IMG/VR virus record: IMGVR_UViG_3300000956_000044
Location: 1-42,826 of that record
Strand: one strand, 5' to 3'
Length of the DNA stretch: 42,826 bases
Origin: a virus
Shown here: positions 1-42,826 of the stretch, in pieces
Numbering within the stretch: position 1 is the stretch's first letter
Layout of the letters: every line of letters starts with the position of its first letter
Made by a program: the position numbers and the translations under genes
The notes under the pieces: model-generated
Database searches by the model: none
The model's input: the letters and a program-made list of their open reading frames with translations, nothing else
Told to the model about the DNA's origin: nothing

Positions 1-50
1 GAAAACGCTCCGAGGACCGGAGTTGGTCAAATAAACCACGATTGGGAAAC
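1..50. repeat. terminal overlap copy 1 (circular closure)
   Basis: These 50 bases are identical to the last 50 bases of the window (42777-42826). The overlap lies inside a gene that is in frame on both sides, so the sequence is best read as a circular or circularly permuted genome opened at an arbitrary point. A repeat this short and sitting inside a coding region looks like an assembly overlap, not a phage direct terminal repeat. Confidence 0.93.
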
Positions 51-111
51 AGAGAACAAATTGCTCAAAGAAATCTCAGACACCTACAAATTCGACATAG
101 GTGTTCTGTGA
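1..111 (+). CDS. GT29/sialyltransferase-like glycosyltransferase, C-terminal part (gene continues from 42318)
   Basis: This is the 3' end of the gene that starts at 42318; joined through the 50-base overlap it gives a 189-residue protein ending at TGA 109-111. The segment here carries about the last 36 residues, after the GT29-type motif S-like block. The next gene starts with GTG at 108, overlapping this stop codon (GTGA), which indicates translational coupling. See the entry at 42318 for function and motifs. The open frame across the junction is itself evidence that the contig closes into a circle. Confidence 0.85.
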   Translation, partial: ENAPRTGVGQINHDWETENKLLKEISDTYKFDIGVL

Positions 112-536
112 AGCCTGACGGAGAAACACGAGTAGGACCGTACCTTGTTCAAGTTGTGAACGCCAAGTTCCCAACTATCGTTAGTTTCAAAGGCGGGGCC
201 AAGGGAATTCGTGAGCGTGGTGACTTTGCTTTTTGGACTACCGTTCTTAAAAAGCGACGCGGACCAAAGAAAGGAAATCGTATTTGGGGGAGGGCGAGAC
301 TAATACTTCCGCCAGGTGATCGCGTAGACCGCATGAAAAAGGAAATGCTTTACGCGAGCGACAAGAACGACCGTAAAATCTACCGTTTGTGGTGGACGAA
401 AGTTATAGAGAAGGGGAAGAATATTAAATATATTCGCCCTTCATCATTGCCAGAGGTTAAGAAGTGGATGCGCAGCCACCAATCTGACGCTCGTTATATT
501 TTCCGCATCATCGTCGGCGGGAAAATCGTTAAATGA
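108..536 (+). CDS. hypothetical basic protein in sugar module
   Basis: I chose GTG at 108, which overlaps the TGA of the upstream glycosyltransferase; an ATG at 42 in the same frame would bury this gene deep in its neighbour. The 142-residue product is rich in Lys and Arg, has no signal peptide or obvious membrane segment, and I do not recognise a family. It contains a basic stretch near residues 50-60 (KKRRGPKKGNR) and aromatic-rich segments (FAFWTTV, YRLWWTKV). Its stop overlaps the ATG of the next gene at 533. Coupling on both sides within a run of sugar genes suggests a role in that module, but no function can be assigned. Confidence 0.7.
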   Translation: MKPDGETRVGPYLVQVVNAKFPTIVSFKGGAKGIRERGDFAFWTTVLKKRRGPKKGNRIWGRARLILPPGDRVDRMKKEMLYASDKNDRKIYRLWWTKVIEKGKNIKYIRPSSLPEVKKWMRSHQSDARYIFRIIVGGKIVK

Positions 537-1288
537 TTGCCGTAACCACCTTCTCTCCTAAAGGCTACGAGATTTACGGCAGGAAGTTACTCGAAAGTCT
601 GATTGAAAACTGGCCGGGCAAAGTCAATTGCTACGTTGATGAAATACCAGACTTAGAACACGAGAAGATCACATACAAACTTCTTAAAAACGTTCACGGT
701 CACGACCAGTTTATTAAATATTGCAGTCAGAATCCTATCTTCAGCGGCAAGGTAGACGGCGGTTACTCCTATACCTTCGATGCTGTTAAGTTCTGTCACA
801 AAGCCTTTGCTCAGTTTGATTCTCTAAGACATAACAAAGGGAAAATATTCTGGATCGACGGGGATTGTGTTTTAACCAAACCCGTCACGGAAGAGTTTAT
901 GTCTTCGGTATTTAACGGCGCGACACTTGCTATCTTAAGCCGTCCCGGTTTTTACACTGAATCTGGGTTTATAGGTTTTGACACAGAGGGAGAGAAGTTC
1001 AAAGAGTTTCTAGATTGGTACGTGAAAATCTACCAGAAAGGTCTCCTCTTCACCCTTCCAGGGTGGCACGACTGCTACGCAGTAGACCACGCGATCAATC
1101 AGTCAGAAGCTCCATACCGTGATTTGGTAGGAAACTGGAAATTCGGAGACAAGCTAGAGGTTTTGGAAAACACCGTTCTCGGTGAATACTTGATTCACAA
1201 CAAAGGCGGAAAGAAATTTGCGAATAGCGGAACACGAGCTGAAAGCGGAAACTCACACCGACCCTTATCCGTGGCACCGACTCACTGA
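533..1288 (+). CDS. glycosyltransferase, GT-A fold with DxD motif (GT8-like)
   Basis: The 251-residue protein looks like a cytoplasmic GT-A transferase that moves sugar from a nucleotide donor. It starts MIAVTTFSPKGYEIYG, typical of the first beta strand of such enzymes, and has a DxD-type metal and nucleotide-binding motif (WIDGDCVL, about residues 107-114). Histidines near the C-terminus (GWHDCYAVDHAI, LIHNKGGKKF) fit the GT8 pattern. Donor and acceptor cannot be inferred. ATG at 533 overlaps the upstream stop, and its 3' end overlaps the oxygenase gene by about 70 bases, so its last residues are encoded in a two-frame region. The family is clear at fold level, the GT number less so. Confidence 0.8.
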   Translation: MIAVTTFSPKGYEIYGRKLLESLIENWPGKVNCYVDEIPDLEHEKITYKLLKNVHGHDQFIKYCSQNPIFSGKVDGGYSYTFDAVKFCHKAFAQFDSLRHNKGKIFWIDGDCVLTKPVTEEFMSSVFNGATLAILSRPGFYTESGFIGFDTEGEKFKEFLDWYVKIYQKGLLFTLPGWHDCYAVDHAINQSEAPYRDLVGNWKFGDKLEVLENTVLGEYLIHNKGGKKFANSGTRAESGNSHRPLSVAPTH

Positions 1289-1754
1289 TTGTTTCCCTGA
1301 TTACGAAGTTCTCTTAAAGAACTTACCTAAAGACGAAGAATACAAAACCTATCCTCTCTATCCCAATAGGACAATTTACCGTCCGATAGATGGGTTTTGG
1401 TCTGACTTAGAACGTCAGTTCTCTGAGATATTCGGAAACATACGGTTTCAGCTTTGCAGAGACTTTCCTGGGTACTCCATCGGTCCGCATACCGACGGAG
1501 GACGAGATAAGGAAGCCTATTTATTTTATCTCGCTAAAGACGATTCCAAACCGCATTTGGGAACGTCTATCTATAAGCGAGATGGATTTACCTGCGACGG
1601 TTCAAAACACCACTCAAGAGACGGTTTCGAGTTGGTAAAGACAGTCCCTTATCTTCCGAACACCGGTTTTAGGTTTTGGCGAACTAACAATTCTTTCCAC
1701 GGAGTCGAACCTACAGACTCCGTTCGCGATGTTCTTCAGATAAATATTTACTAA
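1218..1754 (+). CDS. 2-oxoglutarate/Fe(II)-dependent oxygenase
   Basis: This 178-residue protein has the double-stranded beta-helix signature of 2OG-Fe(II) oxygenases: the iron ligands H91 and D93 in GPHTDGG and H161 in NSFHGVEP, and R170 in SVRDVLQ as the likely 2OG carboxylate binder. It should hydroxylate a substrate using O2 and 2OG. The start is TTG at 1218 with a purine-rich GGCGGAAAG just upstream, which overlaps the preceding glycosyltransferase by 71 bases; a later start would remove little of the conserved core. Sitting among sugar genes, it may hydroxylate a sugar, lipid or protein side chain. Such enzymes are known in marine phages, usually with unknown substrate. Confidence 0.85.
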   Translation: MRIAEHELKAETHTDPYPWHRLTDCFPDYEVLLKNLPKDEEYKTYPLYPNRTIYRPIDGFWSDLERQFSEIFGNIRFQLCRDFPGYSIGPHTDGGRDKEAYLFYLAKDDSKPHLGTSIYKRDGFTCDGSKHHSRDGFELVKTVPYLPNTGFRFWRTNNSFHGVEPTDSVRDVLQINIY

Positions 1755-1769
1755 CACCGACGAGGGTTA

Positions 1770-2513
1770 ATGAGAGCGTTAATAACTGGCCTAAACGGTC
1801 AGGATGGATTCTATTTGTCCGAGTTTTTGAAATCGAAAGGCTATGAGGTATTCGGTTTCGATAAATTCGAATACATGCCGGAAGGACTGTTCGATGAGGT
1901 TTATAACCTCGCCGGTGTTACCGACAGCGAGTACACGTTTGAGAACTGTATTGAGACTTTCAAAGTAAACACGCTTATCGCTATCGAGATGTTGGAATTA
2001 GCGAGAAAGACCGGAGCCAAGATTTTCCAAGCCTCAAGCTCTATGCAGTCAGGTCTTACGCCTTACGGTATTTCAAAGCTCGCGGCGCATAAATTGACCA
2101 AGATGTACCGTGAAGTTCATGGTGTCTATGCAGTTTCAGGCATTTTGCACAACCATGTTAGTCCACGTTCCAAACGAACTGTCGTTAACAAAATTTGCGA
2201 CCACGCCAAACGTGGGGAACCGGTTCAGTTAGGAAACGTACTCTCTGAGAGAGACTGGACGCACGCGAAAGACGTTGTAAAGGCGATGTGGTTAACGTTG
2301 CAACAACCTCATCCTGATGATTACGAAATCTGTTCAGGCGTTACACATTCTGTATTAGATGTTGCAAACATGGCGGGGGCAGAAGTTATTCATAGCAAGT
2401 CGTGCTTAAAGAGGGCGGATCAAAACCATCTAAGCGGAGACCCGTCGAAAATTAAGTCTCTCGGATGGAAACCAGAATACTCCTTAGAAGAAATCATTAA
2501 GGAGATGATGTGA
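1770..2513 (+). CDS. shortened GDP-mannose 4,6-dehydratase-like extended SDR
   Basis: The 247-residue protein is clearly related to GDP-mannose 4,6-dehydratase (Gmd): nucleotide-binding GLNGQDG (7-13), the Tyr/Lys pair of PYGISK (Y99, K103), SGILHNHVSPRS (about 128-139) and the late block ERDWTHAKDVVKAMW. It is about 100 residues shorter than usual Gmd (about 345-370), with deletions in the Arg-rich cofactor/tetramer loop and between the catalytic Ser/Thr and Tyr. Where Gmd has the catalytic Glu (S-E-L-Y-G) this protein reads SSSMQSG, so that Glu is missing. Either it is a minimal dehydratase with altered chemistry, or it is a reductase/epimerase acting on a GDP-keto sugar. Its stop overlaps the GTG of the PLP enzyme gene. 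Confidence 0.85.
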   Translation: MRALITGLNGQDGFYLSEFLKSKGYEVFGFDKFEYMPEGLFDEVYNLAGVTDSEYTFENCIETFKVNTLIAIEMLELARKTGAKIFQASSSMQSGLTPYGISKLAAHKLTKMYREVHGVYAVSGILHNHVSPRSKRTVVNKICDHAKRGEPVQLGNVLSERDWTHAKDVVKAMWLTLQQPHPDDYEICSGVTHSVLDVANMAGAEVIHSKSCLKRADQNHLSGDPSKIKSLGWKPEYSLEEIIKEMM

Positions 2514-3586
2514 GTTTCCCGACCGCTATATCTACGTGGGGAGATGAAGAGATATCAGTAATCCATCGTGTTGTTCAGTCTGGGAACATCACGATGGGGG
2601 CAAAGACATCGGAATTTGAAAAACGTTACGCGGATTACATAGGCACTAGGTATTGCGTAGCAGTGAATTCAGGTTCTTCGGCGAACCTATTGATGGTCGC
2701 CGCCTGGACGTTGAGGTACGGGAAAGGAACGGTAGTTGTTCCTTCTATCGGTTGGGCTACGTCTTATAGTCCTTTTCAACAATACGGTTGGAAGCTTAAG
2801 TTTGTAGACATAGACGTAAAGACGCTTAACTACAACATAGATAAGTTATGGGCAGCATCGGTTGGCGCTGATTTAATCCTTGCCATAAATCTTCTTGGAA
2901 ATCCTAACCAGTTTTCAAGATTTCCAGATGTTCCTTACCTTGAAGATAACTGCGAATCCATGGGGGCGGGATTCGACGGACTTAAGTGTGGATCGTTCGG
3001 TGTAATGTCTAGCCATTCAACCTACTTCGCACATCATATGTGCACGATGGAAGGGGGAATGATTACCACAGACGATGAGTATTTCTACCACATGCTTTTA
3101 AGTCTAAGGTCTCATGGTTGGACTAGGCATTTGCCTGAAGACAATTTGTTAAACGCCAAGGTAGATAAGTTCTCTTTTATTTACCCTGGGTACAACGTAA
3201 GACCCACCGACATGCAGTGTGCTATCGGGATCGAGCAGTTAAGAAAACTCCCTGGGTTTGTAAAGCAAAGACACGAAAACCAGGAAAGATTTAGAGACTA
3301 CTGTGTAAAAAGAAACTGGGGATGTCAGGTAGAACCTATCGGTGGTTATTCCTCTTCCTTTGGATGCGCTTTGTTCACTCCCGATGTAGAGGATGTGAAA
3401 AAGGACTTCGAGAGAAAAGGAATAGACTTCCGACCGATCATGAGCGGGAACTTTACCAAGTCTCCCTCAATTAAATACTACGATTACGAAATTCACGACC
3501 GTTTAAGTAGTACGGATTGGGTCGAGAAGCATGGAATTTTCGTAGGCAATCATCACACGAAAGTCGATTGGTCGATCCTTGATTAG
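2510..3586 (+). CDS. PLP-dependent sugar 3-dehydratase, ColD/RfbH-like (DegT/DnrJ/EryC1 fold)
   Basis: The 358-residue protein belongs to the DegT/DnrJ/EryC1/StrS fold-type-I PLP family: NSGSSAN (53-59) for phosphate binding and LEDNCESMGA (144-153) for the cofactor ring. At the position of the Schiff-base lysine it has histidines (TYFAHHMCTMEGG, H175/H176). In this family a His there marks ColD and RfbH, which remove the 3-hydroxyl of a 4-keto-6-deoxy sugar nucleotide instead of transaminating. Next to a Gmd-like gene, the likely substrate is GDP-4-keto-6-deoxymannose, giving a 3,6-dideoxyhexose precursor (inference). GTG 2510 overlaps the upstream TGA and follows AAGGAG. ColD is about 390 residues, so the length is close to normal. 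Confidence 0.85.
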   Translation: MSFPTAISTWGDEEISVIHRVVQSGNITMGAKTSEFEKRYADYIGTRYCVAVNSGSSANLLMVAAWTLRYGKGTVVVPSIGWATSYSPFQQYGWKLKFVDIDVKTLNYNIDKLWAASVGADLILAINLLGNPNQFSRFPDVPYLEDNCESMGAGFDGLKCGSFGVMSSHSTYFAHHMCTMEGGMITTDDEYFYHMLLSLRSHGWTRHLPEDNLLNAKVDKFSFIYPGYNVRPTDMQCAIGIEQLRKLPGFVKQRHENQERFRDYCVKRNWGCQVEPIGGYSSSFGCALFTPDVEDVKKDFERKGIDFRPIMSGNFTKSPSIKYYDYEIHDRLSSTDWVEKHGIFVGNHHTKVDWSILD

Positions 3587-4226
3587 CTTACTTTGCCCTA
3601 CTAGAGGAAGGCCGGATTTATTTTCAAGGATGGTTCAGTCTGCAAACGACACGGCGGATGGTTTCTTTGAAGTCTTGGCCTATGTAGATGAAGACGACAA
3701 ATACAAACATAAATACCCAGACTGGGTAAAGATCGGAAAACCTATTCCGTTAGCTCCGGCGTATCAGTATCTATACGAGCTGTCGAGTTACGACATCATC
3801 ATGATGTGCGCGGATGATGTTGTTTTTAAAACTCCTGGATGGGACACGAAAGTTAAAGAACTGATGCCGAAAGACGGTATCGGTTTGGTGTCTTACGACG
3901 ACTTGGGAAGACCTAGAAAAGAGGACGGTCATCCTTTCGTCGGAAGAAAGTTCGTCGAGTCCGTAGGTTATTTCTGTTATCCAAAATTGAAACATTCCTG
4001 TATCGACAATTGGTACGTCGATATCGCTAAAGACGTAGGAAGGTATTTCTACGCAGACATAGTAATCGAACACCTTCACCCTAAGTACAAAAAGGGCGAG
4101 TGGGACAATACCTACGAGCTTAATTCCAAAACAATAAAGAAAGAGGACGGTGATATTTACTTAGGAGAGGAAGGAAAGTCTGAGATAAGGAAGGCTGTTG
4201 ATCGCGTAAGGATGTCGTTAACGTGA
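3579..4226 (+). CDS. glycosyltransferase, GT2-like
   Basis: The 215-residue protein starts MISLLCPTRGRPDLFSRMVQS, the typical first strand and helix of GT-A family 2 transferases, and carries an acidic motif MMCADDVVF (about 75-83) at the position of the DxD. It lacks membrane segments and is probably cytoplasmic. The start is TTG at 3579, overlapping the end of the dehydratase gene by 8 bases; the reading frame has no better start before the conserved first strand. The last codons overlap the GTG of the next gene (4223). It probably attaches one sugar of a glycan made by this module; donor and acceptor are unknown. Confidence 0.75.
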   Translation: MISLLCPTRGRPDLFSRMVQSANDTADGFFEVLAYVDEDDKYKHKYPDWVKIGKPIPLAPAYQYLYELSSYDIIMMCADDVVFKTPGWDTKVKELMPKDGIGLVSYDDLGRPRKEDGHPFVGRKFVESVGYFCYPKLKHSCIDNWYVDIAKDVGRYFYADIVIEHLHPKYKKGEWDNTYELNSKTIKKEDGDIYLGEEGKSEIRKAVDRVRMSLT

Positions 4227-4900
4227 TTAGGTGGGCGATTGGTTATGATCCGGTTGAATCGGGTACGTTCTACACTTTGGCGCATTCTTTACACCGTCGA
4301 AGCTCGATGCCTATCTCGATTACTCCCGTTGATTTACAGAATCTCCAAGGGATTCTAACGAGAGAAAGACATCCTCTACAAAGTAATGAATTCTCTTTTT
4401 CTAGGTTTCTAGTGCCTTGGATGATGAACTACCAAGGTTGGGCGGTATTTTCAGACTGCGACATGATCGTTAGAGATGACCCTGCGAAACTTTGGGCGAG
4501 AAGAGACGATAACTACGCGGTCATGGTGGTTCACCATAACCATCAGCCAAAAGAAGAAGTGAAATACCTCGGAAACGTACAAACCAAGTACGAACGTAAA
4601 AATTGGTCATCTGTTGTGTTGTGGAACTGCGGACATCCTGAAGTAAGGAAACTAACCCCAGAGTATGTAAACAGTGCTGAAGGTCTCGAATTACATCAAT
4701 TTCGATGGCTGGACGATTCTGTTATTGGGTATCTGCCTTCTCATTGGAATCACCTTGTGGGTCATGATGCTTATTCTCATGACGCTAAGCTGGTTCACTA
4801 CACGATTGGCGGGCCTTATTTCGAGGATTATAAAAACTGCGACTTTCATCAAGACTGGTTTAAAGAAAATAACCAGATGAATTACATAAAGTCGAAGTAA
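4223..4900 (+). CDS. glycosyltransferase, GT-A with DxD
   Basis: The 225-residue protein has the layout of a soluble GT-A glycosyltransferase: a first strand IRWAIGYDP, the arrangement FSRFLVPWMMNYQGWAVFSDCDMIV with DCD at about 78-80, and a C-terminal HYTIGGPYFEDY block seen in phage and capsule transferases. GTG 4223 overlaps the previous stop as GTGA, and the stop TAA overlaps the ATG of the large terminase (TAATG at 4898-4902). The last sugar gene and the terminase gene are therefore translationally coupled, which shows that the module is expressed with the packaging genes. Confidence 0.75.
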   Translation: MIRWAIGYDPVESGTFYTLAHSLHRRSSMPISITPVDLQNLQGILTRERHPLQSNEFSFSRFLVPWMMNYQGWAVFSDCDMIVRDDPAKLWARRDDNYAVMVVHHNHQPKEEVKYLGNVQTKYERKNWSSVVLWNCGHPEVRKLTPEYVNSAEGLELHQFRWLDDSVIGYLPSHWNHLVGHDAYSHDAKLVHYTIGGPYFEDYKNCDFHQDWFKENNQMNYIKSK

Positions 4901-6327
4901 TGGAAGCCGTAGAAATAATCCAACAACTAGAAGAATACAAACAGACTCACAAGCTCGAATATTACAAGCCTTACGACTTTCAAAAGAAGTTTCATAACGC
5001 CGTAGGGTTTGGAACAGATAGACCGGCGCGCCAAAAGGCGCTGATGGCAGCGAATCAGATCGGTAAGACTTTCTGTGGAGCGATGGAGGTATCAGTTCAT
5101 CTAACCGGCAAGTATCCGAAGTGGTGGACCGGAACTAGATTTAGCTACCCGAACGAATTCGTTATTGCTTCTACGACTAACGAAATGACCCGTGATAGGT
5201 GCCAAAAAGACCTGTTTGGCGACCCTGAGATTGAAAAAGCATTAGGTACTGGCGCGGTTCCGAAAGAAGACATCGGAACCACCACCAGGAAGCCAGGAGT
5301 CCCAAATGCATACGACTCCGTTCTCGTAAAGCACGTCTCTGGCGGTTGGTCTAAGGCTGTTTTTAGGGCCTACGAGCAAGGCCCGAAGAAGTTCATGGGG
5401 ACTAGATTAACCGGCGGTTATTGGGCCGATGAAGAGCCTCCACCGGATGTTAACTCACAACTACTTCGCGGAATCATCGCTACTAGCGGGATAGGAATCC
5501 TGACTTTCACTCCCGAAGAAGGGATGACCGAAGTTGTAGCGGGCCTTATAAACGATATCCAAGTAGGTCAGGCTCTAGTAAGAGCCGCTTGGGACGACGC
5601 TCCGCATATGACGCCTCAGAAGAGAGAAGAGGCGTTAGCAAGGTTCCCGCCTCATGAAAGAGAGATGAGGTCTAAGGGCGAGCCTTTGATGGGTTCCGGT
5701 CGAGTCTTTGACGTTCACGAAGACTTGATAAAGGTCGATCCTTTCGAGATTCCTCAACATTTCGCCAGGATCAACGGAATAGATTTCGGATGGGACCATC
5801 CTGCTGCAACGGCGTTTTTAGCGGTCGATAGAGATAAAGACTGTGTTTACGTCTACGACGGATGGAGAGAGAAAAGAACTCTCATTCCGGTTCACTCTCA
5901 GGCTTCAAAGTCTCACGGTAGCTGGATTCCATGTGCCTGGCCTCACGACGGCCTTGTTCATGACAAACAGTCAGGAAAACAAATAGCAGACCTCTATCGA
6001 GATAACGGGGTGAATATGTGGCATACACAATTCACCAATCCTCCTCCTCCTGGAATGGAAGAAGGCAAAGGAGGGAACGGTGTCGAGGCAGGTATTTTTG
6101 AAATGATGGAAATGATGCAAACGGGAAGATTCAAAGTCTTCTCGAACGTCAGATTTTGGTGGGAAGAAATGCGAATGTACCACCGGCAAAACGGAAAGAT
6201 CGTCCCGTTGATGGATGATTTTATCTCAGCGGTTAGAGTCGGGACCATGTTCAGAAGACATGCACAAACCAAAACTGTCCACCAACCTAAAGTCAGAACT
6301 CAAAGAGGGTTAAGTAATTGGAATTAG
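4900..6327 (+). CDS. terL: terminase large subunit
   Basis: The 475-residue packaging motor has an N-terminal ATPase with Walker A AANQIGKT (50-57) and Walker B-like GGYWADEEP (172-180), and a C-terminal RNase H-like nuclease beginning ARINGIDFGWDHP with the first catalytic Asp at about 294. It drives DNA into the procapsid and cuts the concatemer. Its small-subunit partner is not adjacent: terS lies at 39448, and the sugar module stands between them on the circle. The 3' end overlaps the portal gene by 10 bases. Confidence 0.95.
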   Translation: MEAVEIIQQLEEYKQTHKLEYYKPYDFQKKFHNAVGFGTDRPARQKALMAANQIGKTFCGAMEVSVHLTGKYPKWWTGTRFSYPNEFVIASTTNEMTRDRCQKDLFGDPEIEKALGTGAVPKEDIGTTTRKPGVPNAYDSVLVKHVSGGWSKAVFRAYEQGPKKFMGTRLTGGYWADEEPPPDVNSQLLRGIIATSGIGILTFTPEEGMTEVVAGLINDIQVGQALVRAAWDDAPHMTPQKREEALARFPPHEREMRSKGEPLMGSGRVFDVHEDLIKVDPFEIPQHFARINGIDFGWDHPAATAFLAVDRDKDCVYVYDGWREKRTLIPVHSQASKSHGSWIPCAWPHDGLVHDKQSGKQIADLYRDNGVNMWHTQFTNPPPPGMEEGKGGNGVEAGIFEMMEMMQTGRFKVFSNVRFWWEEMRMYHRQNGKIVPLMDDFISAVRVGTMFRRHAQTKTVHQPKVRTQRGLSNWN

Positions 6328-8246
6328 GTTACGACGTTAAAAAAAGACGTATCTCTGAAAAGGACTGGATGAAGGTCCAGGAATACGTCAAAAAAGAACA
6401 CGGAAAAAGAAAGACCGACTCGTTTCGTAAACACCACGAACTTATTTGGAAGGAAGTAGACCGTCAAGTCTACATGAAATCTCCTGAATATAGAAAAAAC
6501 GATCCAGATCATAAAAACGATTGGCATTCAGCAATAGAGCTAGGGGAACTCGCTAAAGTCTCGGAGATAGTCACCGCTGACGCGATGAGGTTAGTTTTCC
6601 CGGATAACCGTTCTTGGTTTGAGTCTCATATTGAATTGCCTCCTGTTCTAAACCCACAGACAGGAGAAATGAAGTCTCCCGACGAAAAACAACAGAAATT
6701 CATTGATGGCTCATTAAGGGCCTTCATGTCTCAGCAACATTTAGACTTCGGTCACCAGCAGAGAGTAGAGCTTTCAGTTAAAGAAGCATTACACCATGGC
6801 GGTTTTGTAGCTACAGCTAGAAATGAATCAGCGATGATGGTCCATGACGGTACAGGTATTCAAAGCATCTCCGCTCCCGTGTGGGTTCCGCATTCCATGT
6901 GGAACTGCTATCCCGATCCAAGTCCTTCTGTCATTGGAACCAACATGTTTTATACCGGTTCCATGATAGTGGTTGAGTATAAACCACGTCACAAATTGGA
7001 AGAGGAATGCAATAGCGGCGGTCTAGGGTGGATGCCTGCAAACCTAAAGAAGGTCTCAAAGAGAAACAACAAGAACAAAGATATCGAAACCGAAGACGTA
7101 GAATTAATAAATTACTTAGGTGACTGTGTAATAAAAAGAGAAGACGGGGATATTTATCTTCCTAACTCAAAAATCATATTGGCGAATGACACTATTGTTT
7201 TCTACGCCCCTAATGATCTTCCGTTTCCTCCGGTCATCTATAACGGTTATGAAAAACTAGACGTAAGAGACCCTTACTACGTAAGCCCTCTAATCAAATT
7301 GTCGCCGATGCACAAAGTAGCGACGACGATTCTTAACAAGTACATAGAGTGTATTTCTCTAAGCGTTGAGCCTCCCATGCTGTATGACGGAAATGACCCG
7401 TCTTTTGTACAGACTGGAGGACCTGTTTTTGCCCCCGGCTGGAAAGGCCCAACAAAGTCGATGGGGAACGTAAAACAACTTGAAACAGGCGACCCGAATG
7501 CGGCTTTACAAGGGTTTCAGTTAATCACCGAACAAATTAAGCAAGGCTCTACAGCGGATTCTATTCCTTCTGGAGGTGATAAGACCGCCAAGGAAATCAG
7601 AGCGCGAGAGATGCGAAGCGAAGTAAGGGTTGTGAACTTCGTTTCAAAACTTGAATTCTCTCTTAAGACCTTCTTGTACATGCAGCATGAAATAAACAAG
7701 AAGTACATGACCATGTATACCTTCTACAACCCGGAAATGGACGCTCCAGACTTCATGAGGATCACTCGTGAAGAACTGCCACCTACAGCCAGGTTCGACG
7801 TTATAGGTTCAAAGGGAATTTTAGGAGAAGAGGAAAGGTCGCAGAAAATGTCTCTCGTGGTCGCTTTTGCCTCTGGAAATCCTCTTTTTGCGCCTCTCTT
7901 AAAAAGAGTCGATGTACTTAAAGAAATGTTCCAAGACGCTGGACAGAAAAGCCCTGAGAGATTTATTAACGTTCCAGACGACGAGTTTCAACAGCTTGAA
8001 GACGACATTAGAGCTCAATACGAAGAGGCTATGAATCAAGCCAAATCTCAAATATTCGACTTGGAAAAGAAGCTAGCGATTTCTCAAGCAGTAAATGGCG
8101 CAAAGATAGAAGAGGCTCAAATAAAGTCTTCTATTCAAGCCGACTTGGCGCAATTCAAAGCTGAAATTCAAGCTCAACTCGATACATTGGAAACCGGTTT
8201 AAAAATTGCCGAGTCCAAAGCGAAGAATGTCCAAAGCGTACAGTGA
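6318..8246 (+). CDS. portal protein
   Basis: The 642-residue protein directly after terL has the size and composition of podovirus portal proteins. Visible features are an acidic/basic N-terminus, SVKEALHHGGFVATA in the crown/wing region, YVSPLIKLSPMHKVATTILN before the long central helix, and a C-terminal helical, Gln- and Glu-rich barrel-like segment (about 560-640). It forms the dodecameric ring through which DNA passes and to which the terminase docks. The start is TTG at 6318, 10 bases inside terL. The 3' end overlaps a small gene at 8227. The call rests on position, length and residual similarity, not on one diagnostic motif. Confidence 0.85.
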   Translation: MELGYDVKKRRISEKDWMKVQEYVKKEHGKRKTDSFRKHHELIWKEVDRQVYMKSPEYRKNDPDHKNDWHSAIELGELAKVSEIVTADAMRLVFPDNRSWFESHIELPPVLNPQTGEMKSPDEKQQKFIDGSLRAFMSQQHLDFGHQQRVELSVKEALHHGGFVATARNESAMMVHDGTGIQSISAPVWVPHSMWNCYPDPSPSVIGTNMFYTGSMIVVEYKPRHKLEEECNSGGLGWMPANLKKVSKRNNKNKDIETEDVELINYLGDCVIKREDGDIYLPNSKIILANDTIVFYAPNDLPFPPVIYNGYEKLDVRDPYYVSPLIKLSPMHKVATTILNKYIECISLSVEPPMLYDGNDPSFVQTGGPVFAPGWKGPTKSMGNVKQLETGDPNAALQGFQLITEQIKQGSTADSIPSGGDKTAKEIRAREMRSEVRVVNFVSKLEFSLKTFLYMQHEINKKYMTMYTFYNPEMDAPDFMRITREELPPTARFDVIGSKGILGEEERSQKMSLVVAFASGNPLFAPLLKRVDVLKEMFQDAGQKSPERFINVPDDEFQQLEDDIRAQYEEAMNQAKSQIFDLEKKLAISQAVNGAKIEEAQIKSSIQADLAQFKAEIQAQLDTLETGLKIAESKAKNVQSVQ

Positions 8247-8427
8247 CCTGATAGCCAACATCCACGCGCATCAGTTCTTTAACGACTTCCGAAAAGATTT
8301 ATTGACTCTGCGTCCCATTGTTCCTGCCTTCGACGAAAAGGCAGACAACACCGAGCAATGGAAAGCAGATTCAATGAAGCAGCAAGGTTTCGACCTTGTT
8401 TTGAAATTCCTTCATATCAAGGAGTAA
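8227..8427 (+). CDS. small protein between portal and scaffold
   Basis: This is a 66-residue product from ATG 8227 (MSKAYSDLIANIHAHQFF), with an in-frame TTG at 8206 as an alternative. It is helical and soluble-looking, with no recognised domain. It overlaps the portal 3' end by 20 bases and ends two bases before the ATG of the scaffold gene (8430), inside whose ribosome-binding region (CAAGGAG) its last codons lie. Position suggests a small head-morphogenesis factor, but this is inference. Confidence 0.65.
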   Translation: MSKAYSDLIANIHAHQFFNDFRKDLLTLRPIVPAFDEKADNTEQWKADSMKQQGFDLVLKFLHIKE

Positions 8428-8429
8428 TC

Positions 8430-9119
8430 ATGTCCGATTTACCTAACGTCCAGACCCCCCCGGCTGGCGAATCCCAAGCTACGCCTGTAGTTAATACACA
8501 GCCCGAACCGACACTTGAGCAGATCGCCAAGGAAATCCCGGTTGAGGAGCAAGTACAACAGTTCAACGCACGTCCCGTTCAGCAGTTTCAACCTCAACAG
8601 TACCAACCGCAGCAGCCTTACGTCCCTGATCCGATAACTGACCAGGAAGGCTACAAACGTTGGGTACTGTCTCAACAGCAGGCCACGACACAGTTCGATG
8701 GCGCTATCAGAGAGATGCACAAAGAAATCTCTGAGTTCAAGCGGGCTAAAGAGGAAGAACGAATAAACGCGGACGTTAATTCTGCTGTCGCGAAAGTAAA
8801 CGAAAAGCTAAAAGTCGATCCGGTATATGCGGAGCTGGCTCTTGAAAGAGAGTACAGGACGAATCCTACGTTTAAATTCATCTGGGACAACCGATCAAAA
8901 AATCCACAGGCTCTAACAAAAGCCTTGGATGTTTTGTCCGGTAAGTTCTCTGGAGTTTTCCAGGTTCGTCAAGACCCACAGCTAACCGAAAACGTTCGCG
9001 CCGCGCAGTCTTCTCAACAATCTTTGGCGGCGACAAGACAAACTCCAACTGACAACGGTTTTCCAACCGATCCACGAGAGTTTGACAGAGCATGGAACCG
9101 CCTCGTATCAGGAGGCTAG
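8430..9119 (+). CDS. capsid scaffolding protein
   Basis: I chose ATG 8430 because AAGGAG lies at the right distance upstream; an in-frame ATG at 8358 would overlap the previous gene. The 229-residue protein has a Pro/Gln-rich, low-complexity N-terminal third (QQFQPQQYQPQQ), then a charged helical coiled-coil-like region (about 85-140), and lies immediately before the major capsid gene. These are the usual features of podovirus scaffolding proteins, which organise capsid subunits during procapsid assembly and then leave. The call is based on position and composition. Confidence 0.8.
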   Translation: MSDLPNVQTPPAGESQATPVVNTQPEPTLEQIAKEIPVEEQVQQFNARPVQQFQPQQYQPQQPYVPDPITDQEGYKRWVLSQQQATTQFDGAIREMHKEISEFKRAKEEERINADVNSAVAKVNEKLKVDPVYAELALEREYRTNPTFKFIWDNRSKNPQALTKALDVLSGKFSGVFQVRQDPQLTENVRAAQSSQQSLAATRQTPTDNGFPTDPREFDRAWNRLVSGG

Positions 9120-9122
9120 TAA

Positions 9123-10208
9123 ATGGCTGGTTTGGACGTAAGTAATTTAACAAGCACGGTACAGGCACCTATCAACAATGTGTACATGCGCGGCCTGTTA
9201 AGCGCGGCACGTAAACGACTTCCCTTCTTTAACGGCACCATGCCGGGTACTTTGGAAAAGAAGGGCGGTTCGATGACGGTCAAGTGGCGTCGTATTGAAA
9301 ACCTGACCGCTGTAACAAGTACCCTGTCGGAAATCACGGAAAACGGTCCTTTGGCTTTCGGTGCTGGCCGCACCGGCACGAAGGCGACCGTTACCGACCT
9401 GACGACCGCTGTAGCGAAGATCGGCAACTTCGTTCTCTTAACCGAAGAAGTCGATCTGTTCAACATCTCTCCCATCACCGCCGCTCTTATGGATACCCTT
9501 GGGGCGAACGCGGGTGAGTCGTTGAACCTTCAGATGTCTACCGTAATGAAAGCCGGTACGAACATTTCGTTTACTGGAGGTGTTGCTAATAAGTCCGCCG
9601 TCGCAACGGCGATTACGTTGAATACCATCAAGAACGCGGTTCAGAACTTGAGCCGTCAGTCTGCGATGCGTTTCGATGGTGCCGCCTATGGTTCTCAAAA
9701 CTACAACTCTCAGCCGATCCGTTCTAGCTTCTTCGGTATTTGCCATACCGATGTCGAGGAAGACATTCGAGGACTGTCTGGGTTTGTAGGGGTAGAACAG
9801 TACGGTGGCTACACACAGACCTATCCAGGTGAGTTCGGTGCAGTCGGCGGTGTGCGTTGGACTTCAACTGAAATTGCTCCGGTTGAAACAAACACTTCTA
9901 CAACTTCCGCGAGCAACAACTTTAAGGGCGATTCAACTGCTTTTGCCGACGTTTACTGGAGCTTTGTCTACGGTAAAGAAGCCGTCGGTTCGGTCGGTGT
10001 AGGCGAGTCTTTCGGGACTCAAATCACCGAAATGTACGATCCGAAAAAGCCTCAAGCTGTAGAGATTATCTACGCCCCGGCTAAAGCGGGCCCGGCAGAC
10101 CCTTACGGTGAAATCAGTTCTATTGCCTGGAAGGCTTGGTTTGGTGGGAAGATTTTGAATCCCAACTGGATCAGGTCGATTATTTCTTTGGCGACGAACT
10201 TCCGCTAA
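9123..10208 (+). CDS. major capsid protein, N4-gp56 family
   Basis: The 361-residue HK97-fold coat protein matches the N4-gp56 major capsid family in length and motifs: ARKRLPFFNGTMPGTLEKKGGSM near the N-terminus, a central TDLTTAVAKIGNFVLLTEEVDLF, FFGICHTDVEEDIRGL and the C-terminal SSIAWKAWFGGKILNPNWI. It builds the icosahedral shell. AGGAGG at about 9108-9113 precedes the ATG at 9123, the strongest Shine-Dalgarno in the operon, as expected for the most abundant protein. A strong terminator follows the stop. Confidence 0.93.
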   Translation: MAGLDVSNLTSTVQAPINNVYMRGLLSAARKRLPFFNGTMPGTLEKKGGSMTVKWRRIENLTAVTSTLSEITENGPLAFGAGRTGTKATVTDLTTAVAKIGNFVLLTEEVDLFNISPITAALMDTLGANAGESLNLQMSTVMKAGTNISFTGGVANKSAVATAITLNTIKNAVQNLSRQSAMRFDGAAYGSQNYNSQPIRSSFFGICHTDVEEDIRGLSGFVGVEQYGGYTQTYPGEFGAVGGVRWTSTEIAPVETNTSTTSASNNFKGDSTAFADVYWSFVYGKEAVGSVGVGESFGTQITEMYDPKKPQAVEIIYAPAKAGPADPYGEISSIAWKAWFGGKILNPNWIRSIISLATNFR

Positions 10209-10214
10209 ACAACT

Positions 10215-10243
10215 GGGGCCTCTTCGGAGGCCCCTTTTCTTTT
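10215..10243 (+). terminator. intrinsic terminator after major capsid gene
   Basis: A perfect 8-bp GC-rich stem, GGGGCCTC (10215-10222) and GAGGCCCC (10227-10234), with a UUCG tetraloop is followed by TTTTCTTTT (10235-10243). It lies between the capsid gene and the adaptor gene. It likely trims capsid mRNA and lowers expression of the tail genes downstream, while Q-modified polymerase would read through part of the time. Confidence 0.9.
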
Positions 10244-10251
10244 GAGGGGCT

Positions 10252-10938
10252 ATGAATTTTTTAGCGGCGGTTAATAGACTTCTTAGAATAGAGCACATTA
10301 TTCAGGGAGACGACGACGATATCACTTCGTTCGGAGACTCCCAACACGCTGCGGACACGTCGTTAGCTCAGATAGCCATTCAAGATGAAATTATAGAATT
10401 AACCTCTGAAAGGCTTATCGACTACGAACACACGACAGGCACTATTACTTTAGTAGCAAGCCAAAGAAGCTATTCTCTCGCCAATGACTTTGTAAGGTTT
10501 TTCGGTAAACCGTCATTCCTAGACACCGTTCAAAATTCAAGAATCTGGGAATACGTCGGTGGTGAGAAGTCTTTAATGCTTCACGACTACCAGTATAAAA
10601 CTATTACCGGTTCTCCTAATTTTTGGTATTGGGACAGTACGACTACTAAGAAAGTAGCTTTCTGGAACGTTCCTGATTCGTCTTTCGATCAAAGAAGTCT
10701 TTCCTACGACTACGAGAAGTCCGTTCTAGTTTCTGACACCACAGACACGATTCCTTTTCATAACAATGAAGAGGCGTACACGTTTGTCGATATGGCCGCT
10801 AGGCGATTCAATTTCATGATTAACAAAAAAGAAAGAGGGCTTTTGACTCAAGACTCTACGTACAGCAATGCTAAAAGTCGTCTGTATCAGTTGATAAAGC
10901 CTACAGACGCTAAACAATATTACGGGAAGCGGTATTAA
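10252..10938 (+). CDS. head-tail adaptor/connector-like virion protein
   Basis: The 228-residue protein follows the capsid gene and starts within a few bases of the terminator. An acidic N-terminus (MNFLAAVNRLLRIEHIIQGDDDDITSF) precedes a helical region and then beta-rich sequence, as in podovirus adaptor proteins that bind under the portal. Its final codon abuts the ATG of the next gene (TAATG at 10936-10940). The call is from gene order and general features. Confidence 0.65.
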   Translation: MNFLAAVNRLLRIEHIIQGDDDDITSFGDSQHAADTSLAQIAIQDEIIELTSERLIDYEHTTGTITLVASQRSYSLANDFVRFFGKPSFLDTVQNSRIWEYVGGEKSLMLHDYQYKTITGSPNFWYWDSTTTKKVAFWNVPDSSFDQRSLSYDYEKSVLVSDTTDTIPFHNNEEAYTFVDMAARRFNFMINKKERGLLTQDSTYSNAKSRLYQLIKPTDAKQYYGKRY

Positions 10939-12494
10939 TGTCCGTCCTGACTTTTCAAGGAGGGCTAAACGAACAGGACGTAAGTTCAGTTAATCCAGCA
11001 GAATGCATTGCAGGTTATAACTACGAATTGGGTTCTAAAAACACCCACTTCGTTCCTAGAAAACCTTTCGACCTTAAAGGAACTTCAACAAATACAGGAG
11101 ACATTAGGGGTTTCGTTCAGTTAATCAAAAACGACGATACCGAAACAACCTTAGTCCAATCTGGGGATACTGTTTATCAATGGGACGGAACAAACTTTAC
11201 CAGTAGGGGTACGGTTTCATCCTCCTCTAAGTTACGTGGAGTAACGTGGGAGCTTGGAGGATATTCTGTAATCGTAGATATAAATAAATCTACTGTCATT
11301 AAAAAATGGGACGGGACAAGTTTTACAACCCTTACTACTGGACTTGGGGCCAGTCTTTTTGCGAAGTACGCGATTGTTTACTTAGGGAGGGTTTGGCTAT
11401 TCAACGTCACTTCCGGTACTTCGACCCCTCATTTAATGGTCGCTTCAGCGTTTGAGAATCCTGAATCTTACGACACGACAAAACGAGCACAGGATTCTAG
11501 CTTCTCTACAGGAAATGAAGCTTTTTACATGGTCACGCCTGATCTTAAGCCGATTAATGGCGTGGCGGTGTTCTTTAATACATTGATTGTTTCAAGCGAG
11601 AAGGGCCAGTTATGGAAATTAACTGGTTCTGATTCGATGGATTTCCAGTGGGCTCCTTTTTATCCGGGGTCTTCAGCTACCGGAACGGAAACCATGATGA
11701 ACATCGGAAACGATGTTGTCTATATGAAAAAAGACGGAGTGATTGAAAACCTCCGTGCTGTTCAAGACTTCGGAGACACTAAGGCCGATGATTTATCGAG
11801 GTGGATAAGAACCACTACTGACGGTCTTAACGATTGCATTACGGTATATGACCAGACCAACCAGAAAGTCTATTTCTTTGCGGGATCAAATAAATTATTG
11901 GTCCTATTTAAAGAAATGATGGATGCATCTCCGGATTTAAGTCCATGGAGTCTTTACAAGACTTCTCATATGTCTAGTTTCTCGACCAATGCGGCTATTT
12001 ATATGAGAGAACCCGGAGGGGACAACTATTTTGTCTACTTCGGAGATTCTTCTGGAAACATATACAGGCTCGAAGGAACTGGTACGGGAGACCCTTCCGA
12101 TACGACTATCGAGACACATCGTAAATCGAAATTCTTCGAAGAAATAGAACGAGAAGACGGAAGCGTTTTCGACCCTCAGAAAGACCCGTTAAGAGGAAGA
12201 ATTTACTACCGAAGACTCGCGGACTGTGACCTATTTATGGACCTGGAATGGGCGGATGATTATTCCACTCCTAGAAATGTAATCCCGCTAGACGGTCCTG
12301 GGACGGGAGACGGTGCCGGATATTTCGGAGGCTCCGCATACTTCGGTGGGAGTTTTTACTTCAACTTAGGCTTTATGTTTTCCCAAAGAACGTCTACCAA
12401 AGGGTTTTCTTCGGTAGGACGAGGGCCTGGGTTTAACTTAAGTCTAACCATTCAATCCTTACAACAGTTCGATATACAAAAAATAGAATTGTGA
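10938..12494 (+). CDS. tail tube/hub protein, beta-propeller-like
   Basis: The 518-residue protein opens with MSVLTFQGGLNEQDVSSVNP and continues with repeated short beta blades of the type VYQWDGTNF, VIKKWDGTSF, LWKLTGSDS and IYRLEGTGT. This pattern is common in podovirus nozzle/stabilisation proteins just after the adaptor gene. It should form the distal part of the short tail. A Gly/Tyr/Phe-rich segment near 450-470 (AGYFGGSAYFGGSFYF) is low complexity. The last codons overlap the GTG of the next gene. Confidence 0.75.
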   Translation: MSVLTFQGGLNEQDVSSVNPAECIAGYNYELGSKNTHFVPRKPFDLKGTSTNTGDIRGFVQLIKNDDTETTLVQSGDTVYQWDGTNFTSRGTVSSSSKLRGVTWELGGYSVIVDINKSTVIKKWDGTSFTTLTTGLGASLFAKYAIVYLGRVWLFNVTSGTSTPHLMVASAFENPESYDTTKRAQDSSFSTGNEAFYMVTPDLKPINGVAVFFNTLIVSSEKGQLWKLTGSDSMDFQWAPFYPGSSATGTETMMNIGNDVVYMKKDGVIENLRAVQDFGDTKADDLSRWIRTTTDGLNDCITVYDQTNQKVYFFAGSNKLLVLFKEMMDASPDLSPWSLYKTSHMSSFSTNAAIYMREPGGDNYFVYFGDSSGNIYRLEGTGTGDPSDTTIETHRKSKFFEEIEREDGSVFDPQKDPLRGRIYYRRLADCDLFMDLEWADDYSTPRNVIPLDGPGTGDGAGYFGGSAYFGGSFYFNLGFMFSQRTSTKGFSSVGRGPGFNLSLTIQSLQQFDIQKIEL

Positions 12495-13018
12495 GCAAAG
12501 AAAAAAGAGACCGACTCTTCAAAAGCGGTCGTCCACAGTTAAGAAAAGTAGAGATTTACGACGGTGATAAGTACCACAAAGACGTAGGTTATCTTTGGGT
12601 AGCTCATACTAAAAAACCATTCGGAAACTTAGGTAATGTTTCTCAAGAAGAATTCGCGAGATGGATAGAAAAACTTTCAAAGGGAAGTGAGTTAATCATC
12701 ATCGAAGACTTCAACCGAGAGCTAGGTAAAACCGGTCCGGTTGGTTTGATAGGCATAAGTTCCGATGGTTGGTTAGTAGAACCATACGCAGAATTCTTTA
12801 AGTGGGCGACTGCAAGAAACATCTTGCGTTGCGCCGTTTCATTTTTGCAAATGATTAGATACCGCAAGATAGGGGCTTGTTTAATCAAGTCCGCTCCAGA
12901 ATCGGTATCCCTACTAAACAAAGTCTGTAAGTACGGAGTCCTTCATTTCGTCGGGAAAGTACCAAACGGTGATCCTCATGGGGACCTTTGGCTTTATTCC
13001 ATCAGAGGCAAAGCTTAG
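12491..13018 (+). CDS. virion-associated protein, possibly GNAT-fold
   Basis: This 175-residue protein starts at GTG 12491, overlapping the tail gene stop. Its beta-alpha pattern (VGYLWVAHTKKPFG at 32-45, ELIIIEDFNRE at 67-77, GWLVEPYAEFFKWA at 92-105, HFVGKVPNGDPHGDLWLYSI near the end) is reminiscent of the GNAT-like proteins encoded before the ejection proteins in T7-like phages. I cannot see an acetyl-CoA-binding loop with confidence. It is probably a minor virion or morphogenesis protein. Confidence 0.55.
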   Translation: MSKEKRDRLFKSGRPQLRKVEIYDGDKYHKDVGYLWVAHTKKPFGNLGNVSQEEFARWIEKLSKGSELIIIEDFNRELGKTGPVGLIGISSDGWLVEPYAEFFKWATARNILRCAVSFLQMIRYRKIGACLIKSAPESVSLLNKVCKYGVLHFVGKVPNGDPHGDLWLYSIRGKA

Positions 13019-13029
13019 AAAGGTGAAAT

Positions 13030-13854
13030 ATGGCATTCCCTAATATCATGAGTTCGTGGCGATCCGCACAGCGAATCGACCAAATACCGACAAATATTTC
13101 CACCGGTTACAGTTCCGTAAACAACGGAAATGTCTCTCTCGATCCTTCTATCAGAAGGTTTCAAGATGAGAGCTACGGAAGACTAGGTGAAGGAATCACA
13201 AGGTATTTAGGAGATATAGATTCGCTAAGGGGAAGATTTACCGGTAATGAGTCTGCTTTTCGGCAAGCTAGAGTAAATCCTTTACTTCAGCAAACAGCGT
13301 TGCGTAGAGGCGATCTTCAGAGGTCAATAGGTCTAAGAGGTTTAGGAGGGTCTAGCTTCGGAGACCAAGCTATGACTAATTTCGATTTGGATTCTCAAAG
13401 ATCAATCGGAGATGCAACGGCTCTAGCGGAAAGAGAGAACATTGACGCTCTTGGCGCCATAGACAAAGACAGGTTATCTGGTGTTGGAATGTATTCAGAT
13501 GCCGGCATGAACTTAGCAAAAGACCGACTAGCTCAAGAACTTGCGGCTCTTGGCATTGGACAGCAGCAGGCACAGCAGATTCTTCAGTCAAGAATAGCTC
13601 AGAACGCAGCGTATAACCAAACGCTAGGTACGTTCCATAAGCTTGTTACCGACTGGGGAGACTTCGCCAAGATGATGCCAGGAGGCGGTTTGGGCGGAGA
13701 TAAACAAGAGACTGACGACGAAGCAAGTCTCGGTGGTTCCGGTAAAAAGAAATCTAGCGGCGGTATGGGCGGCGGTATGGGATCACTAGGCGGAGGTGGC
13801 GGTGGAGGTTTCAACTTCGGAAGCTTGTTTAGTATGTTCGGTGGAGGCGGATAA
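13030..13854 (+). CDS. internal virion (ejection) protein A, Gly-rich C-terminus
   Basis: The 274-residue protein has AAAGGTG before its ATG. It is mostly helical, with Gln/Arg/Leu-rich amphipathic repeats (about 90-200), and ends in a Gly-rich, low-complexity tail (about 210-274) containing KKKSSGGMGGGMGS. It is the first of three consecutive genes in the position of podovirus DNA-ejection proteins, which leave the virion and form a conduit across the envelope. Its stop overlaps the next ATG (TAATG at 13852). Confidence 0.7.
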   Translation: MAFPNIMSSWRSAQRIDQIPTNISTGYSSVNNGNVSLDPSIRRFQDESYGRLGEGITRYLGDIDSLRGRFTGNESAFRQARVNPLLQQTALRRGDLQRSIGLRGLGGSSFGDQAMTNFDLDSQRSIGDATALAERENIDALGAIDKDRLSGVGMYSDAGMNLAKDRLAQELAALGIGQQQAQQILQSRIAQNAAYNQTLGTFHKLVTDWGDFAKMMPGGGLGGDKQETDDEASLGGSGKKKSSGGMGGGMGSLGGGGGGGFNFGSLFSMFGGGG

Positions 13855-14915
13855 TGGCTGGCCTTAGAAGCAATTCTCTAAGAGACTCAACCGGAGAAAT
13901 GGGTGGGTCATTTGCTACTTATGTAGACACGCTGGACGAAAACGATAGAGGTAATTTAAATCCGTCAAACCCAAAACATGCACAACTTTTGAATGTCGTC
14001 GTCCAGGCGATTCAATCTGGTCAATTAGACGAGACTAGAATCCAGAAGTTAATGAGGATGAATCAAAAAGCCGCACCTGTTTTTGCCGCCGCGTATGACT
14101 CCTACAGATCAAACCCTCAATTCCAAAGACAACAGCTTCTAGGGCAATATTTTGCTCCTGCGAAACAAGAAACTGTGTTTTCAGGTAATGAAGAAGAGCC
14201 TAACTATGCTAGAGAAATTCCTGCAAAGAACGACATGCAAGGGGCTATCCTTGCGGCTTTGAATCGCGGAGATTTGGCATTAGCTAAAGAGCTTGGTTAC
14301 GGATCAGGAAACCAGAGAAGCGAATACTTCCAATTCCTACCTACCACAGAAGGATATGCCGTAGGAGACACAAGAAAAGGAACTATTTCATACCCAGAAA
14401 AACGAGTCGTTCCTGCTCAATTCGATCCGTCACTTCAAGGAAGAATCGCAGGATCGAGGAAGACCGGAGAAATTGTCGCCGAGGTTGAAGGACAAACAAA
14501 CATTAAGAAACCAGCGCAAGCAAAGACCGTCCTAGGCATACTCGATGAAGCGGATAATGAAATTGACAAAGCTACCGGAAGCCTTGCAGGTGCCGGTAGA
14601 GATATTGCTGTAGGTGCTTTTGGCGGGACTACTCCAGGAGCGGAGTCCATCGCCGGGTTAAAAGTTCTTCAGGCACAGTTAATGACAAGCCAACCTCGTA
14701 TGGAAGGTCCGCAGTCAGACAGAGACGTTCAACTTTACAGGGAAATGGCTGGACAGATCGGAGACCCGACTGTTCCAAGCGCCTTGAAGAAACGAGCTGT
14801 AAAAACTATCAGACGGATTAACGAAAAGTACGCCAATAAACAACCCACAGACACAAATCAAAACGATAGAAAATCAAAAGAAGAAGCCGCACTGAGGGCA
14901 TTACGTGGACGTTAA
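13854..14915 (+). CDS. internal virion (ejection) protein B
   Basis: The 353-residue protein has an extended, charged N-terminal half and a recognisable C-terminal domain (about 220-335) with LGILDEADNEIDKATGS and RMEGPQSDRDVQLYREMAG followed by DPTVPSALKKRAVKTI. That domain occurs in phage internal/ejection proteins, usually at the C-terminus of large virion proteins. The final residues are Arg/Lys-rich. The next gene starts at GTG 14905, overlapping by 11 bases. It is probably packaged in the head and ejected with DNA. Confidence 0.72.
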   Translation: MAGLRSNSLRDSTGEMGGSFATYVDTLDENDRGNLNPSNPKHAQLLNVVVQAIQSGQLDETRIQKLMRMNQKAAPVFAAAYDSYRSNPQFQRQQLLGQYFAPAKQETVFSGNEEEPNYAREIPAKNDMQGAILAALNRGDLALAKELGYGSGNQRSEYFQFLPTTEGYAVGDTRKGTISYPEKRVVPAQFDPSLQGRIAGSRKTGEIVAEVEGQTNIKKPAQAKTVLGILDEADNEIDKATGSLAGAGRDIAVGAFGGTTPGAESIAGLKVLQAQLMTSQPRMEGPQSDRDVQLYREMAGQIGDPTVPSALKKRAVKTIRRINEKYANKQPTDTNQNDRKSKEEAALRALRGR

Positions 14916-16530
14916 TAGATTTAAACAAGTCTTCGACACGTTAGACGAGGAAGGACAGAAGAACGTTATTTCTCAATTATCGGATGACGAACTTAACGCC
15001 ATATCAAATTTTAAACAGCCTAAGAATGTGTCACGGACCTACGCTGAATCAATGTCAGATTGGTCTTCGTCTCCGGAAGTAAGAAAACAAGTTAGAGAAG
15101 ATGTTGTTAGAAGAATGACAGACTTTTCTCCAATTGAGCAAACCGTAAGAAATCTTCCAGGTAGCTTCATTCAGGACTTCGTTAAGCCTGTAGCCGAAGT
15201 GGTGACAAGTCCTGTGCAGACTTTAAGAGGATTAGGGACGTTAGCCGGTGAAATCCTTCAAGGTCGTCCAGGTCCGGCTATGCAGTCCGTGGCCAAATCT
15301 TACATAGACGACTACGGCGGCGAAGAAAATATACGAAACACTCTAATCAACCGCCCTGTGAAGGCGTTAGGAGACATATCACTAGCGTCTGGTGTAGCGG
15401 GTGGCGTATTAAAAGCAGCAGGCGCAACAAATGCTGGTCAAGCGGCTTCTGCAATCAGTAATGCTACGAATCCGGCCACGCTGGCGGCAGAAGCATATAA
15501 AGTCGCCGCCCCGGTTGTTAAAGCAACGGCCGCTAATGTTCTAGGAAGAACGACAGGCTCCGGCGCTCAGGCGATGTACAAAGCCATCGAAGGAAAGCCT
15601 GAATTTGTGAAGGCGATGCGTGGGAATGTAGACGACCTCGAAGTAGTTGAGAAGGCGCAGCAAGCCTTCGGTTCAATGAAAGAAGCAAGAGCCGCGAACT
15701 ACAGAAAGCAACTCGAAGGTATAAAGGCTGCAACCAAGGAAATAGACATTTCAGACATCAAAGCACTTGCTGACGATTGGCTAGATAAATTCGGAGTCCA
15801 GAAAACGGATAAAGGATTGGATTTCAGTCGTTCTACCATAAGTGGTAGTGCGGTAAACGACGTTACCTCTATATACGATGACATTCAAAACTGGGGGGCC
15901 AAAGCAGGCGATAAAACCCCGATCATGTTAGATACCCTGAAAAGGCGTATCTCGGACTTTTATACCCAAAACGGCAAGGCAATGGCAATGTCAGCGTCCT
16001 TGTCTAATGCCGTTCAAAAGAAAATTTCCTCAGTCGTTCCTGAATACGGAAAGATGACGAGCGATTACGAAAAAGCATCCTCATTCATTAAACAAACAGA
16101 ACAAGCCGTCCTCTCTAAAGACCCCAAAGCCGTAGACACTGCTTTACGTAAAATCATGATGGGGGTTAGAGAGGATAAAGGTTTAAGACGTTCGTTAATG
16201 GACGACATGAGCAAATTCAGCGATGAGGATATTTTGTCTCTAGCCGCTGGACGAGTCTCTAATCCTTGGTTCACAAGACGTTTAGAGTCTTCAGTCGTAG
16301 GAACCGCAGGTGTGGTATTAGGAGCGTCAATCGCTCCCTTGATGTTTGCATTAATTCCAATGTCTTCACCCCGACTCGCCGCCGAAGCGAGCGTTCTATT
16401 AGGACGCACCGCACGAGCTATTGAAAAAGGGGCCAGGAAGATTCCACGATCCGCTTACTTAGCCGCTCAGCAAGTAGGACAGACACAATTGAGCGACGAT
16501 GGGAACAAAATACAGCAGCCAAACCGTTAG
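14905..16530 (+). CDS. internal virion (ejection) protein C with membrane-active segments
   Basis: The 541-residue protein, from GTG 14905, is predominantly helical. It has Ala/Gly-rich stretches (about 150-215) and a hydrophobic segment near 470-490 (GTAGVVLGASIAPLMFALIP) able to insert in a membrane. Together with the two upstream proteins it forms the expected trio of podovirus ejection proteins; the hydrophobic helix would suit a role in crossing the inner membrane. Its 3' end overlaps the tail fibre gene by 32 bases. Confidence 0.7.
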   Translation: MDVNRFKQVFDTLDEEGQKNVISQLSDDELNAISNFKQPKNVSRTYAESMSDWSSSPEVRKQVREDVVRRMTDFSPIEQTVRNLPGSFIQDFVKPVAEVVTSPVQTLRGLGTLAGEILQGRPGPAMQSVAKSYIDDYGGEENIRNTLINRPVKALGDISLASGVAGGVLKAAGATNAGQAASAISNATNPATLAAEAYKVAAPVVKATAANVLGRTTGSGAQAMYKAIEGKPEFVKAMRGNVDDLEVVEKAQQAFGSMKEARAANYRKQLEGIKAATKEIDISDIKALADDWLDKFGVQKTDKGLDFSRSTISGSAVNDVTSIYDDIQNWGAKAGDKTPIMLDTLKRRISDFYTQNGKAMAMSASLSNAVQKKISSVVPEYGKMTSDYEKASSFIKQTEQAVLSKDPKAVDTALRKIMMGVREDKGLRRSLMDDMSKFSDEDILSLAAGRVSNPWFTRRLESSVVGTAGVVLGASIAPLMFALIPMSSPRLAAEASVLLGRTARAIEKGARKIPRSAYLAAQQVGQTQLSDDGNKIQQPNR

Positions 16531-17848
16531 CGGATATAACTCTACCCCTCCGGTAGACGATGGAACGGTAAGCGAAGCGAATAAAGTTAAATGGTCTACG
16601 ATAAAAACAAAGCTTTCTGATCCTCTTAATTCATTCGCTTCGTCCATAGATTCCGCACTAACCACACACTTCAATAACGGCCCCGTAGCGTTAACGACTA
16701 ACACTACTCTAGGCGCGTCTCATTATCAGCAGTTAATTCAAGTATCAGGTTCAGGGGTAACTCTTTCACTTTCAGACGCCAATACATTAACCGCTGGGTG
16801 GAATTGCGAGATTCATAGTACCGATTCGAGTAATGACGTTGCGATAGCGAGAGCAACCGCTTCAGACACGATCAACAGCCTTTCGAATAATTTCGTATTA
16901 CTTCCGCTTCAGTCCGTTAAAGTTTTCGTAAATGCGTCAGCAAATGGTTTCATTATTAGAGACCTTGTAAACGCTCAATCAACAGACGCGGGAGCTGGGG
17001 TAGGGCCTAAATTAACCTTGTACCGCAACAGCGCATCTCCTGCCGCTAACGATGTGTTGGGTGGATATTACTTCGACGGAGAAGACTCTGCTGGTAACAG
17101 GGAAACCTATGCAAGAATTTATGCACAGATAGACGACCCAGGAAGCACTACTGAGGACGGGTCTTTATCCATTGACGTAATGAAAGCGGGCGCCTTAACA
17201 AAGGCGCTAACGATTACGCAAACCGCTTTAAATTTGTCTTCTGGATGGGAATTCCTAATTAATGGAACCTCTCCTTTTACCGCCGCTAACGGTGCTTCGT
17301 TTGTAACGATTACCTCACAGACAGCATCATCTAGTGCAACGTTAGACTTCACGACGACTGTAGATTGGACGCTGTACGACATTTACGAATTTGACTTTAT
17401 CAACATACTTCCTGCAACAAATGGCGCTCAGTTGGAAGGATTGGTTACTAAGGACGCAGGGTCTAACTGGGAAGCTGGCGCAAGTGACTATGCAATTAAC
17501 ATAAACGCAAGCACGACGGCTGGAACGGACACCGTGAAGACTAACGGTGTTACTAGAATGATTTTTACCGATGACGTAAACGGAGTGTTGAATTCAGCCG
17601 GAAACGGAATAAACGGAAAAATCACTTTATACGCTCCTAATGTTGCCTCGAAAGTAAAACAATTCATCTCATACATTTCGTATTGGGACTCTGCATCTAA
17701 TTATGCGTCTGCGGATGGCAGCAATTGCTTCTATGACGGAGCGGCGCTAGGTACGGGGGCGGCAGCTATTAACGGCGTCCGGTTCAGGTTCCATTCAGGA
17801 AATATAGCGTCAGGAACTATTCGTGTGAGAGGAATCAAGAATTCGTAA
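16499..17848 (+). CDS. tail fibre / receptor-binding protein
   Basis: The 449-residue protein has an N-terminal virion-attachment segment with KVKWSTIKTKLSDP (about 29-42), a Ser/Thr-rich beta region, a module reading LTLYRNSASPAANDVLG then FDGEDSAGNRETYA (about 170-210) that is widespread in phage tail proteins, and a C-terminal beta-sandwich-like part (about 250-449) that should contact the host. It follows the ejection proteins and precedes lysis. Only this gene looks like a fibre, so host range probably depends on it. No endosialidase-like or depolymerase motif is visible. Confidence 0.78.
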   Translation: MGTKYSSQTVSGYNSTPPVDDGTVSEANKVKWSTIKTKLSDPLNSFASSIDSALTTHFNNGPVALTTNTTLGASHYQQLIQVSGSGVTLSLSDANTLTAGWNCEIHSTDSSNDVAIARATASDTINSLSNNFVLLPLQSVKVFVNASANGFIIRDLVNAQSTDAGAGVGPKLTLYRNSASPAANDVLGGYYFDGEDSAGNRETYARIYAQIDDPGSTTEDGSLSIDVMKAGALTKALTITQTALNLSSGWEFLINGTSPFTAANGASFVTITSQTASSSATLDFTTTVDWTLYDIYEFDFINILPATNGAQLEGLVTKDAGSNWEAGASDYAININASTTAGTDTVKTNGVTRMIFTDDVNGVLNSAGNGINGKITLYAPNVASKVKQFISYISYWDSASNYASADGSNCFYDGAALGTGAAAINGVRFRFHSGNIASGTIRVRGIKNS

Positions 17849-17856
17849 AGGAGCGA

Positions 17857-17887
17857 GACACGGACGACTTAACGGGCCGTCCGTGTC
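17857..17887 (+). other. 10-bp perfect hairpin between tail fibre and lysis genes
   Basis: GACACGGACG (17857-17866) pairs perfectly with CGTCCGTGTC (17878-17887) around an 11-base loop. No U-run follows, so it is not a standard intrinsic terminator. It could be a processing site or an RNA element separating virion and lysis genes. It lies 9 bases after the fibre stop. Confidence 0.7.
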
Positions 17888-17965
17888 CCTGGCCAAGCAG
17901 TACCCCATGACAAGCATGAGGAACCACATGGTTGAAAGGAAAGGTAGTACACAACTGGACGTGTT

Positions 17966-17985
17966 GGGGAGGCACAAAAGTGCCT
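17966..17985 (+). promoter_or_regulatory. stem-loop sequestering the holin ribosome-binding site and start
   Basis: AGGCAC (17970-17975), AAAA loop, GTGCCT (17980-17985) form a perfect 6-bp hairpin. The 5' arm includes the end of the Shine-Dalgarno GGGGAGG (17966-17972) and the 3' arm starts with the proposed GTG start codon (17980). When folded, both translation signals are paired. This resembles the structure-directed initiation control known at the lambda S holin gene. Later in-frame ATGs at 18016 and 18019 would be outside the hairpin. Confidence 0.6.
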
Positions 17986-18348
17986 AACTTATCAACACTT
18001 TGGGAATTTGGACTTATGATGACGTTTCATCCATTCACATTTTTATTAGCCGGAATCATGGTTCATTTCGGTAGAAAGGTGGTCGCCTCAAGAATGCACG
18101 AGAGCGACAAAATACCGTGTATTACGGATTACTGGAAGAAAAACCCTGTTCAAAGCGCTCTAGCTTTGATCGGTGCGTACATCGGTTACGGCCTATTCGT
18201 CGCTGGACCAGACTTTGAAAAGGCCGACCCTCAGTTACTCAACATGGCGAGAATGACGGCTTTTGGTGTTGGGTACATGGCTGACAACATATCCGACGCC
18301 ATCGGAGCCAAGGTCGCTAATAGAATTATTGGTACCGAGAAGCAATGA
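17980..18348 (+). CDS. putative holin
   Basis: The 122-residue product from GTG 17980 has two clear hydrophobic segments (FHPFTFLLAGIMVHFG at about 17-32; SALALIGAYIGYGLFVAG at about 56-73) and a weaker third one (about 86-105), with charged loops and C-terminus. It is the first gene of the lysis cassette, so a holin that permeabilises the inner membrane is the best call. A TTG at 17932 in the same frame is possible but lacks a good ribosome-binding site. Starts at 18016 or 18019 would give a form about 12 residues shorter, recalling holin/antiholin dual starts. The stop overlaps the next ATG. Confidence 0.68.
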   Translation: MPNLSTLWEFGLMMTFHPFTFLLAGIMVHFGRKVVASRMHESDKIPCITDYWKKNPVQSALALIGAYIGYGLFVAGPDFEKADPQLLNMARMTAFGVGYMADNISDAIGAKVANRIIGTEKQ

Positions 18349-18776
18349 AAATATCGGTATCTCTTAAACACGCTTTGCCAGAGAGAACGATAAGCGACAT
18401 ATTAGTAGATGGAGAGTGGTTTAGTTACGTTCTTGAGGACAAGGTTCGAGAGGTAAAGGGCAAGCCTGTATCGGAATGGAAGATTCAGAACAAGACCGCT
18501 ATGCCTTCTGGTTCTTATGACGTAACTCTTGAGGACTCTCCTAGATTTGGTAAAGACACCATCACCATCAAGAACGTTCCAGGTTTTACCGGTGTCCGGT
18601 GTCATGGTGGAAACAGCGAGGACGACACTGAAGGTTGCCCACTTCCAGGATTTGAATTGACCGACGACTACAAGATAAAGGCCGGCACTTCAGGTCCGGC
18701 CGTCGCTTCTCTAAAGATGAAAATCAGAGCCGCTATTGTTCGTGGTGAAAAAATCACGTGGGAAGTAACAAGATGA
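18345..18776 (+). CDS. DUF5675 family protein, candidate endolysin
   Basis: The 143-residue protein matches the DUF5675 pattern: SDILVDGEWFSYVLED (18-33), TAMPSGSYDVTLEDSPRFG (51-69), then VPGFTGVRCHGGN and DDTEGCPLPG (about 78-97). The conserved His and Cys (H-G-G-N and E-G-C) look like a catalytic His/Cys arrangement similar to L,D-transpeptidase-type active sites (inference). It lies between the holin and the spanins, exactly where an endolysin is expected, and no other muralytic gene is visible in the genome. No signal peptide is present, so it would need the holin. ATGA overlaps couple it to both neighbours. Confidence 0.78.
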   Translation: MKISVSLKHALPERTISDILVDGEWFSYVLEDKVREVKGKPVSEWKIQNKTAMPSGSYDVTLEDSPRFGKDTITIKNVPGFTGVRCHGGNSEDDTEGCPLPGFELTDDYKIKAGTSGPAVASLKMKIRAAIVRGEKITWEVTR

Positions 18777-19072
18777 TACAGAGGTTCGTTATATACGCCC
18801 TGGTCATTTGTATTCCGATAGCTACATACATTGGTTACGATTACGGAGAGGCCAAAGAACGCGACAGGTCGTCGAAAGCCTCACAAGAACTCACGAAATA
18901 CTCCATCGCCAAAGCCGCCGAGCTTCGTAAAGTGAAGGAAGCCAGCGCCAAGAAAACCTTAGAAACTATAAACGTCGTCAGGAATGCAAAAGATGAAACG
19001 AACTGCCTGGATACCGTTGCTCCTAAGCCTATTCGTGACGAGCTGCGCGACCTCCAATCCGTCAGCCGTTAA
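18773..19072 (+). CDS. i-spanin (Rz-like)
   Basis: This is a 99-residue type-II membrane protein: MIQRFVIYALVICIPIATYIGY forms one N-terminal membrane anchor, followed by a charged helical periplasmic domain (about 24-75) and a C-terminal segment with one Cys. ATG 18773 overlaps the DUF5675 stop (ATGA). The o-spanin gene begins inside it in another frame, the hallmark of Rz/Rz1 pairs. Together they fuse inner and outer membranes in the last step of lysis of a Gram-negative host. Confidence 0.88.
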   Translation: MIQRFVIYALVICIPIATYIGYDYGEAKERDRSSKASQELTKYSIAKAAELRKVKEASAKKTLETINVVRNAKDETNCLDTVAPKPIRDELRDLQSVSR

Positions 19073-19238
19073 TCTCGATCCTGAATTATTCGAGCCTGGG
19101 GAGCGTCCTATTCTTCATCTTGATCCAGATCGATCGACAAACCGTGAAGCTTGGGAATACCTATTCAGATCGGACCAGATAATCAGGAATCTTAACGATC
19201 AGATAAGAAAAATTTACGAGACTCTTTTGCGAAGTTAG
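18984..19238 (+). CDS. o-spanin lipoprotein (Rz1-like)
   Basis: The 84-residue outer-membrane lipoprotein has a signal peptide with lipobox (KRTAWIPLLLSLFVTSC); the lipidated Cys is followed by Ala, so sorting to the outer membrane is expected. It starts within the i-spanin gene in the +1 frame and extends about 166 bases beyond it, an overlapped rather than fully embedded pair. ATG 18993 is an alternative start three codons later. Its last 47 bases overlap the convergent methyltransferase gene. It ends the late operon; no terminator is visible here. Confidence 0.88.
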   Translation: MQKMKRTAWIPLLLSLFVTSCATSNPSAVNLDPELFEPGERPILHLDPDRSTNREAWEYLFRSDQIIRNLNDQIRKIYETLLRS

Positions 19239-20013
19239 ATAAACGTCTCTGCTTAAAGATAATCAACCGCCCGGTAATGCCAAGGCCAGTATCGGTCGAA
19301 CTCCCAAAAACCCGTGGCCGGTCCGTGACGAATGTCGATACAAGGTCATAGCCTGCGTTGTTTGCCTCTCTACAAATCTCTTTCCAGTTCGTTAGATGAA
19401 CGCAGCAGTCTCCCGCATATCCCAATCTGGTTTGTATCCTTTGAGTAGCAAGTATGGTTTCGGATGAGTTGTCGGGCGACAGGTGGCGACTAAGCACAAG
19501 GTATTTAGGCTCCGTATCCAAGAGAAAGCGAATCAGAGCTTTCCAGTCTTTAACGTACTGCAATACCCCCCGTAAAAATATCAAATCCGCTCCGTAAATA
19601 TCCGACGCCTTAACAGATCGAGAGTCGATAAAAGATATTCTGCTGTGTTTCTTTCTACCGACATTTATTAATGCAGTGCTGTCAACAACTATGTAATCGA
19701 CGTTATTAGCATCAGCGTTCGCAACGCAAGACTCGTACAGCTCTCCAATACCCCCACCGAAATCTACTACCTTTATTCGTCTTTCCTTCGACAAATCACT
19801 GATCAACGTACATAGAAAGAACTTGTCCACGTCCTTGGCAGTGTGCCCATTGGGTTCGTCCGCAAGCTTTTCTTGAATCCATAGCGTCGATGAAAACGGG
19901 TCTGACGTTTCGTTCCACGCATCCGTTCTCGCGTAGGTCGGCTTTTTATACAGCCACAGGTCCAATAAAATTGGCGGAACAATGCGCTTCGCTATCGATT
20001 TTATTCTGTGCAT
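19192..20013 (-). CDS. class I SAM methyltransferase, TIGR04325-like, cargo gene
   Basis: The 273-residue protein has the SAM-binding motif IKVVDFGGGIGELY (about 79-92), the acidic residue after strand two (YIVVDSTA) and post-motif ADLIFLRGVLQYVKDW, which fits the putative methyltransferase family TIGR04325 often found in polysaccharide clusters. It is transcribed against the late genes and its 3' end overlaps the o-spanin gene tail-to-tail by 47 bases. Only four bases separate it from the upstream membrane-protein gene, so the two form a unit that could be expressed in the lysogen. A glycan or lipid substrate is a guess. Confidence 0.78.
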   Translation of the reverse strand: MHRIKSIAKRIVPPILLDLWLYKKPTYARTDAWNETSDPFSSTLWIQEKLADEPNGHTAKDVDKFFLCTLISDLSKERRIKVVDFGGGIGELYESCVANADANNVDYIVVDSTALINVGRKKHSRISFIDSRSVKASDIYGADLIFLRGVLQYVKDWKALIRFLLDTEPKYLVLSRHLSPDNSSETILATQRIQTRLGYAGDCCVHLTNWKEICREANNAGYDLVSTFVTDRPRVFGSSTDTGLGITGRLIIFKQRRLSNFAKESRKFFLSDR

Positions 20014-20017
20014 TGGC

Positions 20018-20695
20018 TTATTGGAGCTTGAACCGTTTTTCTAAGGAGACTGCGTACACCGTACTAAACCCGCTCGGCCATCCTCCGCCGATGTTATCGT
20101 TAAAGACGTAAGCGCCCACACGATAGTTGTCCTCAAGCTTAATCTTAAGCCCGAAGAAATAGCCAAACCCATTAAGCGAGCTATCCGGGGTGTTGAGCAA
20201 GTCTTCACGCTCGACTAAATCCTTGTCAGGCTCCTGCGTCTGTATTTTGAACCGGCGATGAAGGTATGTAAAACCTCCCTCGAATGCCATGTATTTCGTT
20301 GCATATTCAAGGGAAACCGCGAGACCCGAAGCGCTTGTTTGGGCTACGTACCTTTGTGTATCTCCGCAAATAGCCGGGGACAATGTACCACTGCTTAGTG
20401 CACAGTTCTCATCGTTGGCAGCTCGTGAGTCCTTTTTCGCGTGGCCCAACCATACACCGGCTACGTTGACGGAAAGGTCTTCCGTTACCCCAAAGCTCAA
20501 TCCTAGCCGTGCGTAGTACGACCGCAATTTTTCCTTCGATGAATACCCCATGCAGTCCTGGTGCCACAAATCACAAGGTGGTGCGTCGTGTTGGGATATT
20601 CCGCCTTCGGCCAGTATTTGAACTTCTGCCTTAGCGGTAAACGCAAACAGCAGAAACAGTACAGCGACGATCCGTGTAAAATGGCTTCCAGCCAT
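20018..20695 (-). CDS. secreted outer-membrane beta-barrel-like protein, cargo gene
   Basis: The 225-residue protein has a clean Sec signal peptide (MAGSHFTRIVAVLFLLFAFTAKA, cleavage after residue 23) and a mature part of alternating hydrophobic/polar strands (YYARLGLSFGV, LSVNVAGVWLGH, GLAVSLEYATKYMAFEGGFTY, YRVGAYVFNDN). It ends STVYAVSLEKRFKLQ, close to the beta-signal of outer-membrane barrels, though the terminal residue is Gln and not Phe. It may alter the lysogen surface, for example by blocking receptors (inference). AGGAG precedes its ATG. It also has four Cys in an early loop region. I do not recognise the exact family. Confidence 0.72.
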   Translation of the reverse strand: MAGSHFTRIVAVLFLLFAFTAKAEVQILAEGGISQHDAPPCDLWHQDCMGYSSKEKLRSYYARLGLSFGVTEDLSVNVAGVWLGHAKKDSRAANDENCALSSGTLSPAICGDTQRYVAQTSASGLAVSLEYATKYMAFEGGFTYLHRRFKIQTQEPDKDLVEREDLLNTPDSSLNGFGYFFGLKIKLEDNYRVGAYVFNDNIGGGWPSGFSTVYAVSLEKRFKLQ

Positions 20696-20734
20696 GACGC
20701 ATCTCCTATCCAGTTGCGTTGTGGTGAGTCGTGG

Positions 20735-20760
20735 CCGGAGGTAGTTCTAGCTACCTTCGG
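20735..20760 (-). other. hairpin separating cargo genes from leftward operon
   Basis: CCGGAGGTAG (20735-20744) pairs with CTACCTTCGG (20751-20760), 10 bp with one G-U on one strand and a six-base loop. It lies in the gap between the cargo gene start (20695) and the last small gene of the leftward cluster (stop 20779). It has no U-run on the minus strand, so it may be a weak terminator or a processing site. Confidence 0.55.
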
Positions 20761-20778
20761 TCGCGCATGTTTTAGTGC

Positions 20779-20958
20779 TTAATCGTTATCGGCCTCTCGT
20801 TCTTTTACTTCTTCAATTTCGGAGTCGTGCCAATACAGGTCGTTCGGCTCTCCGTCGCACATATCATGCGCCAAGTCCTTGGCCTCTTCCTGTGAATTGG
20901 CGCGTATGAAATGCCTATACTCGCTTTTGAATATGGTCTTGACCTTGTAAACCGGCAT
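20779..20958 (-). CDS. hypothetical acidic small protein
   Basis: This 59-residue ORF runs from ATG 20958, one base overlapping the stop of the upstream gene (TAATG arrangement). It begins MPVYKVKTIFKSEYRHFIRA, continues with a helix containing QEEAKDLAHDMC, and is strongly acidic at the C-terminus (EIEEVKEREADND). The beta-beta-alpha start is common in small phage proteins of unknown role. Support comes from coupling and coding-like sequence. Confidence 0.65.
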   Translation of the reverse strand: MPVYKVKTIFKSEYRHFIRANSQEEAKDLAHDMCDGEPNDLYWHDSEIEEVKEREADND

Positions 20959-21206
20959 TATTTCCGCTCCTTAAAAAACTCCTCAATTGTTTTTACAAGA
21001 GCTTCAATTAATGGTGGGCGTTCTCCAGCTCTAAGTCCGTAATTGGACCATTCTCCAGTAGGGTCCGGTAAAGCACACACAAGCCTATCCGAACTGGTTG
21101 GCGCATATCCTTTTGGGAGCCAAGTTACATACCATGTCGCGCACTTAGGGAAGTGCTCGCTTCCGCTAAAAGAAACAGTGCAGCATGGCTCTCTCTTGTC
21201 GCTCAT
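20958..21206 (-). CDS. hypothetical small protein
   Basis: The 82-residue product has several Cys (EPCCTVSF, FPKCATW, LVCALPD) and ends with a helix EALVKTIEEFFKERK. The start ATG 21206 has GGAG a few bases upstream. It sits in a short minus-strand cluster (20779-21689) between attP and the cargo genes. No family is recognised. Confidence 0.6.
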   Translation of the reverse strand: MSDKREPCCTVSFSGSEHFPKCATWYVTWLPKGYAPTSSDRLVCALPDPTGEWSNYGLRAGERPPLIEALVKTIEEFFKERK

Positions 21207-21231
21207 TTCCGCTCCTTCACTGGGTATGCTT

Positions 21232-21369
21232 TTACTTCAATCGTTCGATAAACTTCTTTAGCTTCGGTATCCAAGCCGGTTTGACCCAAGTCTGAAATAA
21301 CGTGAATCCTTGCTCGCGCATACGCTCGCGCTCTCGGCGCTTGCGTTCTGTTGCTGTCTTGTCTTTCAT
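21232..21369 (-). CDS. small basic protein, phage RxR-type
   Basis: This 45-residue ORF starts at ATG 21369, overlapping the upstream stop (ATGA). It begins with a very basic helix, ERKRRERERMREQGFT, followed by LFQTWVKPAWIPKLKKFIERLK. The pattern of Arg-rich helix, aromatic-Trp-Val and Leu-Lys-Lys helix is a recurrent small phage protein. Function is unknown; it may bind nucleic acid. Confidence 0.65.
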   Translation of the reverse strand: MKDKTATERKRRERERMREQGFTLFQTWVKPAWIPKLKKFIERLK

Positions 21370-21689
21370 TGTCCTTTGGCTTTGGCGATGACGGTGCCGA
21401 GTTTTTCCGGCATGATCGATCCGCCTACAATGTCTTCCGGCAACGTCTCAATCCAGCGCTTTGCATCCATCAACGCCTCCAACAACTCCGACGCGACTGC
21501 GTAAGGTCCGCTCAGATTTACGTCGAGCGGATGCGGGCAAGTTCCGTTGCCGACAAGCTCAACGCCTTTAGGGAGCACCTTCGTAGCTACGCCGCACAAA
21601 CCGGTGCTGCCATCGGCGCAAACAACAGCGGTTACGGTGAAGTTGTGAGAACGCACAACGTGTTTCGGGTCCAGGATTGGGTCGTTCAT
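21366..21689 (-). CDS. hypothetical protein beside attP
   Basis: The 107-residue protein has no signal peptide or membrane segment, three Cys (VVCADGSTGLCG, NGTCPHP) and a C-terminal helical region. It has AGGAGATGAACC before its ATG at 21689, and a candidate promoter lies 25-55 bases further upstream, so the four-gene cluster down to 20779 may have its own transcription separate from the main leftward operon. After integration this cluster lies at the opposite prophage end from int. Confidence 0.62.
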   Translation of the reverse strand: MNDPILDPKHVVRSHNFTVTAVVCADGSTGLCGVATKVLPKGVELVGNGTCPHPLDVNLSGPYAVASELLEALMDAKRWIETLPEDIVGGSIMPEKLGTVIAKAKGQ

Positions 21690-21714
21690 GGTTCATCTCC
21701 TATGTATAAGTAAC

Positions 21715-21742
21715 ACTATACACCGTGACATGTCACATGCAA
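21715..21742 (-). promoter_or_regulatory. candidate promoter with embedded palindrome
   Basis: On the minus strand TTGCAT (21742-21737) and TATAGT (21720-21715) are separated by 16 bases. Next to the -35 the spacer holds the perfect 12-bp palindrome GTGACATGTCAC (21725-21736). The -10 is a good match and the -35 is weak. The palindrome may be a repressor or integration-host-type site. It would drive the cluster 21689 to 20779. Confidence 0.45.
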
Positions 21743-21758
21743 CTACCGCTCATCGGCT

Positions 21759-21939
21759 AGTGCCAAATCCAGTGCCAAATGGTGGTATCTGTAGGTATCC
21801 CATAGTGGTATTCCAGCAGAAATACGTAAATTCACTGTACTGTTTTACCTACGAGGAGGGTTCAAATCCCTCTCTCTCCGCCATTTTTACACTAGACATG
21901 TCGATTTCTTCAATTTCTAGTGCCTTATTAGTGCCAAAT
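21759..21939. other. attP: attP: tRNA-Ser 3' end core with flanking arm repeats
   Basis: The core (21856-21883) reads as the 3' end of a tRNA: T-arm GAGGG-TTCAAAT-CCCTC (21856-21872), acceptor strand TCTCTCC (21873-21879), discriminator G and CCA (21880-21883). Discriminator G with this acceptor points to tRNA-Ser. Flanking it are direct repeats of AGTGCCAAAT: exact copies at 21759-21768, 21771-21780 and 21930-21939, and a variant AGTGCCTTAT at 21919-21928. A pair on each side is what integrase arm-binding sites look like. The core and right arm lie inside the 3' end of the integrase gene. Confidence 0.85.
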
Positions 21940-23060
21940 CCCATCGATTTTTTGATGTCCTCGATGGTATTTTCGTCTGATCCACGGAGCCATTTTGCAT
22001 AAGTCCTCAGCATGACATTGGTGCTATGGCCGTGTTGTTCAGATACCCAAAGCAGGTTTTTACCTATCATGAGGTTCCAAGTCACGGAGCTATGGCGGGT
22101 TTGGTATGGCTCCCTGTATCTCACCCCAATCCTTTTATGGGTAAATTCCCACCTTCGCCATTGAACCTGTAAGTCGTGGTAAGGACTGCCGTTCTCATGG
22201 CCGAAGACATGCTTTCCCCATAGTCCTGTAAGGCACCACTGGCGTTCTAGGACCGCTCTAGCGCGTGGATTCAGTTCTACCTCTCTCTCAACGCTGGTTT
22301 TCGTCGTGCTCTTGTCCCTGGCCATTACGCGGGCCTTAGACACGCGGATTACGCCTTTATGCCTATCCACGTCTTTCCACTGTAAAGCGATGGCCTCGGA
22401 AGGTCTTAGGCCGGTAAAGAACGAGAATTCAAAGTAGTTGCCTAACCACTTTCCATTGTCCTCCCTGAGACCTGCTAGGAGGTATTCGGCCTCATCGATG
22501 TGGTACGGGTCCGGGGGAGGGGTTTGGACCTTGAGAGTCTTCAGGTGTTTAGCCGGAGAACTAGGAATAATCATGTCGTGAACTGCGAAGTCAAATACAC
22601 CCCTTGCTACGCTCGCTATGTTGTTGCGAGTTTTTGGAGAAGCGGGGTGATTGTTCATCTCTTTAGTAAGGTCGGAATACCTTACGTCCCCTATGATCTT
22701 ATCGCCTATCCTCGGAATCCAGAAGGACTCAAGGATTTTCCGATAGCTTTCATACGTCGAATAAGCCACCTGCGATTTGATGGAAGCCAAATAGAGATGG
22801 GATACCTCGCGAAAGGTCTTTCTATCGACACCTGGAGTTTTATCGAGAAACTTGTATTCGGGGAATTCTTCAGCAAATACAAAAGTTCCGTTACGGATAT
22901 CGTTAGCGATTCGGTTGAGTCTAATACGCGCATTACGTAGATTGGTTTCGGTAGGCTTTATTTGCAGAGTAGGGCGGTATCGTTTCCCTTGGTAAGAGAA
23001 GCTGAATTCAATCCTATTCCCTTTAGCCTTTACCCCGCCCGTTTTTGACCTTCTACCCAT
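21849..23060 (-). CDS. int: tyrosine-recombinase integrase
   Basis: The 403-residue protein has an N-terminal arm-binding part with GNRIEFSFSYQGKRYRPT, a core-binding domain (about 85-165) and a catalytic domain with Arg in FFTGLRPSEAIALQW, the R-H pair in YQTRHSSVTW (the usual first His is Tyr) and GHSTNVMLRTYAKW carrying the late His and the nucleophilic Tyr. It catalyses integration at a tRNA-Ser gene. The C-terminus AEREGFEPSS is encoded by the tRNA-like attP core itself, so the last residues and the stop codon change partners when the phage integrates. The start overlaps the excisionase gene by 31 bases. Confidence 0.95.
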   Translation of the reverse strand: MGRRSKTGGVKAKGNRIEFSFSYQGKRYRPTLQIKPTETNLRNARIRLNRIANDIRNGTFVFAEEFPEYKFLDKTPGVDRKTFREVSHLYLASIKSQVAYSTYESYRKILESFWIPRIGDKIIGDVRYSDLTKEMNNHPASPKTRNNIASVARGVFDFAVHDMIIPSSPAKHLKTLKVQTPPPDPYHIDEAEYLLAGLREDNGKWLGNYFEFSFFTGLRPSEAIALQWKDVDRHKGVIRVSKARVMARDKSTTKTSVEREVELNPRARAVLERQWCLTGLWGKHVFGHENGSPYHDLQVQWRRWEFTHKRIGVRYREPYQTRHSSVTWNLMIGKNLLWVSEQHGHSTNVMLRTYAKWLRGSDENTIEDIKKSMGFGTNKALEIEEIDMSSVKMAEREGFEPSS

Positions 23061-23224
23061 TTGTAGAAACCCTCCATGTCTACCAGGATATGCCCGTCCG
23101 GCGCTCTTCTATATTCTCTACCTTCGCGCCAAACACCGGTCGCGATCTTACCCTCGATAGACCTTCGTGTGTAGCCCGCGAGGTCTTCGAACTTATCTAT
23201 TAATACGTAACGCGATTGATACAC
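23030..23224 (-). CDS. xis: excisionase-like winged-helix protein
   Basis: The 64-residue protein reads as a small MerR-like winged helix: YVLIDKFEDLAGYTRRSIEGKIATGVW is the helix-turn-helix and EYRRAPDGHILVDMEGFYKWVEG the wing and last helix. This is the layout of small phage excisionases that bind next to the core and direct integrase to excision. It lies directly upstream of int and overlaps its start by 31 bases, so the two are coupled. Confidence 0.82.
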   Translation of the reverse strand: MYQSRYVLIDKFEDLAGYTRRSIEGKIATGVWREGREYRRAPDGHILVDMEGFYKWVEGQKRAG

Positions 23225-23245
23225 TACTCACCCTCGTCCGGTGCT

Positions 23246-23470
23246 TCAGAAATAAAATGGTTTTGCCACTTCCAGCTCTACTACGCGCAATCCTTTTTCA
23301 TATTCAGGACGTGGTGAGCTAAACTCGTCTATCATTTCCTTTGCTGCGCGCAATGCGCCAGACTTTGTTTCGGCTCTTATAAATACGACTATGTTGTTTA
23401 GGCTGCCAGCGTATTTTGCTTTCGGCCTACGGATCACGATAAATGTTTTAATCTTGTCGAAGTAGTTCAT
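23246..23470 (-). CDS. hypothetical small protein
   Basis: A 74-residue product with a beta-alpha-beta feel (TFIVIRRPKAKYAGSLNNIVVFIRAETKSGALRAAKEMIDEF) resembling the many small ferredoxin-fold-like phage proteins. One base separates it from the upstream gene stop. No function is assignable. Confidence 0.6.
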   Translation of the reverse strand: MNYFDKIKTFIVIRRPKAKYAGSLNNIVVFIRAETKSGALRAAKEMIDEFSSPRPEYEKGLRVVELEVAKPFYF

Positions 23471-23471
23471 A

Positions 23472-23789
23472 TCACCCCTCCCGTTGAGAGCCTTTAGGCT
23501 CGTTGCGCGGCGTAGCCGCTATCGTGGCGGTGGATTTGATGGCCTTACGAAGTCCGTCTATTGCTTCCTGGCCTTCAAAGGAAAGCCAAGCGCCGGTTTG
23601 TTCACTGCCGTTGCAGTCTGTGGGAGAGCAGTCATCCGCCCATCGTGAAACTACCTCAGCTGCTTTTAGCAAAGCGTCCAACTCCCGCCTTAACTCCGCA
23701 TTGGCGTGTTTCAAGGATGCGAGCTCAAGTTTCATCTGGTTACAGTTATCCAACATAGAAAGCTCCATAAACGACCACTTCCCGTTCAT
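23472..23789 (-). CDS. coiled-coil hypothetical protein
   Basis: The 105-residue protein has a heptad-rich helix MKLELASLKHANAELRREL (about 19-38) then a segment with DDCSPTDCNG. The start at 23789 overlaps the upstream gene by 4 bases (ATGA). Similar helix-first small proteins occur elsewhere in this operon (26215-26574, 30798-31376). The function is unknown. Confidence 0.6.
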   Translation of the reverse strand: MNGKWSFMELSMLDNCNQMKLELASLKHANAELRRELDALLKAAEVVSRWADDCSPTDCNGSEQTGAWLSFEGQEAIDGLRKAIKSTATIAATPRNEPKGSQREG

Positions 23790-23998
23790 TTCATCATCTC
23801 ATCGAGGGTGGAGAGTTCTTTGTTTACTTCATCGGATATCATGGTGCTGTTCCTGGTCGCCTGAATCACCCGTTGCTGCTGCTCCGCTATGGCGATGGCT
23901 TTCTCTATGTCCTTGTACTCTCGAACATCACCGAGCCATTTACCCATTACATGCTGAGCGTACTTGAGAGAGGCTACAACTGGATCATCCCTATTCAT
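23786..23998 (-). CDS. helical hypothetical protein
   Basis: The 70-residue product is entirely helical and charged (DIEKAIAIAEQQQRVIQATRN). Its start overlaps the upstream stop by 4 bases and its stop overlaps the downstream start, so it is locked in the coupled series. No domain is recognised. Confidence 0.6.
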   Translation of the reverse strand: MNRDDPVVASLKYAQHVMGKWLGDVREYKDIEKAIAIAEQQQRVIQATRNSTMISDEVNKELSTLDEMMK

Positions 23999-24462
23999 TC
24001 CTTCTCTCCTGGTGATGGGGCGGCGTCCACAGCGGCACGATAAGAAGCTACCATGGTGCTTTTAACTATCGCTGCATTATGCATCTCATCTGTCATTTCT
24101 AAAGGAACCAACTTCCACCCATCCGGCACACCCTCAGCGCGTGAACGCATGGCGGCGAAGCGTTCTGCCATTTGTCTTAATGCCGCCGTCGGGTAATCAA
24201 CATCTATCCCGTCTTTCCATCTAGTGAAGGTGAGGCAATCGTATTGATTGCCGTCTACGCCAGAATCTTTCAGTACGCGCATTATCTCGTCGTCTGAAAT
24301 CGCCTTCCCCCGCAATTCGTCCTTTGGCTTCGCTTCGTCTGCCTCGCATCGGGCGAGGAGGCGGCGGGCGAGTTCGAGCATATCGTCGCAATGATCTTGT
24401 CCATTTGGATTTTCTCCAAGGACTAGAACGCGCTCCGCAATCTGCTTGTCGGTTTCGATCAT
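23995..24462 (-). CDS. hypothetical protein with internal RWKDGI domain (paralogue of 25668-26039)
   Basis: The 155-residue protein contains a block SDDEIMRVLKDSGVD, FTRWKDGIDVDYPTAAL and MAERFAAMRSRA (about 55-110) that is repeated with clear similarity in the protein encoded at 25668-26039 (TDSEIMDALHASGLK, FERWKDGIEIDVPSYGL, AWMASRA). The segment after it, VPDGWKLVPLEMTDEM, is the common phage GWKLVP motif. The two genes look like diverged duplicates within one operon. The function is unknown. Confidence 0.65.
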   Translation of the reverse strand: MIETDKQIAERVLVLGENPNGQDHCDDMLELARRLLARCEADEAKPKDELRGKAISDDEIMRVLKDSGVDGNQYDCLTFTRWKDGIDVDYPTAALRQMAERFAAMRSRAEGVPDGWKLVPLEMTDEMHNAAIVKSTMVASYRAAVDAAPSPGEKE

Positions 24463-24740
24463 GTTCTCACCTTAGTCATCTTGCTACAGTGCTGGCACTT
24501 CGTTCTTTGCTTTGCTTCCAGGATAGATTCCTGTTTCTTCATGTTCTGAAGATTATTCCACCACTGACTTTGTTCAATGGACATTCTAGAAAGAACCCAA
24601 ATAGGATTTAGTTTCTCTCCGCACTTATCGCATTCCACAGAATTGTGGCGCTCATCGACGACGATGTTCCTGTGTTGGCAATGACGTGAATAGAATTCTC
24701 TCCTCGCCGTAGTCAGGCATATGATTTTCGGATCGCTCAT
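24459..24740 (-). CDS. small zinc-finger protein
   Basis: I chose ATG 24740, which follows GGGGGAG; a longer frame upstream would run deep into the neighbouring gene. The 93-residue product has CX6C (HCQHRNIVV then VECDKCGEKL) and a C-terminal CQHCSK, so one or two zinc sites are likely. Trp-rich QSQWWNNLQNM lies between. It probably binds nucleic acid or protein; the role is unknown. Confidence 0.65.
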   Translation of the reverse strand: MSDPKIICLTTARREFYSRHCQHRNIVVDERHNSVECDKCGEKLNPIWVLSRMSIEQSQWWNNLQNMKKQESILEAKQRTKCQHCSKMTKVRT

Positions 24741-24741
24741 A

Positions 24742-25173
24742 TCACTCCCCCTTCGTCTCGGTAGAGGTGGGTTTGGTGGAATCAAGATATAGCCTCGCAG
24801 TGTCGTATAACACTCGTGCGCATTCTTCATCGCTCGTGTACAGCTCTGACCGCATTTCGTAACGTGCCATAATCGTGGCAAGCTCCCGCCGCGCTTCGTT
24901 GCGTTGGCGTTCGAGGCGCTCCGCCACGGCCAGGTCTACCACATAATCCGGATCGGACACGCTGCCGATATTGTGCGAATGTGCCTTTGATTCAGGCGTC
25001 TCACTCGCAGCCGCAACTTTGGTGGGGTTGGTCATCGAAACTTGTTTACTCTCGGAGCCTTGTCTATCTGCTGCTTTCATTTGCACCGTATACTGATGTG
25101 GGCATGTCAACGTGTGGCGACCGTTCGTTGAACCGCAGTAGCTGCAACGTGTGGGGTTGGTTGGGTTGGTCAT
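24742..25173 (-). CDS. small protein with N-terminal zinc ribbon
   Basis: The 143-residue protein starts with RCSYCGSTNGRHTLTCPH, a CX2C...CX3H-type zinc knuckle, followed by a flexible Ser/Lys-rich linker and a helical C-terminal half (about 78-120) with AVAERLERQRNEARRELATIMARY. The opening MTNPT recurs at residue 47, an in-frame second ATG that could give a shorter form without the zinc ribbon. No family name is known to me. Confidence 0.62.
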   Translation of the reverse strand: MTNPTNPTRCSYCGSTNGRHTLTCPHQYTVQMKAADRQGSESKQVSMTNPTKVAAASETPESKAHSHNIGSVSDPDYVVDLAVAERLERQRNEARRELATIMARYEMRSELYTSDEECARVLYDTARLYLDSTKPTSTETKGE

Positions 25174-25175
25174 GG

Positions 25176-25412
25176 CTATACGACCTGATACCGCAGAGCA
25201 AAGAATACTTGTTGTCGGTGCGTCATGGGTTTTGGTATTTCTATGACCTTCATTTTTGGTTCCGGGTACGCTTGTTCGTTGTATTCATTTTTCTCGTACT
25301 CTTTCACTCGTAATTTGTACTCACACTCTGCGACCTTCTTTGATTCAAAGAATTGATATCCAATGCTTTCCGGATTCGCTTCATTGGGATAAGTAACAAG
25401 ATAGAATTTCAC
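25176..25412 (-). CDS. hypothetical small protein
   Basis: The real start is probably GTG 25412, overlapping the stop of the 40-aa membrane protein gene; a longer frame to 25502 would read through that neighbour. The 78-residue product begins MKFYLVTYPNEANPESIGYQFFESKKVAECEYKL and looks like a small alpha/beta fold. The function is unknown. Confidence 0.55.
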   Translation of the reverse strand: MKFYLVTYPNEANPESIGYQFFESKKVAECEYKLRVKEYEKNEYNEQAYPEPKMKVIEIPKPMTHRQQVFFALRYQVV

Positions 25413-25531
25413 ACATCCCCCTTTATCAATCCAAGAGCAACTACAGACAGCGCCCAACCAAGTAGCGGCGAAGCAGCCAAGGTAAGCAACCACCATGTCC
25501 ATTCACGGCGTAATTCGTCCGGGTCGATCAT
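25409..25531 (-). CDS. 40-aa single-pass membrane protein
   Basis: This short ORF from ATG 25531 reads MIDPDELRREWTWW then LLTLAASPLLGWALSVVALG, a single hydrophobic helix, and ends KGDV. Its start overlaps the stop of the upstream 47-aa gene and its stop overlaps the GTG downstream. The chain of overlaps at both ends argues that it is a real gene. Confidence 0.55.
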   Translation of the reverse strand: MIDPDELRREWTWWLLTLAASPLLGWALSVVALGLIKGDV

Positions 25532-25671
25532 GATTTTCTCCACGGGGCATACCAGCTATCCAATTTCCAGCAGCTAAGACAACGACGGTGCGTGTAGTCG
25601 TCATGCCACGAAGCGCAGTAACTGTGAGACCAGTTGTGGAATCCAATTTTGCAAAGGAGTCTGTGGATCAC
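25528..25671 (-). CDS. 47-aa Cys/His-rich small protein
   Basis: GTG 25671 overlaps the stop of the upstream gene. The protein MIHRLLCKIGFHNWSHSYC then RRCLSCWK contains a CX5H...CX2C pattern of a small zinc ribbon, with the recurrent phage/bacterial opening LLCKIGFHNW. The function is unknown, but the fold pattern and coupling make it a convincing gene. Confidence 0.6.
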   Translation of the reverse strand: MIHRLLCKIGFHNWSHSYCASWHDDYTHRRCLSCWKLDSWYAPWRKS

Positions 25672-26039
25672 GGCTCCCCCTTAGGTGGTGGTGGGAGCGG
25701 CGGAAGCTTGAACCTATACCACTGCTCTCCGTCTTTTGTGTATACGCCATCATCAGGCTGACGAATAAAATAGACACCGAGCTGCGGCGGATCGCACGGC
25801 ATCCACCCATCCCCAGCAGGCATAGCGGCACGGCTGGCCATCCATGCGTAAATTAGCTCCTTAGCGAATAACTCTAGGCCGTAGGATGGAACATCAATCT
25901 CAATTCCGTCTTTCCAACGCTCAAATATAAGAGCGCGGTAAGACTCGCGTTTAAGACCAGACGCGTGGAGCGCATCCATGATTTCGCTGTCGGTGAGGTT
26001 GATCGCCTCCAGCGCAGCCTGTTTCTCGGATTCGGTCAT
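25668..26039 (-). CDS. hypothetical protein (paralogue of 23995-24462) with Pro-rich tail
   Basis: The 123-residue protein shares the TDSEIMDAL / RWKDGIEIDVPSYGL / AWMASRA block with the product at 23995-24462. Its C-terminal part, DGWMPCDPPQLGVYFIRQPDDGVY, resembles the DUF551-like segments of phage accessory proteins, and it ends with a polyproline tail (KLPPLPPPPKGEP). It is coupled at both ends by 4-base overlaps. Confidence 0.65.
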   Translation of the reverse strand: MTESEKQAALEAINLTDSEIMDALHASGLKRESYRALIFERWKDGIEIDVPSYGLELFAKELIYAWMASRAAMPAGDGWMPCDPPQLGVYFIRQPDDGVYTKDGEQWYRFKLPPLPPPPKGEP

Positions 26040-26218
26040 TTATTAAGCCCTCGTTCAGCGGCGGCTAAAAGCTCACCAACGGACATAGAGAATCTTTGAT
26101 ACGGCCATATGCTTTGATCTAGCCCGCCGTGAATCTTTGCATGTTCTCTTGCCAGCTTAATTCGCTCCTCCAAAGAGCGCGGTTTATAGTCCTCTACTCG
26201 GTCGCTTACGTATTTCAT
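26036..26218 (-). CDS. hypothetical small protein
   Basis: A 60-residue helical, charged product (SLEERIKLAREHAKIHGG, SVGELLAAAERGLNK). ATG 26218 overlaps the stop of the upstream gene and GAGG lies just before. No domain is recognised. Confidence 0.58.
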   Translation of the reverse strand: MKYVSDRVEDYKPRSLEERIKLAREHAKIHGGLDQSIWPYQRFSMSVGELLAAAERGLNK

Positions 26219-26574
26219 CCTCCCTCCGCTTTATTCGTAGTGGGGGAGAGGGCTTCACGGGCAAGATCATATCCAAGGGGACCGTCTACAGATTCTTGCG
26301 CATACATCTCCAACGCATCCCGGTAACGGTCGCGCTCTTGCTGTAGATCGCTTTGCAGATCGTACATCTCAGCATCCATTTCCTTTATGGATGCAATTTC
26401 TCCCTTCAACTCCTCCACCTGCCTCACAAGCTCAGCGTTGGCTGATTGGAGGGCGTCGTATATGTCTTGCCTGACGTAAGACGTACACCAATGCTTATGT
26501 CCAACAAAGTCGTATTCATGCAGGTCGTAATACTTCGGCCCCTTATCACCAGTCTTATCGGGAGGGGTTGTCAT
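26215..26574 (-). CDS. coiled-coil hypothetical protein
   Basis: The 119-residue protein has an N-terminal His/aromatic-rich part (HEYDFVGHKHWCTSYV) and a long heptad-type helix from about residue 40 to 95 (LQSANAELVRQVEELKGEI). It is a typical accessory gene of leftward operons in temperate phages. Coupled at both ends. Confidence 0.6.
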   Translation of the reverse strand: MTTPPDKTGDKGPKYYDLHEYDFVGHKHWCTSYVRQDIYDALQSANAELVRQVEELKGEIASIKEMDAEMYDLQSDLQQERDRYRDALEMYAQESVDGPLGYDLAREALSPTTNKAEGG

Positions 26575-26780
26575 GGAATTTCCTTCACGTACTCGGCGGC
26601 TTTGCTTATGTCGCCAGCCACCTCCCAGCCAGAAGCCCTAACAGCGTTGTGCAACGCACGCCCAGTTATTGGCAGAGAAAGACGAACAGCCTCTGCATGA
26701 ATCAATGGAAGATTTTGCAGAAATTGCCTACGCGCCCGTACTATCTCAGGATCGTCGATGCCTTTGTCGTGTGTTTTCAC
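26571..26780 (-). CDS. hypothetical small protein
   Basis: The 69-residue helical protein is encoded from ATG 26780 and overlaps the next gene by 4 bases. It contains VRARRQFLQNLPLIHAEAVRL and NAVRASGWEVAGD. There is no recognisable domain. Confidence 0.55.
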   Translation of the reverse strand: MKTHDKGIDDPEIVRARRQFLQNLPLIHAEAVRLSLPITGRALHNAVRASGWEVAGDISKAAEYVKEIP

Positions 26781-26816
26781 TCCCGCCTCCTATCGCTTAT
26801 ATGGGGTGGTGGTTAG

Positions 26817-27020
26817 TCACCAGCAACGTTTTATTTCTTTGTAAAAAGGCTCGCCCGCGCCATCGCAGTACTCTAGGCAGTGCATAACGCGCACAACCTC
26901 CGACGGCTCAAGTCCAAGAGCCTTTAGAGCCTTAACCGTCCTCTTGGCGGACGTATTAGTTGACTTGAAACTTCTAGCATCAACAATGATGTCAATTACA
27001 AATTCAGCTTTAGTTGTCAT
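26817..27020 (-). CDS. hypothetical small protein
   Basis: A 67-residue product with GAGGTGAGAT before its ATG. It starts MTTKAEFVIDIIVDARSF and contains TVKALKALGLEPSEVVRVMHCLEYCDGAG. The beta-helix-helix pattern is common, the function unknown. A 131-base gap upstream (27021-27151) holds only short inverted repeats, the clearest being CTTGCC/GGCAAG near 27133. Confidence 0.55.
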   Translation of the reverse strand: MTTKAEFVIDIIVDARSFKSTNTSAKRTVKALKALGLEPSEVVRVMHCLEYCDGAGEPFYKEIKRCW

Positions 27021-27151
27021 ATCTCACCTCATCACCTAAGTTAAGAATTCAGCTACACGCGCCAAGCGACTTGCAGCATGGTTAACTTCATTAACGTCGC
27101 ACACGAAATGCTGCTGGCGCGCTGCCGAACTTGCCTTTACGGGCAAGACGT

Positions 27152-27958
27152 TTAATTCAGCTTCAAGAACGGTACGGAATTCCCCATCATGTACTGAGGC
27201 ATTTTCCCGTCCCATTTCTGTACGGCTTCGTACTCCACAAGTTTTGGATTGCTGGCAAGCGCATTAGCACGGATACGCATTGATTCCGCCTGCGCCTGTG
27301 CGCTGATAACCTGCTGCTTTGCCTGCTCCTGAACCTGCTTTGTGCGGTTCTGTTCTTCGATGGCTTTCTGAATCGCCACCACCTTATCTTCAACCGACTT
27401 CTCGTAGTTCTTGTGGTACTGGATGTTCACCATCTCGAACCGCTCGATGATGATGTTTTGCGGCTTCATAGAATCGGCAATAGCTTTTTGAATCTCGACG
27501 GTCGCCTTGTTTCTGTGGGCGATAAGGTCAACCGCTTCGTATGTTCCGACGACTTGCTTTAGAACGCCCTCAACAGCCTGCGGGCCTAAACGAACCCACC
27601 AATCACGACCAACGTTCTTGAACATGGTGTGAGCCTGGGACGGGTCTATCTTGTAATTGACCACGAACTTGATGTCGGCCTGCTGTACGTCTCGCGTGTA
27701 TGTATTCGAGTTTCCTTCATACCTCTGAACCCGAACATCCATTTCGATGATGGACGACGTGAACGGGTTGTAGAAGTACAGGCCCTCCGGCATGGACCCC
27801 ATTTTCTCGTCTACTTCGCCGAAGGTTGTTTTAACTCCACGGTGACCGGTGTCGATCTGCTCGCACCCCTTCACGAAAGCGCCGATAAAGAACAGCCCAA
27901 TTACCGCCGCAGCGATCAGCTTCACTAAGGGCCAAACCGAATCATCTGAATTAACCAT
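27152..27958 (-). CDS. SPFH/prohibitin-like membrane protein
   Basis: I chose ATG 27958, preceded by AGAGGAAG. The 268-residue protein has an N-terminal membrane anchor (VKLIAAAVIGLFFIGAFVKGC), then the SPFH (band 7) domain starting GHRGVKTTFGEV with FYNPFTSSIIEMDVRVQRYEG and IKFVVNYKIDPSQA, and a C-terminal coiled coil (about 170-240; QNRTKQVQEQAKQQVISAQ). Relatives such as prohibitin, HflK/HflC and stomatin form membrane rings that regulate FtsH-type proteases. In lambda, HflKC/FtsH controls CII stability, so a phage SPFH protein could influence lysis/lysogeny or defence (inference). It is coupled to a 36-aa membrane protein. Confidence 0.88.
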   Translation of the reverse strand: MVNSDDSVWPLVKLIAAAVIGLFFIGAFVKGCEQIDTGHRGVKTTFGEVDEKMGSMPEGLYFYNPFTSSIIEMDVRVQRYEGNSNTYTRDVQQADIKFVVNYKIDPSQAHTMFKNVGRDWWVRLGPQAVEGVLKQVVGTYEAVDLIAHRNKATVEIQKAIADSMKPQNIIIERFEMVNIQYHKNYEKSVEDKVVAIQKAIEEQNRTKQVQEQAKQQVISAQAQAESMRIRANALASNPKLVEYEAVQKWDGKMPQYMMGNSVPFLKLN

Positions 27959-28061
27959 TGTTCTTCCTCTTGTTGAAATGTTTAAAGCCAGCGGCCACAA
28001 CACCGACAACCACTACGGCCAAAAGAACGAAAATAAACCCCACTGATGCACACGCGAGCAT
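27951..28061 (-). CDS. 36-aa single-pass membrane microprotein
   Basis: ATG 28061 follows CAGGAGAGTGAA. The product is a single hydrophobic helix (FIFVLLAVVVVGVVAAGF) with a basic tail KHFNKRKNNG, and its stop overlaps the ATG of the SPFH gene. A good ribosome-binding site and coupling support it. It may be a partner of the SPFH protein. Confidence 0.68.
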   Translation of the reverse strand: MLACASVGFIFVLLAVVVVGVVAAGFKHFNKRKNNG

Positions 28062-28160
28062 TTCACTCTCCTGTTGTTAAATAGGTCGGCCCCCTAAAAT
28101 AACCCTGTGCCCATACCGTCCTGAATTCGGTATCGCTCTCGCGGGGGCGGGGACCGATGA

Positions 28161-28943
28161 TCATTCAGCCATCAATTCCTTCATGGCCCTGCGTTGTTGG
28201 GAGTTGAACATTCTCCACAGGATTACTTTCTGATCCGAGTCGAATTCGTCCCAAATCTGTTTAAGCCCTGGCGCGTCATTTTTCTCCAAGCAGGAAAGCG
28301 TTTGCTCATGGACTTGGTTTTGAACCTCAGCCGGTATCTTGATCGTCGGCGCGGCGGTAGGAACTTCAACGGCTTCCGTCGCCTGCGCCATTTCGTCGTT
28401 CGTGTAGAGTCCAGAAAGCTCCTGCGGGAAAGCCTTACGCAAGGCTAATGCTTCGGCTACCTTGGCTAGCATTACGTCCGGCATCTTGGCCCACATAGCA
28501 GCAGGGGTGCCGTCTTTCTTCCTCTGTGCGTAGGACTCGTATCGAGCCACGGCGTAGAGAGGTTCTTTGAAATCCTCTCTCAGAACGCCTACACGGGCCG
28601 CTACGGGAGGCGTCTTTTTAAGCCACGCCTCCACCCATACACCGTCCTCGTCGCACCACCACGGGCCTAATTGGCCGGTATACTTACCAGACCTTTCAGC
28701 AACAAGTCTGAACCCGTCAATGGAGACCTGCGTAGACATGATTTCCCGCTGCTGCTGGCTGTCCCAACGCTTGATGGCGTAAATCTGCCTTGCAAATGGA
28801 TCAAGCCCGGTTCGCTTGCACTGATGCAGGAACAGGGTCAGTTCGTCGTCTGTAGCGCCCTTGGCAATGGTTCTCTTAACCAAATCGACCTGTTCAGGCG
28901 ACCACACTAGTTCCGCATGCTTAACCGTTGATAAGTCGTTCAT
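28161..28943 (-). CDS. bet: single-strand annealing recombinase, Bet/RecT-like
   Basis: The 260-residue protein matches phage recombination protein Bet: TDDELTLFLHQCKRTGLDPFA (31-51) followed by RQIYAIKRW, STQVSIDGFRLVAERSGKYTGQ (70-91), and the conserved AMWAKMPDVMLAKVAEALALRKAFP. It anneals complementary single strands during phage recombination. No RecE/Exo/YqaJ-type exonuclease or Gam-like gene is visible next to it. It overlaps its upstream neighbour by 4 bases; a 99-base gap with a hairpin (ATACCG/CGGTAT near 28114-28134) lies before the next gene. Confidence 0.92.
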   Translation of the reverse strand: MNDLSTVKHAELVWSPEQVDLVKRTIAKGATDDELTLFLHQCKRTGLDPFARQIYAIKRWDSQQQREIMSTQVSIDGFRLVAERSGKYTGQLGPWWCDEDGVWVEAWLKKTPPVAARVGVLREDFKEPLYAVARYESYAQRKKDGTPAAMWAKMPDVMLAKVAEALALRKAFPQELSGLYTNDEMAQATEAVEVPTAAPTIKIPAEVQNQVHEQTLSCLEKNDAPGLKQIWDEFDSDQKVILWRMFNSQQRRAMKELMAE

Positions 28944-29182
28944 TTCAACTCCTTCGTAAACCTCAATACGGTTGTCTTTATCGCTTTATCAGCAGCCTCT
29001 AGCGCTTCTTCCGCGCTCATGTCTGAATCGAGCGCGTTACGTGCTGCACCGATTGCGTGGGCTACCAGTGGGTAGGGTTTGTCCATGTACTTATCCATGA
29101 CCGCTTGGACGATTAAAGATTCTCTAACCATCTTCTGGCGTTCGATGCTTGGAAAAGGAAACGCGTAGAGTTTGGCATTCAT
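28940..29182 (-). CDS. helical hypothetical protein next to bet
   Basis: An 80-residue helical protein (VQAVMDKYMDKPYPLVAHAIGAARN; SAEEALEAADKAIK). It is coupled upstream of bet and downstream of the DUF7352-like gene. It could assist recombination, but there is no direct evidence. Confidence 0.58.
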   Translation of the reverse strand: MNAKLYAFPFPSIERQKMVRESLIVQAVMDKYMDKPYPLVAHAIGAARNALDSDMSAEEALEAADKAIKTTVLRFTKELK

Positions 29183-29454
29183 GTTCCTGTCCTCTCGTAG
29201 ACGTGAAAGACAAGCGCTCCGTTATCCAAAAGGACAGTTCCTATGAACTTCCTTTCAATGCCCATATCGACATGGATAGGGTGGCCGGTTCCGAATACCT
29301 CGAACACGCGCTCCTCCACTTTCTCTTTGTCGTCCACTTCCGCCCAAATACAGATATCGTCTCTTTGTGAATTGACGGACAGAACAACCGATCCTTTTGG
29401 CATGTACTGACGCGTCCTTCCGGCGTCGAGTGTGAATTTCCAGATTGTTTTCAT
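29179..29454 (-). CDS. DUF7352-like small protein
   Basis: The 91-residue product begins MKTIWKFTLDAG, continues MPKGSVVLSVNSQRDDICIWAEVD and FGTGHPIH, and ends IGTVLLDNGALVFHVYE. This is the common small phage protein now listed as DUF7352, of unknown role. I prefer ATG 29454, which overlaps the upstream stop (ATGA); ATG 29460 two codons earlier is equally close to the GAGAGGTG site. Confidence 0.72.
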   Translation of the reverse strand: MKTIWKFTLDAGRTRQYMPKGSVVLSVNSQRDDICIWAEVDDKEKVEERVFEVFGTGHPIHVDMGIERKFIGTVLLDNGALVFHVYERTGT

Positions 29455-29615
29455 ATCCATTTCACCTCTCGCTCGACTTTCTTGATCCGTGGAATACACA
29501 CGCGGTCGAAGGTCTGATGAGTGCAGTTCTGCCTAACGACCTTGGGTTCTTGATACTTGATACCAGGGTCTACAGGAGCTGCGATGATGAGAATCGACAG
29601 CATTAGAGCTTTCAT
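29451..29615 (-). CDS. 54-aa exported Cys-containing protein
   Basis: The ORF from ATG 29615 encodes MKALMLSILIIAAPVDPG, a short signal-peptide-like start, and a mature part with two Cys (RQNCTHQTFDRVCIPR) and a basic end. The two Cys could form a disulfide in the periplasm. Start and stop overlap both neighbours. This is one of several exported small proteins in the leftward operon. Confidence 0.58.
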   Translation of the reverse strand: MKALMLSILIIAAPVDPGIKYQEPKVVRQNCTHQTFDRVCIPRIKKVEREVKWI

Positions 29616-29794
29616 GCCGCCACCTTCTGTCTCGTCAATTCATATTTCCCTATCAGGTCGTCAATCTCCTGCCTGATACGATTACCTTCCAGGCAGTAGG
29701 CTCCGATACGTCTTACGCAGTAACATTCCCGGCAGGAGTCAACGTGCATTTCTAACTCGATGTTCAGAAACTCAAGTCTGGTTGGCGTTTTCAT
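29612..29794 (-). CDS. small CX2C protein
   Basis: A 60-residue protein with Cys at DSCRECYCVRR and AYCLEGNRI, suggesting a small zinc site, flanked by helices. Overlaps of 4 bases on both sides. The function is unknown. Confidence 0.58.
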   Translation of the reverse strand: MKTPTRLEFLNIELEMHVDSCRECYCVRRIGAYCLEGNRIRQEIDDLIGKYELTRQKVAA

Positions 29795-30168
29795 ACCGTC
29801 ACCTCGAAGAGCATGCGTTCGATTATGCGGTCGCAGGCCTTGGCGCGGTCATCAAGAGAACCGTAGTCAATTCCACCAAACAAGTTTTTTGCCTCTTGTT
29901 TCGATATCCCCAACGTTGATAAGACCTGATCAGGATCACCAACGAAGATCATTCTTCCGAAAGCGGACCAATTGTCGTTGTGCACCAGGGACAAACCCAT
30001 CTCGGTGAATGTTTCAGACCAACCGAGCAAGCATGATGGTGATCCACAAGAATGTATTACTTTTTGAAGATTTACTTTTCCTTCCTTCTCGCGCTCCTTA
30101 ACAAACGGAATAACCACGTCTCTCAGGAACATGATTTTAGGAATATACGGATTCGTCGCTCTTAACAT
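29791..30168 (-). CDS. hypothetical protein
   Basis: The 125-residue protein has no membrane segment. It contains HSCGSPSCLLGW (about 39-50), a motif resembling the SPxCxxG(W/H) stretch of small phage proteins, and a helical C-terminus (DDRAKACDRIIERML). ATG 30168 is three bases from the previous gene; internal ATGs exist. The function is unknown. Confidence 0.6.
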   Translation of the reverse strand: MLRATNPYIPKIMFLRDVVIPFVKEREKEGKVNLQKVIHSCGSPSCLLGWSETFTEMGLSLVHNDNWSAFGRMIFVGDPDQVLSTLGISKQEAKNLFGGIDYGSLDDRAKACDRIIERMLFEVTV

Positions 30169-30171
30169 GGT

Positions 30172-30411
30172 CTACCCCTGTTTGCTTATGTACGATTCTT
30201 CCCATTCACTTCTTCTTTCGTATGCGTCGTCTTCTCTCGTGCCTCGGTCGCGCTTCGATTCCGCCATAGGCTCTAGTTCGTCAAGAAGTAACTTCATAAC
30301 AAGGATCGCGTCTCTATCGTCTAAAGCCTTCGATAGCTCGATCTTGTTAACGTCTCCCAATGCTTCATGGAAGGCGTCTTCGTGACGGTCTAGGAGCTTT
30401 TGGAGGTTCAC
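30172..30411 (-). CDS. helical hypothetical protein
   Basis: A 79-residue highly charged helical protein from GTG 30411, overlapping the upstream stop as GTGA. It contains LLDRHEDAFHEALGD, LLLDELEPMAESKRDRG and an Arg/Glu-rich end. No domain is recognised. Confidence 0.58.
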   Translation of the reverse strand: MNLQKLLDRHEDAFHEALGDVNKIELSKALDDRDAILVMKLLLDELEPMAESKRDRGTREDDAYERRSEWEESYISKQG

Positions 30412-30587
30412 GCGGCTCCCTCCGAGCGCGAGGCCGCTACCTGAAAGCGCTTCCGGTAAGCCTGTGCGCGAATGTCAAAGCGCAATAAGTCCGCCTGTTC
30501 CGGCGTCAGCTCTTTGTTCTCTAGCGCCTTGTCTACATCCTCTAGCGTCATAGTGGTTTCGGTAATCGCATGGCCTGGTGTGCTCAT
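30408..30587 (-). CDS. small helical protein
   Basis: I chose ATG 30587, after GGGAGGTAAATGAT; longer frames would overlap the lipoprotein gene. The 59-residue product reads MSTPGHAITETTMTLEDVDKA followed by a helix with basic end. The function is unknown. Confidence 0.6.
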   Translation of the reverse strand: MSTPGHAITETTMTLEDVDKALENKELTPEQADLLRFDIRAQAYRKRFQVAASRSEGAA

Positions 30588-30588
30588 A

Positions 30589-30801
30589 TCATTTACCTCC
30601 CGCGAAGGTCTGTTCCTCAAGTTTGTCGATACGCTTACGAAGATGGATGTTGTTCGCCCGCAACATCGTGTTTTGCGCCTGTAGTTCGTCACGTTCCGAC
30701 GAAACCCGTTCAAACTCCGCTTTTAACTTATGGTCTTGATCGGCCTTGGTCTCGAAGCAGCCGGAAAGTAAAGCTAGGACGGCAAGCAGCAAGAGTTTCA
30801 T
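30589..30801 (-). CDS. early lipoprotein with coiled coil
   Basis: The 70-residue protein has a lipoprotein signal (MKLLLLAVLALLSGC; Cys at 15) with Phe at +2, so outer-membrane sorting is expected, and a long heptad helix (FERVSSERDELQAQNTMLR). As an early, possibly lysogen-expressed lipoprotein, it could act in superinfection exclusion, as small phage lipoproteins such as T5 Llp do (inference), or be a spanin-like relic. GGAG precedes the ATG at 30801, overlapping the upstream gene by 4 bases. Confidence 0.75.
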   Translation of the reverse strand: MKLLLLAVLALLSGCFETKADQDHKLKAEFERVSSERDELQAQNTMLRANNIHLRKRIDKLEEQTFAGGK

Positions 30802-31376
30802 GACGGCTCCTTGGTTGCGTTCTCGATGGCTGCGCCAATGGATTTCACGGCCTGCTCAAATCCAAACATTACGCTCGTTGACGCTTTAACTTCCGTCCTG
30901 ATGTGCTGTAGCCACATAAGCTCTTTCTTTAGTTCTTTTAACAACTCATCCCGCTGCGCCTTGAGTGTGTCGCGCTCGTCCTTGCGTTTCTGCAAGAGCT
31001 TGTCGATGCCCCCGTTTGACAAAGTACCCTCAAGCCAATCAAGTGGCATGCCCGCGCACGCATTCACGCAAGCTACGATGCGGCGTCCATTCGCGTTTCT
31101 TTCCCCCACGCTTCCAGCAAAAAGGCTGTGTGGTCCAAGTCTCGCTATCGGCGCATCGTAGGTGTCATGGACAAGTCCGTCCTCGCTTACCATCCACGGC
31201 TCTTTGGTGTGCTTCGTGGTCTCACTCACCGGCAATGGCTCCAATACGTCGTGGACATATGTATGTGTTGGCTGTTTCATGTCCGTCTCCTGTAGCTCAG
31301 CAATCAGTTCTTCCCGCACATCGCGGATATCGCGTGCCTGCTTCTCGATGGCTTGGGTTTCTTGTTTGGTGTTCAT
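30798..31376 (-). CDS. first gene of leftward operon, helical hypothetical protein
   Basis: The 192-residue protein from ATG 31376 lies immediately after the leftward promoter: the -10 ends 6 bases before this ATG, so the transcript would begin at or within a few bases of the start codon (leaderless). An internal ATG at 31280 preceded by AGGAGACGGAC could give a 160-residue form. The middle segment HTKEPWMVSEDGLV and RRIVACVNACAGMPLDWLE is a domain shared by many phage early proteins of unknown role; the C-terminal third is coiled coil. Confidence 0.65.
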   Translation of the reverse strand: MNTKQETQAIEKQARDIRDVREELIAELQETDMKQPTHTYVHDVLEPLPVSETTKHTKEPWMVSEDGLVHDTYDAPIARLGPHSLFAGSVGERNANGRRIVACVNACAGMPLDWLEGTLSNGGIDKLLQKRKDERDTLKAQRDELLKELKKELMWLQHIRTEVKASTSVMFGFEQAVKSIGAAIENATKEPS

Positions 31377-31382
31377 GGGACA

Positions 31383-31410
31383 AGTATACAAGAGTTACTT
31401 GTACTGTCAA
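31383..31410 (-). promoter_or_regulatory. leftward early promoter (PL-like)
   Basis: On the minus strand TTGACA (31410-31405), a 16-base spacer and TATACT (31388-31383) make a near-consensus sigma-70 promoter. The spacer contains the operator palindrome ACAAG-N5-CTTGT. The ATG at 31376 lies where transcription should begin, so the first mRNA is probably leaderless. It should drive the whole leftward operon to int. Confidence 0.88.
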
Positions 31411-31443
31411 CAAGAAAAACTGGTATGTACAAGAAAAATAAAA
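31388..31443. promoter_or_regulatory. left operator cluster (three sites)
   Basis: Three sites match the half-sites ACAAG and CTTGT with a 5-base gap: a perfect one at 31388-31402 (ACAAG AGTTA CTTGT), one with a single mismatch at 31410-31424 (ACAAG AAAAA CTGGT), and a half-site at 31429-31443 (ACAAG AAAAA TAAAA). Centres are 22 and 19 bases apart. The first blocks PL by occupying its spacer and the edge of the -10. The third shares TACAAGAAAAATAAA with the right cluster. Confidence 0.78.
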
Positions 31444-31467
31444 GGTCAGTAACTACAAGGAGTTACG

Positions 31468-31794
31468 TTACTTGCGGGATTTCTTCGATTTCGCCATCTG
31501 TGTAATGGCGGTAAACATTGCTTTCTTTTCGGCTTCGTCGAGCTGCATAAATGCCTGGGCGAGGGTGATTGCTTCCTTGTCCAGGGTCTCGATTTCTTCC
31601 GTGCCAAATTGGAGCCATGCCGGGCTTCTCTCCAAAGCCTTAGCGATGGACCCTATTTTTTTAGGTCTCTTTATCATCCCAGCCTCTATTTGTTGGATTG
31701 TCTGCTGGGATACCCCTGACATGCGGGCTAGGTCTTCCTGACGCAAACCTTTTTCTTCCCTGGCAAACCTAAGTCTCTTTGCAAGCGAATCCAT
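31468..31794 (-). CDS. prophage repressor, short CI-like HTH protein
   Basis: I chose ATG 31794, which follows AGAAAGGATAAAA. The 108-residue protein has a lambda-repressor-type HTH: LAKRLRFAREEKGLRQEDLARMSGVSQQTIQQIEAG (about 4-39), then a basic linker and an all-helical C-terminus (LDKEAITLAQAFMQLDEAEKKAM), probably for dimerisation. There is no S24/LexA-like self-cleavage domain (about 200 or more residues would be expected), so induction is unlikely to work by direct RecA-stimulated cleavage. It is divergent from cro with the right operators between. Confidence 0.88.
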   Translation of the reverse strand: MDSLAKRLRFAREEKGLRQEDLARMSGVSQQTIQQIEAGMIKRPKKIGSIAKALERSPAWLQFGTEEIETLDKEAITLAQAFMQLDEAEKKAMFTAITQMAKSKKSRK

Positions 31795-31831
31795 TTTTAT
31801 CCTTTCTTGGGCCTCTCTACAAGGTGTCCCA

Positions 31832-31860
31832 AAGGTACGTTTATTTTTCTTGTAATTCAA
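31832..31860 (-). promoter_or_regulatory. candidate repressor maintenance promoter (PRM-like)
   Basis: On the minus strand TTGAAT (31860-31855), a 17-base spacer and TACCTT (31837-31832) point to the repressor gene. The spacer holds the outer right-operator site (31839-31853). The boxes are weak, as expected for a promoter needing activation by bound repressor. The leader would be about 30 bases and contain AGAAAGGAT. Confidence 0.45.
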
Positions 31861-31897
31861 ACACATAAAAATTGTTGACTGGACAAGTTTTTCTTGT
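31839..31897. promoter_or_regulatory. right operator cluster (three sites, 22-base spacing)
   Basis: A perfect site lies at 31883-31897 (ACAAG TTTTT CTTGT). A degenerate site lies at 31861-31875 (ACACA TAAAA ATTGT). A half-site lies on the minus strand at 31839-31853 (ACAAG AAAAA TAAAC). Their centres (31890, 31868, 31846) are exactly 22 bases apart, about two helical turns, as in a lambda-type tripartite operator. The first occupies the spacer of the cro promoter, the third the spacer of the proposed PRM. Confidence 0.75.
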
Positions 31898-31902
31898 ATC
31901 AT
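31875..31902 (+). promoter_or_regulatory. rightward early promoter (PR-like)
   Basis: TTGACT (31875-31880), 16-base spacer, TATCAT (31897-31902). The operator palindrome starts 2 bases after the -35 and ends on the first base of the -10, exactly the same geometry as in the leftward promoter. The cro ATG is at 31912, so the transcript would have an untranslated leader of only a few bases at most. Confidence 0.85.
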
Positions 31903-31911
31903 TACGGGTAT

Positions 31912-32118
31912 ATGAAAGGCAGCAAGAAAGCTCTCAAAGCGTTAGTCGAACATTTCGGTTCTCAGAAGATCGCCGCCAAGGAATTCGATTGCACACAGCA
32001 AGCGATAGCCGAGTGGTTCAAGAACGGGATTCCCGTGGATCGCGCCGTGGAAGCGGAGCGCAAAACGAACCGCCTTGTAACCAAGGAACAGCTCCGACCG
32101 GATGTGTTTCGCGCATGA
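31912..32118 (+). CDS. cro: Cro-like repressor, YdaS-type HTH
   Basis: I use ATG 31912, because upstream in-frame TTG codons lie inside the promoter. The 68-residue protein reads ALVEHFGSQKIAAKEFDCTQQAIAEWFKNGIPVDRAVEAE and ends TKEQLRPDVF, the pattern of YdaS/Cro proteins of Proteobacteria phages. It should bind the ACAAG/CTTGT sites and turn down repressor and early genes. The near-leaderless mRNA and weak ribosome site suggest initiation at the 5' end. Confidence 0.85.
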   Translation: MKGSKKALKALVEHFGSQKIAAKEFDCTQQAIAEWFKNGIPVDRAVEAERKTNRLVTKEQLRPDVFRA

Positions 32119-32173
32119 CCCATTTCCTCCCGACCCGCCCCATCTCTCCTCCCTTGATGGAAGCGGACTTTGT

Positions 32174-32207
32174 GACCGGTGTGATTTTGCCGCCGGTCTA
32201 TTTTTTT
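32174..32207 (+). terminator. intrinsic terminator between cro and the CII-like gene
   Basis: GACCGG (32174-32179) pairs with CCGGTC (32193-32198), extendable by a T-G and a G-C pair, and is followed by TATTTTTTT (to 32207). It lies 56 bases after the cro stop, in the place of lambda tR1, so rightward early expression beyond cro should be partly terminated unless antitermination acts. No N-like gene is recognised. Confidence 0.78.
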
Positions 32208-32231
32208 ACCTCTTTTCGGACCTGAAACGAC

Positions 32232-32606
32232 ATGAAACAAGCTTCCAGGTCATTACAGGTAGAGCTGCAACTACAGCCAGGATTGGTGGATCAGTTCCCC
32301 GATTTCCGTGACGTAGTGAAGGCGTCCGTCTACTCATGCGGTAGGGCGTTTAAGTCCATCGCCGCTGATATGGACATGTCGGTATCGGAGTTGTCGAGAA
32401 AGCTGAACGACAACCCGAGCGATCCCGTTAACTTCCCGCTGCACAGACTCCCCGAGCTGATTAAAGCCACGAGCGACATGCGCCCGATTTACTGGCTGGT
32501 CGAAAAGTTCATGGAGGACGCGGAGACGAAACGTAAGAGGGCGATATTGGAATTGTCGGCCGCACTTCCACAGATCATGCAGCTAGTGAAGGAAGCACAG
32601 AAGTGA
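32232..32606 (+). CDS. CII-like phage regulatory protein
   Basis: The 124-residue protein has a helix-turn-helix (RAFKSIAADMDMSVSELSRKL, about 38-58) followed by PVNFPLHRLPELIKATSDMRPIYWLVEKF, the pattern of Phage_CP76/CII-like regulators. It is located after cro and a terminator, where CII sits in lambdoid phages. It may activate repressor and integrase promoters, or act as a YdaT-like companion of the YdaS-type Cro. The ribosome site is weak. Confidence 0.7.
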   Translation: MKQASRSLQVELQLQPGLVDQFPDFRDVVKASVYSCGRAFKSIAADMDMSVSELSRKLNDNPSDPVNFPLHRLPELIKATSDMRPIYWLVEKFMEDAETKRKRAILELSAALPQIMQLVKEAQK

Positions 32607-32631
32607 AACGCCTCGAACAACTGGAAGCGAA

Positions 32632-32817
32632 ATGATTCACCCAATGTGCATTTTGAAGTTCATCTACCGATCAGCGACGGTAGGCGCATGGGTAAGCGGC
32701 CACGACTACGTGACGAGCAAGGACAAAACGCCGAAGAACGTTCACGTTCTTGAGTGCGAGAAGTGCGGCCACGTAAGCGTGGTGTGGTCTTGGGATTCTT
32801 TGGAGCACCACAAGTGA
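32632..32817 (+). CDS. small hypothetical protein with CX2C
   Basis: The 61-residue product from ATG 32632 (GGAAG upstream) contains HVLECEKCGHVSVVW, half of a zinc-ribbon-like site, plus an aromatic-rich N-terminal part. It ends just before the 0.5-kb gene-free stretch. The function is unknown. Confidence 0.55.
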   Translation: MIHPMCILKFIYRSATVGAWVSGHDYVTSKDKTPKNVHVLECEKCGHVSVVWSWDSLEHHK

Positions 32818-33324
32818 AAGGTTATGGAGCGAATAGCGTGTAAGTCGATGGTGAAAACCATTGCGTCGAAAACGTAGGGAGTGAAAGGCTTCCAGCTCAT
32901 GCCAGTTACTCAGTAAAGCAGTGAGGTAAAGAGTTTGCGGCCCGCGCCTCCCTGTGGCTGCGAGCGTTAAGGACATACTCCGTAAGTTCGCCGTTTGGCG
33001 CAGGACTGGACCTATAAACGACACAAGCATACAGGCGCGGTGTCCGCAAGCAGTAAGCACCAGGAGTGTGTGACTTAGAACATGCATTCTTCGATGGTGT
33101 GAGTGAGTAAGGCCGAAAGCGAGCTGCGGAATGAAGGCATGGACATGCGATGCCCGTCCTAGGGGCTATGCAGCCAGTGGGAATCACACGTTAAACAGAT
33201 TCCATGCTACTGGGCCAGCGCGCCGTAGGTCTTACCAGAGACAGACATAAGTCTCGATATTCGATTATTACAGAATTTAGAAATCAGTACTGTTCGCTAA
33301 CGTACTAAAGAGGATGGGACATTA
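32818..33324 (+). ncRNA. 507-base gene-free, hairpin-rich region; candidate structured RNA and/or origin
   Basis: No convincing ORF occurs on the + strand here, in a genome where most genes overlap. Visible helices include CGATGGT-GAAA-ACCATTG with a GNRA loop (32846-32863), CGCC-GTTT-GGCG (32989-33000), GCGG-TGT-CCGC (33037-33047), GGCAT...ATGCC (33136-33154), GGCT-ATGC-AGCC (33164-33175) and a two-part long stem, CCAGT/ACTGG plus GGAAT/ATTCC (33174-33213). AGGGAG/CTCCCT (about 32876-32952) could close the 5' half. The last 85 bases are AT-rich with AGTAC...GTACT, a possible origin. I cannot assign a known RNA family. Long minus-strand frames here look spurious. Confidence 0.5.
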
Positions 33325-34068
33325 ATGAGCATGCCGTGGTTCCGCATGTATGCAGAATGGGCCAGCGATCCCGTTGTGCAAACTCTTTCCTTCGACGATC
33401 AACGACACCATGCCGTTCTGCTGTGCCTTAAATGCAACGGTACGCTTGATCGCGAGATATCGGATGCCCACCGTGAGCGCATCGTGGTACGCGGCCTTGG
33501 GCTTGATCCTGTGGCTGCTGGTGAGGTTAAGCGACGCCTACTTGAAGTCGGGTTGATAGACGAAAACTGGCAACCGAACGGATGGGACAAGAGGCAATTC
33601 ATCAGCGATGTTTCAACTCAAAGAGTACGTAACTACAGGAATAAAAACAAATCACGAAACGTTTCTGAAACGTCACATGAAACAGTAGGAAACAGTTCCG
33701 GAAACGGACCATATACAGAACAGATACAGAACAGAACAGACACAGAAGATTTACATATTGGTTTCGAATCTTCCTGGAAGCGGTATCCAAAGCGAGCTGG
33801 CAACAACGTCAAGAAGGACGCACTGCGTTGCTGGAACGCAAGACTCAAGGAAGGATTTTCGGAGAAAGAACTTTCTGACGCCATTGATCGTTACCTGATC
33901 TTTTGTCAGCACACCGGAAAGATAGGCACGGAGTTCGTAATGCAGGCTTCTACGTTCTTTGGCCCAAAAGAAAAGTGGAAACAAGACTGGTCTCTCCCAA
34001 AGGAACCCCCAGGAAGAAAGCCAACCGTTCTCGACTACCGCCGCAACCTTGAGTCAAAAATGAAATGA
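33325..34068 (+). CDS. replication initiation protein (lambda O-like position)
   Basis: The 247-residue protein starts MSMPWFRMYAEWASDPVVQTLSFDDQRHHAVLLCLKCNGTL, an N-terminal winged-helix seen in phage replication proteins, followed by a hydrophilic low-complexity linker (about 108-138, RNKNKSRNVSETSHETVGN) and a C-terminal domain SSWKRYPKRAGNNVKKDALRCW (about 150-220). It probably binds the origin and recruits the helicase loader encoded next. GAGGATGGG lies before its ATG. The stop overlaps the ATG of the next gene. Confidence 0.78.
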   Translation: MSMPWFRMYAEWASDPVVQTLSFDDQRHHAVLLCLKCNGTLDREISDAHRERIVVRGLGLDPVAAGEVKRRLLEVGLIDENWQPNGWDKRQFISDVSTQRVRNYRNKNKSRNVSETSHETVGNSSGNGPYTEQIQNRTDTEDLHIGFESSWKRYPKRAGNNVKKDALRCWNARLKEGFSEKELSDAIDRYLIFCQHTGKIGTEFVMQASTFFGPKEKWKQDWSLPKEPPGRKPTVLDYRRNLESKMK

Positions 34069-34565
34069 ACCAAGCCATCCAACAGCACATTGCAAATCAA
34101 TACGGCTGCATCTGGAAAGAGGACCACTACGGAAAATGGTGGTATCGCATGGGTGAGGTCTTCGGAAAGAGCTGGTTCGAGATCAACGGCCCTGAAATGC
34201 CGCAATTGTGGAAAGAGTCGATGGCGCTCAAGTCGTTTCATCGAGCGAAGAAGATCATCGACCACTACTCAACATCGGGCGACACGTTCCCGCCGAACCT
34301 TTCGCAGGTTAATGCGATTGCTCGGACGCTAAAGATTCCAGAAGACCTAGAGCACGACAGGCTACAGCACGAAAAACTCCTTGAGCATGCGCGGGCTGAG
34401 AATCCGGTTCTTCCGCCGCCAAAGGAAGAAAAGCGCGTTCGCTATAAGGGAAACGCATTCCTCCCAGGTGAATCCATGGGCGACTACCTCGCCGCCCAGC
34501 GTAAGAGCGGAATGTCGCCCGATGAATTCGTTAAGCACAGAACCCGGACCGAGGAGTCAGTATGA
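34065..34565 (+). CDS. replication protein P-like (putative helicase loader)
   Basis: The 166-residue protein follows the initiator gene with a 4-base overlap. EMPQLWKESMALKSFHRAKKIIDHYSTSGDTFPPNLSQVNAIARTL (about 45-90) resembles the helical region of lambda P-like proteins. The C-terminal part is extended and basic. It likely brings the host DnaB helicase to the origin. The assignment is based on order and weak similarity. Confidence 0.65.
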   Translation: MNQAIQQHIANQYGCIWKEDHYGKWWYRMGEVFGKSWFEINGPEMPQLWKESMALKSFHRAKKIIDHYSTSGDTFPPNLSQVNAIARTLKIPEDLEHDRLQHEKLLEHARAENPVLPPPKEEKRVRYKGNAFLPGESMGDYLAAQRKSGMSPDEFVKHRTRTEESV

Positions 34566-34831
34566 CAAACGCCGAACGTCTCAATTTTCTTTCAAAAGAA
34601 ATCGACAAGCTCCTCTCCGTCAAAAAACAATCCCGCATTCTCTTGAAAAAGAACGACTACGAATTCGCAGAGAAGCGCGGCCAGATTTGGCTCAACAAAA
34701 ATCCAAACGGCAACCCTCCAACAATGGAAGGTTTCAGTTTCAAGGTAAACGATCACAGGAAAATTGTCGGCCTTATATACAAGGACATTCCTGTTGTTGA
34801 TATTGAATCGGTAAAGATGGGTGCGACATGA
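34562..34831 (+). CDS. hypothetical protein
   Basis: The 89-residue protein has a basic helical first half (RLNFLSKEIDKLLSVKKQSRILLKKNDYEFAEKRG region) and a short beta-rich end (KIVGLIYKDIPVVDIESV). Four-base overlaps on both sides. It is not recognised. Confidence 0.58.
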   Translation: MTNAERLNFLSKEIDKLLSVKKQSRILLKKNDYEFAEKRGQIWLNKNPNGNPPTMEGFSFKVNDHRKIVGLIYKDIPVVDIESVKMGAT

Positions 34832-35034
34832 CCTTCCAAACCTCCTACGCCAAATTACTCGCCGATCCTGAATACGGACATATCAAGAAACGTCGAGAGC
34901 ATGCGAAGCGGATGTACATCGAGGGGATGAGGCGCGCAGTATCGATTGCCAGAGAGTCTGACGGTGAAGGTTATGGCGGTAATGAGAACGCCGTGAAGGA
35001 TATTGAACAAGAAATCGCCGAGGAATCGAAATGA
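34828..35034 (+). CDS. hypothetical helical protein
   Basis: A 68-residue charged helical protein (HIKKRREHAKRMYIEGMRRA; DIEQEIAEESK). Coupled on both sides. No domain is recognised. Confidence 0.58.
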   Translation: MTFQTSYAKLLADPEYGHIKKRREHAKRMYIEGMRRAVSIARESDGEGYGGNENAVKDIEQEIAEESK

Positions 35035-35285
35035 AACCGCAGCTAATCGTCTCAAATGAAATCAAGATAGCTATTGACATTCCCGTTCCAGAGAAACGCA
35101 CAACACATTACCCGTGGGCTGGAATGGATGTAGGTCATTCAATCTTCGTCCCCGGAAGAATCGCCTGCAACATACTTTCCGCTGCGAACGATTGGGCGAA
35201 AAGAAATAGACCTGAATGGAAATTCACATGTAGGACGGTAACGGAGAGCGGGGTTAAGGGCGCGCGGGTTTGGAGGACCGCATGA
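35031..35285 (+). CDS. DUF7303-like small protein
   Basis: The 84-residue product contains HYPWAGMDVGHSIFVPG (about 26-42) and WKFTCRTVTESGVKGARVWR, the pattern of a very common small phage protein (DxGxSFFVP). Its role is unknown; it often sits in replication or recombination operons. Overlaps of 4 bases with both neighbours. Confidence 0.7.
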   Translation: MKPQLIVSNEIKIAIDIPVPEKRTTHYPWAGMDVGHSIFVPGRIACNILSAANDWAKRNRPEWKFTCRTVTESGVKGARVWRTA

Positions 35286-35503
35286 GCAAGCGTGAATTCA
35301 AAATCTGCGAATTCTGCAAAACCAAATTCCACCGAGACGGCGAACGCCAGAACAACTGGAACGCAAAGAGATTCTGTAACCGTGATTGCCAACACAAAGA
35401 CAAGCTACAAGAAAGGAAATTGGAGAGAGCCTTAAGACATGTACCGAAGAAGCTTGGCGTAATTGATTACTGGCTCTATCAACACAAGCCGGTTGGAGGG
35501 TGA
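35282..35503 (+). CDS. small zinc-finger protein
   Basis: From ATG 35282 (ATGA overlap) the 73-residue protein has CEFCKTKF and RFCNRDCQHK, a four-Cys zinc knuckle of the kind found in phage Nin-region proteins and HNH-like fragments, followed by a basic helix. No HNH catalytic His pattern is complete. Probable nucleic-acid binding. Confidence 0.65.
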   Translation: MSKREFKICEFCKTKFHRDGERQNNWNAKRFCNRDCQHKDKLQERKLERALRHVPKKLGVIDYWLYQHKPVGG

Positions 35504-35504
35504 T

Positions 35505-35912
35505 GTGGAAGCCCGCGTAGTCCTTGGAAGTGATGACGCCTTTAAGCGTGCCAAGGACGCATTGGTTTGGCTATGGGAACACAGAGACGGTGACTTGCAT
35601 GAAATCGAAATCAAAGAGTGGAAGAAAAAGCGCAGCACGCAGGCGAATAACTTTTATTGGGGCTGCGTCATCGCGCCACTTGCGGGACACCTTGGCTATA
35701 CGCCTGCCGAAATGCACAACGAGTGTTTGGGCGCTGTCTTCGGATGGAAGACTGTGCGAGGTCTGGATGGACGGGAGCGGCAAATTCCGAATCGCAGAAC
35801 TACGGAACCGGAAAAAATGAGCGTGCAGGATTTCAACCTCTACATCGAGCACTGCATTCGCATCGCAGCAGAGCAAGGCATAACCATCGACCAAAGCGGG
35901 TGGAAATCATGA
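35505..35912 (+). CDS. NinB-like recombination protein
   Basis: I chose GTG 35505 because GGAGGGTGAT precedes it; an ATG at 35463 lies in the previous gene. The 135-residue protein reads KKKRSTQANNFYWGCVIAPLAG and RRTTEPEKMSVQDFNLYIEHCIRIAAEQGI, in the style of NinB/Orf-like proteins that bind single-stranded DNA and help annealing recombinases. This would fit the Bet gene in the leftward operon. Similarity is moderate. Confidence 0.65.
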   Translation: MEARVVLGSDDAFKRAKDALVWLWEHRDGDLHEIEIKEWKKKRSTQANNFYWGCVIAPLAGHLGYTPAEMHNECLGAVFGWKTVRGLDGRERQIPNRRTTEPEKMSVQDFNLYIEHCIRIAAEQGITIDQSGWKS

Positions 35913-36079
35913 GCGGATCGGTTGAATCAGATGAAAGAAGCGCTGAAGTAATGGCAGAGGTTTATCGCTTGGCCATGTTAAGCACTAATCCGTTGCTGAA
36001 GGCGCTCCCCAAGGATCGTGAAATTGAAGTTGATACTGTGGCGCAGAAGATTGCGGAACAAAGCGGGTGGACGAGATGA
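35909..36079 (+). CDS. hypothetical small protein
   Basis: This 56-residue ORF starts at ATG 35909 overlapping the upstream stop and ends over the ATG of the next gene. It is helical and acidic at the start (SVESDERSAEVMAEVYRLAM). No domain is recognised. Confidence 0.58.
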   Translation: MSGSVESDERSAEVMAEVYRLAMLSTNPLLKALPKDREIEVDTVAQKIAEQSGWTR

Positions 36080-36537
36080 GCAAATGTATATGCCCTGAAC
36101 GGTTTACCGGATTTCCTGAAAGCTTACCGGATTGCCCGGTTCACAATCAGCATGTAGAGCAACCGAACATAAATCTTGTGGCTTTCAAAAGAACGCACGT
36201 CATGCTCGGTTTGATCGTTGGAGTGTTATTGCTGATTGCCGTTCTTTTCACAGGCAGAGCAATGGGCACAACTAAAACCATCATCGTTACCAAGCTCCCC
36301 GAATCTCTCGTGTGCCAGCCCTTCAGAACGAAAGAGGATCACGCCGAACAGATCAAGAGGATTAAACAGAGCGGAGCACAAGAAATCATGTTCCAAATGC
36401 TCGGTGCTGCATATGAAGCCCAATCGAGGGGAGAAGGTCAGGTTATTTCATTCTCCAATTACGCGTGCGCCGAAAAGCTAGGGCATATGCAGAGCGCGCG
36501 GGCTAGTACGTATTACTTTGTGAGTTCAAAGAAATGA
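36076..36537 (+). CDS. single-pass membrane protein with N-terminal Cys motif
   Basis: From ATG 36076 (ATGA overlap) the 153-residue protein has a Cys cluster MSKCICPERF...PDCPVH, one membrane helix (VMLGLIVGVLLLIAVLFTG, about 43-61) and an extramembrane C-terminal domain of about 90 residues with two Cys. The cytoplasmic Cys/His cluster could bind zinc. The function is unknown. Confidence 0.65.
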   Translation: MSKCICPERFTGFPESLPDCPVHNQHVEQPNINLVAFKRTHVMLGLIVGVLLLIAVLFTGRAMGTTKTIIVTKLPESLVCQPFRTKEDHAEQIKRIKQSGAQEIMFQMLGAAYEAQSRGEGQVISFSNYACAEKLGHMQSARASTYYFVSSKK

Positions 36538-36722
36538 ACTGTCCACGATGCGGAAGTGTGATGGTAGAGAAACCGCCAACGGTTATTTACCACAGCAATC
36601 CGCCGCAGTGGGATTCCGTCATGTGGTGCGGATGCGGGTATACCGAGAACATGGGCCGTGTTCGCGGTACTACGCAAGAAGAAAGATTGATAGACGACTG
36701 GAAGCGTGCGAACAAGAAATGA
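36534..36722 (+). CDS. zinc-ribbon small protein
   Basis: The 62-residue protein begins MNCPRCGSVMVEK and has MWCGCGYTENMG, a CX2C...CXC zinc-ribbon arrangement. Coupled by 4 bases on each side. Likely a small regulatory or nucleic-acid-binding protein. Confidence 0.65.
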   Translation: MNCPRCGSVMVEKPPTVIYHSNPPQWDSVMWCGCGYTENMGRVRGTTQEERLIDDWKRANKK

Positions 36723-37033
36723 GCGCAGACCCGCAACTAATGCTCGCCTTGAAGGCCCGCGATGAAGGTATCGCAAGGGTTGCGGGGAATAATCAGACGT
36801 TCATCGAATCCGCTCGTTCAATCGCAAGGATGCTATGCAGGCAGCACGGAGAAACAAACGCGGACGAGGTAAGAGCAGAGTGCGAGAAGCGCGGAATTCT
36901 ACCTAGACATCCAAACGCGTTCGGTGCCGTATTCAAGACGAAAGAGTTTTGCGCGGTAGGTGAATATGTATCGCGGAAGGTTAATTCTCACGGAAACAAA
37001 CTTTACAGGTGGGCATTGAGTAATGGACGGTAA
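36719..37033 (+). CDS. hypothetical protein
   Basis: The 104-residue protein starts at ATG 36719 (ATGA overlap); an upstream in-frame start would read through its neighbour. ESARSIARMLCRQHGETNADEVRAECEKRG and HPNAFGAVFKTKEFCAVGEYV resemble a small phage protein family often near NinB/NinG, perhaps a winged helix. The function is unknown. Confidence 0.62.
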   Translation: MSADPQLMLALKARDEGIARVAGNNQTFIESARSIARMLCRQHGETNADEVRAECEKRGILPRHPNAFGAVFKTKEFCAVGEYVSRKVNSHGNKLYRWALSNGR

Positions 37034-37601
37034 TAAATGCCATGCAGAAAACTGCGTCAAAAATCGACACGGCGGCGGTCGTCACTGTTCCATGCATCAG
37101 GCAAGGTTAAGGATATACGGGACGCTTGAGCCAAATTTACGCAAGGTTGATCGTCGACCCGTGTTCGAGAGGATCATGGACAAGGTCGAGATGATTACGG
37201 AGAGCGGTTGCTGGATATTCATGGGAACTGCAACAACCCACGGACGAATACACCAGCACGGCGGGTTACCTTCTGTGCCAGTTCATAGGGCGGTGTGGGA
37301 GCACTTCAATGGGCCAATCCCAAAAGACATGTGCGTTTGCCATAGGTGCGACATTGGTTTTTGCGTAAATCCAAATCACCTGTTTCTAGGCACCGACCTG
37401 GACAACATGAGGGATAAGGTAAAGAAGAACAGGCAAGCGAAAGGCGAGCGCATCGGTAACGCCAAGCTGACTACAGAGAAAGTCATATATATCAAGACAA
37501 GCAAATTATCCGCCTCAAAGATAGCAAAGGAACTTGGAGTTTGTAAAAGCGCAATCAAGGCAGTCCGCCGTGGCGTTAACTGGGCGCATGTAACCGTATG
37601 A
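37023..37601 (+). CDS. free-standing HNH endonuclease
   Basis: The 192-residue protein has the HNH_3-type core VPVHRAVWEHFNGPIPKD with VCHRCDIGFCVNPNHLFLGT (about 87-125: His, then zinc Cys, then N-P-N-H) and a C-terminal DNA-binding repeat KLTTEKVIYIKTSKLSASKIAKELGVCKSAIKAVRRG like NUMOD/HTH segments of homing enzymes. An N-terminal Cys/His cluster (CHAENCVKNRHGGGRHCSMH) may be another zinc site. It looks like a mobile homing-type nuclease inserted in the Nin region; overlaps with neighbours are short. Confidence 0.85.
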   Translation: MDGNKCHAENCVKNRHGGGRHCSMHQARLRIYGTLEPNLRKVDRRPVFERIMDKVEMITESGCWIFMGTATTHGRIHQHGGLPSVPVHRAVWEHFNGPIPKDMCVCHRCDIGFCVNPNHLFLGTDLDNMRDKVKKNRQAKGERIGNAKLTTEKVIYIKTSKLSASKIAKELGVCKSAIKAVRRGVNWAHVTV

Positions 37602-37810
37602 ACCACTCCGACCTAATCACCCGCATATCCGAAGCCGCCCAATACAACATCATAGCGGAGACAGGCTACGTCGTAGACGTTAACGGCAGAACCAAGATGT
37701 TAAACGGTAACGATACGAGACGGTATGCGGGGATGTGTAATCGGATATTGAATGAAATTTTAATGGAGCTTGCGGTTGAAGAAACCAAAGTCACTCAAGA
37801 ATCTAGCTGA
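37598..37810 (+). CDS. hypothetical small protein
   Basis: The 70-residue product (MNHSDLITRISEAAQYNIIAETGYVV, RRYAGMCNRILNEILMELA) overlaps the HNH gene by 4 bases and the NinG gene by 41 bases in another frame. No function is recognised. Confidence 0.55.
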   Translation: MNHSDLITRISEAAQYNIIAETGYVVDVNGRTKMLNGNDTRRYAGMCNRILNEILMELAVEETKVTQESS

Positions 37811-38228
37811 AACCGCATGGAGACTTATGTCTCTATGGGTCAGGCAAAACGAGGCGGACAGTAATGGAAACTGTACCTGTGTTTCATGTGGTCGTTACGG
37901 ACCGTGGAAAGAGTTCGACGCTGGACATTTCATCCACGCCGGCCACGGCGGAAAACAAAACCCTGTCAGTTACGACACCCGTAACGTTCATGCCCAGTGC
38001 GGTAGTTGTAATCGACAGCCGGGTGCAAAACATCGACATCCAGGTACGACAACCATTCGGTACACGCGGTATATGGTTGGACGTTACGGTCCAGAAATCA
38101 TCGATCAACTGGAAGCGATTAAAAGACAGCCTTGGTTCCGTCATAAAGAACTTGAGGAACAGATTGTTTTACTCAAATCGAGATTGTCAGTGCTTGAAAA
38201 GGCCAAAACATGGATCAAGGTCGCATGA
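37770..38228 (+). CDS. NinG/Rap-like recombination endonuclease
   Basis: The 152-residue protein has the NinG pattern: CTCVSCGRYGPWKEFDAGHFIHAGHG (about 34-59), RNVHAQCGSCNRQPGA and YTRYMVGRYGPEIIDQL. Lambda Rap (NinG) is a structure-specific endonuclease that cuts branched recombination intermediates. The start is TTG 37770, or TTG 37776 two codons later, both inside the previous gene. It supports a Bet/NinB/NinG recombination set. Confidence 0.88.
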   Translation: MRLKKPKSLKNLAETAWRLMSLWVRQNEADSNGNCTCVSCGRYGPWKEFDAGHFIHAGHGGKQNPVSYDTRNVHAQCGSCNRQPGAKHRHPGTTTIRYTRYMVGRYGPEIIDQLEAIKRQPWFRHKELEEQIVLLKSRLSVLEKAKTWIKVA

Positions 38229-38285
38229 GGATTCACGTGGAGCCTTCCCAGGCGTGGACATAGACAAGGTACACAAGGAGAAGAA

Positions 38286-38852
38286 ATGAACCCTGCTTCA
38301 TTGCTGGCGTTAGTGACCGCTCGTGCTATCCCATTTGAGATAATGGCTAGTTCCTACCAGCGGATAACCCAAGAGGATGTATTGCACGCAATGGGGTCGA
38401 TCAAGCACGGCGGGGCGAGTTACCTGATTCGTGTAAAATGGGCTGGACAGTCACACTGGACGCCTGAGTTAGAACGTCTTTTTTGGCTAGCGATACTGGG
38501 CCTAGCCAAACGGGAGGAATGGAAATACCCCAAGAGCATGGAAGGCAAAGAGCTTTACCGGGGGATGGCGAGATTAGCCTTGGCCGAGACCCTGAACCCG
38601 AATATATGCCTCGAATGCGGAGGGTGCGGGAAAGAAGTAACACCGGAAGGTAAGTTAGCCAACTGCAAACCCTGTAGAGGTAGCGGGAAAAGCACACACT
38701 CGGACAGGTCAAGATCGAGAATGCTTGAAATGCCTTGGGAGACATTCAGAGAGCAATGGTCTGACCGGTACCGGAGAGTGCAGGGGATAGCGGATGCGTG
38801 GGAGTCTTTAGCTTTGTCGGCTATCCATCGAAAAGTAAAGGAAACCGCTTGA
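38286..38852 (+). CDS. Q-like late antitermination protein
   Basis: The 188-residue protein has HGGASYLIRVKWAGQ (about 37-51), a zinc-finger region CLECGGCGKEV...CKPCRGSGK (about 113-138) similar to DnaJ-type and Q-type fingers, and a basic C-terminal helix. AAGGAGAAGAA precedes the ATG. Its position right before a strong promoter plus terminator pair, with the promoter -35 overlapping its stop codon, is exactly the Q / PR' / tR' layout of lambdoid phages. It should load on paused polymerase and allow late transcription. Confidence 0.82.
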   Translation: MNPASLLALVTARAIPFEIMASSYQRITQEDVLHAMGSIKHGGASYLIRVKWAGQSHWTPELERLFWLAILGLAKREEWKYPKSMEGKELYRGMARLALAETLNPNICLECGGCGKEVTPEGKLANCKPCRGSGKSTHSDRSRSRMLEMPWETFREQWSDRYRRVQGIADAWESLALSAIHRKVKETA

Positions 38853-38877
38853 CATCACACACCCACGGGACTAGAGT
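38849..38877 (+). promoter_or_regulatory. late promoter (PR'-like)
   Basis: TTGACA (38849-38854), 17-base spacer, TAGAGT (38872-38877). The -35 overlaps the stop codon of the Q-like gene. Transcription should begin near 38884 and meet the terminator at 38916 after 30-65 bases, giving a short constitutive leader unless antiterminated. Confidence 0.82.
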
Positions 38878-38915
38878 TTTCACCATACTGGACGAGATAT
38901 CCGGTAATGAATACC

Positions 38916-38948
38916 AAGCCCTGGCCATTGCGCCGGGGCTTTTCTTTT
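38916..38948 (+). terminator. late leader terminator (tR'-like)
   Basis: AAGCCCTGGC (38916-38925) pairs with GCCGGGGCTT (38932-38941), one T-G wobble, six-base loop, followed by TTTTCTTTT. It lies directly downstream of the late promoter and before all late genes, so it is the likely Q-controlled gate. Confidence 0.9.
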
Positions 38949-39020
38949 CCGCCCCTAACGCCATCACAATCTAACCTCGTTAACTAGCGATGGGTCCGTG
39001 GGGCGACCTATTCGAGGACT

Positions 39021-39404
39021 ATGGAACTCCCAGAACTTGGATCGCCAGAAGACCTAAAGCTAAGAGAAACTCTAGGTCTCGGTCCTCAATGGCAATGGGA
39101 TGATGGCATTGTCTACGACCAGGGAAATGTCAGGTTTAAAGCCAATCAGAAAGGCTTAAGAGCAACAGGAAACATAGAGCCCTTAAACATGGGATATGAC
39201 CTGATGCTGAGTCCTAACGACTCAAGAATTAACCTCGAAGGCATGATAGACCCTCTGAAGCTCAAGTACGGTCTCTCCATGAGACAGAATGGAGACATTG
39301 GACTTAGAGCAGGCATGCCGTTAGCTGGTGGACAGCTCAACTTAAACGCAGACCGTCAAAACGATTTAAACAAATACTACCTCCAATACCAGAGATCATT
39401 CTGA
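39021..39404 (+). CDS. hypothetical beta-rich protein, first late gene
   Basis: The 127-residue protein has repeating beta segments of similar type: GNVRFKANQKGLRATGN, MGYDLMLSPNDSRINLEG, LKYGLSMRQNGDIGLRAGM and GGQLNLNADRQND. The alternating pattern suggests a small beta-solenoid or barrel. It follows the late terminator and precedes terS. An alternative ORF from ATG 38990 in another frame is only 37 codons. No signal peptide. The function is unknown; a virion decoration role is possible. Confidence 0.68.
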   Translation: MELPELGSPEDLKLRETLGLGPQWQWDDGIVYDQGNVRFKANQKGLRATGNIEPLNMGYDLMLSPNDSRINLEGMIDPLKLKYGLSMRQNGDIGLRAGMPLAGGQLNLNADRQNDLNKYYLQYQRSF

Positions 39405-39447
39405 TGAAGAAGAAAGGCAAAAGCGGTAAAGGAAAGAAAGGCTGCTG
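39403..39447 (+). CDS. 14-aa Lys-rich micro-ORF before terS
   Basis: The ATG overlaps the previous stop and the stop abuts the terS ATG (TGATG). The product is MKKKGKSGKGKKGC: 7 Lys in 14 residues with a terminal Cys. It may be a real tiny gene or a coupling leader for terS. Confidence 0.4.
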
Positions 39448-39888
39448 ATGAGACGTAGGCTTGGGCCAACCGAAAAGGAACTCATGTACATCGAGTTCTA
39501 CACGGATCATGGAGACGCGACGCTAGCCGCGAAGCAAGCAGGCTATTCCGAACACTCCGCTCAGGTTATTGGTAGCCAGTTAAAGAAGAAGCTAAGAGCA
39601 GAGCTAGACGAACGACTCACCGAGAAGATGACAGGTGACTGTGCCCTTGCAAGGTCGGTAATCGTTAAACTCTGTAAAGAAGCCCAAAGCGACGATATCA
39701 GGCTTAAGGCCGCCAAAGACATTATGGATCGCGGCGGACATCCAGCCGCTAAAGAGATCATCGCCAAGGAAGAAAAGAAAAGACCAGACCAGCTCATCGA
39801 GCAGCTTAGAGGCCAGCTCGGCGACGATGTAGCAAATGCTATTGCCAGACAATACACACCTGAAGACGTATCGGAGACTACCCATTGA
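39448..39888 (+). CDS. terS: terminase small subunit
   Basis: The 146-residue protein reads LGPTEKELMYIEFYTDHGDATLAAKQAGYSEHSAQVIGSQLKKK (about 5-50), the N-terminal HTH of small terminases, followed by helical oligomerisation sequence and an acidic C-terminus. It recognises phage DNA for packaging. In most phages terL follows directly; here nearly 8.3 kb separates them on the circle. Confidence 0.88.
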   Translation: MRRRLGPTEKELMYIEFYTDHGDATLAAKQAGYSEHSAQVIGSQLKKKLRAELDERLTEKMTGDCALARSVIVKLCKEAQSDDIRLKAAKDIMDRGGHPAAKEIIAKEEKKRPDQLIEQLRGQLGDDVANAIARQYTPEDVSETTH

Positions 39889-40091
39889 ACTACGGAACAA
39901 CCATGCGTCAGTCGCCCGGTGTAACAGACACACTTGGACTTGATCCCGTAAGCCTCCAGAAGCTCTATCCCGTATGGCAGAAGCAAAGCATGGACGCTCA
40001 AACCAATGGAATGCCATTCCCACAGTTCAATGAATGGGTAAAGATGTACAGACAAGGGAGCATGCAGAACATTGCCGGGGATCAGCCGTGA
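39885..40091 (+). CDS. hypothetical small protein
   Basis: A 68-residue protein from TTG 39885 overlapping the terS stop (ATG 39903 is an alternative). It reads LGLDPVSLQKLYPVWQKQSMDAQTNGMPFPQFNEWVKMY, helical with aromatic residues. A small virion or packaging accessory is possible; no family is recognised. Confidence 0.55.
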   Translation: MNYGTTMRQSPGVTDTLGLDPVSLQKLYPVWQKQSMDAQTNGMPFPQFNEWVKMYRQGSMQNIAGDQP

Positions 40092-40327
40092 GAGACTTTG
40101 AGCGTGGCGTAGCCTTGATAGGCCAGAAGCAAGACGATCGAGGCCGAGCGTTAAGCAGCTTTTACATGAAAGCTTTATTTCGAGAGTTACAGAAGCCATC
40201 TCCGCTTGAGAGTGTAATTCGAGTTTCCAGACTCCATGAAACCGTCAAAGAAGTAACTGGTAAGAACACGGATAGAAAAGCCTTGACCGTTAAGTGGCGC
40301 AGGTATGATCAAGCGAATCACGTATAA
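40088..40327 (+). CDS. hypothetical basic small protein
   Basis: GTG 40088 overlaps the previous stop (GTGA). The 79-residue product is basic and helical (RALSSFYMKALFRELQKPSPLESVIRVSRLHETVKEV). No domain is recognised. A frame starting at 40034 would overlap its neighbour needlessly. Confidence 0.55.
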   Translation: MRDFERGVALIGQKQDDRGRALSSFYMKALFRELQKPSPLESVIRVSRLHETVKEVTGKNTDRKALTVKWRRYDQANHV

Positions 40328-40475
40328 CTTAGCTTGTGTTATTGCTTTCGCATTAGGACATGCAGCTTCGCCTGATCGAGACAAGTGGTGTCGCGCCCTC
40401 ACTCTCTCGCTCAGAATCTTTCCGCAACACACGAAGCATAAGCAGTATCAATGCTGTATCACTCGCGTAATGTAG
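40305..40475 (+). CDS. 56-aa putative exported Cys-rich protein
   Basis: The ORF from ATG 40305 overlaps the previous gene by 23 bases. It begins MIKRITYNLACVIAFALGHAASPD, like a signal peptide, and has Cys in KWCRAL and QCCITR. It is short and only moderately supported. Confidence 0.42.
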   Translation: MIKRITYNLACVIAFALGHAASPDRDKWCRALTLSLRIFPQHTKHKQYQCCITRVM

Positions 40476-40829
40476 AGGCACGTAACCGCCATTATGTTAA
40501 ATCAGCATGCAACCTGTTGATTACATTACGCACTGGATTGTTAATACATGCCACTTGTAGACATCTGCGTCGATCATGTTCAGTCATATCGCAGGGACAG
40601 GCCAGAAAAATCCCGAATTAATCTGGAAAATGTTAATGCAGGGGCCTACGACCCTCTTTTGGGGTTGGAGTGTAGGTGACCTCCCCTCCCATAATTTTTC
40701 AGACTAAAATCGCCTCAACATGGCATGACAATGGGTAACGAATTTCATACCGCTGCCTACAAATTCAAACATGCCACGCGGCGGTAAAAGACACGGTGCA
40801 GGTCGTCCTAGGAAGAAATAATTCAAAGA
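40476..40829. other. 354-base stretch without a clear gene
   Basis: No ORF of normal coding character is present. A 43-codon frame (40548-40679) and an 18-codon frame ending at the micro-ORF are weak. CCTAC/GTAGG with an inner ACCC/GGGT (40645-40676) makes an imperfect hairpin, and a CT-rich tract follows. It lies between terS-linked genes and the sugar module and could be a packaging site or the scar of module insertion. Confidence 0.5.
40771..40821 (+). CDS. 16-aa basic micro-ORF
   Basis: The ATG at 40771 starts MPRGGKRHGAGRPRKK, a GGKRxGAGRP segment like the basic N-terminal tail of some small terminases or DNA-binding proteins. It may be a true microprotein or the remnant of a longer gene cut when the module arrived. 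Confidence 0.33.
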   Translation: MPRGGKRHGAGRPRKK

Positions 40830-41018
40830 ATGGCCTCTGACGCGGAATACAAGATTCTAGAAACAGCGGTGAGAGAGCTTCAGTCAGAAAGAACAGAACT
40901 GCTCACAGAGCTAGGCAAGCTAAGGTCAGACTCAGTTAATGTCGAGTCTCTAAGGTCCGCTTATAACGAGCTTCTCTCGAAGTTCATTGAAGTGAAGGGA
41001 AGGCGTGAACCTAAGTAG
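40830..41018 (+). CDS. coiled-coil small protein
   Basis: The 62-residue product is almost one continuous heptad helix (YKILETAVRELQSERTELL, VESLRSAYNELLSKFIEV) with a basic end. It overlaps the first glycosyltransferase gene by 14 bases, so it is translated together with the module. The function is unknown. Confidence 0.6.
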   Translation: MASDAEYKILETAVRELQSERTELLTELGKLRSDSVNVESLRSAYNELLSKFIEVKGRREPK

Positions 41019-42048
41019 TTACGACTTTCACTGCCAGGTTATAAACCGGTGTGACTGGCCGAGATTCGAGAAGGAGAAGATCAAAAAGAGGATCAAGAAG
41101 ATTCTCCGCAGGGACGGAATCGTAGACATTAATGCCTTCGAGCCGTCCTACCGGTGGAATCTTTGTACCATGCGGCTGGAAAGTGGTGATTTTACTGACT
41201 GGGACGGCTGGGAGTTTAGAAGTCCTTGGTTCATGACCTTCCGAGGGGTTCATGGTGAGAAGTGTCCCGTTAAGAGATGGGACGGTAAACCAGTAAATCA
41301 TCTCGTAGTCCTTGGAGAACAGGGTCTAGGAGACGAAATACTCTTCTTAAGCGCCTTACCTGACCTCATGGTAAGGATTGGTAAAGGAATCGAGTGGGTA
41401 GGGTACAAGCAGTTAAACTCTGTCGTAGAAAGAAGCTACGGAATCTCTACCTCCGAGCGACGAATATTGAGTGAAATCACGGAAGGCGACGCTGTTATCG
41501 CCTCCGGTGATTTGTTTCAGTGGTACAGAAGGGACAAAAATCACTTTCCGAGAAAGCCTTTCCTAAAACCCGACCCCAAAAGGGTAGAAAAATGGAAAAA
41601 CTGGCTCTCTCAGTTTGAAGGTAAGAAGAAAATCGGGTTAGGGTGGTACTCAAGACACGGATTTATCAAACCAGAGGATTTGTTAGTTGAAAAAGACGCG
41701 GTTTACTTCGATCTTCAATACAGAAAACCTGAAATCAACGTCCCTGAGTGTCCTAAAGACGTTCTACCGTGTCCTTTCGACTTTACCGACTCTTTTGAAG
41801 ACCTCTTTGCGTTCGTTTCTTGTCTGGGTAAAGTCTTTACCTCTACCCAGACGTTAGTCCATGTCTGTGGTTCTGTCGGTGTCGAGACACACGCTATCCA
41901 GCCACCAAAGAACGGAGAGGTTAAGTTTCCCCTTTGGTACAACCAATGCCGAGTCTTGGGAGATTTAGAGTCCTGGCCTCATCTGGTTTACGGTTCAGTC
42001 AAAGTCTACGAGAACATAAATGAGTTCAGAGCTAGCCGCGCTAGATGA
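41005..42048 (+). CDS. glycosyltransferase, GT-B heptosyltransferase/TPR-like
   Basis: The 347-residue protein resembles GT9/GT41-type GT-B enzymes: a strand and glycine loop VVLGEQGLGDEILFLSALPDL (about 101-121), KKIGLGWYSRHGF as the start of the second Rossmann domain (about 209-221), and a C-terminal STQTLVHVCGSVGVET (about 281-296) for the nucleotide sugar. These often act on LPS core or surface glycans; here the acceptor is unknown. GTG 41005. It is the first enzyme of the late sugar module. Its 3' end overlaps a small helical gene. Confidence 0.8.
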   Translation: MNLSSYDFHCQVINRCDWPRFEKEKIKKRIKKILRRDGIVDINAFEPSYRWNLCTMRLESGDFTDWDGWEFRSPWFMTFRGVHGEKCPVKRWDGKPVNHLVVLGEQGLGDEILFLSALPDLMVRIGKGIEWVGYKQLNSVVERSYGISTSERRILSEITEGDAVIASGDLFQWYRRDKNHFPRKPFLKPDPKRVEKWKNWLSQFEGKKKIGLGWYSRHGFIKPEDLLVEKDAVYFDLQYRKPEINVPECPKDVLPCPFDFTDSFEDLFAFVSCLGKVFTSTQTLVHVCGSVGVETHAIQPPKNGEVKFPLWYNQCRVLGDLESWPHLVYGSVKVYENINEFRASRAR

Positions 42049-42316
42049 ATTGAAAGGCCGTTTGATGTTCCTACAAGTCGAATACTTGGATATGGGAGTC
42101 AGGATAAGACCCGCTTTAGAGGTCATAGAGAAATCTATGCAGACAGCGGTTAAAGGACCGCTCACCATAACCCAAGTCGATGAACTGGCCGAGGAGATGT
42201 CCGACCTAAGGAAATACCTAGCTTGGGTGAAAGGTGATTACCCTGAAGTCACGAAAGACGTAGAACCTGTCATTAACGTCATTAGCTGGCTACTCGCTTC
42301 AGAAACTAAACACTAA
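42020..42316 (+). CDS. helical hypothetical protein in sugar module
   Basis: The 98-residue protein is helical (ELAALDELKGRLMFLQVEYLDMG; VDELAEEMSDLRKYLAWV). It overlaps the GT-B gene by 29 bases and is followed after one base by the GT29-like gene. It has no signal or membrane segment. A chaperone or partner of the neighbouring enzymes is possible but unsupported. Confidence 0.6.
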   Translation: MSSELAALDELKGRLMFLQVEYLDMGVRIRPALEVIEKSMQTAVKGPLTITQVDELAEEMSDLRKYLAWVKGDYPEVTKDVEPVINVISWLLASETKH

Positions 42317-42317
42317 C

Positions 42318-42826
42318 TTGAAAATTTGCGTTGTAGGTCACGGACCCTCACCTATAGGGAAGGCCAAAGGTAAAGAAATAGACAGTTTCGATGTCGTCGT
42401 AAGACTGAAGAACTGCAAGCCTTTGTTGGAAACTCCAGATTACGGAAATCGTACAGATTCAATCTGTATGTCTACCGAGGTAGTCGGTCTAGCCAACTAC
42501 ATGGAATGCGGTATGTACTGGTTATACCCAAAGAAAGGCGACTATGACCGAGTAAGGACGTTTAATGTCATCGCAGACTTGGGCGCTCCTTTCATGATCC
42601 CTTTAAGTCTTTCCAATCACTGGAATTCAAGGTTCAGAGAGATTGGAGGAAAGCACCCTAATGTTTCGACAGGTCTTGCAGCGATTTTCATCGCTGCTCA
42701 TTACTACGAGCCTAACCAAATCTGTTTAGTTGGGTTCGATACTTTGCTTGACCCAACTATACCGTTTACTCGAAACGAAAACGCTCCGAGGACCGGAGTT
42801 GGTCAAATAAACCACGATTGGGAAAC
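42318..42826 (+). CDS. GT29/sialyltransferase-like glycosyltransferase, N-terminal part (continues at 51-111)
   Basis: From TTG 42318 the gene runs off the window and completes at 111 (189 residues in all). It carries a sialylmotif-L-like start VVGHGPSPIGKAKGKEIDSF then DVVVRLKNC (about 5-33), and a motif-S-like block NVSTGLAAIFIAAHYY then ICLVGFD (about 115-141). This is the signature of family 29, best known from eukaryotic sialyltransferases, with shortened bacterial and phage relatives. The donor need not be sialic acid. It is soluble and lies in the middle of the late sugar module. Confidence 0.82.
   Translation, partial: MKICVVGHGPSPIGKAKGKEIDSFDVVVRLKNCKPLLETPDYGNRTDSICMSTEVVGLANYMECGMYWLYPKKGDYDRVRTFNVIADLGAPFMIPLSLSNHWNSRFREIGGKHPNVSTGLAAIFIAAHYYEPNQICLVGFDTLLDPTIPFTRNENAPRTGVGQINHDWE
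42777..42826. repeat. terminal overlap copy 2 (circular closure)
   Basis: Identical to bases 1-50. It falls inside the GT29-like gene, and both copies are in the same reading frame, so joining them once restores an intact gene. Confidence 0.93.

Follow-up and report, generated by a model that had tools for sequence, protein, structure and literature searches.

Chlorella virus PBCV-1 makes its capsid glycan with enzymes of its own, which include soluble transferases as well as nucleotide-sugar enzymes (Gmd). Colitose is an O-antigen sugar of bacteria, and O-antigens are the typical setting of ColD/colitose chemistry. The donors of GT29 enzymes are CMP-sugars, of which Gram-negative hosts possess CMP-Kdo. 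Phage-encoded capsid glycosylation has already been described for mycobacteriophages, whose glycosyltransferases modify capsid and tail-tube subunits (Freeman et al. 2023, cited in PMC12619734 and PMC12691614); according to the description in these citing papers, on which our comparison draws, these are actinobacterial phages with glycans on the C-termini of the capsid and tail-tube proteins. Set against that description, the locus described here is a 10-gene module lying between the genes for the small (terS) and large (terL) terminase subunits; among the ten are a 3,6-dideoxysugar enzyme and a GT29-family member. The likeness to PBCV-1 lies in the virus-encoded sugar enzymes and transferases, but PBCV-1 is a virus of eukaryotes and the genes are unrelated. 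We consider it probable (about 0.6) that the module is a late-expressed virion-glycosylation system, and related genes beside the capsid gene in unrelated viruses suggest that viruses of several kinds cover their capsids with an uncommon sugar chain.

Layout and predicted control of the sugar genes

The window (the whole stretch of viral DNA that we analysed, 42,826 nucleotides) ends in an exact 50-bp direct repeat (positions 1-50 = 42777-42826), and its edge can therefore be closed into a circle of 42,776 bp. The sugar block that the earlier note had placed between terS and terL is found on this circle as ten same-strand, mostly overlapping genes (Table 1). Across the join the + strand carries terS, a coiled-coil ORF, the first transferase (GTB), a small helical protein, the GT29-like transferase, a basic protein and GT8a; it continues with the 2OG-like gene, the short-chain dehydrogenase (SDR), the ColD-like gene, a GT-A enzyme, GT8b and terL, and then with the portal, scaffold-like and major capsid protein (MCP) genes. 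The distance from the end of terS to the start of terL is about 7.8 kb, neighbours within the block nearly all overlap or abut (maximum gap 15 bp), and the last sugar gene, GT8b, is coupled to terL through TAATG, a junction that we re-read as claimed. The integrase together with the repressor-like and CII-like genes makes the phage look temperate, and integrases are present too in the contigs of three relatives (L002, L004 and L013) and in MW202713. Elsewhere on the circle are a gene for an SPFH/Band 7 family protein (27152-28009, - strand), adjoining RecT in the early leftward region; a methyltransferase-like gene (19192-20013, - strand) that closes the leftward operon, immediately past the late genes; and an HNH endonuclease gene (37023-37601) ahead of the Q-like gene, a homologue of which lies within the module of L154 (2633-2893).

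Table 1. Features of the window, in the order of the late region across the join, followed by genes elsewhere
Feature	Coordinates	Strand	Basis or remark
Q-like antiterminator gene, 188 aa	38286..38852	+	phrog_127 'anti-termination protein Q-like' 5e-6
Late-promoter-like site TTGACA-17-TAGAGT, at end of Q-like gene	38849..38877	+	10/12, consensus match only
Terminator-like hairpin, 10-bp stem, T-rich tail	38916..38941	+	placed like lambda tR'
terS, small terminase subunit	39448..39888	+	phrog_51 9.1e-10
GTB, short GT9-like GT-B glycosyltransferase (predicted), helical N-terminal segment	41005..42048	+	phrog_36377 2e-4; AF2/Foldseek
Small helical protein, 98 aa	42020..42316	+	conserved in L002, L003, L005, L039 (47-63%)
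GT29-like transferase, 189 aa	42318..42826 + 1..111, across join	+	Pfam PF00777 9e-7
Basic protein	108..536 (longer ORF 42-536)	+	net charge +28 over longer ORF
GT8a, GT-A-type transferase	533..1288	+	alignment: conserved DxD, C-terminal H-x-KG
2OG-Fe(II) oxygenase-like protein	1218..1754	+	HTD...HG...R pattern, motif only
SDR derived from GDP-mannose 4,6-dehydratase	1770..2513	+	GDP_Man_Dehyd 2e-53
ColD-type GDP-4-keto-6-deoxymannose 3-dehydratase (substrate by homology)	2510..3586	+	PDB 2gms/ColD 1.8e-94
GT-A-type glycosyltransferase, variable slot	3579..4226	+	phrog_14945 2.6e-27; few relatives
GT8b, GT-A-type transferase	4223..4900	+	phrog_28018 1e-40; DxD invariant in alignment
terL, large terminase subunit	4900..6327	+	phrog_2 7e-25, phrog_5653 6e-26
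Portal / head-tail adaptor	6318..8246	+	phrog_332 5e-15
MCP, proposed acceptor	9123..10208	+	phrog_1357 3e-40
Integrase	21849-23060	-	opposite strand to module
Repressor-like gene	31468-31902
CII-like gene	32232-32606		match just below its cut-off

Upstream of terS, the Q-like gene, the promoter-like site and the terminator-like site are laid out as at lambda pR'/tR', with the strong terminator-like hairpin beginning 39 bases past the promoter-like site. The arrangement is repeated in L233, part of the contig that also carries the relative L002 (this contig is without an end repeat, so the joining of L233 to L002 is assumed): a Q homologue (25% identical, E 1e-19) has at its end a promoter-like TTGATA-16-TATAAT (11/12), and a terminator-like site lies at 2560-2582. 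L233 also holds two opposite-strand ORFs (261 and 176 aa; 3418-4736, - strand) between its late promoter and its terS-like gene. Scans of the + strand from terS to terL of the window returned no convincing internal promoter (a single promoter-like match, at 406-434, fewer than in shuffled sequences) and only weak terminator-like matches, and the search for structured RNA ahead of the module gave nothing special (z -0.65). The Q-like gene and the promoter-like and terminator-like sites ahead of terS, with no convincing promoter inside the block, make late expression a prediction that the anatomy supports well. The earlier claim that these genes are made with the virion operon thus gains a set of candidate control elements, repeated in a relative, from which expression itself is predicted.

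The same note had distinguished the block from lysogenic-conversion cassettes. Gtr-type cassettes stand next to the integrase or attP, whereas here over 16 kb of the circle separates the integrase from the module, and the two are on opposite strands. Pfam and phrog searches gave no GtrA/GtrB-type family match among the module proteins, all of which are predicted to be soluble, with no transmembrane segment in any. Location and lack of membrane proteins rule out Gtr-type seroconversion as the best reading, and the distinction is borne out by the block being a core trait of its terL clade (described below).

Predicted activities of the module proteins

The first gene had been called a GT-B transferase, which can now be refined. 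GTB has no Pfam GT9 match and is thus a distant relative of that family, with a predicted GT-B fold: its AF2 model (pLDDT 87) matches GT9/WaaF/WaaC structures in Foldseek (5e-5 to 7e-5, TM 0.43-0.48) and, weakly, TibC. Its kin include proteobacterial TPR-transferases near type IV pilin genes; the bacterial GTBs examined bear TPR repeats, TPR-like repeats were seen by eye in six long viral forms, and the window GTB is a short form.

The GT29-like call stood up on three counts: the protein scores 29 bits against PF00777 (curated cut-off 23), the modelled fold of its L002 orthologue (64% identical, pLDDT 90.5) matches only mammalian sialyltransferases below E 1e-3, and the alignment contains L-, S- and VS-like motifs with a conserved H-x4-E near the C-terminus. 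A profile of the phage protein's own family retrieves human and pig sialyltransferases, and GT29 is the only family that matches the phage protein in profile and fold at high significance. By sequence and model the protein is a compact relative of the animal sialyltransferases, which measure about 300 aa, whereas the phage-encoded form is much shorter (Table 1) and soluble. GT29 occurred in 4 of 299 Pseudomonadota genomes, and our searches of the openly available literature turned up neither a GT29 nor a colitose module in phages.

The 'ColD/RfbH-like' label given earlier to the DegT protein holds for its first half only. The match to ColD (2gms, 1.8e-94) is far better than that to E1 (2e-29), which rules out an RfbH/E1 identity, and the sequence alignment places His at the PLP-Lys position; the protein is, by homology, a ColD-type 3-dehydratase. 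The neighbouring Gmd-like SDR retains its claimed descent from Gmd, but has lost the Gmd catalytic Glu: in the alignment STSE has become SSSM, where relatives keep STSE or SSSE, and the GDxTD segment has also gone together with a loop (two loops lost in all), the frame staying open. The Thr/Ser-Glu-Tyr-Lys active site of Gmd is not found in the window SDR, which is Gmd-derived only. The Gmd step in this phage therefore looks broken; the phage may take GDP-4-keto-6-deoxymannose from the host, or the function of the SDR may differ. Relatives keep a canonical Gmd, and L008 has Gmd, a GDP-fucose synthase (GFS)/ColC-type SDR and ColD. The GDP-colitose pathway of O-antigen clusters (Gmd, ColD, ColC) shares with the window phage a ColD orthologue by sequence, but the window phage has no ColC-like gene and its Gmd-like SDR is without the catalytic Glu; those clusters have wzx/wzy linkage, whereas the module is linked to head genes. 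Two other kinds of enzyme gene were seen in this part of relatives' modules: a fusion of a cytidylyltransferase-like and a mannose-6-phosphate isomerase C-terminal domain in the ColD slot of L010 (8632-9276), and a radical SAM-SPASM enzyme between ColD and GT8b in L005 (6182-7132) and L039 (7233-8180).

The remaining proteins are less constant or less readily classified. GT8a has no Pfam match. With no Pfam or PDB match, the 2OG assignment is by motif, a pattern conserved in four sequences, and the gene is present in few relatives and missing from most. Beyond the relatives in Table 1, the small helical protein is weakly conserved in L004, L008, L073 and L154. None of the loci examined has a relative of the strongly basic protein encoded between GT29 and GT8a; the GTG at 108 overlaps the preceding stop, which makes a 142-aa protein likelier than the longer ORF.

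Recurrence in relatives and linkage to capsid genes

Relatives were retrieved through terL and later through GT8b and GT29. The same block, in the same order, precedes terL in 12 other phage contigs with ColD, some of them cut at the contig edge (L002, L003, L004, L005, L006, L008, L011, L039, L073, L154, L253 and L254); it occurs without ColD in L009 and L010 and in reduced form in L013-L015, L017/L018, L066 and L257. This recurrence far exceeds chance. All 21 module-bearing rows of the terL tree form one clade (support 100/99), the two remaining rows of which, scored 'none', are contigs that start inside terL, so that the block could not show there; every terL relative in the clade with readable upstream DNA bears some form of it. 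The transferases are under purifying selection (dN/dS about 0.1 where measurable, that is, not saturated), and variable slots (methyltransferase, radical SAM, HNH) have been gained and lost among relatives. The question raised earlier, of the set's recurrence between terS and terL in relatives, is answered in the affirmative by G002 (the contig of L004, with a 127-bp terminal repeat), where a small TerS-like protein, read by eye, lies upstream of the run from GTB through terL. A terS profile search in relatives gave no match, so that their terS rests on a weak match, or on position and sequence reading. In the bacterial genome scan we found no prophage with host flank; L073, binned in the MAG of a gammaproteobacterium, is a phage contig.

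Two Caudoviricetes genomes from Manatee Spring are among the nearest cases, and their annotations name no virion-glycosylation role. In ct7QV12 (MW202713), GTB, GT8a, a methyltransferase and a PLP enzyme precede terL, but homologues of GT29, Gmd and GT8b are lacking and the DegT protein is only distantly related; in ctDrO704 (MW202512), GTB and GT8b follow the MCP gene.

We also assembled an independent set of viral contigs retrieved by the GTB sequence alone (79 contigs with 6-kb flanks, partly redundant). A short GTB stood before terL in 24 of the 79, and a longer GTB followed MCP at 0.3-2.0 kb in 29 and the portal gene in 4, in every one of these cases on the same strand. The remainder were mostly module-clade members with terL beyond the 6-kb flank, or contigs cut just upstream of GTB; in three (L284, L298 and L329) the flank was present and no head gene was recognised in it. 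Long GTBs adjoin MCPs of two other families (phrog_334 and phrog_1328); the window MCP belongs to phrog_1357. Head-gene adjacency may reflect common late expression rather than a common substrate. In two unrelated phages a relative of the GT29 gene comes directly after the MCP gene (L258, 6105-7675; L260, 8937-10513).

The divergence of GTB tracks that of MCP: the partial Mantel r is 0.68 given terL and portal (p 2e-4), 0.65 when four head genes are accounted for (terL, portal, scaffold and a further one) and 0.69 within full-module phages. The value for GT8a is 0.58, whereas GT8b and ColD divergence did not track MCP in these tests (about 30 comparisons on 11-15 related genomes, among which kinship can make the tests anti-conservative). 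The alignment also places a Ser/Thr patch, ETNTSTTSASN, in the MCPs of the module clade and not in outgroup MCPs; that it is the glycan acceptor site is speculation.

The bacterial kin of the transferases point in a related direction. Type IV pilin genes lie within 10 kb of proteobacterial GT8b relatives in 18 of 79 loci, PilB/GspE-type ATPases in 19 and GTB-type TPR-transferases in 35; these TPR-glycosyltransferase clusters combine homologues of GT8b (54-62% identical) with homologues of GTB (23-34%). The proximity of type IV pilin and pilus ATPase genes suggests that these bacterial kin act in protein glycosylation. An apparent GT41 presence in 78 of the 79 loci proved to be an artefact of an ORF antisense to GT8b (the catalytic part alone: 22 of 79). 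Loci L089-L149, from uncultured beta- and gammaproteobacteria, contain TPR-glycosyltransferase arrays with GT8b relatives, GT2/FkbM, pilin and PilB/GspE-type genes.

Proposed target of the module and alternative readings

The earlier note had left the target open among virion protein, phage DNA and a late host glycan. Soluble proteins, pilin-adjacent kin, head-gene linkage and GTB/MCP co-divergence together favour a virion protein, most likely MCP, on grounds of homology and context. After induction, Q-like antitermination would let transcripts that start at the late promoter extend over terS, the sugar block and terL and on into the head genes; the soluble GT9-like GTB would probably begin a glycan on the virion protein, most likely MCP, and GT8a, the GT29-like enzyme, the other GT-A enzyme and GT8b would lengthen it. 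The ColD-type enzyme and a Gmd activity (phage-borne in relatives, host-derived here) would supply a GDP-linked 3,6-dideoxyhexose, and the 2OG oxygenase-like, methyltransferase or radical-SAM proteins of the variable slots could tailor the chain, which could keep receptors, proteases or grazers off the particles or adjust their attachment. A fuller statement, which we put forward tentatively and would not bet on as a whole, is that a phage-specified glycan is put on MCP throughout a clade of temperate podovirus-like phages, and also in several head-gene lineages unrelated to it, that the clade's glycan contains a 3,6-dideoxyhexose and an acid sugar donated from CMP via a minimal GT29, and that the machinery is common to proteobacterial TPR-transferase clusters that modify type IV pilins. 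If virion glycosylation is the right reading, it would be a widespread and old trait of uncultured phages of Gram-negative bacteria, with its genes at set positions of the head operon; glycosylated particles could then be recognised from the genome by a GT9/TPR transferase next to MCP or terL, the purpose of virion sugars would become testable, and small soluble GT29 and ColD-linked transferases would be at hand for glycobiology.

A module that alters the LPS core or O-antigen of the host late in infection, stopping released particles from sticking to debris or blocking superinfection, would account for the O-antigen character of ColD/colitose chemistry, for the GT9-like nature of GTB (GT9 includes LPS heptosyltransferases) and for a GT29-like enzyme, whose family uses CMP-sugars, in Gram-negative hosts, which have CMP-Kdo. 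We nevertheless think it unlikely, since the module is without a flippase, a membrane-anchored transferase or an acyl/lipid-carrier gene and its proteins without transmembrane segments, and since the neighbours of GTB homologues are capsid genes in unrelated phages and pilin genes in the bacterial kin. Those same pilin and pilus-ATPase neighbourhoods would fit glycosylation of the host type IV pilin, likely the ancestral substrate of GTB and GT8b, as a means of blocking adsorption by competitors; the predicted late expression, the capsid linkage and the co-divergence are unexpected for a pilin target and make this quite improbable. Transferases acting on phage DNA with a modified base are more improbable still: virus-encoded glycosyltransferases that hypermodify DNA exist, as PMC12619734 reports in citing Pyle 2024, and the module includes a 2OG-dioxygenase-like gene, but most relatives lack that gene, and the window proteins scanned, which took in part of the small ORFs, yielded no gene of thymidylate-synthase-like, hydroxymethylase or TET/JBP type. 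Least credible is that the genes ride along in the late operon, as selfish cargo or in decay, and do nothing specific for the virion, as the altered SDR and the coming and going of the variable slots might suggest, in the face of clade-wide retention, the low dN/dS and conserved catalytic motifs.
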